This document shows, piece by piece, positions 1 through 64,000 of a DNA stretch of 64,000 nucleotides. This DNA comes from Isoetes taiwanensis (Eukaryota > Streptophyta > Lycopodiopsida > Isoetales > Isoetaceae), in contig JAJEKV010000063.1 of the NCBI GenBank assembly GCA_021234155.1, forward strand, positions 6,447,710 to 6,511,709, in the 5' to 3' direction. Both the position numbers and the translations under genes were made by a program. Positions within the stretch are counted from its first letter, which is position 1. Every line of letters starts with the position of its first letter. Under the pieces are notes generated by a model. That model did not search any database and had not been told where the DNA came from. It worked only from the letters and a program-made list of their open reading frames with translations.

Positions 1-330
1 ATCAAGTCAGATTTCCCAATGCCCATTACTTCCCCCCCATCTGAATTTTAATCCCCGGCAAGTCGATGTCGGTTGATTCTCTTACTCGCCGATACCGCCT
101 CATTGCTCCACTTGCTAAGACAACGGGCCTTGGCTTTGACTTTAATGGTTTCAACTTCAACATTTGGGCCATTCTCGGGGATCTTGGTTATGGCTACTTC
201 CCGAATCTATCGGGGACTATAAATGACTTGGCCTTGGCCTTTCCCAATGGAAATTACCTTATCTTGGCTCTCGGCTTTTCTGTATCTATTGCGGCAAAGA
301 TATGACCTCACCACGGATATGTAGTCGCGG
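1..330 (-). pseudogene. pol: retropepsin-like aspartic protease, start of domain (copy A)
   Basis: On the minus strand this stretch matches the protease of copy B (about 57160-57410): the run [10 protein letters not shown] and the downstream GIKIQMG region are recognisable. The active-site block that reads DSGSSHNF in copy B is disrupted here. Around 225-250 the DNA equivalent is present but one extra base puts it out of frame and creates stops, so no working protease can be made. The remainder of pol is beyond the left edge of the window. The identification rests on homology to copy B and on the retropepsin motif there, so the family call is firm even though this piece is short and broken. 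Confidence 0.8.
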
Positions 331-459
331 GGCTTCCTCGCCGTCGTCGTCCCGGACGAGTGTCCCAATCCCCTTAACTCTGCTAGTGCCGCACTCATAG
401 CGTTATGGGCGGTTCATTTGTTCTATGGCCTGGCCGGAAGCACTCGGCAATTTGCTTTT

Positions 460-1647
460 CTATGCACTCCTGTCTCTTCTCCTTGGGCATGGCCTGCAAG
501 AAGGATCGCACTGCTTTGGAGTAGTTTGACCCTTCCTGCTTATCTTTAAAGGACACCTGCTTCTTCTCCTGCTGCTTCCCCTGATTGCTACTATATGGGG
601 CTCTAGCTGGTCCTGGGCTGGCTGTCCTCGGGCTAAAACTGCCTGTTGCCTTGCCTTTGTCCCGATATCTCTGCTGCCTCGCCTCGCTTCTAGAGGTCCC
701 GTTCCTTGCAAGCTTATTGCCTTGGACTCCGCTTCTGATACTGTTCTAGGGTTTATTGCCCTTACAAGCTTGCGGATCTCCTCATTCAGACCTTCAATGT
801 AGCTTTCTACTGCATGCTTCTCACCTAACTTTGGCACATACAGCCTCAGCCTCATGAACTCCTCTGTATATTTCTGCACTGACTTGTTGCCTTGCTGCAA
901 CCTGTAGAACTGCTGCATCATGCTGGACTTGTGCTCTCTTGGAACGTAATGGCGCTTGAAGGCTTTAGCAAACTTCCTGAACCTGCAAGCATCCCTGCTT
1001 AAGCCATGAGCTTTGGCATAACCCTTCCACCAAATGCGTGCTGCTCCTTTCAGGTTTGCAGTTGCTACCCTGCCTTTATCCTTATCCTTCATACCATAAG
1101 CGTTGCCATATTCACTCATCTCGTCAAGCCAAGCTTCCGCCTCCATGCCTGACCTATTCTCGCCTGAGAATTGCTCGAGCTTCCTGGCCTTCCAAACATT
1201 TCCCAATGCAGAGTCCACTTTCTTCTGGTAGTCAGAGGTTCTTGTGTCCCTTTGTCGTCCGTCCGGAGTGTTCCTCTGCCTTCCATCTGTTCGGTCTTGG
1301 TTCTGCTCTTCTTCTTCCTCGGAATCGGAGTCTGAATCTGGGCTTGAGTCGGAGGAGTCCGAACTGGGGGACCTTCCTCTCTTGCCCCTCTTCTTGTCTC
1401 TTCCTGTTCTCCGAGCTGACGCTTGCGGCAGTTGAGCGTTACCCACCGAACCTGCTCCTGCTTGTGCGGCTAGCAAAGCCTTTATCTGCTCAAGGTCCGT
1501 CCTCATTTGCGATATTTCTTCTTCTGGGGTCATTTGTCCAAATTCTTCAAGCAGGTTCCTTGCCGGGCGTGGCCTGGGCGGACTCTGTTCTTCCATAAGT
1601 TCTCGCAGTTGACGTTCTCCTGCGTTTAGGCTTCTAGCTGCATACAC
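460..1647 (-). CDS. gag polyprotein with Retrotrans_gag capsid domain (copy A)
   Basis: A 395-codon open frame. Gag builds the cytoplasmic virus-like particle that packages element RNA. The N-terminal third is Pro/Arg-rich, then a Ser/Asp/Glu-rich stretch (residues about 95-125). Residues about 160-300 match the plant Retrotrans_gag capsid domain: AWLDEMSEYG, AARIWWKGYAKAHG, the Phe/Tyr-rich FKRHYVP block, QKYTEEFMRLR and YIEGLNEEIRKLV. The frame opens with GTG, not ATG; the first in-frame ATG is at 1596. A plant-like branch site and AG lie exactly at the opening (1638-1672), so the N terminus may be supplied by splicing. Downstream (about 400-460) a CCHC zinc knuckle has decayed: Cys and GH are visible but cysteines are lost. 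The C-terminal ~60 residues look frameshifted. Copy B has a more damaged version at 55740-57150. Confidence 0.88.
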   Translation of the reverse strand: MYAARSLNAGERQLRELMEEQSPPRPRPARNLLEEFGQMTPEEEISQMRTDLEQIKALLAAQAGAGSVGNAQLPQASARRTGRDKKRGKRGRSPSSDSSDSSPDSDSDSEEEEEQNQDRTDGRQRNTPDGRQRDTRTSDYQKKVDSALGNVWKARKLEQFSGENRSGMEAEAWLDEMSEYGNAYGMKDKDKGRVATANLKGAARIWWKGYAKAHGLSRDACRFRKFAKAFKRHYVPREHKSSMMQQFYRLQQGNKSVQKYTEEFMRLRLYVPKLGEKHAVESYIEGLNEEIRKLVRAINPRTVSEAESKAISLQGTGPLEARRGSRDIGTKARQQAVLARGQPAQDQLEPHIVAIRGSSRRRSRCPLKISRKGQTTPKQCDPSCRPCPRRRDRSA

Positions 1648-1672
1648 AAGTGGTTCATAGCTATATGGTTAG
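1638..1672 (-). promoter_or_regulatory. candidate branch site and 3' splice acceptor before gag (copy A)
   Basis: On the minus strand a CTAAC branch-site consensus (1672-1668) is followed about 30 nt later by TGTATGCAG (CAG at 1640-1638), exactly where the gag frame becomes open. Copy B keeps the same arrangement at 55705-55739. No ATG begins the open frame, which fits expression of gag from a spliced RNA. Splicing itself is inferred, not seen. Confidence 0.45.
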
Positions 1673-1806
1673 TTTTCCTTGTTTTCTTGCATTATTTATG
1701 TTTATTGGCATGGTTGGAGACACAAGATACATCAACAAAACATTTATAGAGCAAACGAAATTCTATTCATATTTTATATTATGCTAATACAAAATTACAA
1801 CTACTG

Positions 1807-3363
1807 CTAATCATTCTTGCTTTGCCGCGCAGAAGATGGGTTATCCTCTAGGAACTTTTTCACTTGGGCTGTTCCCCCATTTGAATGGCCCAAGTTCCTA
1901 AGACGACATTGGCTGAAGATCCCCCAGAAAAGCTCTGCCAAGTCTTCTATTCTCGCGGTCGGAGGTATAAGTCGCCGTCACCGCCAGCCTTGCTGCCGCA
2001 GTAAGGTATGGCGGTCGAAGACGCCGAAAAGCTACCGCTCTCTTCACCGTAATGGCATACTCGGTGTTGAGGGGCAACCGCCAAGCATGCCGCCACCAAT
2101 CCCGAGAGTGCAATCATCATCGATACTCCTTCCTCGCCTCGGGGGTGAACTTGCGGTGAATTACCGCTAATCTACCATCCATCGCCAGGGGGGAGGTAAT
2201 AACGCAAATGACACGTGCGTTGCGGGACAGTCCTCGCCACTTTCGGATCCAGCTGCGTAATGCGCCGCAAAGTCATCAACCTCCACCGTGGTGAGCTCCC
2301 CAGTAGTCTCTCGACCAAGGTGAAGCCCTCCTTAGGGTCGAATCGCCTCTTCTCTTGGGGAGGTGTTGTCAAGAGCTTGCCGTTAGGATGTTCGAGGTCG
2401 CATAACGGATCCCCATCCGTTCTCAGTAGGGGCAAGGAACTCTTCCTCCGGCTCGGTAGTAGATTTGCGCCCCGGTCCGCTCCATAATCTGCGATGTTGT
2501 TTGAGGGCTTGATGCTCTGAGGTCGACTCTCCCGTAAGTGTCGGCTTCTCTTACTTGGAGTGGGAAGTCGATGCTCCTCGGATGATGAAGTCGCCCAGTC
2601 CGCTTCTTCTGGAGTTGGTGCAGCAACTCTTCAGGTCTGTACTCCCTTTCCCTGCACTCCGGGAGGTTTTGGATGTCGCTTAGGAGCAGAAACTCCTCGC
2701 CTTCGACAATAATGGGAGCTAGGCTTGTGATGCCTAACCCAAGGGGTGGCGTGACTCTGAGAGTTTGCCGGCTTCTTTCGAAGTCTTGCCACTCCTGCTC
2801 TGCTTGTCGCCGCTCCTCCGCTGGGTCGAGCTCGACATAGTCTTCCTCTTCTTCTGATTCCTGTTCATCCGAGTCTTCTTCCTTCCCTTCCTGCTCCTGT
2901 TCATACTGTGTGAGGAGCCGTTGTTCTGCTGCTATGGCTAATGGGTCTACGTCCATGGGGGGAATGGAGGTTTCCCCCACGGTGTTCTCGGCACGGTGGG
3001 TGAGAAAGATTGCCAAGGCAGTGTTGAAAGAGAAATACTTGGTCCTATTGACAGTTAGGACCATTGGCTCAGGTGTGCGCTGCGCTTTGTTTGTTAGGTA
3101 TTTGGCGATGTTCGAACGTCGCCTAATGTTTCTGCGTGGACCTGCCTAGGGACAAAGTAGCCTACACAAGGGGGGGAGCTGTACTTAGCTGGTTCTACCC
3201 TAGCTTGGAACTCGAGACAAGACTCTATTGTAAAGCCGGGTTATGCGTGCAAGGTTGCACCGACATCTACCTCCTTCCTGAAGATATGGAAGATTTGGTC
3301 GACGTCGGCCTCGGCAGCATGAGCGCTGGCGCTGTACCATCTGCGAAAGTCAGAGGTTGCCAT
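1807..3363 (-). pseudogene. accessory ORF2, unknown function, broken (copy A)
   Basis: The second accessory gene, between the H3-like ORF1 and gag. A plausible start is the ATG at 3363, 114 nt downstream of a TATA box; it begins MATSDFRRWYSA and soon meets a frame break. The longest clean piece is 2423-3064: a Glu/Asp-rich segment (EQESEEEEDYVELD), then LLLSDIQNLPECRERE and FPLQVREADTYG, both also in copy B. The distal part down to the stop at 1807-1809 is split over frames, but its end (GTAQVKKFLEDNPS) again matches copy B. The full gene would be roughly 520 codons. I recognise no domain and no catalytic motif; the acidic N-terminal third is a general feature of histone-binding proteins, which is suggestive only. 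Several indels make it inactive here. Confidence 0.65.
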
Positions 3364-3476
3364 TGGTTAATTGCAGGAGAGGGTAACAAACGGTTGCAAG
3401 AGCGCCTCAGGGAGTTGAGAAATCGGCTAGAAGGGCAGGAGCGGATTTGTAGGGTGCTATCTGAGAAATGAGGGGT

Positions 3477-3486
3477 CTATTTATAG
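3477..3486 (-). promoter_or_regulatory. TATA box of accessory ORF2 (copy A)
   Basis: CTATAAATAG on the minus strand, 114 nt upstream of the ATG at 3363. The identical 10-mer occurs 103 nt before ORF1 in copy A (5432-5441) and in copy B (52969-52978). Three identical boxes at matching distances from three start codons support a real internal promoter. Confidence 0.65.
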
Positions 3487-3674
3487 GAAAGGGGAAAACC
3501 CTAATTTTTGGGTGACTTGGGAAATTCCTGGGGTTGGGTAATTCTAGTCTATCTAAGGTAAAAATGGCAATTTGAAGACTAAATGAGATGTTTGAACAGG
3601 CTAATTTACCTCAAAGATACTATCCAACAGGTTGAAGATGATTTGGACACGTTCTGGTAAAGAAATGGTAAGAG

Positions 3675-3741
3675 GTCTCACAGCTTGCGCCTCGCTCCAA
3701 AACTAACTTTTAGTTCTTTGACCAGGCGCGAGCTGTGAGAC
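3675..3741. repeat. 67 bp palindrome, TATA-proximal, upstream of ORF2 (copy A)
   Basis: Outer arms GTCTCACAGCTTGCGCCT and AGGCGCGAGCTGTGAGAC pair at 17 of 18 positions; the centre has its own small palindrome (AACTAA...TTAGTT type). Same length and outer ends as the palindromes of copy B, but different arm sequence, with pairing kept. Confidence 0.8.
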
Positions 3742-3874
3742 ATCACTCTCATTTCGATCAAAAGGTGTCTAATTTGGGTAAATTAATGGTGTAAGGATGA
3801 TGGGCTCATCAATTCGCATGCACTTGACCCCTTATTTAGTCGATTTGGAGTCGCTTTGGTCAAGTTTGGGCGAG

Positions 3875-3934
3875 GTCTCACGGCTTATACCGCTTCAAAA
3901 CTAAAATTTAGTTTTATGACGGTATTTATGAGAT
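3875..3934. repeat. 60 bp palindrome, distal, upstream of ORF2 (copy A)
   Basis: Begins GTCTCACGGCTTATACCG and ends CGGTATTTATGAGAT, arms pairing imperfectly around a central AAAACTAAAATTTAGTTTT palindrome. It starts 200 bp from the start of the neighbouring palindrome at 3675. Confidence 0.7.
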
Positions 3935-4077
3935 ATCACGGTTTCGCCCGCAATTGTCCTATTTCGCTGCAATAAAAGCTAAAACTTATTAACTTGCTCT
4001 AATTAATCAAGTTTATGCAATTAAGTACACAAAATTGCTCTATAATACAAAATTTTCAATTATTTACAAAAAACGTT

Positions 4078-5329
4078 CTAAGGGCGTTCTCCCTTTATGC
4101 GGGTCGCAAGACTCATGTCTTGTCGCATTAGGGTTACCCGCTTGGCGTGGACAGTGCAGGCTGTTGAATCTTCAAAATGTTGCACTATCTTTGCCTCGGC
4201 CGCTTCTTGCATTGCTAGCAGCGCCTCGTCCGTGACCCTGAAGTCTGTCCTGTAGGCCTGCATTACTTCTCGCACTAACCGAGCAAAAGGGGCACGGGGG
4301 ATTAGAAGTCCGTAGCTGCGCTGGAAGTGCCTAATCTCCCTCAGCGCTCTCCTCTCCACCTCCTTCCTGTCTACCTTCTTCTTGGGTGGTGGCTTGGGGA
4401 CCTTGGGCTTCGGTGGTGGCGGCTTCAAGGTCTGCTGCTTTGTCGGCCGCCCTCCCTCGATGATCCTGACCCTGTTTTCTTCATAGTACTTGCTGTAGGC
4501 TTCCCATTTCTTCATATAAGCCTCGTGCTCCCTCATCTTTCTTTCGTATATCTTTACCCTGTCGGTGACGTAAGCTTCACGGGCAGGTCGTGGCTGCTTC
4601 TTTCTATCCCATGCCGGGTACTCAGGGGGTTTCTGCACTTGGTCTTGCTGGGGTTGCTCAGGTGCTGGCTGGTCAGGCACTACCTGTTCGTCGTCCGGGT
4701 GCTTAGAAGAGCTTCCACCTGCAGCATTAGGGTTGAAGTCCCCATCAGAAGAGTCGTCGGAGGAGTTCGGAGGTTCGTCGGCTTGCCGCTCCTTGATGAC
4801 GATCTTGGGGTTAGGCCTCTTCCTCGGCGGCGATCCTTGACTTCCTTGTGCTATCCACGAACTTCCCCTTCGCCTTCTTTTTCTCTTCTGCTGCTTTCTG
4901 TTCCTCTTCCTCCCTTTTCCTCTTTTTGTTTTCCTTCCTCTTCTCCCGACGTTCATATTTCCTAATGAACCTTCTAAGGTCTGCTTCCTCTGCTGGCTCC
5001 AGACCTGTCACCTGCTCTTCCTGCTCGAGGATCTCCGTGGCTGCTTCAGAATGGTCTTCTGCTCTTTCCTGTTCCCGGATCTCCCGCTCTATTTCCTCAT
5101 ATACCTCCCTTGTCTCCTCGTCCATGGAGGTTGGTGATGTTGCCTCGTCCTGTTCCACCTGCTGGTTGAAGACGTCGATCAGATCGGACGTGTCCTGCTC
5201 TTCGTCCGAAGGCGAACGACCCCCTTTCGCGAGCCTCTCGCGAAGCATCTGTCGAATGATCTCAGCCTCCGTGGCGCTGGTGGTTTCGCCTGGGCGACGC
5301 TTCCTGGCGGTCTGTTTGGTTCGGGCCAT
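4078..5329 (-). pseudogene. ORF1: histone H3-like protein, one frameshift (copy A)
   Basis: Starts at ATG 5329 with [15 protein letters not shown], the exact canonical H3 tail through Lys9, then departs. The first frame runs to 4811 and is acidic and coiled-coil-like; a single indel around 4830-4860 moves the reading into the frame that ends at the TAG at 4078-4080. The second part has an Asp/Ser stretch, a conserved block (REAYV, EHEAYMKKWEAY, RVRIIEGG), a proline/lysine run, and a complete H3 fold encoded by 4347-4081: [59 protein letters not shown]. The fold is ungapped against canonical H3 and differs from copy B at 12 of 89 residues by my count. Total span matches copy B within two bases. 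Role: presumably a nucleosomal H3 variant or a decoy for H3-binding factors; inference only. Confidence 0.88.
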
Positions 5330-5330
5330 G

Positions 5331-5336
5331 CTTTAC
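5331..5336 (-). promoter_or_regulatory. possible 5' splice donor just before the ORF1 ATG (copy A)
   Basis: GTAAAG on the minus strand directly precedes the ORF1 ATG. Copy B has the perfect donor GTAAGT at the equivalent place (53074-53079). Use of this site with the acceptor at 1638 would remove ORF1 and ORF2 and deliver gag-pol. Weak as a single site; meaningful mainly by comparison. Confidence 0.3.
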
Positions 5337-5431
5337 GGATCGTCAATCGGGTAAAAGCGCCCAAAGATCGCCTAAGTGGGGAAGAGCGGATTTCTAGGGC
5401 TGGGACGAGAAAATGAGGGGGGGGTTTACAT

Positions 5432-5441
5432 CTATTTATAG
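5432..5441 (-). promoter_or_regulatory. TATA box of ORF1 (copy A)
   Basis: CTATAAATAG on the minus strand, 103 nt upstream of the ORF1 ATG, the same box at the same distance as in copy B. It lies in the internal region, more than 500 bp downstream of the LTR, so it is separate from the LTR promoter. Confidence 0.68.
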
Positions 5442-5543
5442 CTTGGGAAATTTTTAGGTCAAAGTTCGAGTTGCTCAATTTATCATGCCAAGGCACCTAT
5501 TTAATTAAAATCTACACTTATTTCAGACTTTCTCTACCTAATG

Positions 5544-5609
5544 GTCTCATGACTTGCTTATAAACCGAAACTAATATTTAGTTCTCATGACCAGGTAGCG
5601 GTATGAGAT
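5544..5609. repeat. 66 bp palindrome, TATA-proximal, upstream of ORF1 (copy A)
   Basis: Begins GTCTCATGAC and ends GTATGAGAT around a central AACTAATATTTAGTT palindrome. Pairing of the arms is partial. Equivalent in position to 52828-52894 of copy B. Confidence 0.6.
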
Positions 5610-5732
5610 CTCGTACATTTCTAGGTTATTTAGGTAATTAAAACATGCTATTCTAATTAATTCCTGCCTTAGAACTAGCCTTACCACATTACTTTTCTCA
5701 AATTCATCATGTTTTGGTGTTTTTGGCTCGAT

Positions 5733-5797
5733 GTCTCACACAAATATGCCTCGCTCAAAAACTAAATTTTGTTCTCACACCCGGTAGCGGTGGAGAC
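5733..5797. repeat. 65 bp palindrome, distal, upstream of ORF1 (copy A)
   Basis: Begins GTCTCACACAAAT and ends GGTGGAGAC, with an inner AAACTAAATTTTGTT palindrome. It starts 189 bp from the start of the neighbouring palindrome. Degenerate but same size and outer ends as the others. Confidence 0.6.
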
Positions 5798-5985
5798 CAC
5801 CTCACTTGGAAAATTTTGGGCTTATTCTTTTTAATCTTACCAATTTCCAATTCGCTTAATTGTTACTAGCTTAGCATAACTACAAAAATGAGAAAAATTT
5901 TCCCACTTTTCGAGGCTTGAGGATCCTATCAAGTCAGTACTACTGGAACATGGCCAGTGCTTTGCTCTTGGTCTCCAAGAACATT

Positions 5986-5997
5986 GCTCTGATACCA
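5986..5997 (-). other. primer-binding site, initiator Met-tRNA (copy A)
   Basis: Minus-strand TGGTATCAGAGC, the standard plant tRNA-iMet-complementary primer site, one nucleotide inside the LTR end at 5999. Identical to the site of copy B. Confidence 0.93.
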
Positions 5998-5998
5998 C

Positions 5999-7558
5999 TG
6001 TGACGTCCCCTACTCGCATACGGTGCCCTCACCGTATACAAACAGGAGTTCTCCCCCCATACCAGCTCCACACTGATATAGGGCCCTCCACACATCACTG
6101 CACCCGTAACGAGTCCCAGGAAGGTGTCATTCTACCCCCCCTCCCTCGTGGCCAACCTAGTCAAGGGAAGCGTAAACATACATGTCAGTATATAATATAA
6201 GCACATAACCACCTCCAAGGGTGGTCCATCACATCTGCATAAACAAGGTGAGCACAATACATATGGGAAGCTTTACCCAGGGCTCGGACTTCGGGGATGA
6301 TCGACGGCTTGGGTCTCCGTGAGTTCATTGCGCATGCAATTCATGGCAATGGCTTTGGGCCGGCATATGAACATGGCATAGGGTTGTCCACTCCATCCGC
6401 CCCTCACATTGCACACTTTGTAGAGTAGGCTGAAAAGTGTTGGGACCTGATCAGAGTTCACGGGATGCATAGCCAAAAGAGCTATTCCTAGGTTTCATCT
6501 CCCAGTTCCCGATGGGGCGTAGGGATCACTCCTCCGAGAGGTCTACATGCCGACTCAAGGTGACTAGAGGGCCACCGCCTGTGATCGACTTGAACCCATT
6601 GGAAGGTGAACCCCACCCCACGGGTGCCGAGCCCCATGCCTTGCCCGCACTCACTGGCAAGGCATTAGACCTAGTCACAATGATCCCCGTAGCACTAACA
6701 CACCATAGGGATCGCTCAAGAGTCGAACACCTAACCTCTTTCTAAGCCGGTCTGCCCCTTCACCCCCACAACCGTGTGGGTTCTTGTGCACAGGCCGAAT
6801 CTACCGTGGTGCTAGAGAGGCTACTCTAGGAGCATCAACTACAAGCCTTAGGGCCTCTACCCCCCTTCCCAATACAAGGAGTTCACAAAGATACATCATC
6901 CATATACATCACCGAAGAACTAAAGAACTAGATCTAATCTAGATCATAGAGTTAGGTTCTTTAGTTAGTGTCCGAGATCTAAGATCTAGATAGCTACTAT
7001 GGGCAATTTAATAGTCTAAACTTACTGGTTCTATGACTAGAAGACGGTTTAAGCTATTAAATTGACCAAATACCTGATCCCTGAGTGGCTCCTCCTGACC
7101 TGAGTTCAACCATCCTGCTGAGCTGATCGAATTCAGGGAAACTGATGGCGCAATTCGCTTAAGCGTCAATACCGATGCGGTTTTGGCTCTCAAGGCAGTC
7201 AAAAACAGGGGCTCTAAAACCCTAAGGACGAAAAACTAGCAAGTTAGGGTTTTCATACCCTAAATAGACATGGGTTTAGGGCTAGGGTTTCCAATTATCC
7301 CTTTTTGGCATGTGGGATAATTGGAAAGGGCCCACTTGCCATTAATGGCAAGGTGGCAAAAAGTGCCTACATGGAAAAGTGTGCCCACATTAATGTGCAT
7401 ATGTGCACATTAATAACATGTGAACATTCCTATCAAGTTGCCCCTAGGGCTACTTACCTGGCTATCCGTCGGCGTACATGTCGGTTGGAGTGGCGTGTAC
7501 GCGTGATGAGGCAGTACAGTATACGTTCTAGGACCGTATACTGTGCTGGAACGTCACA
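5999..7558 (-). repeat. 5' LTR of copy A
   Basis: On the minus strand it begins TGTGACGTTCCAGCA at 7558 and ends GGGGACGTCACA at 5999, 1560 bp, with TG...CA ends. It is collinear with but clearly diverged from the LTR at 50745-52415. Both ends carry conserved small hairpins: a CAGTATACG-type inverted repeat near the U3 end (about 7510-7550) and ATACGGTG/CACCGTAT near the U5 end (6018-6037). The U3 has a cluster of GTGCACAT-type words (7380-7430). Confidence 0.92.
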
Positions 7559-10500
7559 ATGTCACTAGATTATTGTTATATTTCATATGCTATTCTTGGT
7601 CAATTTTCAATTGCATCAATATTAAGCGTAAAAATGAATTATCCAGTCCTACTGGAAAATGGCGATAGTGATTTGAGCAATGGTGTCCATTAAAATGTCT
7701 TTCAAGAAGATGAAATTATTGAATGTCTACATCAGGCTTTCAATACAAGAACTTTGAATGTGGACTTCTTATCGAATTTATGTGTACATGAGATGTGCCT
7801 CAAATTTGTATTGCTTTTTGCATTTATGGTAGCATTGTGGGATCTCCCCTTGTAGAAGCAAAATTGATTGTGTGCATCCACCATATATTTTTGAGAGGTT
7901 ATTTGCCTATACTAGGAAGCAATATTGCACCAAATAAATGTTTTGCCTGTGCTCCTTACTGTACCCAATACGAAAGCTATCAACCCTTTTAATTTGGGAT
8001 TTTCCGATTTGGCTAAAAAAGTTTTTGGAATTTTTCTTAGTCATATTTCCTAAGATTTTGAAGGGTTTAGTCGCCGGGAAAAAATTCCGACTATCTAAAA
8101 ATCGAAAAAAAAAGTTTTATGGTTTTAGAGTTTCGTTCCTTTTTCGAATTAGGTTAGGTTCGTAGGTGGAAAATGATTTTTGAGATATTTCTAGGTTATT
8201 TCACAGTGGAGGCCTGGAACACAGTGAGATGATTTCAGGCATATTGTTGGATCTTTTTATACTAATGAAGCCAGTAGGTTTTTTAATCATTGTGGAATTC
8301 CGAACCCTGCAGCTTTGCTTCTGTAAGGCCGTCTTTGGCTGGGCCTGTTTAGCTGGGCAGGCAATTATATGTTCTTTGCATTTGCAGGTGCAGCAGAACA
8401 ACACAATCTTTTAACAATAGAGGTAATTATTATATCAGGCCAGATGTTATGCCAATACATGATAAGCTCACGCTGCCACTGCGGAAGCCTGAGATCTGGA
8501 TGTTTTTTTTGCCGTTGTTTTATGTTCAGTTTTCTATTCTATTCTTCTATTTTTGCTGCTTCTATTCTTTTATGGGTATCTTTGCTCTGGATTTTCTCAT
8601 TCACCTCCAGCTACATTGGCTTCTTAGTCTATTTGAGCCTACAGAAGATACAAGGCCAGTGCCAGGGTTCTCTTAGAATAATATTCTTCTTTAGATATTT
8701 GCATCCAGGTTCATTTGGGGTTCTTGTGTGATGCTTCTGTTGTAAACAACAACAATAAGGTGCGGCTAGAAGAGTTAGGTTATAAATAAAACCATCTGTA
8801 ATTGCGCTCCTTTCAAATATTGATTTTGCAGAAACTTTTGAAGACATGACCTTATTGCGCTGATACGATTTCCTTTGCTTGCTTCCTCAAAAACTAATTT
8901 CTTTAGGTTCTGAGGGTTATAAGTGTGTTGGCCTCCATTGCAAGCCACAAACCAGTAGAGTTTATAAGATAGGTGATGTTTTCTTCATTGCTTTTGGTTT
9001 GTCGCCTAGGTGTTTAAGAGTTTGTATAATGCACATATAGTTAGTGCATGCTAGATATTGGTTGAGTGTGCTTATCGTTTAGGATAATTGGATGAATTGT
9101 CAAATACATCTGTAGCGTGGGCTTCAAGTGTATGTACTGTTTTCGTGCCCAATTGGACGATATTAAATCTATAGATCAAGTCAGCCACTCTCCATGTTCC
9201 CTGTTATCTGTCAGTACCATGTCAGTACCAAATTTGGCCGGTCCCTTTCTGATTACAGTCCTTGCAGACATGAAGATTACAACAATATGTTCGATGTCTC
9301 TTGCAATGGATTACTTCATGGTATATATGTTGTTGATTTACATGTTCGTTACTGCTGCAGACAATCTCCTTTTATTGTTTCTTTTAGTAGAATGCCTTTT
9401 TTTCTTCAAATGCCAAAATAAAATACTTATCGTTTTATTTGCTTCAGATTAGCTATCGAAGTGCCCCATTGTGGCTTAATATTGCAATCATTTCTTTATC
9501 AAGAGGTAAAATATCTTGCACTTACTCCAATTTGTATGTTATTTATGTCATGTGAACTAGCATTTGAATTTGTGATCTTTATGTTGGGCTAGCAGTTGTA
9601 GATTCTATGTGCCAAATTCATGTATTCTTGCAATTAACCTTTCTGCTGTGTCATAGGTTCTTAGTTCTCTAAAAACTTGTGTTGGGAAACCACATTGGTT
9701 GTTGTTGGGGATTATATGTTCTGCAGGTACTCCTGCTTTATTTTCTTCAGATTAGCTTTCGCTTTAGATTTCGTTAAGGAGACACATGGGTTAGGTGCAA
9801 GCTGCATGACGTCACAGATTCATGCATTCAATCGCCCATGTCCTTGCAAATTTCGTTTCATCATCTTTGGTTTGATTCAGTCAGAATAGAAGGAACTTTC
9901 CTACTAAGGCAAAATAAAGATTGTCGCATCAGTCTAGAATTGCATTTATGTGATGGAAGGTAGTTAGTCCTGTCTAAACTCCCATTGGATATTTGTATTA
10001 ACTATTAGATCTGATTACACTAGAGCAATTGCGAATCCTAATTCTTCCTTGCGTTTGGCCTTTCTTTTTTCCATGGTTTTCCATTTCGTTCTCTATTTTC
10101 TTTGATAAATTGTTCTTGCATGGCTAAAATCTGTGTTTTATTGTGCAGAGCTGTTCTCCACGATTTCATCTGTTGTATGTTTTTTCACGGTCCTTGGCCA
10201 GTTTGGGCATAGTGTGCTATGTCTCAAGATTGTTAGGTTGGTAATTTACTGGTGTTCTATTTTCATAGTCACATTGATGGCTTGCATGCATGGAATCATA
10301 AATCCCAGCTTCATGTTTTTTCCTCTTTATGCCCTAATTGAGTATAGAATCAAATATAAAATATGGTTGTATTAAAGATTTCAGATCAGTAAATATGTTG
10401 CATTTTCAATATGGCCATAGCTACAGCCACATTCTCTGAAATATATCTAGCTTTGATATGGCAATATATCCTCTTAGGCTCCATGTTTCTTCTCATATCA

Positions 10501-10878
10501 ACTCTTCTGCTGCTGGCTATATGCTACAGGAAGTGTTTTTACTTTGCAGGCTCTGATAACTTCGGAGAAAACTTGATTTTATTGTTTTCTTCCATGCAAT
10601 GGAACTAGAAGATATAGCTAGAAGTGCCAATGGTAGAGGAGGAATCAAGATGAGGTTGTATTGATTGTAATTCTTGAGATTGTGATTCTTGAGGTTGTAA
10701 TTCTTGAGATTGTTTCTAAATCATTGTATTCATTGTTTCTTATAGATTTGTACTGATAATCCTCTTACCAATTTATCCAACCATTGGGAACGTGCGAGTA
10801 TTGGGATGCCAATAGAAATATGCAAATAATTTGTTTCATACGTCCAACACTGGTTCCATCTTCAAACTTTGGCACAAG
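7559..10878. other. AT-rich intergenic DNA without a recognisable gene
   Basis: Only short open frames occur, rich in Phe/Leu/Ile as expected from AT-rich noncoding DNA. The one recognisable item is a dispersed repeat near its left end. The other LTR of copy A is off the window, so no target duplication can be checked at 7559. Confidence 0.6.
7640..7815. repeat. dispersed repeat, partner at 19075-19262
   Basis: Shares TGTCCATTAAAATG, GCTTTCAATA, AGAACTTTGAATGTGGACTT and further words in the same order with 19075-19262 in the same orientation. It lies next to the LTR of copy A, the partner just beyond the LINE 5' end. Family unknown. Confidence 0.6.
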
Positions 10879-12035
10879 TAAGATCTCATCTGCATACTAA
10901 GTACTAATAAATTCTCCTATGTCATGCTGAACTTTTAATCTCTGCAGAAGGGGCTAGAATGCAGTGATATGTAGCAAGGCAAATGAAAGAAATATAGTTG
11001 CAATCAGGTACAGTCTACATCTTTGCAATTTATTGTGAATGTGCAGCGATTATTGAGCCCCACTTTCTTACTGTTATAATCACTCTTTGTCTAGAAGTCA
11101 AATTTAAGTAGGATTATATTTATAGCAATGCTTTTGGAGCAACGACTTCATTTTCTAGGCACACTTTTATTTTGTTCGCTAGGAACACCTCTATTTATTA
11201 ACGTGATTGACTTAAGTTAATTAGGAAAGGCTTTTTCTGCAAGGTTGATCTTCTCTTTATTGGATTTGTGCACCAAAAAATCTCCAAACTAATCCAAGAC
11301 CTATTATTTTGTACTGGCAGTTACTCCAAGAGCCCATCATAACTTGCACTATATCTTCAAGATGTTCTTCAGCATGTGTGATGGAGCCTAATGGGATGAA
11401 AGAGCAACCATGGTATCTTTACCATGTTACATCATATCCTTTTTAAGGCTGTACATGAACATGAAGGCGAGACATAAATACATTTAGGGTAGCATGGATG
11501 CTAATACAATATGCACAACTAAGACCTCATCCCCATACTAAGAATTAATATATTCTTCTATGTCATGCTGCACTCTAATCTTTGCAGTAGGAGCTAAAAT
11601 GCAGTGATATCTAGCAAGGCAAGTGAAAGAAATACAGTTTGAATCTAGGTCTTTGCAATTTGTTTTGAATGTGTACATGGGGATGCTCTATTACTGTGTC
11701 CTAATTTCCATCTTTACTGCTATAATCATCTCTGTCTGAAAGTCAAATATAAGCAGGAACATGTTTATGGCAATGCTTTTGGAGCAATGAGTTCGTTTGC
11801 TAGGTATGTTTCTATTTTATATCTTGATTGGTTCAGGTAATTAGAAAAGGTTGTTTCTATTCTATTCTATTCTTCATTGGATTTGCACACAGGTCCAAAC
11901 TAATTTAAGACCTATCATTTTGTACTGGTAGTTTCTCTAAGTGCCCATCAGCATGCATGGTGGAGCCTAATGGGACGAAGGAGCAACTATGGAACCTTTA
12001 CCAGCTGCATCATGCCATTTTCAAGGTTGTAGATG
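10879..12035. repeat. diverged tandem duplication (two ~0.55 kb copies)
   Basis: Copy 1 (10879-11457) and copy 2 (11519-12035) are collinear: AGATCTCATC/AGACCTCATC, TATGTCATGCTG, ATGCAGTGATAT, AGCAAGGCAA, GCAATGCTTTTGGAGCAA, ATTTTGTACTGG and GGAGCCTAATGGGA recur about 640 bp apart, with indels. No coding function is evident; short peptides at the distal end of each unit (EPNGTKEQ-like) are not recognised. Confidence 0.8.
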
Positions 12036-12838
12036 CATGGAGGAACCGCACTATTTTTCGTAACTGCACTTCTTTGTCTCCTTTTTTTTTAACGCTTCTG
12101 TTTACTCTTTTTCTTAGCTTCATGACATATGATCTGGCTGATAATTATATGTGGAACTCGGATATCACATTTTTGTTGGGCATTACTTTAAGAAAAAATT
12201 CAAGAACTTAATTTGCCCATGTGAAGAAATCCAGCATGCCTTTTGTCCACTCCTTGGAAGATGTCAATTTCATTATTTAATATCTCAGTCTGTAAGAGTG
12301 ATTGTAAATGCTTCATTTTTAGCAATGTCCAAATCCCTAAGGATCTGCCTTTATTATGGTCCATACATTGGTGTTGAATGAATTTAGACCGACTATTTAT
12401 GTTTTTTATGCTACATTGTAGAGCATCGATATTTGCAAGAGGATTGAGTATTTAAACAGCCATCCTTGCTGGAGAATATAAAGTGCTTATAGCACAGCTT
12501 AGATGGAAATCATATATCCAGAGACATTTACAAGATACATTTACAAGTGTGGATCGCTGCAGATGTAGAAAGGATGCAAGCAACACTGCCATGATTCAAT
12601 GACAAAGATGTAATTGCATGATCTCAATTAAAAAGGAGATTAACTAATAAACATGCCCACATTGAAGGTGTTGTCATGCCAACCGTTGTAATATTTGCAC
12701 TGCATGACTTGGAGAAATCAACCTTATATATGCATTACATGGCTTAGAGAAATCAACCTTATATCATTGCGTACCCAATGTGCATTTTAATTTGCAATGC
12801 CTTTGAGATACAGATCTCTCAAGGCTCCAGAGCTCTAT
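12036..12838. other. intergenic, no gene seen
   Basis: AT-rich DNA with short open frames only. It ends with the 8 bp target duplication AGCTCTAT of the MITE that follows. Confidence 0.5.
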
Positions 12839-13390
12839 CAGGGATAGGTTCTATACGTACAAAATTAAAATTCCTGACGTATAAAGTCAAAAAATACGTA
12901 TTTTTTAATAAAATACGTATTTAACGTATTAAAACCTCGCCGACCGGAAAAAAATTTTTCGGCGTCGCCGAAAGCTTCGAAAGCGTCGCTGAAAATTTTT
13001 TCGCGTCGCAGCAAAGGATACGATTGCGACGCGAAAAATTTTCGCGTGACGCTTTCCGCGTTGTTTTTTTCGCGTCTGAAATTCAAAAAAAAAAAAATAT
13101 TTTTTTTTGAATTTCAGCGTCTGTAATCTTCAGATCGCGTTCTTACGTATCAAATTCTTACGTATCGCGAATTCTTACGTATCGCGTCACGCGGTTTTCA
13201 ACTTGTTTGGCGTGACGCTGAAAAATTTTCAAATTCGCGGCTTTCCGCGTTGTTTTCGCAGTCGCGAAAATCTTCCGACGCCGGAATTTTTTTTGCCGTA
13301 TTTTTTACGTTTTATACGGCAAATATGTGCCGTATCATAGAATTCATACGTATTCCGTATAAAACGTACAGCGTATTGAACCTATCCCTG
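12839..13390. mobile_element. non-autonomous hAT-type MITE, foldback, 552 bp
   Basis: Ends are CAGGGATAGGTTCTATACG and CGTATTGAACCTATCCCTG, inverted repeats with one mismatch over 19 bp. They are flanked by a perfect 8 bp direct repeat AGCTCTAT at 12831-12838 and 13391-13398. An 8 bp duplication with CAGGG ends is the hAT hallmark. The interior is largely a long imperfect hairpin (CGCG/GCGTC-rich arms, A/T tracts, centre near 13080-13115) and encodes no transposase. Confidence 0.92.
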
Positions 13391-13458
13391 AGCTCTATAT
13401 TGATCAATAGGTGCGAACATCCAGGCATCTTTTGGGTCTAATGTGTAGGGCTCATAAA

Positions 13459-13582
13459 ACATTGCAGAATAGTAGGAGCTATGCCTTTTTTGCACTATGC
13501 AACTAAGAAAGTACTTTCAGACATTGCAGAATATTAGGAGCTATGCCTTTTTTGCACTATGCAACTAAGAAAGTACTTCCAG
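13459..13582. repeat. tandem duplication, period 62 bp
   Basis: CATTGCAGAATAGTAGGAGC at 13460 recurs as CATTGCAGAATATTAGGAGC at 13522, each followed by the same TATGCC...GAAAGTACTT run. Two copies with very few differences, so recent. Confidence 0.88.
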
Positions 13583-14638
13583 CCTGAAGCTTTTCTAGCC
13601 TGAAATGTTTGGCACGATGTAGTGCAATTAAAGGTATGGCAACATGTTTTAGAACAAATTAAATTAGTGCCTTTTTAGTCCCTTAGTGCCTTTTTAGATT
13701 GCATACAAATTAAAGAGTTCAATTAACGGCTTCAGACACACGTGCTAGCAAATTGCTATATTTTATTTCTCATATAGTATTACAAGATATGTACTATCAG
13801 GAAAGGATATGTTATACCTCCAACTATAATTTCGCCATCGTAATCTAGAGGTGCATTTGACGAATGCACCTTACTAGATTGTTGTTAATAACAAGTCTCA
13901 TTTTCCAAAGCAAAGTCGGTCTCACCATCAAAAATGTACATTTTAGAATTGTGCTTACATAAATAGTGGCCTCTTGTACAACTTTGCATAAAAACTAAAT
14001 TGCACTTTTAATGCCAATAAAACATGTGCAGCTAGCAAAGCAAAACACACGTGGCACCTGCATGGAATGCAATGGTTCTATTCAACATGAATAGAACCAT
14101 CAAGAAAGGGATGCCTTCTTTGGCTTAGGCCTCATTTGGCTCCTTTTTGTGCATAAGACCTGCATAGAGTCAGTTTTATGTTGTTTGTAATGTGCGCAAA
14201 CAAATATGCAATTCACCTAATATACTTACACTGATGAAATACATAATTCAAATCCTTACAATTTACCTTTTCACATAACAACAATATTTAGACCAAAAAG
14301 TCATTTATCAGCCACTATAATTAGTATTCTAAAGTGCAAAGTCTCCAAAATCTTGCCATCAAAAATGAATCCCTGTTATCCATAATTAAAGCTAAACATA
14401 TATACACCTTTGCTAAACTCCACACAATATATTAACACTAAGTTATTCGTGGAAACATTAGCAAATCTTAGCCATAAGTAAACACACTTTTTGTGCCCCC
14501 CACACTCACATTCACACCTTCCCTTTTTTAAGCATCGTGGCAAATACAAAAATCGCCACATTCTTTATTCTAGCCAACAATCCAATCACCATGCTTTCAA
14601 ATTGTAGTAAAGCCCGACAACTTTCAAATTATAGTAAA
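13583..14638. other. gene-free, probably the distal part of a Helitron
   Basis: No coding signal. It leads into a Helitron 3' terminus, so some or all of it is likely Helitron interior; I could not find the matching 5' TC end. Confidence 0.4.
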
Positions 14639-14666
14639 GCCCGGCAACGCCGGGCACTATAACTAG
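14639..14666 (+). mobile_element. Helitron 3' terminus
   Basis: GCCCGGC-AAC-GCCGGGC forms a perfect 7 bp stem (14639-14655), then ACTATAA and CTAG (14663-14666), followed by host T. This is the Helitron hairpin plus CTRR signature. A partial duplicate of the stem sequence lies just upstream (14601-14620). The related end at 25011-25014 has the same AAC loop with paired changes in the stem. Confidence 0.75.
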
Positions 14667-14826
14667 TTATTGTAAAAGCGAGAGATTGTATCAAAAGAGC
14701 TAAACTTTCTCAACCATGATCAATCAATTTATTATCACGCCATTTGAGGGACCCTCAGGTCCATATGGCAAAACAGTACAATGGTTTTTTTTGGGCAAAA
14801 AAATGAATAAAGAACTCTGTGAAAAA

Positions 14827-16724
14827 TCAGAACATGAACATCCCAGAGTTTTCGAGTAGTGACATATGCTCATATAGATGTATGACATCCAGTCTCTCCC
14901 TAAAAATAGACTTTAGGTACATCTCTAGTTTGGATGGCTGTGTCCTGAATAATTCTTTGAGATTACCAGCATTGACATCGAAAGCCTCCCGAATATGCTC
15001 ATAGGATGGGCAGAAGAGCAAGGCGTGGGTCTCATCTTCAACCTGAGGTTCTGCCAAGCAACAGGGGCATAGCCGATCTTCACGAGCTAGATTTTGCCAT
15101 CTCCCAGTCTCTATGGCGAGGTGGTGAGAGGAGAGTCGCGTCCTGGAAATGATTCTTCTCAGGTCTGGTCTAGTATCTTGCCCAAGATATGGTTGCTCGC
15201 CATAGGTATCAAGACTATTTATTTCTTTTTTATAGAAGGTCGCTTTCACACTATTTTCACAATCTTCCCAAAGTTTGGCAACTGCTTTAGCTGATACAAA
15301 AGTTTGCAATTCATCCCATTTATGAGGCCAACTGCCAGGTGATATACCCCATTTATGCGCCCACTTAATTACTGCGGCATACCATCCGTTTAGCTTCCCT
15401 TGAGAATGTGTTAGTGCCAAGGCAGGAAGACGATCTGGGTCTAGATTTGAGATTCTATTCAGGTAGTGAAGCGTTTGGCAGAGTGCATCAATCTCAATTG
15501 GAACTGTTCCTGTTTCCGCCAAAAGCATGATGTAGGGTGTTTGAGCTTTGACACCCAATTCTTCAACCAAGAATCTTTTTTGTACTCTTTCTAGCTGTTC
15601 CCAACCTGATTTTGCTAATCCAGGTGCCCAGGCCTGACACCCATACAACATTACTGGTTTGACTAATACACCAAAAAGCAGCTTGCGCAAATGCCAACTC
15701 TCAAGGTTATTTCGCACACAGATCTGAAAAAGAGCAAATAGTGCCCTTAATCCACCCGCTGCTCTCTTTGATGCTGCAATAGTCCACTTATAATTGGATG
15801 TCATTTCTATCCCCAGGTATTTGTACTGATTAACAGTTTCTAATGGAATATCTCCAATTGAAAATTGGGCATGAGAGCGCGTGCCAAAAATCAGAATTTT
15901 AGACTTAGAATGGTTAACTGACATACCTTTTTGTACACAGAAGTTGTAGAAGGTATTTAAGTGCGACTGCAAGCCCCGTTGGGTTTTAGAAATCAGCACA
16001 ATATCATCCGCAAAGAGCAATAGTTTCACGACACAGCCGCATAGCTCGGCACCAACTCCATTGCTGCTGTCAAGCCAAGATTCTATTTCATCAATGAAAA
16101 GCCCGAAAAGCATTGGTGAACAGGGGCAGCCTTGCTTAACTCCAATGGTGCTTTCTATCAGCTTGTCTGATTTGAGAGGAAAAGAAAGCCCTACCAGGAC
16201 TTTTTTGTATAAGTATGCTACTGCCTCCTTGAGAGCAAAAGGAACTCCAAGTGCATCCATTCTGTCTTGGGTTTCCCCCGATCAACTCTGTCAAAAGCCT
16301 TAGTGAGATCCATGAATGCCAAGAATAATTGGTTGCCACAGCCCTTTGCATTCTCTAAGTACTCTGAGTGTTACTAAATGGTCCAGTAGAAATATCCAGC
16401 TTTCGAAAACCAGCTTGACATGCTTGCTCTAGCATTTGCTTTTGTAGCCCAATCCACCAATTTCCGTTCAATTAGAGAGGCAAAGATCTTTGCCATGGTA
16501 TTCCCAACTAAAATTGTCCTGTAATTGTGTATCTCATGTTTATCACCACATTTAAATATTGGGACAGCCCGACTCACATACCAAGCATCTGGAAGACTAC
16601 CATTTATGAGCACCAAGTTGAAAATATTAGCAAGTTTCTCAAAGAGTAGGCCACCTCCCCACTTGCATAATTCGGATACCATACCAAGATTGTCGAGGAT
16701 TTGCCATTTTTCAAAGCGTGACAA
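14827..16724 (-). pseudogene. LINE ORF2, reverse transcriptase and C-terminal zinc region
   Basis: The RT copies LINE RNA into DNA at a nicked target. The N-terminal RT pieces lie at 16724-16374 and about 16351-16136; the largest continuous piece is 16260-14827 (477 codons). Visible motifs: VKQGCPCSPMLFGLFIDEIE, the catalytic LLLFADDIVLI (Asp-Asp pair), SKILIFG, KYLGIEM, and thumb sequence VMLYGCQAWAPG. The C terminus has a Cys/His cluster, CPCCLAEPQVEDETHALLFC, like the zinc region at the end of many plant and animal LINE ORF2 proteins. The frame is broken near 16260-16380, before the QGCP motif. Similar thumb and C-terminal motifs are seen in the LINE at 43323-46613, but sequence identity looks low. 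Confidence 0.9.
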
Positions 16725-16762
16725 TGCGTCGTCTACATCTTCAGAGGTGAAGATTTCACCAC

Positions 16763-18075
16763 TTATAGGGATGCGCTTTGAATCATTTTTTTTTGGGCAG
16801 GAATCATATACAGCTCATGCAACCACGAAACCATCTCTTCTGCTGTAAAATCATAGTCTGCAAGGGGCTTCTTGGTTATATTCCAAAATGCTTTTGGTTC
16901 TACTAACACACGTTTTGCCAGTTCCTTTTCATATGTGCGATGCCATTCATGTTTCTTCCGTCTCAGAAGCTTCTTGTAGGACTTGCTGGCCTGCTGTTTG
17001 TCAGCAGCCCTATTCAGAGCTTGCTTGGCAAGTAGACAATCTTTATCAAACCATTTCTGATTATGACTGCCATTTCTGGGTTTGGTAGTCCCAAAGATTT
17101 CCTTTGCCACAAGTAGAATGGTTTCAATCAGAGTATTACTGTATGCACTTGCATCAGACGGCCATTCTATTTGTTCTAATCTGCTTGCTAGTGTATCGGC
17201 GTATTTATCTGCCTTTTGATAATCAATTTTTATGCGCGGAGGTCTCAAAATTGGCTTGAAAGTGTCAGATTTATTGGCTGCAAATGATAAGCTGAGAGGC
17301 GCATGATCTGAAATCAATTGTCTGTCAAGGATATGGAAATCATGAAGCATTTTGCATGATGGATGGCCAAGCAAGAGATCAACAACGGAGCTGCCATTTG
17401 GCTGGAAACAAGTGAATTTATATGAATCGGGGAAGGCTTGGATGCCATTGAAAATAATCCATTCTAAAGCTCCACATAATGCACACATGGTTTCCCATGG
17501 CATTAGTAGCATAGTTGGATATCCGCCCCAAGGATGCTCAAGTTCTGTATATTCCTGCAGCCACATATCATTTCCATCATCTCGGAATATGGAAGCTTGT
17601 TTCAGCCCAAGCCTTGCATTAAAATCTCCTACCACATACACTGAACCTTTGGCCTGATATCTTATAATATCTTTGCCAAGATGCATAAGAGGATCGTGTG
17701 GATCTAATGCTGGATGCTCATAAACTGTAGACGGTTCAGGTTGTAAAGGAGCAAAATACACACAAGCAATATAAAGAGGTGTCTACCCACTTACTTGCAG
17801 CCATAGATACTGGTTGAAGGGACAGGGCATGAACAATTGTTCTTTGAGCCCAAGCAAGAAGAGCGAAATGTAGCAAGCTAATCCTCCCGGCCTCTACGAC
17901 AAAGCGCCTTTTGGTTGTACAATGCAGCAAGTCCGGTGAATCCATGGATGTCCGCTGAGTGGTCCGGTTTCGATTCCCAAGTTTCGGAAGAACCAAAACG
18001 TCATGTTTTTGAATAGATCCATCTTTGGAAAGAAATTTTGATTCGTTGGCACCGTGGATATTCCATACCGTGATT
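16763..18075 (-). pseudogene. LINE ORF2, N-terminal endonuclease domain
   Basis: The EEP-type endonuclease nicks target DNA to prime reverse transcription. The start is visible near 18075 (ITVWNIHGA, then HDVLVLPKLGN), followed by frame breaks at about 17740-17800. From 17761 the frame is open for 332 codons and includes VYVVGDFNARLG (catalytic Asp and Asn) and LISDHAPLSLSF (catalytic Asp-His), the last two EEP signatures. A linker follows (WFDKDCLLAK, KKHEWHRTYEKE), typical between endonuclease and RT. The frameshifts separate this from the RT part at 16724. Confidence 0.88.
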
Positions 18076-18092
18076 CTAGAGGGTCCGGTTTC

Positions 18093-18839
18093 CTATGCTT
18101 TGTTTTCTCTCACAATAACTTTATCTCCAAGGATGTATGCAGATTTACCAGCAGCCTTATGTTTCTGAACTTCCTCTAACAGTGCTCTTCTATCCTTCTG
18201 CTGTTGTGGAGTTAGATCCTCGTTTAACCATATATGTTGTCCTTTTAGATGGCCTTTGTGCTGCATTGCGCGATTGCGTAACTCAGCACTAAGGAATTTG
18301 ACAATGATAGGCCTGTGGCGTCCCTCAGTTTTTCTACCAACCCTGGAGCATGATCTGATTCCAGGCTCATGGAGGAACATTTTGCTTCTGAAGAGATCAT
18401 CTAGAATGTCAGGCAAATTTTCACCTTCATTTTCTTCGATGCCTGATACTTTGATGTTGCTTGCTCTTTGCTGTCTGTTCTCTAATTCAAGAACTCTATC
18501 CTGACCTTGTTGAAATAAGTCTGATACTTTGGATTCTATCCGAGCCAGAAAATCTTGAGGTTGTGTAGTGGCTGAATTTCTGAGATCTGTCAATTCAGTT
18601 TTAAGGTGATCAATCTCAATTTCATGTTGTGCCTTTGTGAGTTCAAGTTCCTGATTCTTTCCTTGCAACTCCCGATTCTTTTCATGGAGTTCTGTGTTCT
18701 GCTCCATTAGCTTTACCAGCAGGTTTCGGACTTCACCAATTTCATGTTTCAGTACCTTCAATTCGCTGTGTAACAGGTCGAAATCATCCTGGGACGATTC
18801 GTCCTTGCTCGGACTGCCTGCAGTTCGCCGTTTCCCCAT
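18093..18839 (-). CDS. LINE ORF1 protein: coiled coil plus RRM-like nucleic-acid-binding domain
   Basis: A 248-residue frame from ATG 18839, intact. Residues about 20-115 are a heptad-rich coiled coil (ELKVLKHEIGEVRNLL, ELHEKNRELQGKNQELE), as in L1-type ORF1 proteins that trimerise and coat the LINE RNA. Residues about 125-245 resemble the L1 ORF1 RRM plus C-terminal domain: NIKVSGIEENEGENLPDIL, CSRVGRKTEGRHRPIIVKF, HIWLNEDLTPQQQKDRRALL. It lies directly upstream of ORF2 in the same orientation, with a gap of fewer than 30 bp. Only the downstream ORF2 is damaged. Confidence 0.85.
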   Translation of the reverse strand: MGKRRTAGSPSKDESSQDDFDLLHSELKVLKHEIGEVRNLLVKLMEQNTELHEKNRELQGKNQELELTKAQHEIEIDHLKTELTDLRNSATTQPQDFLARIESKVSDLFQQGQDRVLELENRQQRASNIKVSGIEENEGENLPDILDDLFRSKMFLHEPGIRSCSRVGRKTEGRHRPIIVKFLSAELRNRAMQHKGHLKGQHIWLNEDLTPQQQKDRRALLEEVQKHKAAGKSAYILGDKVIVRENKA

Positions 18840-18895
18840 AAGGGGAGATACGAAAAACGATCAGAAGTTTTGTTGCCGCTCAATCTAGCCGCCCA

Positions 18896-19549
18896 ACCCT
18901 TAAGTATATGCTTATAAAAGTGGTTGCCAAGGCAACAGATGTATATTGTAGTCTCTTTGACTATTTTGCTATTGTTTTTATTGGATTAAAATAAAATTTA
19001 TTTAGAATGTTTTTAGAGCTAAAAAGTGAAAGTGATTCTGGCAATGGGCTTTTGTTGGATCCATTAAATTGTTTTTTAGAGCTTGAAAGTGGAAGTGATT
19101 TTGAAAATGGGCCCCTGTTGTGTCCATTAAAATGGCTACTAAGAAGATGAAGCTATTGAACATTTATGTCAGGCTTTCAATAGAAGAACTTTGAATGTGG
19201 ACTTCATATCAAATTTATCTCTATATGTATGAGATTTGTCTCAAATTTCTTGTAGCATTGATTCTTAGTCGTCAATAATGTTACACCCACTCATGCCCAT
19301 TTGTCCAATTAAATTAACAGGCAATTGCATCTCTCAGACCAACTGCATATTTTAGTCCTAGCTATAAACTGCCTAGTTTTACAGATGAATTGCTTTTGAC
19401 ATTGATGATAGCTGCCAAAGGGAAAATTTGTTCATTTTTTAAAAGTGAGATCGCTTGTTAATTGCATCTTCAATTTGGATTGCCAAGGAATGGAAGAGGC
19501 ACTTTGTTGTCCTATTACATGTATAGCATGGAGATTACACAAAACGTGC
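18896..19549. other. intergenic, contains dispersed repeat 19075-19262
   Basis: No gene. 19075-19262 is the partner of the repeat at 7640-7815. A short internal repetition (AGTGAAAGTGATT / AGTGGAAGTGATT at about 19025 and 19087) precedes it. Confidence 0.5.
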
Positions 19550-20235
19550 AGGGATGGATATTAAAGCTTCCATCCTCTCTTGGCAGCAGCAACAACTACT
19601 TCTTGACTGCATCCCCATTCAATACCAATTTTCCATAAAGAGTTCTCCAGAATCATAGAGTACCCAGTACTTCCCATTACCAGATTTCAAATTTGGACCA
19701 GAAACTGTGGAGAAAATGTCTCTATTGATTATTGAGTCCTGCAAAGGATGGGGAGACATCCCCCCAGTCCTTCCATTGTCCAGATATATTCAAGTTTCCT
19801 ACTCTATGAAGATCTGCTTGCAGCCACTCCTTGTATCTGAGAGAGTGCTTTAAGGCCCAACATCCCTCCTCTTCATCAACAAGCTCCCGATGCCAGAAAA
19901 AATAGAAACCATTGGATACCTGGTTAAGAGGGATAGCTGAAGAACAGACCGAAGCCCGATTCCAAGCCTATATGATTCTTCTCATTATTTTTGAAGTTTT
20001 GGGAGCAGAACTGGTAGAAAGCCAAACCTGGCAAGTGATGGGGTAAAGAGGGAGTTCCTACAATGGTAGAACCGTTCAACCAAGTAAGTTGTAATGCAGA
20101 GTACAAATTTTCAAAAAAAAAGGAAAGGCCCTTCAAACAAACGTTGCATCCAAAGTGCTGGGCCTGCACAAACAAATCCTTGCATCCCATGCCACCCCTC
20201 TTCTTTGGAACAGTTAGATCCTCCCATGGTACCAT
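19550..20235 (-). pseudogene. second LINE fragment: post-RT segment of ORF2
   Basis: From ATG 20235 the frame reads MVPWEDLTVPKKRGGMGCKD, the conserved W-PK-GG-G-DL block that follows the RT thumb in plant LINE ORF2 proteins. Further along the minus strand, out of frame, are words typical of the next section (tryptophan-rich, HSLRYKEWLQADL-like). The piece is short and heavily decayed and belongs to a different LINE lineage from the one at 14785, whose own C-terminal part lacks this block. Confidence 0.65.
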
Positions 20236-21902
20236 CCTTCATCCCCTTTGAATGTAATTTATTGGCTCTAGTAAACGCACCCTATTATGTAATAAGATGT
20301 ACAATCACATTATTGGGCATGCCAAGTCCAACAAAAAAATGGATTATATGTTGTTCTGAACAGGTTAGGGGAACTATCTTGGCGCAAGGGTTGCATCAGA
20401 AGTAGCATCATTGGCATAATGGTTGCACCGGTAATTAGCATCGTTGGCATCATTCTCGTGGAGAGTTCCAATCAAAAGACTCTCTAGATCTCAAAGCCAC
20501 ATGAAATCGCTTCTGGTATAAACATCCTGCATATTAGATTTTATAAATTTTGCATTCTGCGCTTTTAGAATATTTGCAGGCTTAAATGCGGTGCATGTGT
20601 GGCACCAAACTACCATCTTGTACGTACTAAAATTTTGTGAATGTTTAATCTAGGTATATGGGCTTTGATTCTATTATTTTAAATTTGCGCCTAGACAAGA
20701 AATGAAACTAGTGTTCTTAATCAATTGAGGGAGGTGGCACACAATGTTTTAGTCAATGCTTCCGGCAAGAATGCACCCATACATGTAGAGAGATGACTAT
20801 AGATCAATGCCTAATCTTCCAAAGATAGGCTCCCCAAAATGTTCTTTCGAGGCAACTACTCACTTCAAGGGCTTTTAGTCAGATTTGTGCCTTGATAAAT
20901 ACGAAGTTTGATTTCTTAATCACTTGTAGGGAGGTGCCATATATGTTATGATCAATGCTTCTATCCCATGTTTGGGGTCGGAGGGGCAAAGGCCTACGGG
21001 GAAGAGGCCATAATAAAAGGAATAGAATATGAGGGGCCGCCTCAAGGAATGTTGAAGAAAATCAAGAGGTTATTCAGCTCATGCATTACAACAGCATGGA
21101 CTTCTGCATCGTGACAACATGGACTCTCGTCTAGGTTTGGATGTCAAACACTCCACTATGAAATATCCTCCAGACCTTTTCACCTCAAGCTAGAAATTAG
21201 TCCGTCATCCAACATACATGCCAAAAGTCCCCTATTCATAAAGTTTTGATAGTGTCTCGTGGTCATCATAGTGAACCACAACAACATAATTTCAAGATTG
21301 AGTAAATTCATGTTAAAATAAATCAAGTATTCCATTATATATATATAGCTAATGTTTGCCTAAACTACCTACAATGACATAATTTTAAGATTGAGTTAGT
21401 TAACTTTGAAGTTGTGTCAAGTGTTTATATATCTAGTGTTTGCATAAACTATGTACCACTGTATGAAAACACCAGTCCAAAATGTTCTTTAAGCAGCTTT
21501 TGCTAAATATTATGCCAACAACATGCACTAAGATTCATGGCAGTAAGTAGAGATTTTTTTTTTTATAAAAAAAATTACATTTATTATCCCTGCCAACCGC
21601 CTGGTCTCGATACCTTGTTAAGAAACGAAATCGCTGCCATCATTATTGTTCTTTAAACCTCGTTAATTTTCATCTACTACTATTATATTTCAACGCCTCA
21701 GTCCCTCTAGAAGAAAACAAAATAAGAAAGAATCCAACTGCCATTGCTTTTGTAAAAAAGAACAAAAAAAGGGGAACTGTCATGCCATCGCAACTCTGCT
21801 ATTCTACTATAGTCGATACTTAGTCTGCTCAGTTAGCTTCATCACCAAAACTGCAAGAAATTTAGGTCGCAGCCACCTTAGACCACCTACCTACAAACAA
21901 TA
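20236..21902. other. intergenic, two small tandem duplications
   Basis: No gene. Two diverged tandem duplications are visible: about 20686-20775 repeated at 20886-20970 (TTCTTAATCA, GGGAGGTG and CAATGCTTC in order), and about 21291-21372 repeated at 21373-21452 (ACATAATTT, AAGATTGAGT, GTTTGC-TAAACTA). Confidence 0.5.
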
Positions 21903-22699
21903 TCTAATATTATAATGTTTTGCTGTAATTCTTGGATCCAGCCCTAGATCCAACGGCTGAGATTTCACCATCGAATTGAGGGGATAACGTAACTTTTTAA
22001 AACAAAAACATAAAAAAACCCTAGCCCTAAACCGGGAGACTTGAGGGTAGAAGAGCAGAGCTATGGAGCGCGTTGCGGCTGGTACTTGCCCCAGGAACGG
22101 CCCGGAGGTGCTTTGGCCAGGAGATACAAAGAAAAGAGAGTATAGAGCATTTGCTCGCCAGATGTCCAGAGATGTTATCGCAAAGAGGATTTGCCTGATA
22201 TGTTTTTTCTTCCAGGAACCCTCAAATGGCAAAGGACTCTCTTCGGGATTAGGGTAGAGCTGCAACGAACTGTCATGCACTAGATATTAGTTTTGGGATC
22301 AAACTACCGCTGGATACATGCGAAAATCAGTACACTGGTAAGAAGCCCAAGCCCAGCAGATCGCGTGCCCTCCCCTTCTTCCTGGAGATCCTTCTGCCAT
22401 ATGTAAGAGCAGAGCTGGCCAGGCTTTTGTTTCCGGAATCCGGATGGCTAGGGTGTGGCTATATCTTGGAGTTCAAACTCGGAACATGATTCAAAGTCTT
22501 GAAGAACAGTTACAGATTTTGACGGCATAATGTACAAATTTACATCTATTTTCCTTTCGAGATTCACTGGATCAAAAGCCCTTCTGGAGCAGAGCAGACA
22601 ATGTTTCAAAAGCTGGCGTGGCACACCTTTTCTTTTTGGTTCCAGAGCATGCTACACAATAACTATTCTTCTCCGTGATCATGTTACACAATAAGTATG

Positions 22700-22790
22700 C
22701 TTCTCCATGATCCAGATACTGCAAGAACTTATGTGGATCCAACTCTGCTAGGTGGTCGTCCGGCAAACTGTAACCTAGCTTCTGTTGATG
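22700..22790 (+). pseudogene. captured fragment of an RRM RNA-binding protein gene
   Basis: Translation gives ARTYVDPTLLGGRPANCNLAS. In plant RRM proteins of the RBM24/ARP1-like type the end of the RRM reads DP-(x)4-GRRANCNLA, so this is the last strand of an RRM. Only about 25 residues are recognisable, and flanking frames are closed or unrelated. It lies inside the proposed Helitron, which suggests capture. Identification rests on one motif. Confidence 0.5.
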
Positions 22791-23299
22791 TTAGGCATCT
22801 TTCTGGAACTTCTATTTGCAGAGGTAATGATACTTCTTCTCATGTTTGCACACCTCTTCCTTTTGAAACAGAGCCTCGAGCCTCTCCACATTGCTCCAGA
22901 AGAGAAACATTTAAAAATGTTTTTTAATGATAAGCTTTCTTCTGTTTGCAACAATTTTTTTCAGAAACGTTGCACCTTTTTATACTGTTACCATCTTTTG
23001 TGTATGAGTTGGTCCATTCATAGCTTTGGTAGTCATACTTGCTTAGCTTAGGTATGCCCTACGTTGTGAGTGGCTGAGTTTTATGTCTTTTGGTTTTTAG
23101 GATCAACAATATGAGTAGAAAGACTGTGTTTTGTTCGGGAAGCTTCCTCAGAATCAGTACATCATGTTGTATCTTGGAATGTGCATTGGACCTTCACCTT
23201 ACATGGTAAGCTGATCCATGTATATGTATATGTTATGAAAGTACCATAATGCTTGGAGCCATTAGTCTTAAGTTTGTGAGTTGATATGTTTCTCAAATA

Positions 23300-23420
23300 C
23301 AGGAGGCGGGATGACGCTGCTACAGTTTTCAAACTGTGCCTTTGCACGATGTGCCATCATGGAACAGTATGATTGCTGCATGTGCACAACAACTGGGTTA
23401 TGAAGCTATTGCAGGCCATT
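23300..23420 (+). pseudogene. captured PPR repeat fragment
   Basis: One frame reads PLHDVPSWNSMIAACAQ, preceded out of frame by AATVFKL. This is the core of a PLS-class pentatricopeptide repeat (VF-(x)n-MP-DV-SWN-MI-A-AQ). One repeat of an organelle RNA-binding PPR protein is present, with a one-base frameshift in front. Nothing else of the gene is seen. It lies inside the proposed Helitron. Confidence 0.55.
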
Positions 23421-24414
23421 ATATTATAGCCTTATTCTTTGCAGCAAAAGCTTTCTTTCAAGGTATGCTCAGATCCTCCATTTACACATTCCTCTATCAA
23501 ATAGCTATTAGCGAGGCTATGCCACAATGACAATTCTTTTGTATTTTTTACATCCAAGCAGTATAATTTAAACACGGCTCTACAACAATTTATCTTGGCA
23601 GATGTGTCTTTGTATCTCATGTGTGCAAGTTAGTAGGTTCTGTTAACTGCGCAACCATCATTGCATCGCAGTACATAAAATTGTGGAATGGTTTGCATGT
23701 GCTTGCCCTGTCCATTTGAATAGTGTGTTTTCATGTTTTGAGATATATACAGTATCAAATTTGGTTTGATTAGGCCATCTAGACCGCCAGATAGCAATTG
23801 CACTAGAAGGACCATTGCCATTCACTCTCACGTAGTATGTGAATAAAAGTGGCATTTGGAACAAATTTATGAAACTACAAGTTAGGATTGGCTGCATTTT
23901 TTTGCAGAGGATAATTCTGAAATGCTTTATATTACAAAAACATGTATGTTATTAGGGAGCATCAAAATGGTACTCTAAATCCATGTATTTTAATGGCCAC
24001 ACAAACATGCAGATTTCAAGCAAAGTCCATGGTCACATTCAAGTGCATTATTAAATTGACATAAGATTCAATTGACGATATGATATGGCTGGAAATGGTT
24101 GGAAAGAAAAAATTAAAGAACAATAGCAAGGGCATTGTTTTAAATCCATCATCTCTACTTCAATAAGGTAGACAGATCCATCATCTATTTATTTCAATAA
24201 GAACTTGATGTTGACATGTTGCATAAATGGGTTTATGCAGTGTTTAACTACACAAGTTCAAATTTGCAAGTCAATTTACACTTGCAATGATAGTCTTGAA
24301 ACAAAAACGACACTAAAACTCAAGTTTGAGATTCATATAATGTTTTTTCTTTTAAGTTATTTATTTCAACTTGATTTTTGAATGTGAAGTGATTAAGCTA
24401 GCATATAGTGTGAC

Positions 24415-24566
24415 GGTTCCACAAATACAAGCATCTCAACAGTACTGCCATTGAGAAATTTCTACAAATATAAACATCTCAACATCGTATGGTTACACAA
24501 GTACAAGCATCTCAACAATACTGCAATTGAGAAATGTCTACAAATATAAACATTTCAACGTCGTTG
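24415..24566. repeat. tandem duplication, period 76 bp
   Basis: GGTTCCACAAATACAAGCAT at 24415 and GGTTACACAAGTACAAGCAT at 24491 start two collinear units; within each, ACAAATA-AA(G/A)CATCTCAAC occurs twice, so the unit is itself an older duplication. Confidence 0.85.
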
Positions 24567-25014
24567 TGCATTATTGGAAGTTGAAACAAATGCTACATAG
24601 TGATAGGCCTATAATTTTTTGTACATAGTTGTAAAATGTGTGAGCTGCCATGAATGTTATGCCATTGATTTGATTTAACTTATTCCCAACAACAACTCTT
24701 CTATTGAGACTTACTTCAATAATCTAAACTCCATATGGTGCATTGGATGTATTCAATTGCACACAATGGATGTCACAAGATAAAGACATTTAAAATTATC
24801 GATACCCAAGAAGTTGCTAGAACCAAATTCTACCCCATAACAATGACATAGCAATTCAGGTCCAATCCTACAAATGTCAGGACACGAACCACCTTATAGC
24901 GCAACAATGCTAGGCTGCGTCATTTTACAATACAACCTTATTATTTCCAGATCTCCAACGTTACGAGTTCCAACATGTGCCCAGCAACGCTGGGCACCTT
25001 AAGTTCTTAACTAG

Positions 25015-27320
25015 TAAAAAAGAAAGGATAGAGGGAAGAAAACAATCTTTACCATACCCAAGAAGAGGCAGGTGGACATTAGTGCAGATATAGAAAACTC
25101 GTGGATCGAGGAAGCCAAGCTATAGCCATGATGAAATTCAAGCTTTACTCTTCTCCACAATCGGATAATCGAAGAGCCCTAATCAAGAGCCCTACTGTTG
25201 TAACCGTTGTAGAACAAGAGCATTTCCAATAATGACCTTCAAAATTGTACTTCCAACAGCATAAAATGACATATTCTACCAACCTACTTTCCACGAGTTT
25301 GCCCTTCGAGCAACAAAAGGAATGATCTGAACTTACTTATCTCCATTGTGAAAGGTTTGGATCTCCAAGACTTGCTGTTGAGAGTGTGCATGAGGAATTC
25401 AAGGAAATGAAAGAGAAGACACGGAAAAAGAAGACTCCCCTCGTCCTGGCTTCTGTTTGCCCTTTTATATCTGAAAAGCATGCACAAGAGATGTGTTTCC
25501 AAGGCTAGATTGGAGCACAACTCTCATCAATCTGAGCCCCTTCTCGAAATCTGAGGGCTAATAAATTTCTATGTCAATTAAAGCCTCAATGAGCCAACTC
25601 TAAAATCCTACAAACATCAATGGACATAAACATATAGACTAACTATCTAGAATGGAGGAAAGAAAGTTGAGAGAGATGTTGGCGCCAAATTTCCCACAAT
25701 GCATGTCAAGATTATGGTGAGAATACAAGCCTGTCATAACTGGACCAACAAACTCTTATACGGATATATGCGGTGCCATTTAGGGCTCTAACATTTAGGG
25801 TTTAAAAAAACAGGCAAGATCAATTTTTTGTTATGTTTTTGTGCATTATGGCAGCTCCAAACTTGATCCAGGGTTTATGGCAGCTCCAAAGTTGATCTTA
25901 GAGGCCTTGAAAAACTTGTTTCTTGGATGGTATGGTTATGGCAGCAGTAGCATGAAATTTCAATGGCGTATGGCAACTTTGAAGCTCGGTTTAAGCCCTA
26001 TGTAAAGGATTGCTTCATTGTTTTCTTCTCTTAGTACGTTATGTGCAGCTCAAGGGCTTACTTCTTTGCTGATTTAGAGGCTCTATTTTTCGTTTATTTT
26101 TACTCTGTTCTTGCTCCAGAAGTAGGCCTCATTTTTATTGCTTTCAGGCTACTGTACTCTGGGTCGGGCCACCTCATCCTGCTAGGCAAAAACCTGAGGG
26201 AGACTTTTTTCGGAGGAAGTCTGATGGAAGAAGGCAAGAATCGTGGCAACATCGCTCCTAAAAATGCGGGAGAAATTTACTTGTTGCAATTTTAGTATGG
26301 AGCAAGGGCATCAACTATAAAATTTCCAACATAGCAGGAGTTAGGATTTGAGATTAGGGGTAAGGTTAAGGATTTATGATTTATTGTTAGGACCCTGCGA
26401 TGTTTAAACAATAACAACATCGCAGGGCTTAGGGTTTGATTTATTGTTAGGAATTTCCAACATCGCAGGGGTTAGGGTTATGATTAGGGGTTAGGTTAAG
26501 GATTTATGATTTATTGTATCAAGCAACCTTGTTTTATTTGTGTTGGTTGTCTGATTAAAGCATATTCGTTAAAGCATGCCATATCCCATATCACTTGCTC
26601 TTACTTATTACCAAATTTGGATGTGTTTAGATATGGAGTTATTGACACATTAGGCAACTTATAGATGTCAAACATAGACATGATTCCAAAGGGTTGAGTT
26701 ATCAGATTCTACTTTTACTAAAGACAATTCAGGCAGCATGCAGATTGAAAATAGACTTTGTCCCCTCAAACGGATGAAATTTGGATACAAAAAATAATCT
26801 CAATGTACAATCAAACTTTATATAGTATGATGATCTCATCATGATCATCACAAACGCATAAGTTTTGTCATTATTTATTCCAAGGATGAATTTGACAATC
26901 TTAACGAATATTCATGAACCAACTCCATTCCTAAATCATTCGAGTAACACATAAATACTAATGCTTAGCATCTTGAGCACCCATTTATAGTCACGAAAGA
27001 AAATTGTTACACAAGTAATTATTCCCCATTGTATTGAGGAGTGAATGTTTTATAAAAAGAATTAAGGTGGCAGCCATAAGAAGAAGAAGAATGCTTGTGA
27101 GAAAAAAAAGCCTAAGGTTTGAAGAGGGTTTTGATTAGAAATTTATAAAGATGTCCTTCAGTACTTGCCCTGCTTCTTCTTCATCAAGACAGGCTCCAGA
27201 CTTAACATTTCCTTGATTCTTTTGTCATTTAAATCAGATACTTACCTGAACAAAAGATCTAACATATAGGAGGACTTTCAAAATTCCTCAATTGTCAGAC
27301 AAGGTATGCTATCTTGTCGT
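25015..27320. other. intergenic with short repeats and one hairpin
   Basis: No gene recognised. 26340-26520 holds a diverged duplication built from TTAAGGATTTATGATTTATT, and a hairpin at 26393-26427 (CCCTGCGATGTT / AACATCGCAGGG). A 29 bp word (TATGGCAGCTCCAAA) is repeated at about 25848 and 25877. Confidence 0.5.
26393..26427. repeat. inverted repeat, 12 bp arms
   Basis: CCCTGCGATGTT, an 11-base spacer and AACATCGCAGGG form a near-perfect stem. The arm sequence is repeated once more in direct orientation at about 26460, so it belongs to the local repeat block. No terminator or miRNA evidence. Confidence 0.7.
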
Positions 27321-27553
27321 CTGGGCATTTAGTCTAGTGGTAACACACTAGATCTAGCAACTATAGGTCTCGAGTTTGAGACTGCCCAGAATTGCACTGT
27401 GAACTGTTGGGTGTCAAAACCCACAGACGCAATGTAAAGTGGTTGGGGGCAGGGCCCAACTAAGCAATGTAGTGTGGTGTGTGGTCACATGTCCAGTTGG
27501 ATGCTGCCTAGTGGCGTGATGTTAAAATACTATCTATCTATCTATCTTTATCT
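27321..27553 (+). mobile_element. tRNA-derived SINE
   Basis: The head is tRNA-like: CTGGGCA (27321-27327) pairs perfectly with TGCCCAG (27383-27389) as a 7 bp acceptor stem. Box A is TAGTCTAGTGGTAACA (27330-27345), like tRNA-Gly, and box B is in GGTCTCGAGTTTGAGACT (27366-27383). An unrelated body follows, ending in a (TATC)n tail at 27531-27553. An internal pol III promoter, a tRNA-like head and a simple-repeat tail together define a SINE. Target duplications are not clear. Confidence 0.8.
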
Positions 27554-29080
27554 AGAAGTTACAGAAAGCCGCAATAATCATTGGTTTAGAGATAGATACT
27601 GTCAGATGGCTAAGGATTATCATGCTTGCTGTCTCTGAGTATTGAAACCATTGAAATTTATAAAGAAATGTAGCTCAAAGGCATAACGCCCCGTGAAGTG
27701 AGCTGTAGCAGTTGGGCTTGTGATAAGGGTTGTTATTGTTATGAGGATGTTTTGGTCTTGGCTTACATTCTAAGGAACTACTTGAAAGACCCAAAGCTTT
27801 TAGACACCATCCCTTTTTGTGAAGAGGGGATGCAAACTTTCTCTCTTCTTGCATCATTCTTCATATTTTCGGTTGTATATAAAGTTTCTTCATATTGCTT
27901 ATTTTCATATTACCTTAACAGACACACTAGTGGAAAAATCATCTTCTATTCTTCTCTTTCAGACTATTGTCTGCTAGCTTTGTTGGGAAGCCAATATTTG
28001 TAATCGATGCACGTTGAGTGAAGATGACCTCTTGTTATAGCTTTATAGTTATTTTCTAATTTTTCTAACTGAATTTGTTGCAGCGATCCTTATTTTCTAG
28101 AGTGTGAGACAAAATTCAATCTAAAGTTAGCCTGAAACTTCGTTCCAAATGTAAAGTTTTGATAGCATATGCTTGCAAAAACAAAAGCATCCTTCGAGAA
28201 AGACCACCGGCTTTCAGGGAAACACACTTCTTCATTGTCAAATTTTATTGCAAAATATCACACTCCTCTGTCTGAGATTCAATGGTTCTGTAGATGACCA
28301 ACATTTAGTAATTCATTTCAATATCCTATGCTAGACAAAAGCTGATCTTTATTTGCAAGTTCTACTACTTGTAGCATTTACCCGGATGTTATGTCTGGTA
28401 TTTGTAATGTTGAAAGACCTCATTCCAACTCTTAACTTCAACTATATCCCTTATAGTCCTTGCTTTCTTACTGCACTCTAACCATCTTTGGATCAGATAT
28501 GACACGTCAATAAGCATACATTTGATTAGATACCCCATGTCAGTACTCATACATGTGTATTGATGAATGTTGCAGTACTTCTCTATAGACAATCACCCTA
28601 TGTAGGCATGTTAGATATGTATTTCAATGGCTTCATAGTTAATATGCTAATTTTGGAGGCATCACCCTGGAGAATACAACCTGAAGGCTTGCCTCTTCCT
28701 TTAAGTGTATCAGGCCAAGAGCTTTTAACACTAATGTAAAATATATTTTATGAGATGAGACAGGAGATAGGAGCAGCTGCATGAAGCTTGAAGTTAAATT
28801 TGGATACCTATGCGGACATATTCAAATACTGCTCGGGGCTCCAGGTTAATGTAAGAATCTTGTAAAAATAAAGTTTTCAGCATCTGACTGAAATACAATT
28901 TCATTTCTCAGGGGTTCTCTCACAATCAGATCTTTCTTGTGCAGGCATTACAACGCCAAAAATTAGTAGCCTCACAACAAAGAGAATATGAACCCAAGCT
29001 TGTGATTGAATCTAGAAAGACTTCATTAAGTGTTGTCTCAATTAATGCATAATAGACATCAATTTGTGAAGCACTCTCTT
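27554..29080. other. intergenic, no gene seen
   Basis: AT-rich; only short random frames. Nothing recognised. Confidence 0.45.
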
Positions 29081-29380
29081 TGGAAGACCTTGGAACATTT
29101 TAGCATCAAGGTATATTGGGTTGAAAATGAAGTAAGTTTATAGTAGTTTATGTTGTTGGGATGAGCTGTTTAAATATAAATGCTCCTATATTTTATGTAT
29201 TTTATGAAAATAGCCCTTGCATTTCAAAAATCTGGAAGACCCTAGAACATTTTAGCATCAAGATATATTGGCATGAACATGGAGTAAGCTTGTAGACGTT
29301 TATGTTGCTGGGATGAGCTGTCTAAATGTAAATGCCCCTATATTTTATGTATTTTATCAAAATAGCCTTTGCCAACCAAA
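29081..29380. repeat. tandem duplication, period 151 bp, with a diverged third copy
   Basis: TGGAAGACCTTGGAACATTT at 29081 and TGGAAGACCCTAGAACATTT at 29232 begin two collinear units that include GGGATGAGCTGT and TATATTTTATGTATTTTAT. Parts recur at 29530-29645 (TTTATGTATTTT, CAAAATAGCCT, AACCAAATA, TGCCCTC). A TTCC microsatellite lies at 29516-29532. Confidence 0.8.
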
Positions 29381-29645
29381 TACAACAATAGTTTTATGTA
29401 TATTACCACAAATGCCCTCGAGATTTTTTTTTTCATTTCCCTTAAACGTCCTGAAATTTCGATTTTCAACAACAAAGCCTAAATGCCCTATCGTCTCCGT
29501 GGACGATAAAAGTACCTTCCTTCCTTCCTTCCTATGTTTTATGTATTTTCCCAAAATAGCCTATTATTCAAAATTTTTTGGTAATACCACTGGTCAACCA
29601 AATAATACAGTAGTTTATGCATTTTACCATGAGTGCCCTCTAGAC

Positions 29646-31141
29646 TTTTTTCCATTCTGACATTCCAATTCCAGAACCAAAGCATTATGTTCAACAGAAG
29701 GATTAGAAATGGGCTCGTCTGCAGGATCAATTGTTTTGAAACATCTAATAAATAGGGTATATGAAAGCAAAAACAGAAAGGCACAGTAGGTTGTGAGCCC
29801 ATCCGACGATCATTCATGGTCGCTAAAAGGGAACAAAATTGACATGCATTAATATAGTAGCGAAAAAGTATGTGGATTTGGCCTTCTAATTGTCCTGGCT
29901 TTTGCTGATTCACGAATCAAATGCCCACACACACACACATAAAAAAGAAGGGGGGGAGGGGGTTTTCTAAATGCCCGTATGTTCTATATCTTATCTTAAC
30001 ATATATAATTATTATTGGGTCGATTCTCTGGCATATTCTTCGACGTCGAGGCACTCATCTCGGCCGTCCATCGAGTTAAAAACTTTTAGGGAAGGGCACC
30101 GACATAGCCATAGCCAACTACGGCAAAACAAAACTGGGATTTTCTTGTGACTCTGGCTTATCCCGAGTTGCCTCAACCCTTGCTCTGCAAATCAAATTGG
30201 CATTCCAAGGTTAGTTATGGGAGCGCCTGCATGGGTTTTCTCTGGAATCTTTCTTCCATTGCTGGCTCGGTTGCAGCCTTGCAACAGTTGGAGCCAGAGG
30301 TTGCTTGCGATGATGCCTTCATTCAAGCCATGAGCCATGAGTCATGTAGCAGTGCTCAACCATGGGGAGCAAGCTTCCGGCACTCATTTCCGTCCTCTAA
30401 TCCTCAATTAGCCTCATCCTGTCTCTTCACATCCCTTCCTCCAGCTAACAAAGCCCCATATTCTGCACCTTGAGATCTAGATTTCGAATCGATCGGCATT
30501 TTTTTTTTTCAGATTCTTAGCATACTCATGAAAGGATTTTCATTTTTTGGTAATATCCAGTTGCAAGTCGTGTTTTTTCGAAAATTAGGTTGTTCATGCG
30601 ATAAACGCAGGTGAGATTGACTGTGTAATTAATACTCTGAATGTGATGAAACGTCAGGCGATATAAATCTGTTGGAAGTTCTGTTTCTGCAAAGGAATAG
30701 TAGCAGAGCAGGGTTGGGTTTTATAGGATGCGGTAGTGGCAGATAATAACTGCAGGGCAGCAGTTTGCTGGAGCTGAATCACGACCGGCACAGGAAAGTA
30801 GTCATAGTAGAGAATCATCAAGTTCTCGTACAGTAGCAAGAGCATTTCTTCTCAATAGATGCCGGTTCAGACTTGACCCTAAGCGCAAGCTCGTATTTCA
30901 TTGTAAATTTTTGTCATTATAATCTACCTTATCCTGATCTTCTTGTGGTCAGCATGTTGACACATCATAATATTTCTGGAGTCTGCACTTAAGGCTGCCT
31001 TGTTATTTTTTCACTACACAGATGAATCAGAAAAACAAGTGTCCAGTGCTGTAAAAATAAAAAATGTGAGCTGCTAATGGAGCATAAAACATGGTTATGT
31101 TATGATTAGGTACATATTCGTCACATTTTTTATTGAAATAA
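29646..31141. other. intergenic; one doubtful ORF and a possible Helitron 5' end
   Basis: A 108-codon frame at 30147-30473 starts with GTG and matches nothing I know. A (CA)n run at 29928-29938. The stretch near 29993 (TCTTATCTTAACATATATAA, then a CGGCCGTCCATCGAG motif) resembles a Helitron 5' end in style, but no matching 3' end was found. Confidence 0.35.
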
Positions 31142-31540
31142 ATGGGCAATCCTGATGAACTCTTCTTACCTGGCCCTGCGAAGAATGAAGACTATGTCTT
31201 CATCCAAAATATTTCATATGCAGATCTTGATTTTGACTTTGTTCACATTGGTTGTCGTAAACCTGCTGCTCCTCATGAAAGCGTTCAAAATGCTTGGAAA
31301 TATCCTGTAATTATTTTGCCAAATTCTGTGGAAGCCATGCACCTTTCAAGCATGGAAGATACAATTTATGACTACTCTATGGAGGATGTATGGCCAGATG
31401 AAGAGAAAAAAAGGGTTGTTTTGCTCCAAGAGCATGCTAGGTTCCTGATGCAGTATAGAGAACACGATTTCTTCGAGGCCTTTTTTCACAAGTACATGAA
31501 TATACGGAAAAGTCAGAAAAGCCATTGCTGTGAGGTCTAG
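31142..31540 (+). CDS. unrecognised 132-residue ORF
   Basis: An ATG-initiated frame whose composition looks like real protein rather than AT-rich noise: it begins MGNPDELFLPGPAKNEDYVF, is rich in Asp/Glu and aromatic residues, has YADLDFDFVHIGCRKPA and YPVIILPNSVEAMHL, a helical charged stretch (DEEKKRVVLLQEHARFLMQY), and ends in SHCCEV. I do not recognise the family. Out-of-frame sequence just downstream (31560-31640) also looks coding (TFEEALNWWTENKKYDPHVK), which suggests a longer gene truncated by frameshifts or an exon of a spliced gene. No signal peptide or membrane segment. Could be a host gene fragment or captured exon. Confidence 0.4.
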   Translation: MGNPDELFLPGPAKNEDYVFIQNISYADLDFDFVHIGCRKPAAPHESVQNAWKYPVIILPNSVEAMHLSSMEDTIYDYSMEDVWPDEEKKRVVLLQEHARFLMQYREHDFFEAFFHKYMNIRKSQKSHCCEV

Positions 31541-33440
31541 GAAGAATTAGATACTGTCTGCAGTTGAAGACATTTGAAGAAGCTTTAAATTGGTGGACAG
31601 AAAATAAGAAATATGATCCTCATGTTAAGAGATAAGAAACCTGCAGGGGTTTTGTAATGGGACAGGCCGCGGATTTGGCCTTGAATTGAGGCATCTTTGT
31701 GTAAAAATTGAAATTTGATTGGAAATTGCAATAGATGCAACGATGTGGCAGTTCTTTGCAAGTCTCTAGGCCAGCTATGGCGTCACAAAGCTAAAGCTTG
31801 GTTCAAGGAGACAGGGCTGCTCTTAGAACGTCTTCCAGAGGCAAACCTAATTCTTCCTGCTTGGATTTCTCAGATTCTGGAGATGAAAAGGGGGATACAG
31901 CTGAATAAGGTAGAGAAGCTTCAATGGAAGATGAAGGCAGAGCTGGCTGTCCATATTATTTCCTTGATTCTACTTGTGTATTTGTCCTCTACATATGCTC
32001 CACCATTCCTACAGAAGAAGAAGAAGAAGAAGAGATTTTAACGTCACGCCACAAGGCCCAACATGCCATATTTGCAACAATTTGAGAGGTCGAAAAGGGA
32101 GCAGCATCTGCAACAGGCAAAAGGTTTGCCCTTCAACTCCAAGTTGGAAGGTGAAAGATTAGATTTTCGAAAAAGATTGCAAAGGCTGTGTTTATAACTG
32201 CTGCCATAGTATCAGATGGACAAAGAGCATTCGACATGTTCTCAGCAGAGGTAATTAAGAATGCCCTCTAGAATTAGGTATAAGTTGGAATAACTAATTT
32301 AGCAGCCCTTTGAAACATCATTTGAGCTGGTTGGCAGGTTGTGAATAATCGACTATGTCCTTGAGAACTAAAAGATGGACTATGTAGAGGGATAGCAGGT
32401 GATGACTGCAGATGATTTGTTGCTCAAGGCCCAGAGATTTGTGTATCAGAATAGAAATTCAAAACTGCCCACAACTCTGGAGTTTGACTGACAAGGGCCT
32501 CATCAAAGAGCTATTTTTCAACCAGAGTTTTGCAAAGGTGAATGAAGTTCTCTTTATTTCTTATTGCAGTTCAGAAACAATGCGTAGAGTTTTGTCATAG
32601 TAGTTTATAAGTTCATTTCATTGATTTATTGAGTATTGGGCAAGGTTGGCTTGCTTTTTTTTTTTTTTTTTTTTTTAGACTAGGCCTCACACGACTACGA
32701 TGGTTTACTTCACCCACATGAGCAAATGGATATAAATGGATATGGGTCCTTTTCAAAATGAAGCCAAAGTTTGCTTCTGAGCCGTGTGCATTGGAGAAGG
32801 AAAATCAAACTTGAATCCATTTCCGAGGATATTTTTGGAAAGTTTATATGAATTGCATACACAAGTGCACAAACATCTTAAATATTGACCAAGTGCACGA
32901 AATGTTGGCCATTGTCTTGCTAGAACTATGTATTAGAACCATGGGTGAATTATATAGTAGAACTATGAGTATATATTTATGCATATTCTGGCAGACGCCA
33001 GTGCCTTATACACAAGATGCTCCGCGCGAAGACTTGCCCTTTGGTTTCAACTAGAAAATCACAAAGCAGCAATGAGAAAAAATGGCACGCACGTCAAACC
33101 TCCATAGTTTGATATAATCCATTTTCTACATCTCAAAGTTCCACTCCATGAGTTCATTTGAGTTATCAAGTAAATTTTGATTCAATAACTTACATGAAGT
33201 CCACTAGTGCTTCCAAACAATTATCATGAATCTACTATTCTTTGTATAAGTCAAAGTTTATATGCTTCCAGAGTACTACTTTGTGCAAAACTGGTTAAAA
33301 TGGCTAGTTAGGAAATTATGCACTAGCTTGGTGCATGAGCAAAGCTTCTGGCACTTTGGCATCTACCTGAAGGGAGCTAAGCTTAGCTTTGGAAATGGGT
33401 GTAAAAGTCTTATTTCCATTTTTAAAAAAATTGGCAAATC
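31541..33440. other. intergenic with possible decayed coding remnants
   Basis: 31715-32041 is open for 108 codons, ending in a GAAGAA microsatellite-coded Lys run, and may continue the preceding ORF in decayed form; no family recognised. A 24 bp poly-T lies at 32655-32678. The rest shows no gene. Confidence 0.35.
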
Positions 33441-33620
33441 TTGGTTCTGCTCATTGATCACTGTACTCCTCAGTTATCTTATGGATACTATGATATTAGC
33501 TGCCCTGATGCTGAAAAAATAGCCAAATCAGTCCTAGAGCACCATATCATTTCAGATCTGACGTCCCCTGCTGCTCTCCTACTTCTAGTCTTTCATGGCT
33601 ATCAAGTTGGGGTATATACC
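33441..33620 (+). pseudogene. class III peroxidase exon 1 relic
   Basis: The frame reads QLSYGYYDISCPDAEKIAKS, then AALLLLVFHGYQVG. Secreted plant peroxidases begin L-(x)n-FY-SCP-AE-IV and continue through AA-LLRL-FHDC-V-GCD. Here the first conserved Cys (SCP), Ala-Glu and the distal catalytic His (FH) remain, but FHDC is FHGY, losing a structural Asp and Cys, and the frame leaves the family right after the motif. No further exons are seen within 600 bp. Signal peptide not convincing. A dead fragment. Confidence 0.7.
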
Positions 33621-33704
33621 CTGTATCTCCAAATGTTTATTGTTGTTCCTTTATATAACAACTTGATAATGAAGCACTGCTTTATAGCCTGTGGCACAAC
33701 CGAA

Positions 33705-33826
33705 AGATATACAAATCCCCCTTTGCGTTTCAAGAACATCTCTCGCACCATTCCAAAGATATAAAATCTCGGTTTGCATTCCAAGAACATCTTTCACACC
33801 ATTCCACAGATATACAAACCCCCCTT
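33705..33826. repeat. tandem repeat, ~52 bp period, 2.3 copies
   Basis: AGATATACAAATCCCCCTTT (33705), AGATATAAAATCTCGGTTTG (33757) and AGATATACAAACCCCCC (33808) start successive units containing CAAGAACATCT and CACCATTCCA. Confidence 0.85.
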
Positions 33827-33857
33827 TGCAAGAGTTAGTCGGGGAAGAGAAATGTTC

Positions 33858-33877
33858 GCGGCGGCCTTGGCCGCCGC
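33858..33877. repeat. perfect GC-rich hairpin, 9 bp stem, 2 nt loop
   Basis: GCGGCGGCC-TT-GGCCGCCGC, followed by AATAAA. Striking in AT-rich surroundings. It lacks the CTRR ending of a Helitron. Function unknown. Confidence 0.75.
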
Positions 33878-34259
33878 AATAAATTTCTTGTATATTTTAT
33901 CAAAACAATCATTGTGACCCGTGCACCTCTATTCTTGTTGCTCCTTGAGTACCCGTGCAAATTATCTGGTTAGAGCTATTCTATGCATTCAAGAGAAATC
34001 TCTTCCAATGCAATTGAAGAGAGCCCACTTTTTCCTATGCTATGCCCATAGTGACACCTAGAAGTTTTCAATCTTAGCACCTTTTCAATAATAACACGAG
34101 TTGAAGCCTTGGAAACAAGAAGATCCTCATATCTAAAGAAATCAGAAGCACAAAACTAAGAAGCATGTCCACCAATATTCCCACTTTGATTTCTTGTATG
34201 ATTCTTTACAAAGCATGGCTTGCCGTTTAAAAGATGGCTTTCAGCCATACTGAACAATG

Positions 34260-36530
34260 TTAGTAAAACAGCTTGTGAATTTGCATGCCCACAAACACAG
34301 CAGATGATGCAAAGACCAAGGCATCAAACTTATGGGCAAATGCAGATAGCCTGCCAATTGTGGCAATGCAAAATCTGACAAATGCACGTTTATTATTTCT
34401 GTGCTTGATACTGTTCGGAGAAGCCTCTTGTATCCGCTTCGCAAATATAAGACAGGCAACTTTGCTCCTGAAATGTCTTATTGCAGGTTTTCTTTTCCAA
34501 GATCCCTTGTTGAATCCACTGCCTGAAGCTTGCCTAGGCAACTGATCTCTCTTGGCAAACACATGGTTTTGTCTTTTCAATGTTGTATTAGATTTGACGA
34601 ACTGTTGCTCATGTTTGATGGATGCTCGATTTTGCTTGTCATTACATCCTTCAGCATCTGCACTGCAAATCTGAGCTGCACTTTTCTTGTTCTTCCATTG
34701 CAGTACGGTGCTACATACATCCACCTTAACATTGGATTTGTTGTTAACTGTTGCATTTGAAGTTTCCACAGCTTGAACAGCAAAGACATGGTCTATGTAC
34801 ACAAATAGACTGTGCCCCTTCATCACATCCAAAGACAAGGAACCCAAATGAAAACTTAAGTGATGCCTCACTGTCCAGGATTCCTGTTCTACATATTCAA
34901 GGCCACTTTTAGCAGGATTCAATAGTATCATCTTGCCAGCAAAAGCATATCCATATCCTGAGTGATAGGAAAGGATCAATGCCAATGCTCTATGGAGAAT
35001 AAAACGGAAAATGCCAGGAAACCATGCGAGTGCTTGCGTCCCCGCTGAAACGATCTTCATCTTCTTTGTGAATTTCACTCGCTCTGGCTGTACCTTTGCA
35101 AGCAGCTGTGCCCCAAGCATAATAATATTTGAGAGATGGATAAGATCTTGCAAAGGGCCAACCTGTAAGCCTGCAAACATTGTGTATATGGTATATGCCA
35201 AAGGCATTACCTTTGGAACAATATCATTTTCCGAAACAATATGTATAAAGTGATGTTCATAGTGTGAATTTATGTATTTTGCAAGTGTATAATCTGCAAA
35301 AAATGGGCATCCAAAAGTATAACACTGGACCTGCAAATATAAAAAGATTGAATTAAAGAAACTGCAATTACAAAAAGAGAAAAATAGAGACATCGCAAGC
35401 ATAAAAAGATTGAATTAAAGAGACAAATATAAAAAAATTGAATTAAAGAGACATTCAAAACATACTTCACAGATGGAGAAGTAGACCTTCAAACATAAAA
35501 TTTTAAGATCACTAACTTCATTCCTACTTCAAGAAACTGGGCTGATGCTTGAATTTGTCTATCTTGCAAACTAAGCCAGATGTATTCCAAGTCAATAGAG
35601 CACTTTCTTGTTGTTCCATAGGTCTTTTACATGTATTAACAATAACAGGCATGCACTCTTCAAACTTCCCATGGAGTCATAAAATGTTATGACAATGGCA
35701 AGGACTAATGCAAAAAGAAGTGTGTTCTGTTCTGAAACCTAGTTGCCAATTTGAGCACTAAGTTATTCAACTCCTTCCATTCAAGAAAATGACATACTCT
35801 GACCTTCTGTCAAGACTGCTGGAGGAGGGGGGCCAAACTTACACTAGATACTAAATGTATCAAGAAAACCTGAACCTTCCTCTACTTTTTATGTTTAAAT
35901 GAAGACGAACTACATGACATGACAGATAGTCTTTCAACTGCTTCATGAGACCAGAGTTGCTAAAAATTATTCTGCTAGTTTATAAGCAGATGAACTACAT
36001 GTAAATGAACAGAATTAATTTACCTGTTCATGACACCATGGCGCAGTTGCTTCAAGAAGTCTCAAAGTAAGCAAAGAAGCCACAGCACCGCCCAAAGAAT
36101 GACCAGTAAGAACAATATTCTCGCCTCGAATCAGAAGACGCCGGAAGTACTCCAATGGAAGGCTCTTTGCCCTATCCAAGAAACCAGAATGAGCAGCTCC
36201 AGGACCAAGGCTCATTTCACGGTGTATAAAATTAAGGTCGGTTAGGGCATCTCCAAAATCAAAAGTGCCTCTGAATGCAACCGTCAAATGCCCATCAGTT
36301 AAATTTCTGACTACTAAAAGAGTCTGCCGACAATTCTCAAATCCAGAGGCATTAAGCTCTTCCTCAGATACGAACTGGTATTGGGCAGAGGGAGGAAGAC
36401 CATATTCTTTATTCATTGTGTCGAGCTCTTCCTGTGGATCTTTGCTGTAAACTACGGCAGATAAAATCATAGCATCTACTAACCATAGAGGATGCTTATC
36501 CCGCTTGATGATTTTGTTGAGGGATGCCAT
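34260..36530 (-). CDS. class 3 lipase (alpha/beta hydrolase), two exons
   Basis: Exon 1 is 36530-36024, exon 2 is 35330-34260; the intron has a canonical GT (ACAG|GTAAAT) and TTTGCAG acceptor and joins in phase 0 (CHEQ|VQCYTFG). The predicted protein is about 525 residues from the ATG at 36530 (the frame extends upstream only to a GTG at 36593). Fungal lipase-like class 3 features: oxyanion region TVAFRGTFDFGDALTDLNFI, nucleophile elbow VLTGHSLGGAVAS (Ser near residue 145), YTFGCPFFAD, and the acid in IVSENDIVPKVMP. The catalytic His is probably in the GHSLFVYIDHVF region. Family members hydrolyse acyl esters of glycerolipids. The C-terminal ~150 residues are Lys/Asn/Gln-rich and end in a hydrophobic stretch. 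No signal peptide. Frame intact, so probably a working host gene; it could have upstream exons. Confidence 0.83.
35331..36023 (-). other. intron of the class 3 lipase gene
   Basis: 693 bp, AT-rich, GTAAAT donor and TATTTGCAG acceptor. Near the acceptor there is a short A-rich repetition (AAAAAGATTGAATTAAAGA, three times at 35340-35455), an internal tandem repeat. Confidence 0.8.
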
Positions 36531-37050
36531 CTTCAAAGGGGCTACTGGATTGGATAGACTAAACGGAATGGCTTTGGATTTGGAGGTGCCCACATATCCC
36601 CATTGTCTGGATCGAGCACAGATGCAGAGAAAACGGATTGAAGGGGAGGGAAAAGGACAATACAGTAACCGGATATTTGTAAAATAGGTCGACAGGCTTC
36701 CATGGTTTTCTGAAGCTTATGCTTCTAAGCTTATGCAGATGTCTGTGTAAAATTTTAACACGTAATTTCCACATGCAAAATTAACGCGTATGTTTTGGAA
36801 TCCATTTTTAATGACAAGTTATTCCCCATACGTCCCGCATTACCTTACGTGGCTGCCTAGCATCAATGTAGTGGCAAAAACTTGGCCTATTCTGAACTAA
36901 ATAAAAAAAATAACTAGCAGAAGGGCACGGTTGAGATATTGGAAAGAATTATAAAATATTAATGTGTGCTAGTATGTTCACAGATATCAGTTGAGACCTA
37001 CAATGGCAAGCCTAGTCCAATGGAACGCTAATATTCTGCAAGGAACATTC
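36531..37050 (-). promoter_or_regulatory. upstream region of the lipase gene
   Basis: No other gene. No convincing TATA box was identified. A short repeat AGCTTATGC(T)TCTAAGCTTATGC lies at 36714-36735. Confidence 0.3.
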
Positions 37051-37052
37051 AG

Positions 37053-37230
37053 TGTTTTCGTGAGTTACGAAAAACGGCCGTTTTCGCCCTTTTTTCAGAA
37101 AAAAACGGTTTTTTCTTGCTTGCCGTTGCGAAAACAGAAAACGGTATGGAATAAAACAGTGTTACGAAAAACGGGACGTTTTTACCGTTTTCTTGGAAAC
37201 AAGGCCAAAAAAACGGCCGTTTTTAGTATC
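37053..37230. repeat. block of AACGGCCGTT-type palindromic words
   Basis: AAAACGGCCGTTTT-like palindromes occur near 37070 and 37210, with TTACGAAAAACGG repeated at 37063 and 37161 and further ACGG words. Probably a degenerate foldback transposon; the left edge starts CAGTGTT but no matching right end or target duplication was found. Confidence 0.45.
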
Positions 37231-37835
37231 GACTATTTTGAACCTCCCTGTTCTTGTGTTTCAGACCTAACTAAACCTCAAAAAAAGCTCGAACTGCATT
37301 GTGGCGCTTACAAAAAATGGTACTCTCAATTTAGCAATCCAAATATAGCATAAAGGTGCATTTCTAGTCTCGATTTTTGTGGACTACCCTTTCAGAATGT
37401 GTAAAGCTTTATATTTCGACTTGTTTCATCATTGATCAGCATCTATTCTCTTTGCTTCTTATGAAAGAATGAATCGATGAATAATGAATAATCATGCGAA
37501 AACTTGTCGTTTTACTTTCGTTTTCGTTTTCCGTAAGTATGTCGTGATTGCATAGCTTAGGATCTTGTCGATTGCAATCAAAAGTTAGAACCACCTCCCT
37601 AAAATCATTGTTTAAATCGAGAATGAGCCTACCTGACAATTATCCCGTCAAATGGCTATGAAGCAAGACAAATTTAAAGTACAGCTCGGTGATTTCTGTG
37701 CTACCGTAAAGATGGAGACTAGTCCTAGCATTGAGAGAAATACCCTGTCTCTTTTGTACAGAAATACAAGAAAAATTGCATGCATCCTTCTAGAGCCTGT
37801 TGCTCGGGAAAAAGAGATCCTAAAGTTGTTATAGG

Positions 37836-37926
37836 GTAAGCTATTAGGAATGTGATTCCCAGTTTAGCAGCGATCGGTGTCAACCGAGAGCTGCTAACTG
37901 GGAATCACAGACCATTTGGCTTACTC
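37836..37926. repeat. ~91 bp hairpin with ~39 bp arms
   Basis: The inner arms GTGATTCCCAGTTTAGCAGC and GCTGCTAACTGGGAATCAC pair with one bulge. The outer arms continue imperfectly to GGTAAGC / GCTTAC. The loop is about 16-18 nt. Consistent with a tiny MITE or a miRNA-type foldback; neither is proven. Confidence 0.75.
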
Positions 37927-40690
37927 TAACAATATCATAATCGGGAAAAATTTTACTTTGAGCCGAGGATCATCGGAGTTCATAGCTGCAGATGACCGAT
38001 TCAGCCTATAATCCAGAATTCTTGCACCCGATTGTGATTCCTGGATATTGGAGCATGAGACATGGCAGCATAAGAATGCACTACCAGAATAAATCTTAAC
38101 CCGATTATGATATTATATCTGGAGCTCCAGAGCTCCAAAAGCAAAACTTTTCTTGCAACACATAATCTTCGACATGCTACATCAGAATAAGAAAGTCTGG
38201 CACTTTTAGAGCATAGAGAGGGCTTGCAGATAGATACCATAAAGCATTTGTTTATGGCACATGAATCAGATATTTGAAGTGTTTATAACATATTTCTTAT
38301 GTTGGATGCTATAGGTAGGCACAGTTTATTTTGATCAAAATGCTGCAAAATGAGTCACAGCAGCCATGAGCACAACAGCCTCTTGGTATATTGGCCACAA
38401 TTGAAGAAAACTCTGTTTGAAGATCCATCTCAGAAAGAGATATTGATGTTGGCGGTCTTAGCTTTTGTGAAATATATGACAGACCAAACTTTACCAATTC
38501 TTAGCTATGCATGGTAAATAATCCATATAACCTAGGACTCCCTGCATGTACAAGGTATTGTTTATGTCAGAACCATGGTGCCATTGAAGGTACAAACCTT
38601 TTTCTTATCCTGACATAGCTTTGTCAAGCTCAATTGCAGCAAACCAGTTAGAAATGGTATCAGGCTTCCAGAAAGATGGTCATGAGTTAAAGATGGTCAT
38701 GTGGGTGTTCCATCCATCTTCAAAATCAGACACAACATGCCAGCGTATACTTACACTACAGTAATCAATGCATGCCAATGTCGAAGGCACCTGCTTCAAT
38801 TTTGCCCACTCCAGTGCTTTTAATGTCCTATTAGCTGAGAAAAGTAATAGCGTATCTGGTGACATTAAAAAATTCTCTGCATTTGCACTGCACACATGAA
38901 CACATCCACATGAACATGGTTTGCAAGGATTAATAATTGAATATTAAAGTAGGCAGAGAAAGAGACATCGCATTTTTTGTTATTACTTGCTGATGCCAAA
39001 TTACATATGGTGATTGATAGACGCCACACTTATAAAGAGGTCTAATGCTAAAGGTAATAGGAAGCTTATCACCCTTATCTGGAGGGACATACTTCAAGCT
39101 TATTGGGATCTCATGAGAAATGGCAATAACAAGACGATTCTACAACAGTACTTGACTATACCCATTGGATCATATGTTATTTTCAGATGAGGAAACTCGT
39201 CATAAACTTGTCATAAACGGTTTAAAGAAAATGGAAGGGTTAGTACAAGATGAAAACCACACAGATGTTTATAACAGTTCAATATAATTCCTGACAAGGT
39301 ATTGTGCAGGTCTTCCCAGGTTAAAATTTAGACCATCCATTAATAAATATCATTTATCTTCTTATGCCTCCCTTTTCAATGGAAGCAATGTGTTTGATAG
39401 ATTGCTCAAATATAAAGATCTAATGACAGATCATGAGTACTTCAGGCCTCCAGGGCGCAATTCCAAGCTATAAGTGTTTAATTTACCTTATAATTTCAGA
39501 ATATTGTTAGCACATTGTTCCACGAATATTAAGCAATATCTTTAGCAGGGGAAGGCAGATTTTGGGATTTCTTATACAGTCTATGGTCTAACAAAGGTTA
39601 CCAGCAAAGAGAGCAGATCAAAAAGTTGGTGGAAAGAAAGGAGCTTACAAAAGGCCATTATGTCACACCAAATTCTAAATTTCTGCTAAAAATCAATAGA
39701 ACGGGGAGTGCCTATTATTATGCATGGATACATAGAGCAGAGCACAAATGCAAATGCAGTTTTCTCAATTATCCCTCTTTTGGTCTTTAACCCAATGCCC
39801 ATGTCTCGGATCTATGAAAGCACCATCCATGCTTATGAAAAAGTCTATATCTCCACTAACGATAGAAATACCATAAAGAGACATACTTCCATCCCAAAAG
39901 ACTTGGAGACTGCTTGTGTTCTAAATGCATAGACCAAGAATACAAATGAGCCAAAAATATTGGCTCCTACCTAAATACAGTACCTTGAAAAGCCCATCAT
40001 ACAGATAAAGACCGACCAGTATGCAATCTGGGTTAGCAATGCCAATGTGGATCATCATTTTAGAAGTTAATTGCATATTGAGATTACCCACAGGCATCAA
40101 ACTACAAACTCTACGTGTCTATTGTCTGTTGTCTATGTGTCTGTCTATTGTCTGAAATATCACCCAATGCTCTGCTAAATAAAATGATGAAACATGAAGC
40201 AAGCAATCGGGAGAAAGAACTTCATATAGAAGAACATGTAGGAAATAAGTAATTTGGCTATATCATATTTCTTACTGGTTTCCTGAACTGACATAATGGC
40301 AAATGACATCTGGAAGCACTTGCTCCGTTGAAAATCAATAACGCGTCAGCTCCTTTACCCTCAAATCATTATCCTCAACATGTTCAAAGTTAATGATGTG
40401 TGTGGAATAAGTATGAGGTGGAGCTAGTTTTTTTTGCATCCTCCAAGGGATCAGCTTCTACTCAAAATTCTGAGCATATAGAAACTGTGGAAATCATAAA
40501 TCAAACACTCTCCTTGAAGCGTCTTTGCTCCATGGCCCTTGCATAAAACCTAAATCGTGAGGAGTTTGAAACGATATCTATCTAAATATATCTGAGATCC
40601 TCAAATATAAAAATAAATAAAATATAATAAGATCTCATAAAATAAAATAAGACCTAATAAAATAAATTGAATATTCGCTAAAAAAAGGGA
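37927..40690. other. intergenic, no gene seen
   Basis: Short AT-rich frames only. Nothing recognised. Confidence 0.45.
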
Positions 40691-40700
40691 AAAGGGCCTT

Positions 40701-40708
40701 TATAAATA
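40701..40708 (+). promoter_or_regulatory. TATA box of the mannanase gene
   Basis: TATAAATA in CCTTTATAAATAGTTATT, 49 bp before the ATG at 40750. Distance is short but typical of a TATA box with a brief leader. Confidence 0.55.
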
Positions 40709-40749
40709 GTTATTATTTAAGCTGCAAAGGTCATTCACGTACTAAACAA

Positions 40750-41990
40750 ATGGCCTTCAAGCGACTTTGCAAGATCATTGTTGTTGGTGGCATCTTCTTA
40801 CTATATGCACTTGCAACTGTAGCTTATGGTGCATATGACATTGACCACCATCCAAACCATACTGGAAGCCACCCTAATGGTTCCAAACACCACACTTATG
40901 CTCAAAGTAGTGGTTGGGTTCGCGTCAATGGCACTGAGTTTTCTCTCAATGGTCGACCTTTCTATGTTAATGGATTTAATGGTTTTTGGTTGCCTTACAT
41001 GGCCCAAGATCGCCAGAATTGGCTAGAGATAACTTCTTTCTTAGAGAGAGCACGTGATATAGGATTCAATGTATTTCGTACAAATGGTTGGAGAAATGCA
41101 GTTGATGATCCAGATGCATGGCAAACAAGCCCTGGTCATTATAATCATGCTGCAATGTTGGGCTTGGATTATGTAATTTCTGAGGCCAAAAGACTTGGCT
41201 TTAAGGTGCTCATTCCTTTTGGTAACAATTGGCCAGATTATGGTGGCAAACTCCTTTACGTTCAATGGGCAAATGGATCTCAATGGGGTCTTCATCCTGA
41301 AGATCAATTCTTTATAGATGAGAAAACAAAAGGTATTTTCAAAAATTATATAAATATGCTCTTAAATAGAGTTAATTACTTCACTGGAGTAAAATATAGC
41401 CAAGAGCCAACATTTTTCTCTTGGGAGCTTTTGAATGAGCCACGATGTCATAGTGATCCTTCTGGTGGTGCAATGGAGGCATGGACCAATGAGATTTCAA
41501 CTTTTGTGAAGTCTATAGACAATAAACATTTACTTTCTAATGGGGCAGAAGGATTTTACATCAATCCATATGAAAGACTGAATGGAGAAGATCCTCGTCC
41601 AGGATCGATTTCGTTAGGCACAATCTAAACCCAAGCATTGATTATGCTTCAGCTCATTTTTATCCTAAATGGATGCTCTGGATACGTACTTTGGAAGGCC
41701 AACTAAGATATGCACGAGATTGGGTTGCTGAGCACAAGTATGATGCCCATGTAACATTGAAAAAACCTGTCTTGTTTGGGGAATTTGGCCTTGGGAACTC
41801 AAACCTGCAAGAGAAGCTTGTGTTTTTTCATGATGTTTTTCAAGATATATTTGGAGGTGCAGATCCGGCAACGGGAGGTTGCATATGGGTGTTATATGGT
41901 GATACAATACCACCTCGTGATTGGGAATCAAATGGTATTGGTGAACTTGAACATGCTGGTTACTCTAGTCAACGTGGACCTTCAAAGTAA
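40750..41990 (+). pseudogene. GH5 endo-1,4-beta-mannanase (mannan endo-1,4-beta-mannosidase), one frameshift
   Basis: The enzyme cleaves cell-wall mannans in the apoplast. The ATG opens a signal peptide (IIVVGGIFLLYALATVAYG). The catalytic domain has the plant GH5_7 landmarks: FSLNGRPFYVNGFNGFW, FRTNGW, IPFGNNWPDYGG, acid/base Glu230 in SWELLNEPRC, YASAHFYP, and the nucleophile Glu in PVLFGEFGLGN (codon 41781-41783), then a C-terminal GCIWVLYGDTIPPRDW. At about 41606 one base is missing, shifting SDFVRHN out of frame and giving a stop at 41626-41628; the second half is open to 41990. Total length (~413 codons) is normal. There are no introns, whereas plant mannanase genes I know of have several, so it may be a retrocopy. 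A TATA box is present. Either a recent pseudogene or a sequencing error. Confidence 0.88.
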
Positions 41991-42634
41991 TTAGTCAAAG
42001 CGATAACCACTTTTTTAGGTGCATACCTAGCGGCTGAATTGATATACCATTTTTTAAGGCGCATTAGCAGCTGTTGAGTTGATATATATTGAATTGATAT
42101 ATAATGAACACGTAATTTAATAGATATTTATATGTTTTTTTTTTTTTCAACTTTATTTGAACTTACTATGTATCTCACTTTGAGATCTAATGGTTCTTAT
42201 TGCTTACTAGTTTCTAGCTTATATAGTACGCTTGGTCCATATAGGTGCATATTTATTCTTTAACAGAGACAAGCGAGCATATGGCGTCTAGAATCGAATA
42301 AGATAGTAGTCCCATACTTGTTGAGCAACATTGGCCTCCGACTTTCAAGAGCTAGGAGTCTTCGCCTCTTTCATATCCACCAACATATCTAGCCTTTAGC
42401 TATATGAATAGCCAATTTCATTTGGATAGACCAAGCCATATCCGAACTTATCCCATATTTGTTAGATCTCTTTTCTGAACTTATCCCATATTTGTTGGAT
42501 ATCTTTTCTGAACTTATCCCTATTTGTTCGATATCTGGACAATTAATAATACAATGTTCTACTATTTCTTCCACTTTACATGGAATTTAATAATATATTT
42601 ATTAAATTTTTTATTTTTTAGCAGAGTTGCCTAA
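41991..42634. other. intergenic with a three-copy tandem repeat
   Basis: 42444-42538 has GAACTTATCCC(A)TATTTGTT three times (42444, 42478, 42510; period 34 and 32 bp). No gene. Confidence 0.7.
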
Positions 42635-42780
42635 CCCTCAAACACAAAAATAGTTCCTGCACATGTTAGCTAAAATTAATCTGTCCCATTGAATTTTTCG
42701 ATTTTGATTAGCCAAAATTAATTCCGTGCCATTGAATTTCTCAAATTTGAGATCGTGTGGCTCAAAAAATTAAAAAGTGT
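42635..42780. repeat. direct repeat, left copy (146 bp)
   Basis: Matches 47428-47572 closely, including GCACATGTTAGCTAAAATTA and GATCGTGTGGCTCAAAAAAT. It ends at AAAAAGTGT, where the LINE fragment begins. On the right side the unit is followed by GCAAAAAATTACA both before and after, so the original was a ~165 bp tandem repeat. Confidence 0.92.
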
Positions 42781-43322
42781 TGACTTCTTCCATTAGTAAG
42801 GTGCAGTCTAGGTTTGTTCCTGGGAGGAACATTTTGTCTAATGTTGCCGCAGCTTATGAGGGCCTTTATTGGGCCAGGAGAACAGGTCAAGGCATTGCCT
42901 ATCTTAAGCTTGACTTTGCCAAAGCTTACGATAGTGTTCGTTGGGAGTTCTTGTCTGCCATGATGTTAGCGTTGGGCTGTGGTCCACGCTTTACAGAGAC
43001 AGTTATGAAGCTACATAGGTCAGCACGGGCTACGGTGGTGTGCCAGAGTGAACCCTCTGCCTTTTTCTCCTTAGGCAGGGGGGTGCGTCAAGGGTGCCCT
43101 TTGGCGCCATTTTTGTTTACGATTGTGGCGGAGGCGCTGTCTCAGTTGTTTTTTGCTGCAGTGGAGGAGGGGGTGGTGGATGGGCTTCGGATGCAAGATG
43201 GTAGCCAGCAGATTATTAACCAGTTTGCCGATGACACTTTCCTCTTCTTGGTGGCAGAAGAGAGGAATTTGCGGAATGTGAAGGGTTTGCTAGATAAGCA
43301 CTACTCAATCTTCAATGATTGC
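42781..43322 (+). pseudogene. LINE fragment A, reverse transcriptase part 1
   Basis: The frame includes SRFVPGRNILSNVAAAYEGL, YLKLDFAKAYDSVRWEFL, GRGVRQGCPLAPFLFTIV and the catalytic INQFADDTFLF. It begins inside the RT, so the fragment is 5'-truncated. It stops at FNDC where LINE B is inserted; the reading resumes at 46615 as LASGILLNWGKC, an in-register join of one RT. Confidence 0.92.
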
Positions 43323-46300
43323 ACAGGAAAGCGGGGGCATGGGGGTTGCACTACTACCGAACAACCTTGGCACAATCAATCTCCTTGTTCAAGACGGACA
43401 AGCACAACCTGCACTGCGTGGGTGCGTGTGCAAAAACGATGCTGAGACCCTCTTTGTGGCGGCCTGCTACTTTCCACATCGTAGAAAGCAACTTCTATCA
43501 CACCCACTTTCGGATGTGGATAGGCCGGACCCCTATGTCGATCTATATGATGACATACGGCTGAAGATAAGCGGTTTAGGCGTGTCATACTCCTTGGAGA
43601 CTTCAATGCAGCGCCCGGGTAGAACAACCCATGAGATTTGATCCCTTGATCGATGATATATTGCGGTTGCATCCTGCGTAAAGGAGCTTGGCCCCGGACA
43701 TCGATGACAATCGCGTCACGTGCTATGGTCGAACCGATTGCTTTTGCTTTCTGCGGTATCTTTGACCGGTAATCTGCAATGGACTAGCACGGTGGCCTTC
43801 CACCGCAAGAGCACTTGTAGGCGAAAAACCGGGGGGCGGATCTAGTGTGGTGGACTATGTGCTGGTGCTTTGAGCAGACATGCATGTCGTCAAGCACTTT
43901 CGTGTGGGAACAACTAATAGGGATGAAGAGATCGACTCGCACCACTTACCACTTTACTTGAAGTTGGCTTGGCGGGTTGTGCGAACCCCCTGCAACAACT
44001 CCTCACATGCCTCACGCGTTGGATTACTTAACATGCGAGGGCTTATGCCCGGATGCTTATAGATGACCCGGCAGAAATTTTACAATATCCTACACTAGAG
44101 CAAATGCACGGGGCGGTGGACCGATGTGCTTAGGATCTTGGCGAGAGGTGCTTTGGGATAAGCGCCACTGACGGACCTCCGGGAACACAACCTTCCCACG
44201 TAATCAATGGTTTGATCACGAGTGCAAGGAACACAAGCGGCTCGCTCAAAGTCCGCAGACCTGCTTTACGCCCACATGCGGTCGAGACAAGATACGCATC
44301 TTCCTTAAAAGCTAAGAAAGCGGGTACATTGCGGCAAGATCAAAGGGAAATGTTTTACCTCCGAACGTCATCCGGGACCTTCTGGCGAAGGGTTCTTAGA
44401 AAGCCGCGATGCGAGCCCACAGGGAATATCACTCCCGAGCAGTGGAGACAATACTTGCAACAGCTATACGACCCTCAGGGTGCACATGCAACATTACCCT
44501 TGCAAGAAGGCCCGGTCTTTGGAAATCCGATTCGGACGTGGAACAAGGCTTGCGGCGTCTTGCCAATGGGAAAGCCCCGACTTGGATGGCATGCGGGCGT
44601 AATTGCTTAAGTGGGCGGGGCAGTCCATAATACCGATCTTGGACCGCCTTGTTCAACAAGGCATTACAGAAGGTTTCCCGCTGCAGTGGACCAATAGCAC
44701 AGAGTTGTTCCCATATATAAGGCAGGTGACCCACACTGCCTAGCCAATTATCGAACAATCATGGTCGGTTCGGTGTTTGCAAAATTGCTTGGCTGGGATT
44801 CTCGAGCGGCGGTTGACGGCCGGGCGAGGGGCGAGAGGTGCGGGCCCTCACCCAGGCGAGATTCGCACCCGCACTCAACCATTGACCACATCTTCACGTT
44901 GCGAACTCTGATTGAAGACAGCAGGAACCGCCGTCAGGATCTATATTGTTGCTTTGTGGATTTTGCGAAGGCGTTTGACACTGTGCCTCTAGAAAAACTA
45001 TGGGCAAGACTGCAACAGCTGGGGGTTCCTGTAGATTTTGCGAATGCAATTAATACGAGGCTATACGAAAAGATGCTTTCGCGGTTGGTTGCGGCATGAC
45101 AAGCCAACCATTTGATAGCAAATCGGGGTTAAGTCAAGGATGCCCTCTCTCTCCAACATTGTTTGGGCTTTACATTGATCAATTGGAGAGTCGGGCTTGC
45201 CGATAATGGGGCGATGGAGCTCACCTTCTCTATCGGATCATCGGGCGGTTAATATATCTGCCGATGATGTGGACCTCCTAGCTTACACACCAGCGGACAT
45301 GCAACGACATCTCGATGCCCCGGACACGATACGCCAAGCGACCGATATGCTTGGCGTCAACCCGCCAAGACTAAGGTGGTTTTCATATCATCTTCACGTC
45401 AGCCGAGGGTCCCCTCCTTCAGTTACCGAGGCCAAAATGTGGAAGTTGCATCCACATACAAATATTTGGGAGTGGAGTTTCCTTCTACTATGCAATATGC
45501 AATGCAAAACAATAGTCATAGAGCGGAGTTGTATGATTGGGCCCATCAGTCACGCCTGTTCAAGGTCTTAGTGGAGCCTGTCCTTTTATACGGGATGGAA
45601 GTATGGGGCCCAGTAGTATCATTTGCTACTTGGAATGACTTGGAGCAGGTCCAGAAAGCCTTCTTAGTACGAGCACTAGGGGTGAAGTCCACAGTCCCAT
45701 ATCAAATTCTACCGCGGAGATGTGATTCTTCTTGCCTCTTCGGGAGGGCCCCTTGATCGCCACATTGTCTATTTTAGAAGGTGGTCAATATGGGCGATGC
45801 TCGTCTCCCTAAACTAGCTTATATCATGGCAATGGAGCCGCAACGCCTCAAGGCCTCCTCTTGGAGGAAAAGAGAGCTCAATGGTTGGCTAGATGGAATG
45901 TGCGGAGCACAGTGCATACATGTGCAAACAGAGGCGCGCCATAGCTTGAGGCAATATCTTGACGATTGCTTCCTCGGCAAGCTTTGGGATGCCAATGCCC
46001 TTGAACAGTCAAGACGGACACACTACCAAAGCCACATAAATCCCACATTGGAGCGAGGCCCGCAATGCTACCTGCGTACCCACTTGCCCATGAAAAGGCG
46101 TGGACTCATTGCCTCCATTCGCACAGGGGGGCATCATCTTCAATTGAGACAGGCGGATGGATTGGTGAGCCACGCCGGGGACAGGCTCTCATCAATCTTT
46201 GCCAAATGGGAGTCATTGAGGATGAATCTCATACCCTTCAATGTTGCCCAAAGATATGATCAAATTTGGACACGATATGCTGAGTTGGTCAGGCCTAGCC

Positions 46301-46613
46301 AGCCGTTACATGTGACATTGAGCCACGACATCCGTCGCGGTGCTAGGATCATATCTTCAGGAGGTTATGGACATGCGAGATCAGCTATGTCCTCGGGCAC
46401 ACACTTGACATGTATATAAACATTGATGTATACTTGTATGCGGTTTGGCCGACATTCTTATTATTGCCCACGGTTTTTCCTCGAAAACCCTCTTCTGGCG
46501 GGGTTTTTAACCCTGACAGTAATAAGTTTGCTGCGCTCCTTATGGGTCCCATAGGCCGATTGGCCTCAGTGGACGATAAAAAATCATTCTCATTCTCATT
46601 CTCATTCTCATTC
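43323..46613 (+). mobile_element. LINE B, 5'-truncated, inserted in LINE fragment A
   Basis: Starts inside the endonuclease (GGMGVALLPNNLGTINLLVQ, CYFPHRRK) and runs through RT remnants in several frames (YCCFVDFAKAFDTVPLEKLW near 44950; SQGCPLSPTLFGLYIDQLES near 45140; the FADD region decayed near 45260), thumb (VLLYGMEVWGPV at 45580), the C-terminal region (45781-46419) and a 3' UTR. The tail is not poly(A) but five copies of TCATTC (46584-46613). Many frameshifts: dead. It resembles the minus-strand LINE in domain order. Confidence 0.88.
46584..46613 (+). repeat. TCATTC hexamer tail of LINE B
   Basis: Five tandem TCATTC units preceded by GATAAAAAA. Simple-repeat tails made during target-primed reverse transcription are known in several non-LTR clades. 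Confidence 0.85.
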
Positions 46614-47406
46614 CTTGGCCTCGGGCATTCTTCTGAATTGGGGTAAATGCTCTGCACTATGGGCCCAGCTGACTCCGCCTCCCCCTTGTTTGGCTCTATT
46701 CCCTTGGAAGGTGCTTCCAGGTAATGTGTGTACTAAGCTGTTGGGTATTCCCTTTGGAGGGGATGTTTCCATGGGGAGGGTGTGGGATGAGATTTTGCAG
46801 GGGTTGCAGAAACACCTCAATTGGTGGAAGGGCAGCAAGTTGTCCATGGCAGGTAGGATCACTATTGCCAAGTCAGTACTTTGTAGCACCCATGTGTATA
46901 CAGCATCTGCGATGTTAGCTCCTGAGGGTAAGATACAAGCTTTGGATAAGATTGTTCGAAATTTTGTGTGGGGCGGGGATGATGAAGGGGCAGTTGTTAA
47001 AGTGGCTTGGTGGAAGTGTCTCCGCCCCCGGGAGGATGGGGGTTTGGCCATTCTGGATTTGGCACTGCATAGTAAGGTGTTGGTCTCCAAGTTTGTTTGG
47101 AGCATTCTGCAGGACGGAGCATCTTCTCCTGGTGCGGCGTTGTTGTTGCAGTCTCTTCGCCATTGTGTGGCGTTTGGGAAGCCGTCTGTGCATGTGGAGT
47201 TGCCCTGGGCACTGTTGTATGGTCTCTGGCCTTTCCTACATGCATCCCCTTTTCTCACAGGGGTGTTGCGGGCTTGGGATCATGTGCGTGTGCTCTTCCA
47301 GCTAGATTATGCCTCAGTTTATCACCACTCTTCTCCTTTCTTGTGGGTTCCTCTACCCCCTGCGCACTTGCCCTTGGCTGCCACCGTGCATGCTCGGACA
47401 AAAAAT
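46614..47406 (+). pseudogene. LINE fragment A, part 2 (RT thumb and beyond)
   Basis: After the LINE B tail the frame reads ASGILLNWGKCSALWAQ, LLGIPFGGDVSMGRVWDEIL, HLNWWKGSKLSMAGRITIAK, FVWGGDDEGAVVKVAWWKCL and REDGGLAILDLALHSKVLVS, the standard order after the RT palm in plant LINEs. It ends near 47405 before the terminal Cys/His region, so the fragment lacks both LINE ends. It probably arrived by DNA repair or as part of another element rather than by ordinary LINE insertion. Confidence 0.88.
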
Positions 47407-47572
47407 TGCAAAAAATTACATCGTTTTCCCTCAAATACAAAAATAGCTCCTGCACATGTTAGCTAAAATTAATCTGTCCCATTGAATTTTTCGATTTTGA
47501 TTAGCCAAAATTAATTTGTGCCATTGAATTTTTCAATTTTGAGATCGTGTGGCTCAAAAAATTAAAAAGTGT
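47407..47572. repeat. direct repeat, right copy (full 165 bp unit)
   Basis: TGCAAAAAATTACATCGTTTT, then the block shared with 42635-42780, then a new TGCAAAAAATTACATTGTTTT at 47572. This shows a tandem unit of about 165 bp. Confidence 0.85.
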
Positions 47573-50500
47573 GCAAAAAATTACATTGTTTTTTCTTGTT
47601 GTTCGTATTTCTCTGCAATTCGATGTATTTTTATTATCATGTAACAATTTAGAGTTCACTAATTTTTTTCAGTACTATATCCCAAAAATTGAGAATTTAG
47701 AAAAGGTCTCTGCCATTGGATTTGCTATTTTCTTCAATTGTTAGAATTATGTGGGTTGATCCACCATCAATTTCTTGGGTTTGTTTTGCCATATGGCAGA
47801 GTTGTTACATGTGGAGGATAAGAAGGATTAAAGATACAAGCTGTGCTGGAAATAAAACTTCAATGCAAGATTATTGGTTGCAATGAATTAGATGGATCCA
47901 GGTTTCTTATTGCATCGATATAACGTAGCCTATTTCTTTAGTTGGTTATGTTATTTCAAGCAACTTCCTACAAGGTTCTTTGATCTCCAAAAAAGCGGTG
48001 CTCTTATCGACAAAACAATGGTAGCCGTTTGCGGCAATATCCGGATGAAAACTAAATCTGATGCATGTCAGAATGGCATACAATATTGCTTTGTAAAGGC
48101 CACTTCCAAAAATGGGTCTCGGAGCTTGTTGCTCTAGCTATGTTATGGGAAACCTTATGTCTAGCCTTCAACGTGGTAAGCGGAGTCATATATGAACCCA
48201 AACAAGCTAGCATGTGTTCCTGAGAGTGTTTCCTAGCCTTGAAGGTGGGAATCCTGCTTTGATATTCGGTATTCTTTCACTGCAGGGTGTTGTTTTTCTT
48301 TTGATCTTCCATCATTTCTTGAAGATTTGCCCTAAAAGCATCTCTTTTTTGCCTTTCTCTACAGGCTTGGGAGGATAGGGTGGAGATAGAGAAATTACAC
48401 TCATGAAGCTTATTTTGGCTTGATTGTCACCTCACTGTGACATTGATACTTGCATTAAGACATGAGCTGAAAGTTGCGTAGTGCTTAGACTCAAAAGACT
48501 AGCAATAGACCATGTGCGATCAAAATACAATTAAAGGTCACCTAAAGTGACATTTTTGTTACGTGAAACCATTTACATTATATTCTGTGGGCAGAATGTT
48601 GAGTAAATGTGTAGAATGTTGAATAAATGTCTAGAAATATTGAGTGCAAAATCTACTAAACATTCTTTAAAAGAATCATTGTCACGTGTCAACACATGAT
48701 TAGACTAGGGGGCAGGATGTCATATAAGTGGTTTTTACGTAATATATATGATACGAAGCTAAAGTTTAGCACCTACACTGAAGAAAGAAAATTCGCGTTA
48801 TAGTACGCATGTTTATAGTACACATGGAGCGATGTTGGGAGAACTTGGGGTTAGAGCTTGTAATTTACTTATTGGTGTTCACTTGATATTAGTTAAACAT
48901 TAGATTAAGTTTGTCCTTGTTTGTTTATGGTTGTAATTGATATCAAAAGTCCATGTTTCCTTTTTTATTCATAGTTGCATTTGATAGTAAAAGTCAAACT
49001 CAATTGAATATCGTGTTATCTGAGTTGGACTGCCTAATTCAAGGTATGCATATAGTGGACCATGCATATTTCTTATGAGAAATTAAAGTTGATTATTATA
49101 TATTATTAAAGTTGAGCAAAGTTTTTAAAATATTGCTGAAGAACTAAAATGGTTTCAATTGCAGTAGTTAGAAGGAATACAAATATATAGTATACAGAAC
49201 CACTAAGGATTATTGGAGTCATTTGTTCAATGGCATTGGATAAGCCCTTAGAGATATATACTTTTAAAAGTTTGCTATCACCAGGAATCAAGTCACCAGG
49301 AACAACAAACTCACAACATCTGAATACATTAAAAAAACATTTCGCATCAAGTAGCATTTTGCACTTCTGAACTTCTATAATAACAATGTAACATTTCCCT
49401 TCATGTTACTCTTTTGCTTCTCTACGTGGACGTTAAAATTTCCTTCCTTCCTTCCTTCTACAATAGGAATAGTGTTCTGACCGCCAATGTACCTTGAAGG
49501 CACACATGCAACAAAAGTGTAGCACACGATCTATCAACATGTTACCTGCAAGAATGCACGGAGGACAAGTCAGAAAGGATAAACTTCGCTTCATTACCAC
49601 ATGTAGCATTTGGATTTTGAAAAATACTATTCAATTCCAGAAAGAAGGGTCTATATAGCCTGCACATGTAATTCCTCCCTTTTCCAGGAGATTATTATTA
49701 TACTCACCATAGAATTGTTAGATCTCCAACTGGCATCTAGCGGCTTATCTTCTGACATACAGTAGCATCACTGGCTGCTACAAAATTGAAATGTAAAACT
49801 GTCACTTAGGCATCAAAAACTCACCGTATCCTCCATGTGAGAAAATTATGGAACAACCAGATTAAAAAAGAATCAAAATCAAAAAAATTTATGGCAAGAA
49901 ATAAATGAGAGTAGTTAAATAAGTTCACCACAAGAACAATGTGCAAATTCAATTTAAGGACGAATTACCATGGTGTCATTGCGAAGCTACAAGTGCTACT
50001 CAAGTACTGCGTTCAGTCGAGATCAAGATTGTTAAGAAGTTAGATTTTAAGAGTGAAAATAAGAACCATGCTCCATCAACCAATCCTCTACTAGAAGCCC
50101 AACAAACCATGTAGCAGCTGGCCTACAATACATTGCCTGGTCTATTTGGGGGGAATCTGTGCCTAGCTCCTGTCTGTACTTGCAAAGTATAATGTAAGAA
50201 AAAGACTAACCATAGGACTCAAAAGATACAAAAATCCTTACAGGTTAAATCGGTCCTCATATGTAATGAGATTGACAGTCCAAACCTGCCAGACTACTCT
50301 ACCTGGAAGAAAAGTCAAGTTATCACCCTGAGAAGAGTTATGACAGCATAAGTTAAGTAAACCTATGAAGATAGGTCTCTAAATTTTTAGTGATATCAAA
50401 ATTAATACCCATATTGCCAGCTTGGATATCAATTCCACAAGTAAATAAATCTAGGCCAAAAATCCAACTATTAAGAAAAGAAACAAAAGTCCTCTCAATA

Positions 50501-50744
50501 TGTAACTCCTCCCATACCTAAGGGCACAACGTTTTGACAAGCTCCAATTCTGAAGTTATGGAACACCCTGTTACAGTGTAATTATAGCATTTTCACAGAG
50601 GCAGTATTCCTCAATGCAGATTTTACAAGCCTAGAAATGCGATCCATTTGGCTTGAGATGGGGGGTAAGGGTGATGAAGCTTCCTCGAAGGAGGGGGGCA
50701 AATCGTCAATAGGAGACCAGCTAAACTGCACTCCATGCAGCTAG
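47573..50744. other. intergenic, no gene seen
   Basis: AT-rich, short frames only. A TTCC microsatellite is at 49441-49458. Ends at the LTR start; the last five bases GCTAG (50740-50744) would be half of a target duplication, but the other side is lost. Confidence 0.5.
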
Positions 50745-52415
50745 TGTGACGTTCCAGGACAGTATACGGTCTCAGGACGTATATTGTACTGCCTCGTCAC
50801 GTGTACACGCCACCCCGACTGACGTGTACGCCAACGTGTAGCTAGGCTAGTAGCCCTAGGGGGCAACGTGCAAGGAGTGTGCATTTATTAATGTGCACAT
50901 TAAACAATGTGCACATTCACTTAGGTGCACATTTTCCCATATGGCCACTTCATGCCAAGTGGGCCACACCCATAGGTGCAATTAATGTGCACATTCTCCA
51001 ATGTACACATTAATGTGGGCACACATTTCCATGTGGGCACATTTTGCCACCTATCCATTAAAGGCAAGTGGGCCCATTCCCAATTATCCCACATGCCTAA
51101 AGGGGATAATTGGAAACCCTAGCCAACCCCTTGTCTATTAAGGGAGGGAAACCCTAACTTGCCCAATTTTCGTTTCTAGGGTTTTAGAACTCTGTTTTGG
51201 CTGCCTCAACAGCCAAAACCGCCTCCCAGACTCTGCCTGAGAGAACTGTATCCTTAGTTTCTCTTGATTCGAGCGTTTCAGCAGGATGGTCGAGCTCAGG
51301 TCAGGAGGAGTCCCTCAAGGATCAGGTATTTAGGCAATTAAATAGCTTAAACCCTCTTTTAGCCATCGAATCAGTAGGTTTAGCCTCTTAAATTGCCCAT
51401 AGCAGCCCTCTAGATCTCTAGATAGCAGATTCTAACTAAAGAACCTAACTCTATGATGTAGATTAGATCTAGTTCTTTAGTTCTCTGTGAAGTATATGGA
51501 TGATGTATCTCTATGAACTCCTTGTATTGGGAAGGGGGGTAGAGACCTAAAGCTTTGTAGTTGATGCTCCTAGAGTAGCCTCTCTAGCACACTTGTAGAT
51601 TCTCGCCCAGGTACAAGAACCACACCGGTTGTGGGTGAAGGGGCCAGAGGCGGGCCGAGAAGGAGATTCATGTCCCGACTCTTGAACGATCCCTCGGTGT
51701 GTAAGGCCTACCGGGGATCATTGTGACTAGGTCTAATGGCTCACCACCGTCTTGGGGTGAGGCATGGATTGACACCCAGGTGAAGTGGTGTACACTTTCC
51801 GGTGGGTTCGGTCGACTACGGGCGGGGCCCTCTAGTCACCTTGAGTCGACATGTAGATCTCTGGAGGGGAGTGATCCCTTCCTGCCCCATTGGGCCGGGA
51901 GGATGAAACCGGGGAATAGCCCTTACGGCTATGCATCCGTGGGCTTCTGATCAGTCCCGACACTTTTCAGCCTACTCGCAAAGTGTGCAATGGAGGGCGG
52001 ATGGAGTGGACAACCCTATGCCATGTTCATACGCCCGGACCAAATCCATTGCCATGAATTACATGCGCAATGAACTCACGGGAGACCCAAGCCGTCGGGT
52101 TCTCCCTTTGAGTCCGAGCCTTGGGTAGGATTTCCCATATGTAGCGTGCTGATCATTGTCTATGCAGATGTTGATGGACCACCCTTCGAGGTGGATATGT
52201 GCTTATGTTATATACTGACATGTATGTTTACACTTCCGCAGCTAGGTAGGCCCTGAGGGAGACGGGGTAAAATGACCCCTTCACTCTTCCCACTGAAACC
52301 AGTCAGGGTTGCAGTGTTATGTGGAGGGCCCTGTATCGGCATGGAGCTGGTATGGGGGATGAACTCTGTTTTGTATCACGGTGAGTGCAATCAGATGCGA
52401 GTAGGGGACGTCACA
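50745..52415 (+). repeat. 5' LTR of copy B (1671 bp)
   Basis: TGTGACGTTCC...GGGGACGTCACA, directly followed by the primer site. Terminal inverted words GTGACG...CGTCAC enclose a CAGTATACG/CGTATACTG-type inverted repeat in the first 55 bp (one change in this LTR, perfect at 61438-61492). The U3 at 50880-51045 holds at least five copies of GTGCACAT or near variants. Confidence 0.95.
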
Positions 52416-52416
52416 G

Positions 52417-52428
52417 TGGTATCAGAGC
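52417..52428 (+). other. primer-binding site, initiator Met-tRNA (copy B)
   Basis: TGGTATCAGAGC, one base after the LTR end. Confidence 0.95.
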
Positions 52429-52629
52429 AATGTTCTTGGTGACCAAGAGCAAAGCACTGACCATGTTCCCAGTAGTACTAACTTGATAGGATCCTTAAAC
52501 CTCGAAAAATGGGAAAAATTTTTTCTCATTTTTGTAGTTTTGCTAAGCTAGTAACAGTTAAAATGAATGAAAACAAAAAAAAAAAAAATATATTAAGAAT
52601 TGATGAGCCAACCTTCCAAAAGTAGGGTG

Positions 52630-52696
52630 GTCTCACACGTCGCGCCAGGGCAGATTTTGAGATTCTCAAAATGGGGTCAAGGGCAACGCGTGAGAC
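52630..52696. repeat. 67 bp palindrome, distal, upstream of ORF1 (copy B)
   Basis: GTCTCACACGTCGCGCC ... GGGCAACGCGTGAGAC with inner ATTTTGAGATTCTCAAAAT. Starts 198 bp before the next palindrome. Confidence 0.88.
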
Positions 52697-52827
52697 ATTA
52701 AATAAACGCTTAAAAAGTCATAAATCACAGTAAAATAACTTGATAAATCTAAATTTAAGCTAAGAATCATTAGAATTAGCATGTTACATGTTTTAAAAGT
52801 ACAAAATTTAGTAGTGGGTCCCACCAT

Positions 52828-52894
52828 GTCTCACACGTCGCGCCAGGACAGATTTTGAGATTCTCAAAATCGGGCTGGGCGCAACGTGTGAGAC
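52828..52894. repeat. 67 bp palindrome, TATA-proximal, upstream of ORF1 (copy B)
   Basis: GTCTCACACGTCGCGCC ... GGGCGCAACGTGTGAGAC; inner GATTTTGAGATTCTCAAAATC. Nearly the whole 67 bp can fold. Confidence 0.92.
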
Positions 52895-52968
52895 CTTGCT
52901 TAATTAGGGGTTTTAGATGTTTTAGGCAACCCAAAAAGGTAGTTTAAAAGTTGACCTAAAATTGACCC

Positions 52969-52978
52969 CTATAAATAG
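52969..52978 (+). promoter_or_regulatory. TATA box of ORF1 (copy B)
   Basis: CTATAAATAG, 103 nt before the ORF1 ATG and more than 550 bp past the LTR. Same box and distance as in copy A. Confidence 0.7.
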
Positions 52979-53073
52979 ACCTAGACTCCTCCCATTTCCA
53001 CGTTCTATCCTTAGAAAAATTGCTCGTGTCCGCCAAGGCGATCTTCCGGCGCTTAGCTCCGATCGACGAATCA

Positions 53074-53079
53074 GTAAGT
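53074..53079 (+). promoter_or_regulatory. possible 5' splice donor next to the ORF1 ATG (copy B)
   Basis: TCA|GTAAGT immediately precedes the ATG at 53081. The partner would be the acceptor at 55737-55739. Unproven. Confidence 0.35.
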
Positions 53080-53080
53080 G

Positions 53081-54334
53081 ATGGCCCGCACGAAACAAAC
53101 TGCCAGAAAGCCTCGTCGAAGCGATTCATCCAGCGCCAGCGGCTCTGGCCTCTTTCAGAGAGTCCTTCAAGAACGCCTTTTCCGAGAAGGCGAATCTTCT
53201 TCGAGCGAAGATGCAGGATCGGATCGGAGCGACCACACGGAGATCATAGACGACGACCGACCAGACATCATGCATCAAATCCTCGAGGAGATCGCAGAGG
53301 AGGAGGGAAGGAGCAGGGAGCACAGGGAGCAGACAGGGCAGCCAATAGCCGAGGAGCAACACCAGACTGAGACCCACATGCAGGAGGAGCAAGGGAGAGA
53401 AGAGCAGCAGCCGCCGAAGCTCACCCCGGATGAGGAAGCCGATCTTGCACGCTTCATCAGCAAGTATGAAGCCAAAGAGCGCCGCCGGGAGCAGAGGACG
53501 AAGAGTCGGGAAGACGACCCGACCACAACCAGCGGGCCAAAGAAGAGAAAGGCCAAAGCCATCAAGGCAGGCGGCAGGAAACTTGTGAAGGTCGGGAAGC
53601 GAGCGGTAGGGCCCGTCATCAACGAACCATCAGGCGAAGAGACCCCGCCTTCCACCGACGATTCGGACGACGATTACGTCCCCAACCCGGAGGGGGCGAG
53701 CTCTTCAAAACCCCCGCCCGTGGAGAAGGAGGTACCCGAGCAGGTGGCACCTGAGGAAGATCAGTCCGGGCAGACACCGAAGCCCCCACCTTTTCCAACG
53801 TGGGATAGAGTTAAAGCCCCGCGACCACAACGGGAGGCCTACGTGATAGACCCGGTCAAGGTCTATCAGAAGAAGATCAAGGAGCACAACGCGTACATGG
53901 TGAAGTGGGAGGCATACAATGCCTACTATCAGGAGCACAGGGTAAGAACAATCGAAGGCGGACATCCGACAAGAAGTCAAACCTTGAAACCACCGCCACC
54001 CAGGCCCAAGCCTCCCCGAGCACCAGGGAAGAAGCGGAGCAAGAAGAAGAAGTTGGAGGACAGAGCTCTCAAGGAGATCCGCCACTTCCAGAAGAGTTAC
54101 GGACTCTTGATTCCCCGGGCGCCGTTCCAGCGCTTAGTCCGTGAAGTCATGCAGGAATACAACACGGACATGCGAGTAACCGACGAAATGTTGCTGTGCC
54201 TACAGGAGGCAGCAGAGGCAAAGATAGTGCAGCATTTTGAAGATTCAACGGCCTGCACAGTGCACGCGAAGAGGGTTACCCTCATGAGGCAGGATATGTA
54301 TCTTGCCAGGCACATCAAGGGAGAACGCCCTTGA
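53081..54334 (+). CDS. ORF1: histone H3-like protein with extended linker (intact)
   Basis: 417 residues from ATG 53081 (an in-frame GTG just before it is not needed). Residues 2-10 are ARTKQTARK, identical to canonical H3 through Lys9; residue 11 is Pro, so the ARKS context is lost. Residues ~12-240 are charged, Glu-rich then basic and Pro/Ser-rich, probably disordered. Residues ~245-307 form a block shared with copy A ([26 protein letters not shown]). Residues 329-417 (54065-54331) are a complete H3 fold, ungapped to H3: [46 protein letters not shown]; about 50/89 identical to H3. Residues equivalent to Arg83, Cys110, His113, Lys115, Arg116 and Asp123 remain; Lys79 and Lys122 do not. Likely nuclear. 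Could form nucleosomes or act as decoy for H3 binders. Not CENH3-like: loop 1 has no insertion. Confidence 0.93.
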
Positions 54335-54480
54335 AACCTTTTTGTAAATAATGAACATTTTTGTTAATATACAGAATTTTTGTGTAGATAAAGCGTCAAA
54401 TCTTGTTTAAATAAGTTAAGATATTGATTTCTAGCTTTTGTTTTAGTTAAATTTGGAGCTTTGAGCAAAATCGAGACGAT

Positions 54481-54547
54481 GTCTCACACGTCGCGCCAGG
54501 ACAGATTTTGAGATTCTCAAAACCGGGCTGGGCGCAACGTGTGAGAC
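54481..54547. repeat. 67 bp palindrome between ORF1 and ORF2 (copy B)
   Basis: Almost identical to 52828-52894 (differences only near the centre). By comparison with copy A it is the distal member of the ORF2 pair; its partner and the ORF2 TATA box are deleted here. Confidence 0.92.
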
Positions 54548-54653
54548 CATGCCCAAAAGTGCCCAAAACAACTCCAAATCGACCAAATAAGGGGTCAATT
54601 CTGCCTAACTCGACGAGTTTAGTGGAATTACAGCCTTAAATCACCCAAATTGA

Positions 54654-55557
54654 GTAAGCCTAGCCCCGATCATCATCAACGGAGAGGAATATTTACTCCT
54701 CAGCGACATCCAGAACCTTCCCGAGTGCAGGGAGAGGGAGCTCAGATTGGATGAACTACTCCACCAGCTACGGCAGTCAGACTTGGACGACTTCATCGTC
54801 CGGGGAGCCTCGGACTTTCCGCTCCAAGTGAGGGAAGCCGACACTTATACAGGAGAGTCGACTTCAGATATACAGGCCTACAGCAGTATCAGGCAAATGA
54901 TGGAGGAGCAAGAGCTGCCAACGGAGGAGGAGTTCCTCGCCCTCCAGGAACAGATGGGGATCCGTGGGAAGACCACGAGCATTTTAATGCCGAGGCCTTC
55001 GACACCACCTCCATCAAGAGGAGAAGGAATCGACCTCAGACGAATCGACACCATAATCGAAGACTACAGGGAGCTCACCGAGATAGGGGTCGACGAATAC
55101 GCGGGACGGCATAGAACAGGAGGCCAATCCAGCGGAGAAGCTTCAGCGACGCACAATGACAGGTCCCTGAGGTACTACCTGCCGCTGCTACTAGACGGGA
55201 GAATAGCGGTAATTCACCGCAAGTTTAGCCCCAGAGGTGAAGAAGGAGTGTTCATGCTGATTGCACTCTCGGGCTTCGGCAGGCATGCTCGCATAGCGCC
55301 AAATGTCGACTATGCTGTCCTGGTCAAGAGAGCAATGGCACTTGACCTCTTCGACTTCGCCATACCACATCGACGTCGGTAGCGAGGCTAAGGTTACCGC
55401 AGCCCTCACATCCGACCGCAGGGTAGAAGAGCTGGTGAGAGCCTTGCAGGGCGGCTCGTCAGCAAGCGTCATCAGGAACTTGGGTCATTCGGTAGGAACG
55501 GCCCAAGTTAAGAAGTTCCTCGACGACAACCCGTCTTACCGGCGATTTCAAGATTAG
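54654..55557 (+). pseudogene. accessory ORF2, 5'-deleted and frameshifted (copy B)
   Basis: Opens after a stop at about 54651 with SLAPIIINGEEYLLLSDIQN, equivalent to the middle of ORF2 in copy A, so the first third including the acidic region is gone. The first ATG is at 54747. It continues through FPLQVREADTYTG, LRYYLPLLLDGRIAVIH and FSPRGEEGVFMLIALSG to a frameshift near 55370, then HIDVGSEAKVTAALTSD and GTAQVKKFLDDNPSYRRFQD to the stop at 55555-55557. No known domain recognised. The C-terminal two thirds are mixed alpha/beta in composition. Conserved between copies, so once a real protein; role unknown. Confidence 0.65.
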
Positions 55558-55704
55558 TTAGACTCTTGACCCCGGAGACTTTTTGTACTAAAATATTATA
55601 TAATATATGAATATAATCTCTGTTGCACTTTAAATGTTTTGTTGATGTAATGTTGCCCCACAACTATACCAACAAACATAAACAATGCAAGAGAACAAGG
55701 AAAA

Positions 55705-55739
55705 CTAACCATATAGCCATGAATTACTTGTGTATGCAG
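55705..55739 (+). promoter_or_regulatory. candidate branch site and 3' splice acceptor before gag (copy B)
   Basis: CTAAC (55705-55709), then TGTATGCAG ending at 55739, where homology to gag begins. Same arrangement in copy A. Confidence 0.45.
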
Positions 55740-57150
55740 TTAGAGGCCTAGGCTCAGCGGAACGACAACGCCAAGACCTTAGGGAAGAACAGACCCGCCC
55801 GCACCACCCCGGCAAGGAACCTATTTGAAGATATGGAACCCATGACCCCGAGGAAGAGATATCCCGAGATGAGGACGGACCTTGAGCGGATAAAGGCTCA
55901 AGCCCGCACAAGCGAGGGGAGCCGGTTCTGTGGGCAATGCTCATCCGCCACAAGCATCAGCTCGAAAAACGAGGAAGGGACAAGAAGAGGAGCAAGAGAA
56001 GAAGATGCCCCAGCCGGACTCCTCCTCCGCTCAAGCTCGAGTCGGACTCAGACTCGGAAGGAAGAAGAAGATCGAGCCCGGGACCGAACAGGCCGCAAAG
56101 GCAAAGGAACATCAAGAGGGAAGGCGGAGGAACACCCCGATGGACGACAAAGAGACACGGGGCCTCGACTACCGAAGAAGGTAGATTCCGCGATTGGGCA
56201 ATGTATGGAAGGCCCGAAATCGAACAGTTCTGGGAGAACAGGTCAGGTTTAGAAGCAAAAAGCATGGCTTTGACGAAATGAGTGAGTACGGCAATGCGTA
56301 TGGCATGAAGGATAAAGACAAAGGAAGAGTGGCAACAGCCAACTTGAAAGGAGCCGCACGGATTTGGTGGAAGGGTTATGCAAAGGCACATGGCTTAAGC
56401 AGGGATGCTTGTAAGTTCAGAAAGTTTGCTAAAGCCTTCAAGCGCCATTACGTCCCGAGGAATATAAGTCTAGTATGATGCGTTAGCTCTACAGGTTGCA
56501 AAGAAGGCAACAAATCTGTCCCGTATATACTGAGAGGAATTCATGAGGTGAGGTCAGATATGTCTTAGAAATTGGGTGAGAAGCATGCAGTAGAAAGCTA
56601 TATTGAGGGGCTGAATGAGGAGATCCGCAAGCTTGTGAGGGCAATAAACCCTAAGACAGTATCAGAAGCAGAGTCCAAGGCTATAAGCTTGCAAGGGACG
56701 GGACCTCGTGAATAGCGCGCGAGGCAGCCCGGCATTTCCGGGACAAAAGCGCAATGACGGAAGCTATAGCCCCAGAGCAGCCTAAATCCGAGTCCGGGGA
56801 GAGCCCCATATGGTGGCAAACTGTGGGAAACAACAGAGAAGAAGCGGTGTCCTTCAAGGACAAGCGGGGAGGGGTCAAGCTACTCCAAAGCAAGACGATC
56901 CTTTTGCGGCGATGCCCAAGGAAAAGAGAGAGACAGAGTGCATAGAAAAGCAGCCTTTGCTTTCCGTGATGTTTCCAGCCAGGTCATAGGACAACGAACT
57001 GCCCCTACGTCATGAGTGCAAATAGCTTCATGAGTTGGGAGATTGGGACACTCGTCTGGACGACGACGGCCGAAGAAGCACGCGACTACATCTGTGGTGA
57101 GGTCATATCTTTGCCGCAATAGATACAGAGCAAGCGGCAGAGCCAAGATA
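55740..57150 (+). pseudogene. gag, decayed (copy B)
   Basis: Matches the gag of copy A across its length but is split by stops and frameshifts. The best piece, 56194-56478, gives DEMSEYGNAYGMKDKDKGRV and AARIWWKGYAKAHGLSRDAC from the capsid domain; EKHAVESYIEGLNEEIRKLV is visible near 56580-56640. The zinc knuckle region near 56960-57050 retains single Cys and His codons only. Cannot make capsid protein. Confidence 0.85.
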
Positions 57151-57159
57151 AAGTAATTT

Positions 57160-58364
57160 CCACAAAAAGAGGGAAGGCCAAGGCCAAGTCCTTCATAGTC
57201 TTGATAGACTCAGGAAGTAGCCATAACTTTGCATCCCCCAGAATGGTTCAAATGTTGAAGTTGAAACCACTAAAGTCAAAGCCAAGGCCTGTTGTCTTAG
57301 CAAGTGGTGCAGTAAGGCAGACGGCAGGCAAGAGAATTAACTTCGACATCGACTTGCCAGGAATTAAGATCCAGATGGGAGCAGAAGTAATGGGCATTGG
57401 CAAGTACGACCTGATCATAGGAATGGAGTACCTTGGACCAGCAGGGGCCATTATCGATTGTGGAAAGCGGAAGGTGACCTTCCCAACACCCGACGGCAAG
57501 ATCATTGAGATCACAGGTAAAGAAGTTGTTCCCATCATGCAGTGTATGTCTTCTAAGCGACTGTTCAAGTGCATCAAGAGCGAACAGGTGGCATACATCT
57601 TCAAGCTTGAGATTGACGAGCCTGAAACAGAGGAAAGCAAAGAAGACAGAGTGCTCAGCAAGTTGCCGAGGCAAATAGCTCAGCTGATCACGGAGTTCCA
57701 TGATCTCTTTCCAGATGAGATCAAGCAGCTTCCGCCGTATAGGGGAGTCGAGTGTGAGATAGCACTCGAAGCGGGAGCAAAGCCGACAAGCAAGGCTCCA
57801 TACAGAATGACGACGCAGGAGTTGACGGAGCTGAAGAAGCAATTGCAGGAGTTGCTCGACCTAGGTTTCATTAGACCTAGTGTCTCGCCATTTGGAGCGC
57901 CCATTCTCTTTGTAAAGAAGAAGGATGGCAGTTTAAGGATGTGCATAGACTATAGGCAGTTGAACAAGCACACCATTAAGAACAAGTATGCGCTCCCCAG
58001 ATCAGATGACTTGATGGATCAACTCCAAGGTGCAAAGGTCTTCTCCAAAATCGACTTAAGGTCAGGTTATCATCAGATCAGGATAAAGGAGGAGGATATC
58101 CATAAGACCGCCTTCAGAACGCGGTATGGGCATTATGAGTTCACGGTAATGCCTTTCGGCTTATCGAATGCCCCCGCGACGTTCATGAGGCTCATGAACG
58201 ACATCTTCAGGGAGTTTTTAGACACCTTTGTGATTGTATTCTTTGATGACATTTTGGTGTATAGCAGATCCCTTGAAGAGCACGTACAACACTTGAGGAG
58301 AGTGCTAGAGAAGTTGAAGAGGCACCAGTTGTACGCCAAGTTGTCGAAGTGTCACGTCATGTGA
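57160..58364 (+). pseudogene. pol: aspartic protease and reverse transcriptase (copy B)
   Basis: Open from before 57201 to the stop at 58362-58364. The protease active site is [11 protein letters not shown] motifs: [72 protein letters not shown], and the catalytic [12 protein letters not shown]. After LSKCHV a deletion of about ten codons removes the usual link to YLGHVIS and shifts the frame, ending the protein. Protease processes Gag-Pol; RT makes the cDNA. The catalytic residues seen here are intact, but the frame break uncouples RNase H and integrase. Confidence 0.93.
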
Positions 58365-59126
58365 TCTCAGCAGAAGGAATCTCGACGGATCCTGCCAAGA
58401 TCGAGGCCGTCATTCAGTGGCCGGCGCCGAAGAATGTGCATGAAGTCAGAAGTTTTCTAGGCCTAGCAGGGTACTACAGGAAGTTCGTGAAGAACTTCGC
58501 TAAGATAGCGGCCCCGTTAACAGACTTGACGAGGGCGGAAAAAGTGAAAGATTGGGCAGAGCATTGGCACAAGAAAGTCCAAGCAGGGTTTGAATTGTTG
58601 AAGGAAGCCTTAACAACCGCCCCAGTCTTAACCCTGCCGGAGCCGGAGAAAGATAAGCTTGTAGCCACAGATGCGAGTAAGATAGCTACAGGTGCAGTGC
58701 TCATGCAAGAAGAGCGGGTGGTAGCGTATGATTCCGGGAAGATGAACGACGCCCGAAACGCTACTACCCCACCCACGATCGAGGAATTGCTTAAGTTGTC
58801 GGGGCATTAAGAATTTGGAGGCACTATCTTTTGGGAAGGAAGTTCCAGGTTGGATCTGCACCATCGAGCCTCCAATGTATTCACGCAACCACACCTCAAC
58901 CCGAAAAGAAGAAGGATGGATGGAGTTCCTTGAAGAGTATGACTTTGATATAGTCTACAAGCCGGGGAAGCTCAATGTGGTAGCGGATGCACTTTCAAGG
59001 CATCCCCGACAACTAGAGTGCATTGCAATGCAATTTCGGCGCTCTCCAAATGACTTTGGTAAGAAGATTGAAGAGTCCTTGCTAACGATATATGGATTTC
59101 AAGGAAGTATGGGCAAGCCTCTCTAG
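58365..59126 (+). pseudogene. pol: RT thumb/connection and RNase H (copy B)
   Basis: Resumes in a new frame with [40 protein letters not shown] and [14 protein letters not shown], then RNase H starting [17 protein letters not shown] (first catalytic Asp) with [12 protein letters not shown], until a stop at 58808-58810. The rest (EYDFDIVYKPGKLNVVADALS, the last RNase H block with its Asp) follows in another frame to 59126. Two frame breaks. Confidence 0.9.
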
Positions 59127-60300
59127 GGAGGCTAGAACAGATAAGGAGCGGGAAGCCTTTAAACATTATAAGAAGGAAGGCAACCTGTTATACCATAAGA
59201 ACAAGTTGTGCGTGCAGAATCATCGTGTAAGGAAATTGATCCTCCACGACACGCTGCAACAGCCCAATAGCCGGCCATGCGGGATTCATGAAAACATATT
59301 TCAAAGTCTTGCAGGCAGCTATTATTGGCCGGGAATGAAGAAGCAAGTAGCTTCGCTACATCGAGAAATGCCAATTATGTCGTGACGGAGCGGAAGCGAC
59401 TTCAATTCGGGGAGCATTAGAGCCATTGGCGGTGCCAAACGCTAAGTGGGAGGTGATTAGCATGGATTTCATCACAGGACTCCCAAGGACCGTAAGAGGG
59501 AAAGATGCGTTGATGGTAGTAGTCGACAAGTTGTCGAAAATGGCACATTTTGTGCCTTGCAAGACCACAGATACAGCTATGGATACAGCGAAGCTCTTCA
59601 CCAAAGAGATTTTCAGGCTTCATGGCATGCCAAGGGAGATTATCTCCGACAGGGACCCGAAGTTCATGAGTGCCTTCTGGCAAGACCTCTTTACGACAAT
59701 TCAGACGAAGCTATCCATGAGCACGGCATATCATCCTCAGACGGATGGCCAAACGGAGCGGACCAACAGGATTTTAGAAGACATGCTACGAAACTATGTC
59801 TGGAATAAGCAAGGTATGTGGGAAGAATTTATTCACTTGGTGGAGTTTGCATACAATAGCACCAAGCAGGAATCATCCCAAATGTCGCCGTTTATGATTA
59901 ATTACGGCTATCAGTGCCTAACTCCAGACACTTGGCACAACCCCGTGTCAAAAGTGGAAGTTTCGCAGCAGATGTTGGCCGATATGCAGCAGCTTGTGGA
60001 AGAGGTTCGAGGGTATTTGTTTGGGCGGCAAGAAGTCGTCGGAAAGAGCATCGCGCCGACAAGCATCGAACAGTAAGGGAGTTCAAAGTTGGAGATGATG
60101 TTTGGCTCAAGATCAAGGTGAAGCAGGCGAAGCTCAGAATCGGGAATTGCAAAAAGCTTGCTCCAAGGTGGGCTGGACCTTTCAGAATAGTCAAGAGAGT
60201 AGGTAATCAATCCTACAAGCTAGACTTGCCAGCACACCTAAAGATTCATAAGGTCTTCCACGTGAGTTTGTTGAAGAAGCACACTCCAAATCCGCATTTA
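59092..60300 (+). pseudogene. pol: integrase, HHCC region, catalytic core and GPY module (copy B)
   Basis: 59092-59385 carries the N-terminal zinc region with SYYWPGMKKQVASL; its paired Cys are lost. 59426-60076 is an open catalytic core: SMDFITGLP (Asp), IISDRDPKFMSAFW (Asp) and QTDGQTERTNRILED (Glu), a complete D,D-35-E set. After a frame change at about 60050-60076 the GPF/Y module follows: FKVGDDVWLKIKVKQAKLRI, APRWAGPFRIVKRVGNQSYK, KVFHVSLLKKH. Integrase inserts the cDNA into chromatin. Confidence 0.92.
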
Positions 60301-60304
60301 AGTC

Positions 60305-60565
60305 TTGGACTCTCCAACGTTGTTGGAAATGACGGAGGAGCAGCTGGAAATAGTTCCGGAATTGATTCTTGATAAAGCTTTCAAGAAAACGAGGAGATCA
60401 GAATTCCTCCAGTATTTGGTCAAGTGGAAACACTTACCAGTGGAAGACGCGACATGGGTACTTAAGAAAGATTTGGTAAAGCAGTACCCACAGTTTATGG
60501 AGCAATGGGACGGCAAGGTCATCTCCGAAGAAATCGGCTCAGGCATGTCGATTTGTGTAGATTAA
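60305..60565 (+). pseudogene. pol: C-terminal chromodomain of integrase (copy B)
   Basis: Residues read VPELILDKAFKKTRRSEFLQ, YLVKWKHLPVEDATWVLKKD, LVKQYPQFMEQW: a typical chromodomain (beta strands with VKWK, ATW, then the C-terminal helix). Two of the usual aromatic cage positions (Trp of VKWK, Trp of ATW) are visible; the first (usually Tyr/Phe near the start) is not obvious, as in several plant chromoviruses. Chromodomains of this class direct integration by binding modified H3 tails. It ends at 60563-60565. A frame break separates it from the GPY module. The presence of an H3-like gene in the same element makes it of special interest. Confidence 0.92.
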
Positions 60566-61423
60566 TTCTATGTATAGTTTAGATTAATCTACGCATGCAA
60601 CCTATGCTAGGTATGGGTCGCATGCGTTGTGACCGATGATGAGACCACTACGGTGATCTCTAGGGCGTGGTGTAATGTCAATGTAGGCATGACCGCGTTT
60701 CCGCTTGGGCGAGTGGAAGGTAGACTAGAAAGTCTACTTCTGTCCCACAGAAGTAGACGACCTCGAGAGAAAGGAGGTCATGAAGGAATGCACTGATAGG
60801 AAAAGCACCTCTAGCCCCATATATGCTTTGATAGGAGGAATCAGGCCTTCACGCCCCATATACGGGAAGGACCTATCCTCCACGCTGGGCAACTAGGGTG
60901 TAGGCATGAGCGGCATATAGGCATATAGGCGCTGTCTCCACGGCCATAATGGAAGATTCACCCTCTTCCTACGCCGGGAGATTAGCCATGCATCCATGTA
61001 GATAGGTGGGGTGGTCACCATATAACCAAAATTTTATTAATAATTAAAATGGTACTAACGTAGTGTCGACCTGCAGGCCAATAGAGCGCTCCGGAGGGCA
61101 AGGAGGTCGAGCTACGAAGACTTGCAACACAAATTTTGTTGGAATGTGTTGCAAGGAATGAAGAGTACCTCGGACGTTAATTTTAAATTTGATAAACTTA
61201 ATTGTCATGTTAAGTGAATTATTGAGTAACCTGTTTTAATGATGTTATGAATTGATAAGCTATTTCATAATATAATGGCGTGATAATGTCCTAAAAATAT
61301 TACCTTAAGGTAATCTTAATAAATGTGTAAGTATTATAGTAGTTATAGCATGTATCAGGTTGATTGCAGGTTAGGATGATCCCAAGGTGGGGAGACCCAC
61401 GATGCTGCGGACAGCATCATTTC
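60566..61423 (+). other. 3' untranslated region of copy B
   Basis: No coding. Contains GCCCCATATA words at 60814 and 60862, and just before the PPT a short hairpin GATGCTG-CGGA-CAGCATC (61401-61418) flanked by two copies of AAGGTGGGGAGA (61384 and 61424). Confidence 0.6.
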
Positions 61424-61436
61424 AAGGTGGGGAGAA
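61424..61436 (+). other. polypurine tract (copy B)
   Basis: AAGGTGGGGAGAA immediately before the 3' LTR, the plus-strand primer. A second near copy is at 61384-61395. Confidence 0.85.
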
Positions 61437-63086
61437 TGTGACGTTCCAGGACAGTATACGGTCTCAGGACGTATACTGTACTGCCTCGTCACGCGTACAC
61501 GCCACCCCGACTGACGTGTACGCCAACGTGTAGCTAGGCTAGTAGCCCTAGGGGGCAACGTGCAAGGAGTGTGCATTTATTAATGTGCACATTAAACAAT
61601 GTGCACATTCACTTAGGTGCACATTTTCCCATATGGCCACTTCATGCCAAGTGGGCCACACCCATAGGTGCAATTAATGTGCACATTCTCCAATGTACAC
61701 ATTAATGTGGGCACATTTTGCCACCTATCCATTAAAGGCAAGTGGGCCCATTCCCAATTATCCCACATGCCTAAAGGGGATAATTGGAAACCCTAGCCAA
61801 CCCCTTGTCTATTAAGGGAGGGAAACCCTAACTTGCCCAATTTTCGTTTCTAGGGTTTTAGAACTGCTTTTTTTTGGCTGCCTCAACAACCAAAAACCGC
61901 CTCCCAGAACTCATGCTGAGAGAATCAGATCCTTAGTTTCTCTTGATTCGAGCGTTTCAGCAGGATGGTCGAGCTCAGGTCAGGAGGAGTCCCTCAAGGA
62001 TCAGGTATTTAGGCAATTAAATAGCTTAAACCCTCTTTTAGCCATCGAATCAGTAGGTTTAGCCTCTTAAATTGCCCATAGCAGCCCTCTAGATCTCTAG
62101 ATAGCAGATTCTAACTAAAGAACCTAACTCTATGATGTAGATTAGATCTAGTTCTTTAGTTCTCTCGTGAAAGTATATGGATGATGTATCTCTATGAACT
62201 CCTTGTATTGGGAAGGGGTAGAGACCTAAAGCTTTGTAGTTGATGCTCCTAGAGTAGCCTCTCTAGCACACTTTGTAGATTGCCTGTGTGCAAGAACCAC
62301 ACCGGGTTGTGGGTGAAGGGGCGAGACTGGCTGAGAAGGAGGTTCATGTCCTGACTCTTGAACGATCCCTCTGGTGTGTAAGGCCTACCAGGGATCATTG
62401 TGACTAGGTCTAATGGCTCACCACCGAAAGCGGGTGAGGCATGGATTCGACACCCGCAGGAAGAGGTGTACACTTTCCGATGGGGTTCACCGACTACTGC
62501 GGGCGGTGGCCCTCTAGTCACCTTGAGTCGGCATGTAGATCTGGGAGGGAGTGATCCCTTCCCGCCCCCATCGAACTGGGAGGATGAAACCCGGGAATAG
62601 CCCTTTCCGCTATGCATCCCGCCGGGCTCTGATCGAGTCCCGACACTTTTCAGCCTACTACGCAAAAGTGTGTGCAATGGGAGGGGGCGGATGGAGTGGA
62701 CAACCCTATGCCATGTTCATACGCCAGCCAAATCCATTGCCATGAATTCTGTCTGCAATGAACTCTGGAGACCCAAGCCGTCAGTTCTCCCTTTGAGTCT
62801 GAGCCTTGGGTAGGATTTCCCATATGTAGCGTGCTGATCATTGTCTATGCAGATGTTGATGGACCACCCTTCGAGGTGGATATGTGCTTATGTTATATAC
62901 TGACATGTATGTTTACGCTTCCGCAGCTAGGTAGGCCCTGAGGGAGACGGGGTAAAATGACCCCTTCACTCTTCCCACTGGAACCAGTCAGGGTTTGCAA
63001 TGTTATGTGGAGGGCCCTGTATCGGCATGGAGCTGGTATGGGGGATGAACTCCTGTTTGTATACGGTGAGTGCACCGTATGCGAGT
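61437..63086 (+). repeat. 3' LTR of copy B, lacking its last ~15 bp
   Basis: Same sequence as 50745-52400 with scattered substitutions and indels (for example one 18 bp GGGCACACATTTCCATGT-type unit lost near 61710). It runs to ATGCGAG at about 63085, then diverges from the expected GTAGGGGACGTCACA. Confidence 0.93.
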
Positions 63087-64000
63087 TAGCAGAATGGTTG
63101 AGCTCAGGTCAGGAGGAGGAACCCAAGGATCAGGTATTTAGTCAATTTAATAGCCTAAACCATCTTCTAGTCATTAAATCAGTAGGTTTAGCCTATTAAA
63201 TTGCCCATAGCAGCCCTCTAGATCTCTAGATACCCGACTCTAACTAAAGAACCTAACTCTATGATATAGATTAGATCTAGTTCTTTAGTTCTTCTATGAC
63301 GTATATGGATGATGTATCTCTATGAACTCCTTGTATTGGGAAGGGGGGTAGAGACCTAAAGTTTGGTAGTAGATGCTCCTAGATTAGCCTCTCTAGCACA
63401 CTATAGATTCGGCCTGTGCATAAGAGCCACACCTGGTTGTGGGTGAAGGGGCCAGACTGGCTTATAAGGAGGTTCATGTCCTAACTCTCGAACGATCCCT
63501 ATGGTGTGTTAGTGCTACCCGGGATCATTGTGACTAGGTCTAATGGCTTACCACTGAGTGTGGGTGAGGCATGGGCTCGACACCCATGAAGTGGTGTACA
63601 CTTTCCATTGGGTTCAAGTCGAATAAGGGCAGTGGCCCTCTAGTCTCCTTGAGTCAGCATGTAGATCTCTGGAGGGAGAGATCCCTACCTGCCCCATCGG
63701 AACTGGGGAGATGCAACCCAGGATGTAGCCCCTTCGGCTAGGCATCCGGCGGGCTACAGTCAGGTCCCAACACTTTTCAGCCTATTCTGCAAAGTGTGCA
63801 CAGGAGGGGCGGATGGAGTGGACAACCCAATGCCATGTTCTTATGCCAGCCAAATCCATTGCCATGAATTCTGTCTGCAATGAACTCTGGAGACCCAAGC
63901 CGTCAGTCATCCCTTCGAGTCTGAGCCTTGGGTAGGACCCCTATGTATGATGCTGGTCGTTGTCTATGCAGATGTTGATGCCCCACCCTTCGAGGTGGAT
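63087..64000 (+). repeat. partial LTR of a third family member, truncated by window end
   Basis: Starts at AGCAGAATGGTTGAGCTCAG, equivalent to position 51278 inside the LTR, and follows the LTR to the window edge (equivalent to about 52199). It shares several bases with copy A rather than copy B (ATGGTTGA, GTCAATTTAATAG, CTTCTAGTCAT), so it is not a duplicate of the neighbouring 3' LTR but comes from another subfamily. Confidence 0.88.

Follow-up and report, generated by a model that had tools for sequence, protein, structure and literature searches.

The window, by which we mean the whole stretch of 64,000 nucleotides of Isoetes taiwanensis DNA that was analysed, holds an LTR retrotransposon on its plus strand with an H3-type histone gene (ORF1) near its 5' end. 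The features of this element are as follows.

50745..52415, plus strand: 5' LTR, TGTGACGT...ACGTCACA, 1671 bp (blastn self-match to 61437-63086)
52417..52428, plus strand: primer binding site TGGTATCAGAGC, one base past the 5' LTR
52630..52698, plus strand: first copy of a 67-nt-type hairpin (RNA MFE -31.5, z -5.2)
52828..52894, plus strand: second copy of the 67-nt-type hairpin (RNA MFE -42.5, z -6.3)
52969..52978, plus strand: TATA box CTATAAATAG, about 110 bp upstream of the ORF1 ATG
53081..54334, plus strand: ORF1, H3-type histone gene (H3 tail start, charged linker of about 315 residues, H3 fold)
54062..54331, plus strand: H3 histone fold in ORF1, residues 328-417 (PF00125; H3.3 in the PDB; gap-free against host H3)
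54481..54547, plus strand: third copy of the 67-nt-type hairpin, downstream of ORF1
54654..55379, plus strand: ORF2, an open frame (searched in Pfam up to E 1, without a match)
56185..56475, plus strand: gag remnant (DNA similarity to the minus-strand gag ORF at 460-1596)
57123..58361, plus strand: protease and reverse transcriptase (RVP_2 2.2e-08, RVT_1 1.1e-37)
58277..58807, plus strand: RNase H (RT_RNaseH_2 1.6e-15)
59351..60369, plus strand: integrase core and C-terminal SH3 part, in two frames (rve 4.5e-10, SH3_Tf2-1 8.4e-23)
60302..60562, plus strand: chromodomain (PF00385 4e-11)
61424..61436, plus strand: purine-rich tract AAGGTGGGGAGAA ahead of the 3' LTR (sequence reading)
61437..63086, plus strand: 3' LTR, its final bases swapped for another related LTR fragment (blastn self-match)

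The primer binding site is presumably of the tRNA-Met type. The two LTRs show a K2P divergence of 0.054 (1624 aligned sites). Abutting the shortened 3' LTR, one more related LTR fragment occupies 63088-64000. The pol region is split over several frames; ORF1 of the same element is open. Domains follow each other in the order ORF1, ORF2, gag, protease, reverse transcriptase, RNase H, integrase, SH3-like integrase end and chromodomain. Because reverse transcriptase precedes integrase and a chromodomain is present (looked at, after the integrase, in the plus-strand element of the window only), the element is a chromodomain-bearing Ty3/gypsy chromovirus. As far as the available text of two papers goes (PMC6317226, PMC3350952), it has the order of LTRs, primer binding site, gag, protease, reverse transcriptase, RNase H, integrase and C-terminal chromodomain in common with plant Ty3/gypsy chromoviruses. 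It differs from them in its additions: a histone gene placed upstream, ORF2, and an internal region that resembles a promoter.

ORF1 encodes 417 amino acids, from an ATG at 53081 to a stop codon at 54332-54334, with zero internal stops. The first 10 residues are the start of the H3 tail (ARTKQTARK). An acidic, lysine- and arginine-rich linker separates the tail from the fold, and a highly basic stretch precedes the latter. Checked against histone families, the C-terminus is H3-type: the Pfam Histone model (PF00125, which spans all core histones) matches residues 299-413 at E 3.6e-27, with 95.5 bits against a curated cut-off of 26.4, and in a PDB search H3 chains rank best, a solved H3.3 being found at 3.4e-28. 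Pfam matches on the protein begin no earlier than residue 299. An AlphaFold prediction reaches a mean pLDDT of 57.4, a quality insufficient for fold search. The initial annotation, made from the letters, had claimed an open frame between 5' LTR and gag with an exact H3 tail, which is what is found, and had estimated about 50 of 89 identities by hand for a gap-free H3 fold; the count against the canonical H3 of the host is 52 of 88 from residue 328, with zero gaps. Of the residues it had listed, C110, H113, K115, R116 and D123 are indeed retained, and this copy has R83 as well. Its placing of the frame upstream of gag also holds, with the correction that ORF2 intervenes between the two.

ORF2 is longer in several other copies (about 529 amino acids). 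Querying the genome of the species itself with ORF2 yields 11,217 first-look candidates, 150 of which were scored. When the search starts from ORF2, the end of an H3 fold lies upstream in five of the six loci fetched, that of the window included; in the sixth it did not show up.

A second histone copy had been reported at 4078-5329. It lies on the opposite strand, among the following features.

4078..5329, minus strand: histone ORF1 of family B, split into two frames that overlap (tail half at 5329-4811, fold half at 4956-4078; Histone 2.1e-28)
5432..5441, minus strand: TATA box of this ORF1
3675..3741, minus strand: hairpin, family-B version with compensatory changes
2423..3064, minus strand: ORF2 of this element
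460..1596, minus strand: gag ORF of this element (Retrotrans_gag 5.1e-18)

This element runs from 7558 down to the window edge in the order LTR, histone ORF, ORF2, gag, and its pol lies beyond the window. The second copy thus does sit at the equivalent place of an independent element, but its histone ORF is frameshifted into two overlapping frames and is not a single intact ORF.

Copies of the gene are abundant. The genome searched comprises 1,658,258,908 bases in 1110 contigs. Querying it with the ORF1 protein gives 13,857 first-look candidates, and all 100 that were scored match (own copy included); 57 of these matches span residues 1-417, and the non-self matches are 72-97% identical. With the minus-strand copy as query there are 15,400 first-look candidates (134 scored), and with canonical H3 there are 9,022 (150 scored, namely 15 host H3 genes and 135 other places). 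An H4 control query finds 69 first-look candidates, all of them scored, with 43 matches of which 16 are full length. First-look counts are counts of candidates, and the scored lists contain hundreds of places. Given 69 candidates for H4 against 9,022 to 15,400 for H3, H3-type sequences are amplified out of proportion to H4. Since 99 other places in the genome score as matches to the ORF1 query, the frame is not a chance one, and it is found at many loci rather than at the two of the window only. The claim that a gypsy retrotransposon gene encodes an H3 fold and tail is supported and extends to a fixed position across many independent elements.

Three trivial origins of such a gene can be set aside. 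An assembly artefact is ruled out by scored copies on many contigs with 67-97% identity. That an LTR element landed in a host gene and split it is ruled out by the similar distance between ORF1 and the primer binding site in independent insertions. A canonical host H3 misread as an element gene is ruled out as well: hits to host H3, 15 in number and 96-98% identical to the query, stand apart as a group of their own, and the 12 of them that were fetched have neither primer binding site nor hairpins in their 1.5-kb flanks.

The copies fall into at least four diverged families, sampled at 20 (A), 12 (B), 10 (C) and 3 (D) loci. Families A (the plus-strand element of the window) and B (the minus-strand element) have tail, linker and fold. 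Families C and D, reached with canonical H3 and rice CENH3 as queries, have other N-termini before an H3 fold; their loci were hand-picked, the 10 of C from the 135 non-host places that canonical H3 retrieved and the 3 of D from the 150 places that rice CENH3 retrieved. A primer binding site (at most one mismatch) lies upstream of ORF1 in 18 of 20 A and 9 of 12 B loci; in family C seven of the ten loci have one upstream, and in family D all three. The tail start is found in 31 of the 32 A/B loci (exact in 27, near it in four) and was not found in one. Alignments seeking a hidden H3 tail ahead of the fold in C and D are no better than shuffles (142 to 1820 of 2000 shuffles as good, in 10 loci). 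Identity of the fold to host H3 is 75-78 of 88 positions (85-89%) in the 10 C and 3 D loci and 48-52 of 88 in the 32 A/B loci. At residue 77 host H3 has E, as do 7 of 10 C loci and all three D loci; the other three C loci have Q, and the other plant and animal H3s compared mostly have D.

Histone H3 and its variants have the gap-free fold, the H3 length of loop 1 and the tetramer residues in common with all this, and in A/B also the tail. The differences from them are the length of A/B (417 amino acids, with about 315 between tail and fold), the other N-termini of C and D, and the substitutions R63P, K122Q and F84V in A/B. Searched against 5.8 billion proteins, the parts ahead of the fold of family A and C proteins have no relatives at E <= 0.001; with the whole protein as query, canonical H3 swamped the results. 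The family-D proteins (L055-L057) are open frames of 485-515 amino acids with a canonical-looking H3 fold and a start of the form M-x-x-x-KQVYKR, and their N-terminal part looks coiled-coil-like by eye.

Low dN/dS ratios mark the protein as conserved. In family A (17 open ORFs among 20 loci) dN/dS is 0.031 for the tail, 0.162 for the linker and 0.036 for the fold, at dS of 0.36-0.54. The fold of family B has a dN/dS of 0.048 (3 open ORFs among 12 loci), and between A and B the tail differs by a dN of 0.006 at a dS of 1.07. For family C (7 open ORFs among 10 loci) the fold gives 0.043 at dS 1.29 and the N-terminal part 0.198; for family D (3 of 3 loci open) these values are 0.027 at dS 0.93 and 0.160. 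All these ratios come from a biased sample, as the loci stem from best-match lists and open frames only were used. The H3 gene might, once captured, ride along in the element and serve no function: plant LTR elements often have extra ORFs that are heterogeneous (314 groups in Ty3/gypsy) and of doubtful function, according to the available text of an 80-species survey (PMC6317226). Such a passenger would decay, however, and a fold dN/dS of 0.03-0.05 in four families at dS of 0.47-1.29, together with an upstream TATA box conserved in A/B, makes this explanation barely credible.

Particular residues do not vary at all. D106, C110, H113, R116, D123, L126, I130, R72, K115 and T118 are invariant in all 42 A/B/C copies and likewise in the three copies of family D; we take R72, K115 and T118 to be DNA contacts and the others to be H3-H3' tetramer contacts. 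R69, R83 and A127 are each altered in one of the 42 A/B/C copies. Because the tetramer and DNA-contact residues are invariant and dN/dS is low, a protein still functional as a histone, in partnership with host H4, is the best explanation. Counting against it are changes specific to A/B: R63P and K122Q in 32 of 32 loci, and F84 replaced by V in 31 of 32 and by I in one. K122 of H3 is a residue whose acetylation is known to loosen DNA at the dyad. Overall, we consider it probable (roughly 60%) that a lineage of chromoviruses captured an H3-type gene of the host and has retained it in working order as an accessory gene, the product of which would be an H3 variant that acts in nucleosomes and helps targeting or weakens silencing.

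The same conservation bears on two other roles. ORF1 might stay outside nucleosomes and act as a decoy; in nucleus or cytoplasm it would then sequester H3 chaperones, methyltransferases or methyl-lysine readers and so weaken the silencing of the element. Tail and fold are the most constrained parts of family A, as a decoy would have it, and several of the invariant H3-H3' contact residues presumably also serve chaperone binding. On the other hand, the fold of C and D is equally constrained though these families are without an N-terminal H3 tail, and a pure decoy would not need the DNA contacts R72, K115 and T118, which are invariant too. We regard this role as unlikely. Alternatively, ORF1 could compact the element cDNA in particles or at nuclear entry, in the manner of some histones of large DNA viruses, and the conserved DNA-contact and tetramer residues and the basic stretch ahead of the fold would suit that task. 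Other core-histone genes are nonetheless absent among the frames of the window elements that were run against Pfam, and the H4 search, with its 69 candidates and 16 full-length matches, therefore reveals no H4 family of comparable size. Packaging is quite unlikely.

To return to the preferred reading, in which the protein works as an H3 variant, it is the fold and not the tail that the four families have in common, and therefore the core function should be nucleosome or H3-H4 handling. Since C and D are without an N-terminal H3 tail, ideas based on the tail, such as supplying H3K4/K9 enzymes and readers with a substrate or titrating them, cannot describe the shared function and apply to A/B only.

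The A/B histone shows traits of both H3 and the centromeric variant CENH3. Trees of the fold place family C with H3 and host H3. They set A/B apart from these by a branch that has plant CENH3 on the same side as A/B, with support of 97/93 in one tree and 98/95 in another (long branches; three CENH3 rows provisional). A constraint grouping A, B and C gives p 0.031, in a test chosen after a first tree. The A/B histone may accordingly derive from CENH3 or mimic it, and direct elements to centromeric chromatin or perturb it. Against host H3, families A and B each have nine substitutions in common with rice CENH3 (Y54F, R63P, L65A, F78Y, Q85T, S87E, V89L, T107S, I124M; rice letters provisional), and a 47-residue piece of rice CENH3 (letters likewise provisional) finds its best hits in element frames, at 60-67%, several rows coinciding with A/B places. 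However, loop 1 has the length of H3, gap-free against H3 and one residue short of the provisional rice CENH3, so that the CENH3 insertion is missing. Positions in common with H3 against this rice CENH3 number 9 in A and 7 in B, the loop-1 gap included, and identity is about equal to host H3 (up to 59%) and to rice CENH3 (60-62%). Moreover, human CENP-A is placed on the H3 side in the 97/93 tree, long-branch attraction is possible, and the genome searches turned up no host CENH3 to compare with. Compared with plant CENH3, then, the A/B protein combines nine of the rice residues (provisional letters) with no loop-1 insertion, and it is encoded by a retrotransposon. A centromeric route seems unlikely to us. 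As to origin, both one capture followed by divergence and two captures are conceivable. A match without the loop gap (C1004) was considered as a candidate host CENH3 and turned out to be another decayed element.

The surroundings of ORF1 point to expression of its own in A and B. Of the 32 A/B loci examined an ATG was found in 31, and all 31 have CTATAAATAG (at most one mismatch) within 150 bp upstream, usually near -110. Between ORF1 and ORF2, 29 of the 32 loci have a second TATA box. In family C the motif occurs at -80 to -130 in none of the eight loci with a recognised start. Among 12 host H3 loci, 7 have a TATA box between -69 and -95, a comparison by position and not by homology. From this arrangement we infer that the A/B ORF1 is probably transcribed separately, from its own internal TATA promoter.

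The 67-nt hairpin typically occurs twice before ORF1, about 200 bp apart, and twice after it; 16 of 19 other family-A loci have two copies downstream of ORF1. Covariation between A and B scores 0.296 against 0.115 for shuffled sets (0 of 500 as high) with 94.8% of cells paired, in a set of 12 copies that are related to one another. Nine pairs are changed on both sides, a number that 51 of 500 shuffles reach. Rfam at its gathering threshold gives no match within 50000-64000.

How an element would profit from an H3 variant can be proposed in steps. The ORF1 protein, in A/B made separately by means of the internal TATA promoter, would pair with host H4 and be built into nucleosomes. Entry into nucleosomes, or competition for the chaperones and modifying enzymes of H3, had also been proposed in the initial annotation. 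Chromatin changed in this way, whether of the element or of the site it targets, might then ease integration (for example by tethering) or weaken silencing by the host. The A/B tail, ARTKQTARK, is methylatable and may in addition attract H3K4/K9 enzymes and readers. Our confidence is greatest for entry into nucleosomes, less for separate expression in A/B and least for an effect on integration or silencing. A handshake in which the integrase reads K9 methylation on ORF1 is doubtful, because aromatic residues are absent at two of the three cage positions of the window chromodomain (by eye, in comparison with HP1). Type II chromodomains are described in the accessible text of the survey as lacking the first and usually the last cage aromatic, their partner not being identified (PMC6317226). 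A fuller scenario combines these ideas: element H3 variants made from the internal promoter would enter host nucleosomes and mark chromatin for integration or for immunity to silencing, with the CENH3-like A/B variants aimed at, or competing for, centromeric chromatin. This combination is tentative, and as a whole we find it rather doubtful.

Histones in viruses are already known. The histone H4 of bracoviruses and the Marseillevirus-type histones are core histones in mobile or viral genomes, and bracovirus H4 has an extended tail and is reported to act on host chromatin. Those are H4 or fused histones in unrelated elements, whereas here a conserved H3 resides in an LTR retrotransposon. Transposons and their hosts contest chromatin, and retroelements are thought to read histone marks (through chromodomains), not to supply histones. 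A conserved and amplified element H3 would, if our reading is true, be a direct way to alter the chromatin in which an element has landed. Plant nuclei may in that case contain H3 variants of transposon origin, and the families would allow a natural test of which parts of H3 chaperone loading, silencing and targeting each depend on.

A chromovirus with a captured gene is in itself known; unusual is that the content is a histone H3. Ogre, Retand and Athila likewise have an extra gene outside gag-pol, but they are non-chromoviruses with unrelated domains, as described in the accessible part of the 80-species survey (PMC6317226). There the leading extra-ORF domains are the plant mobile domain, Transposase_28 and Athila ORF-1, and 'histone' occurs once in the main text available, as H3K9 ligand (PMC6317226). 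The word is absent from the main text, so far as available, of the genome papers on I. taiwanensis (PMC8566536) and I. sinensis (PMC10541799), the latter of which reports Gypsy expansion in Isoetes. Among the titles and abstract openings listed in a literature search, with preprints and most subscription journals outside its range, none reports a histone-encoding retrotransposon.

Elsewhere in the window, class 3 lipase pieces at 34260-36530 (minus strand) and a GH5 cellulase-like ORF at 40750-41628 (plus strand) are likely host genes or fragments thereof. Other reverse transcriptase fragments lie at 14827-16260 (minus strand) and 42960-43445 (plus strand).
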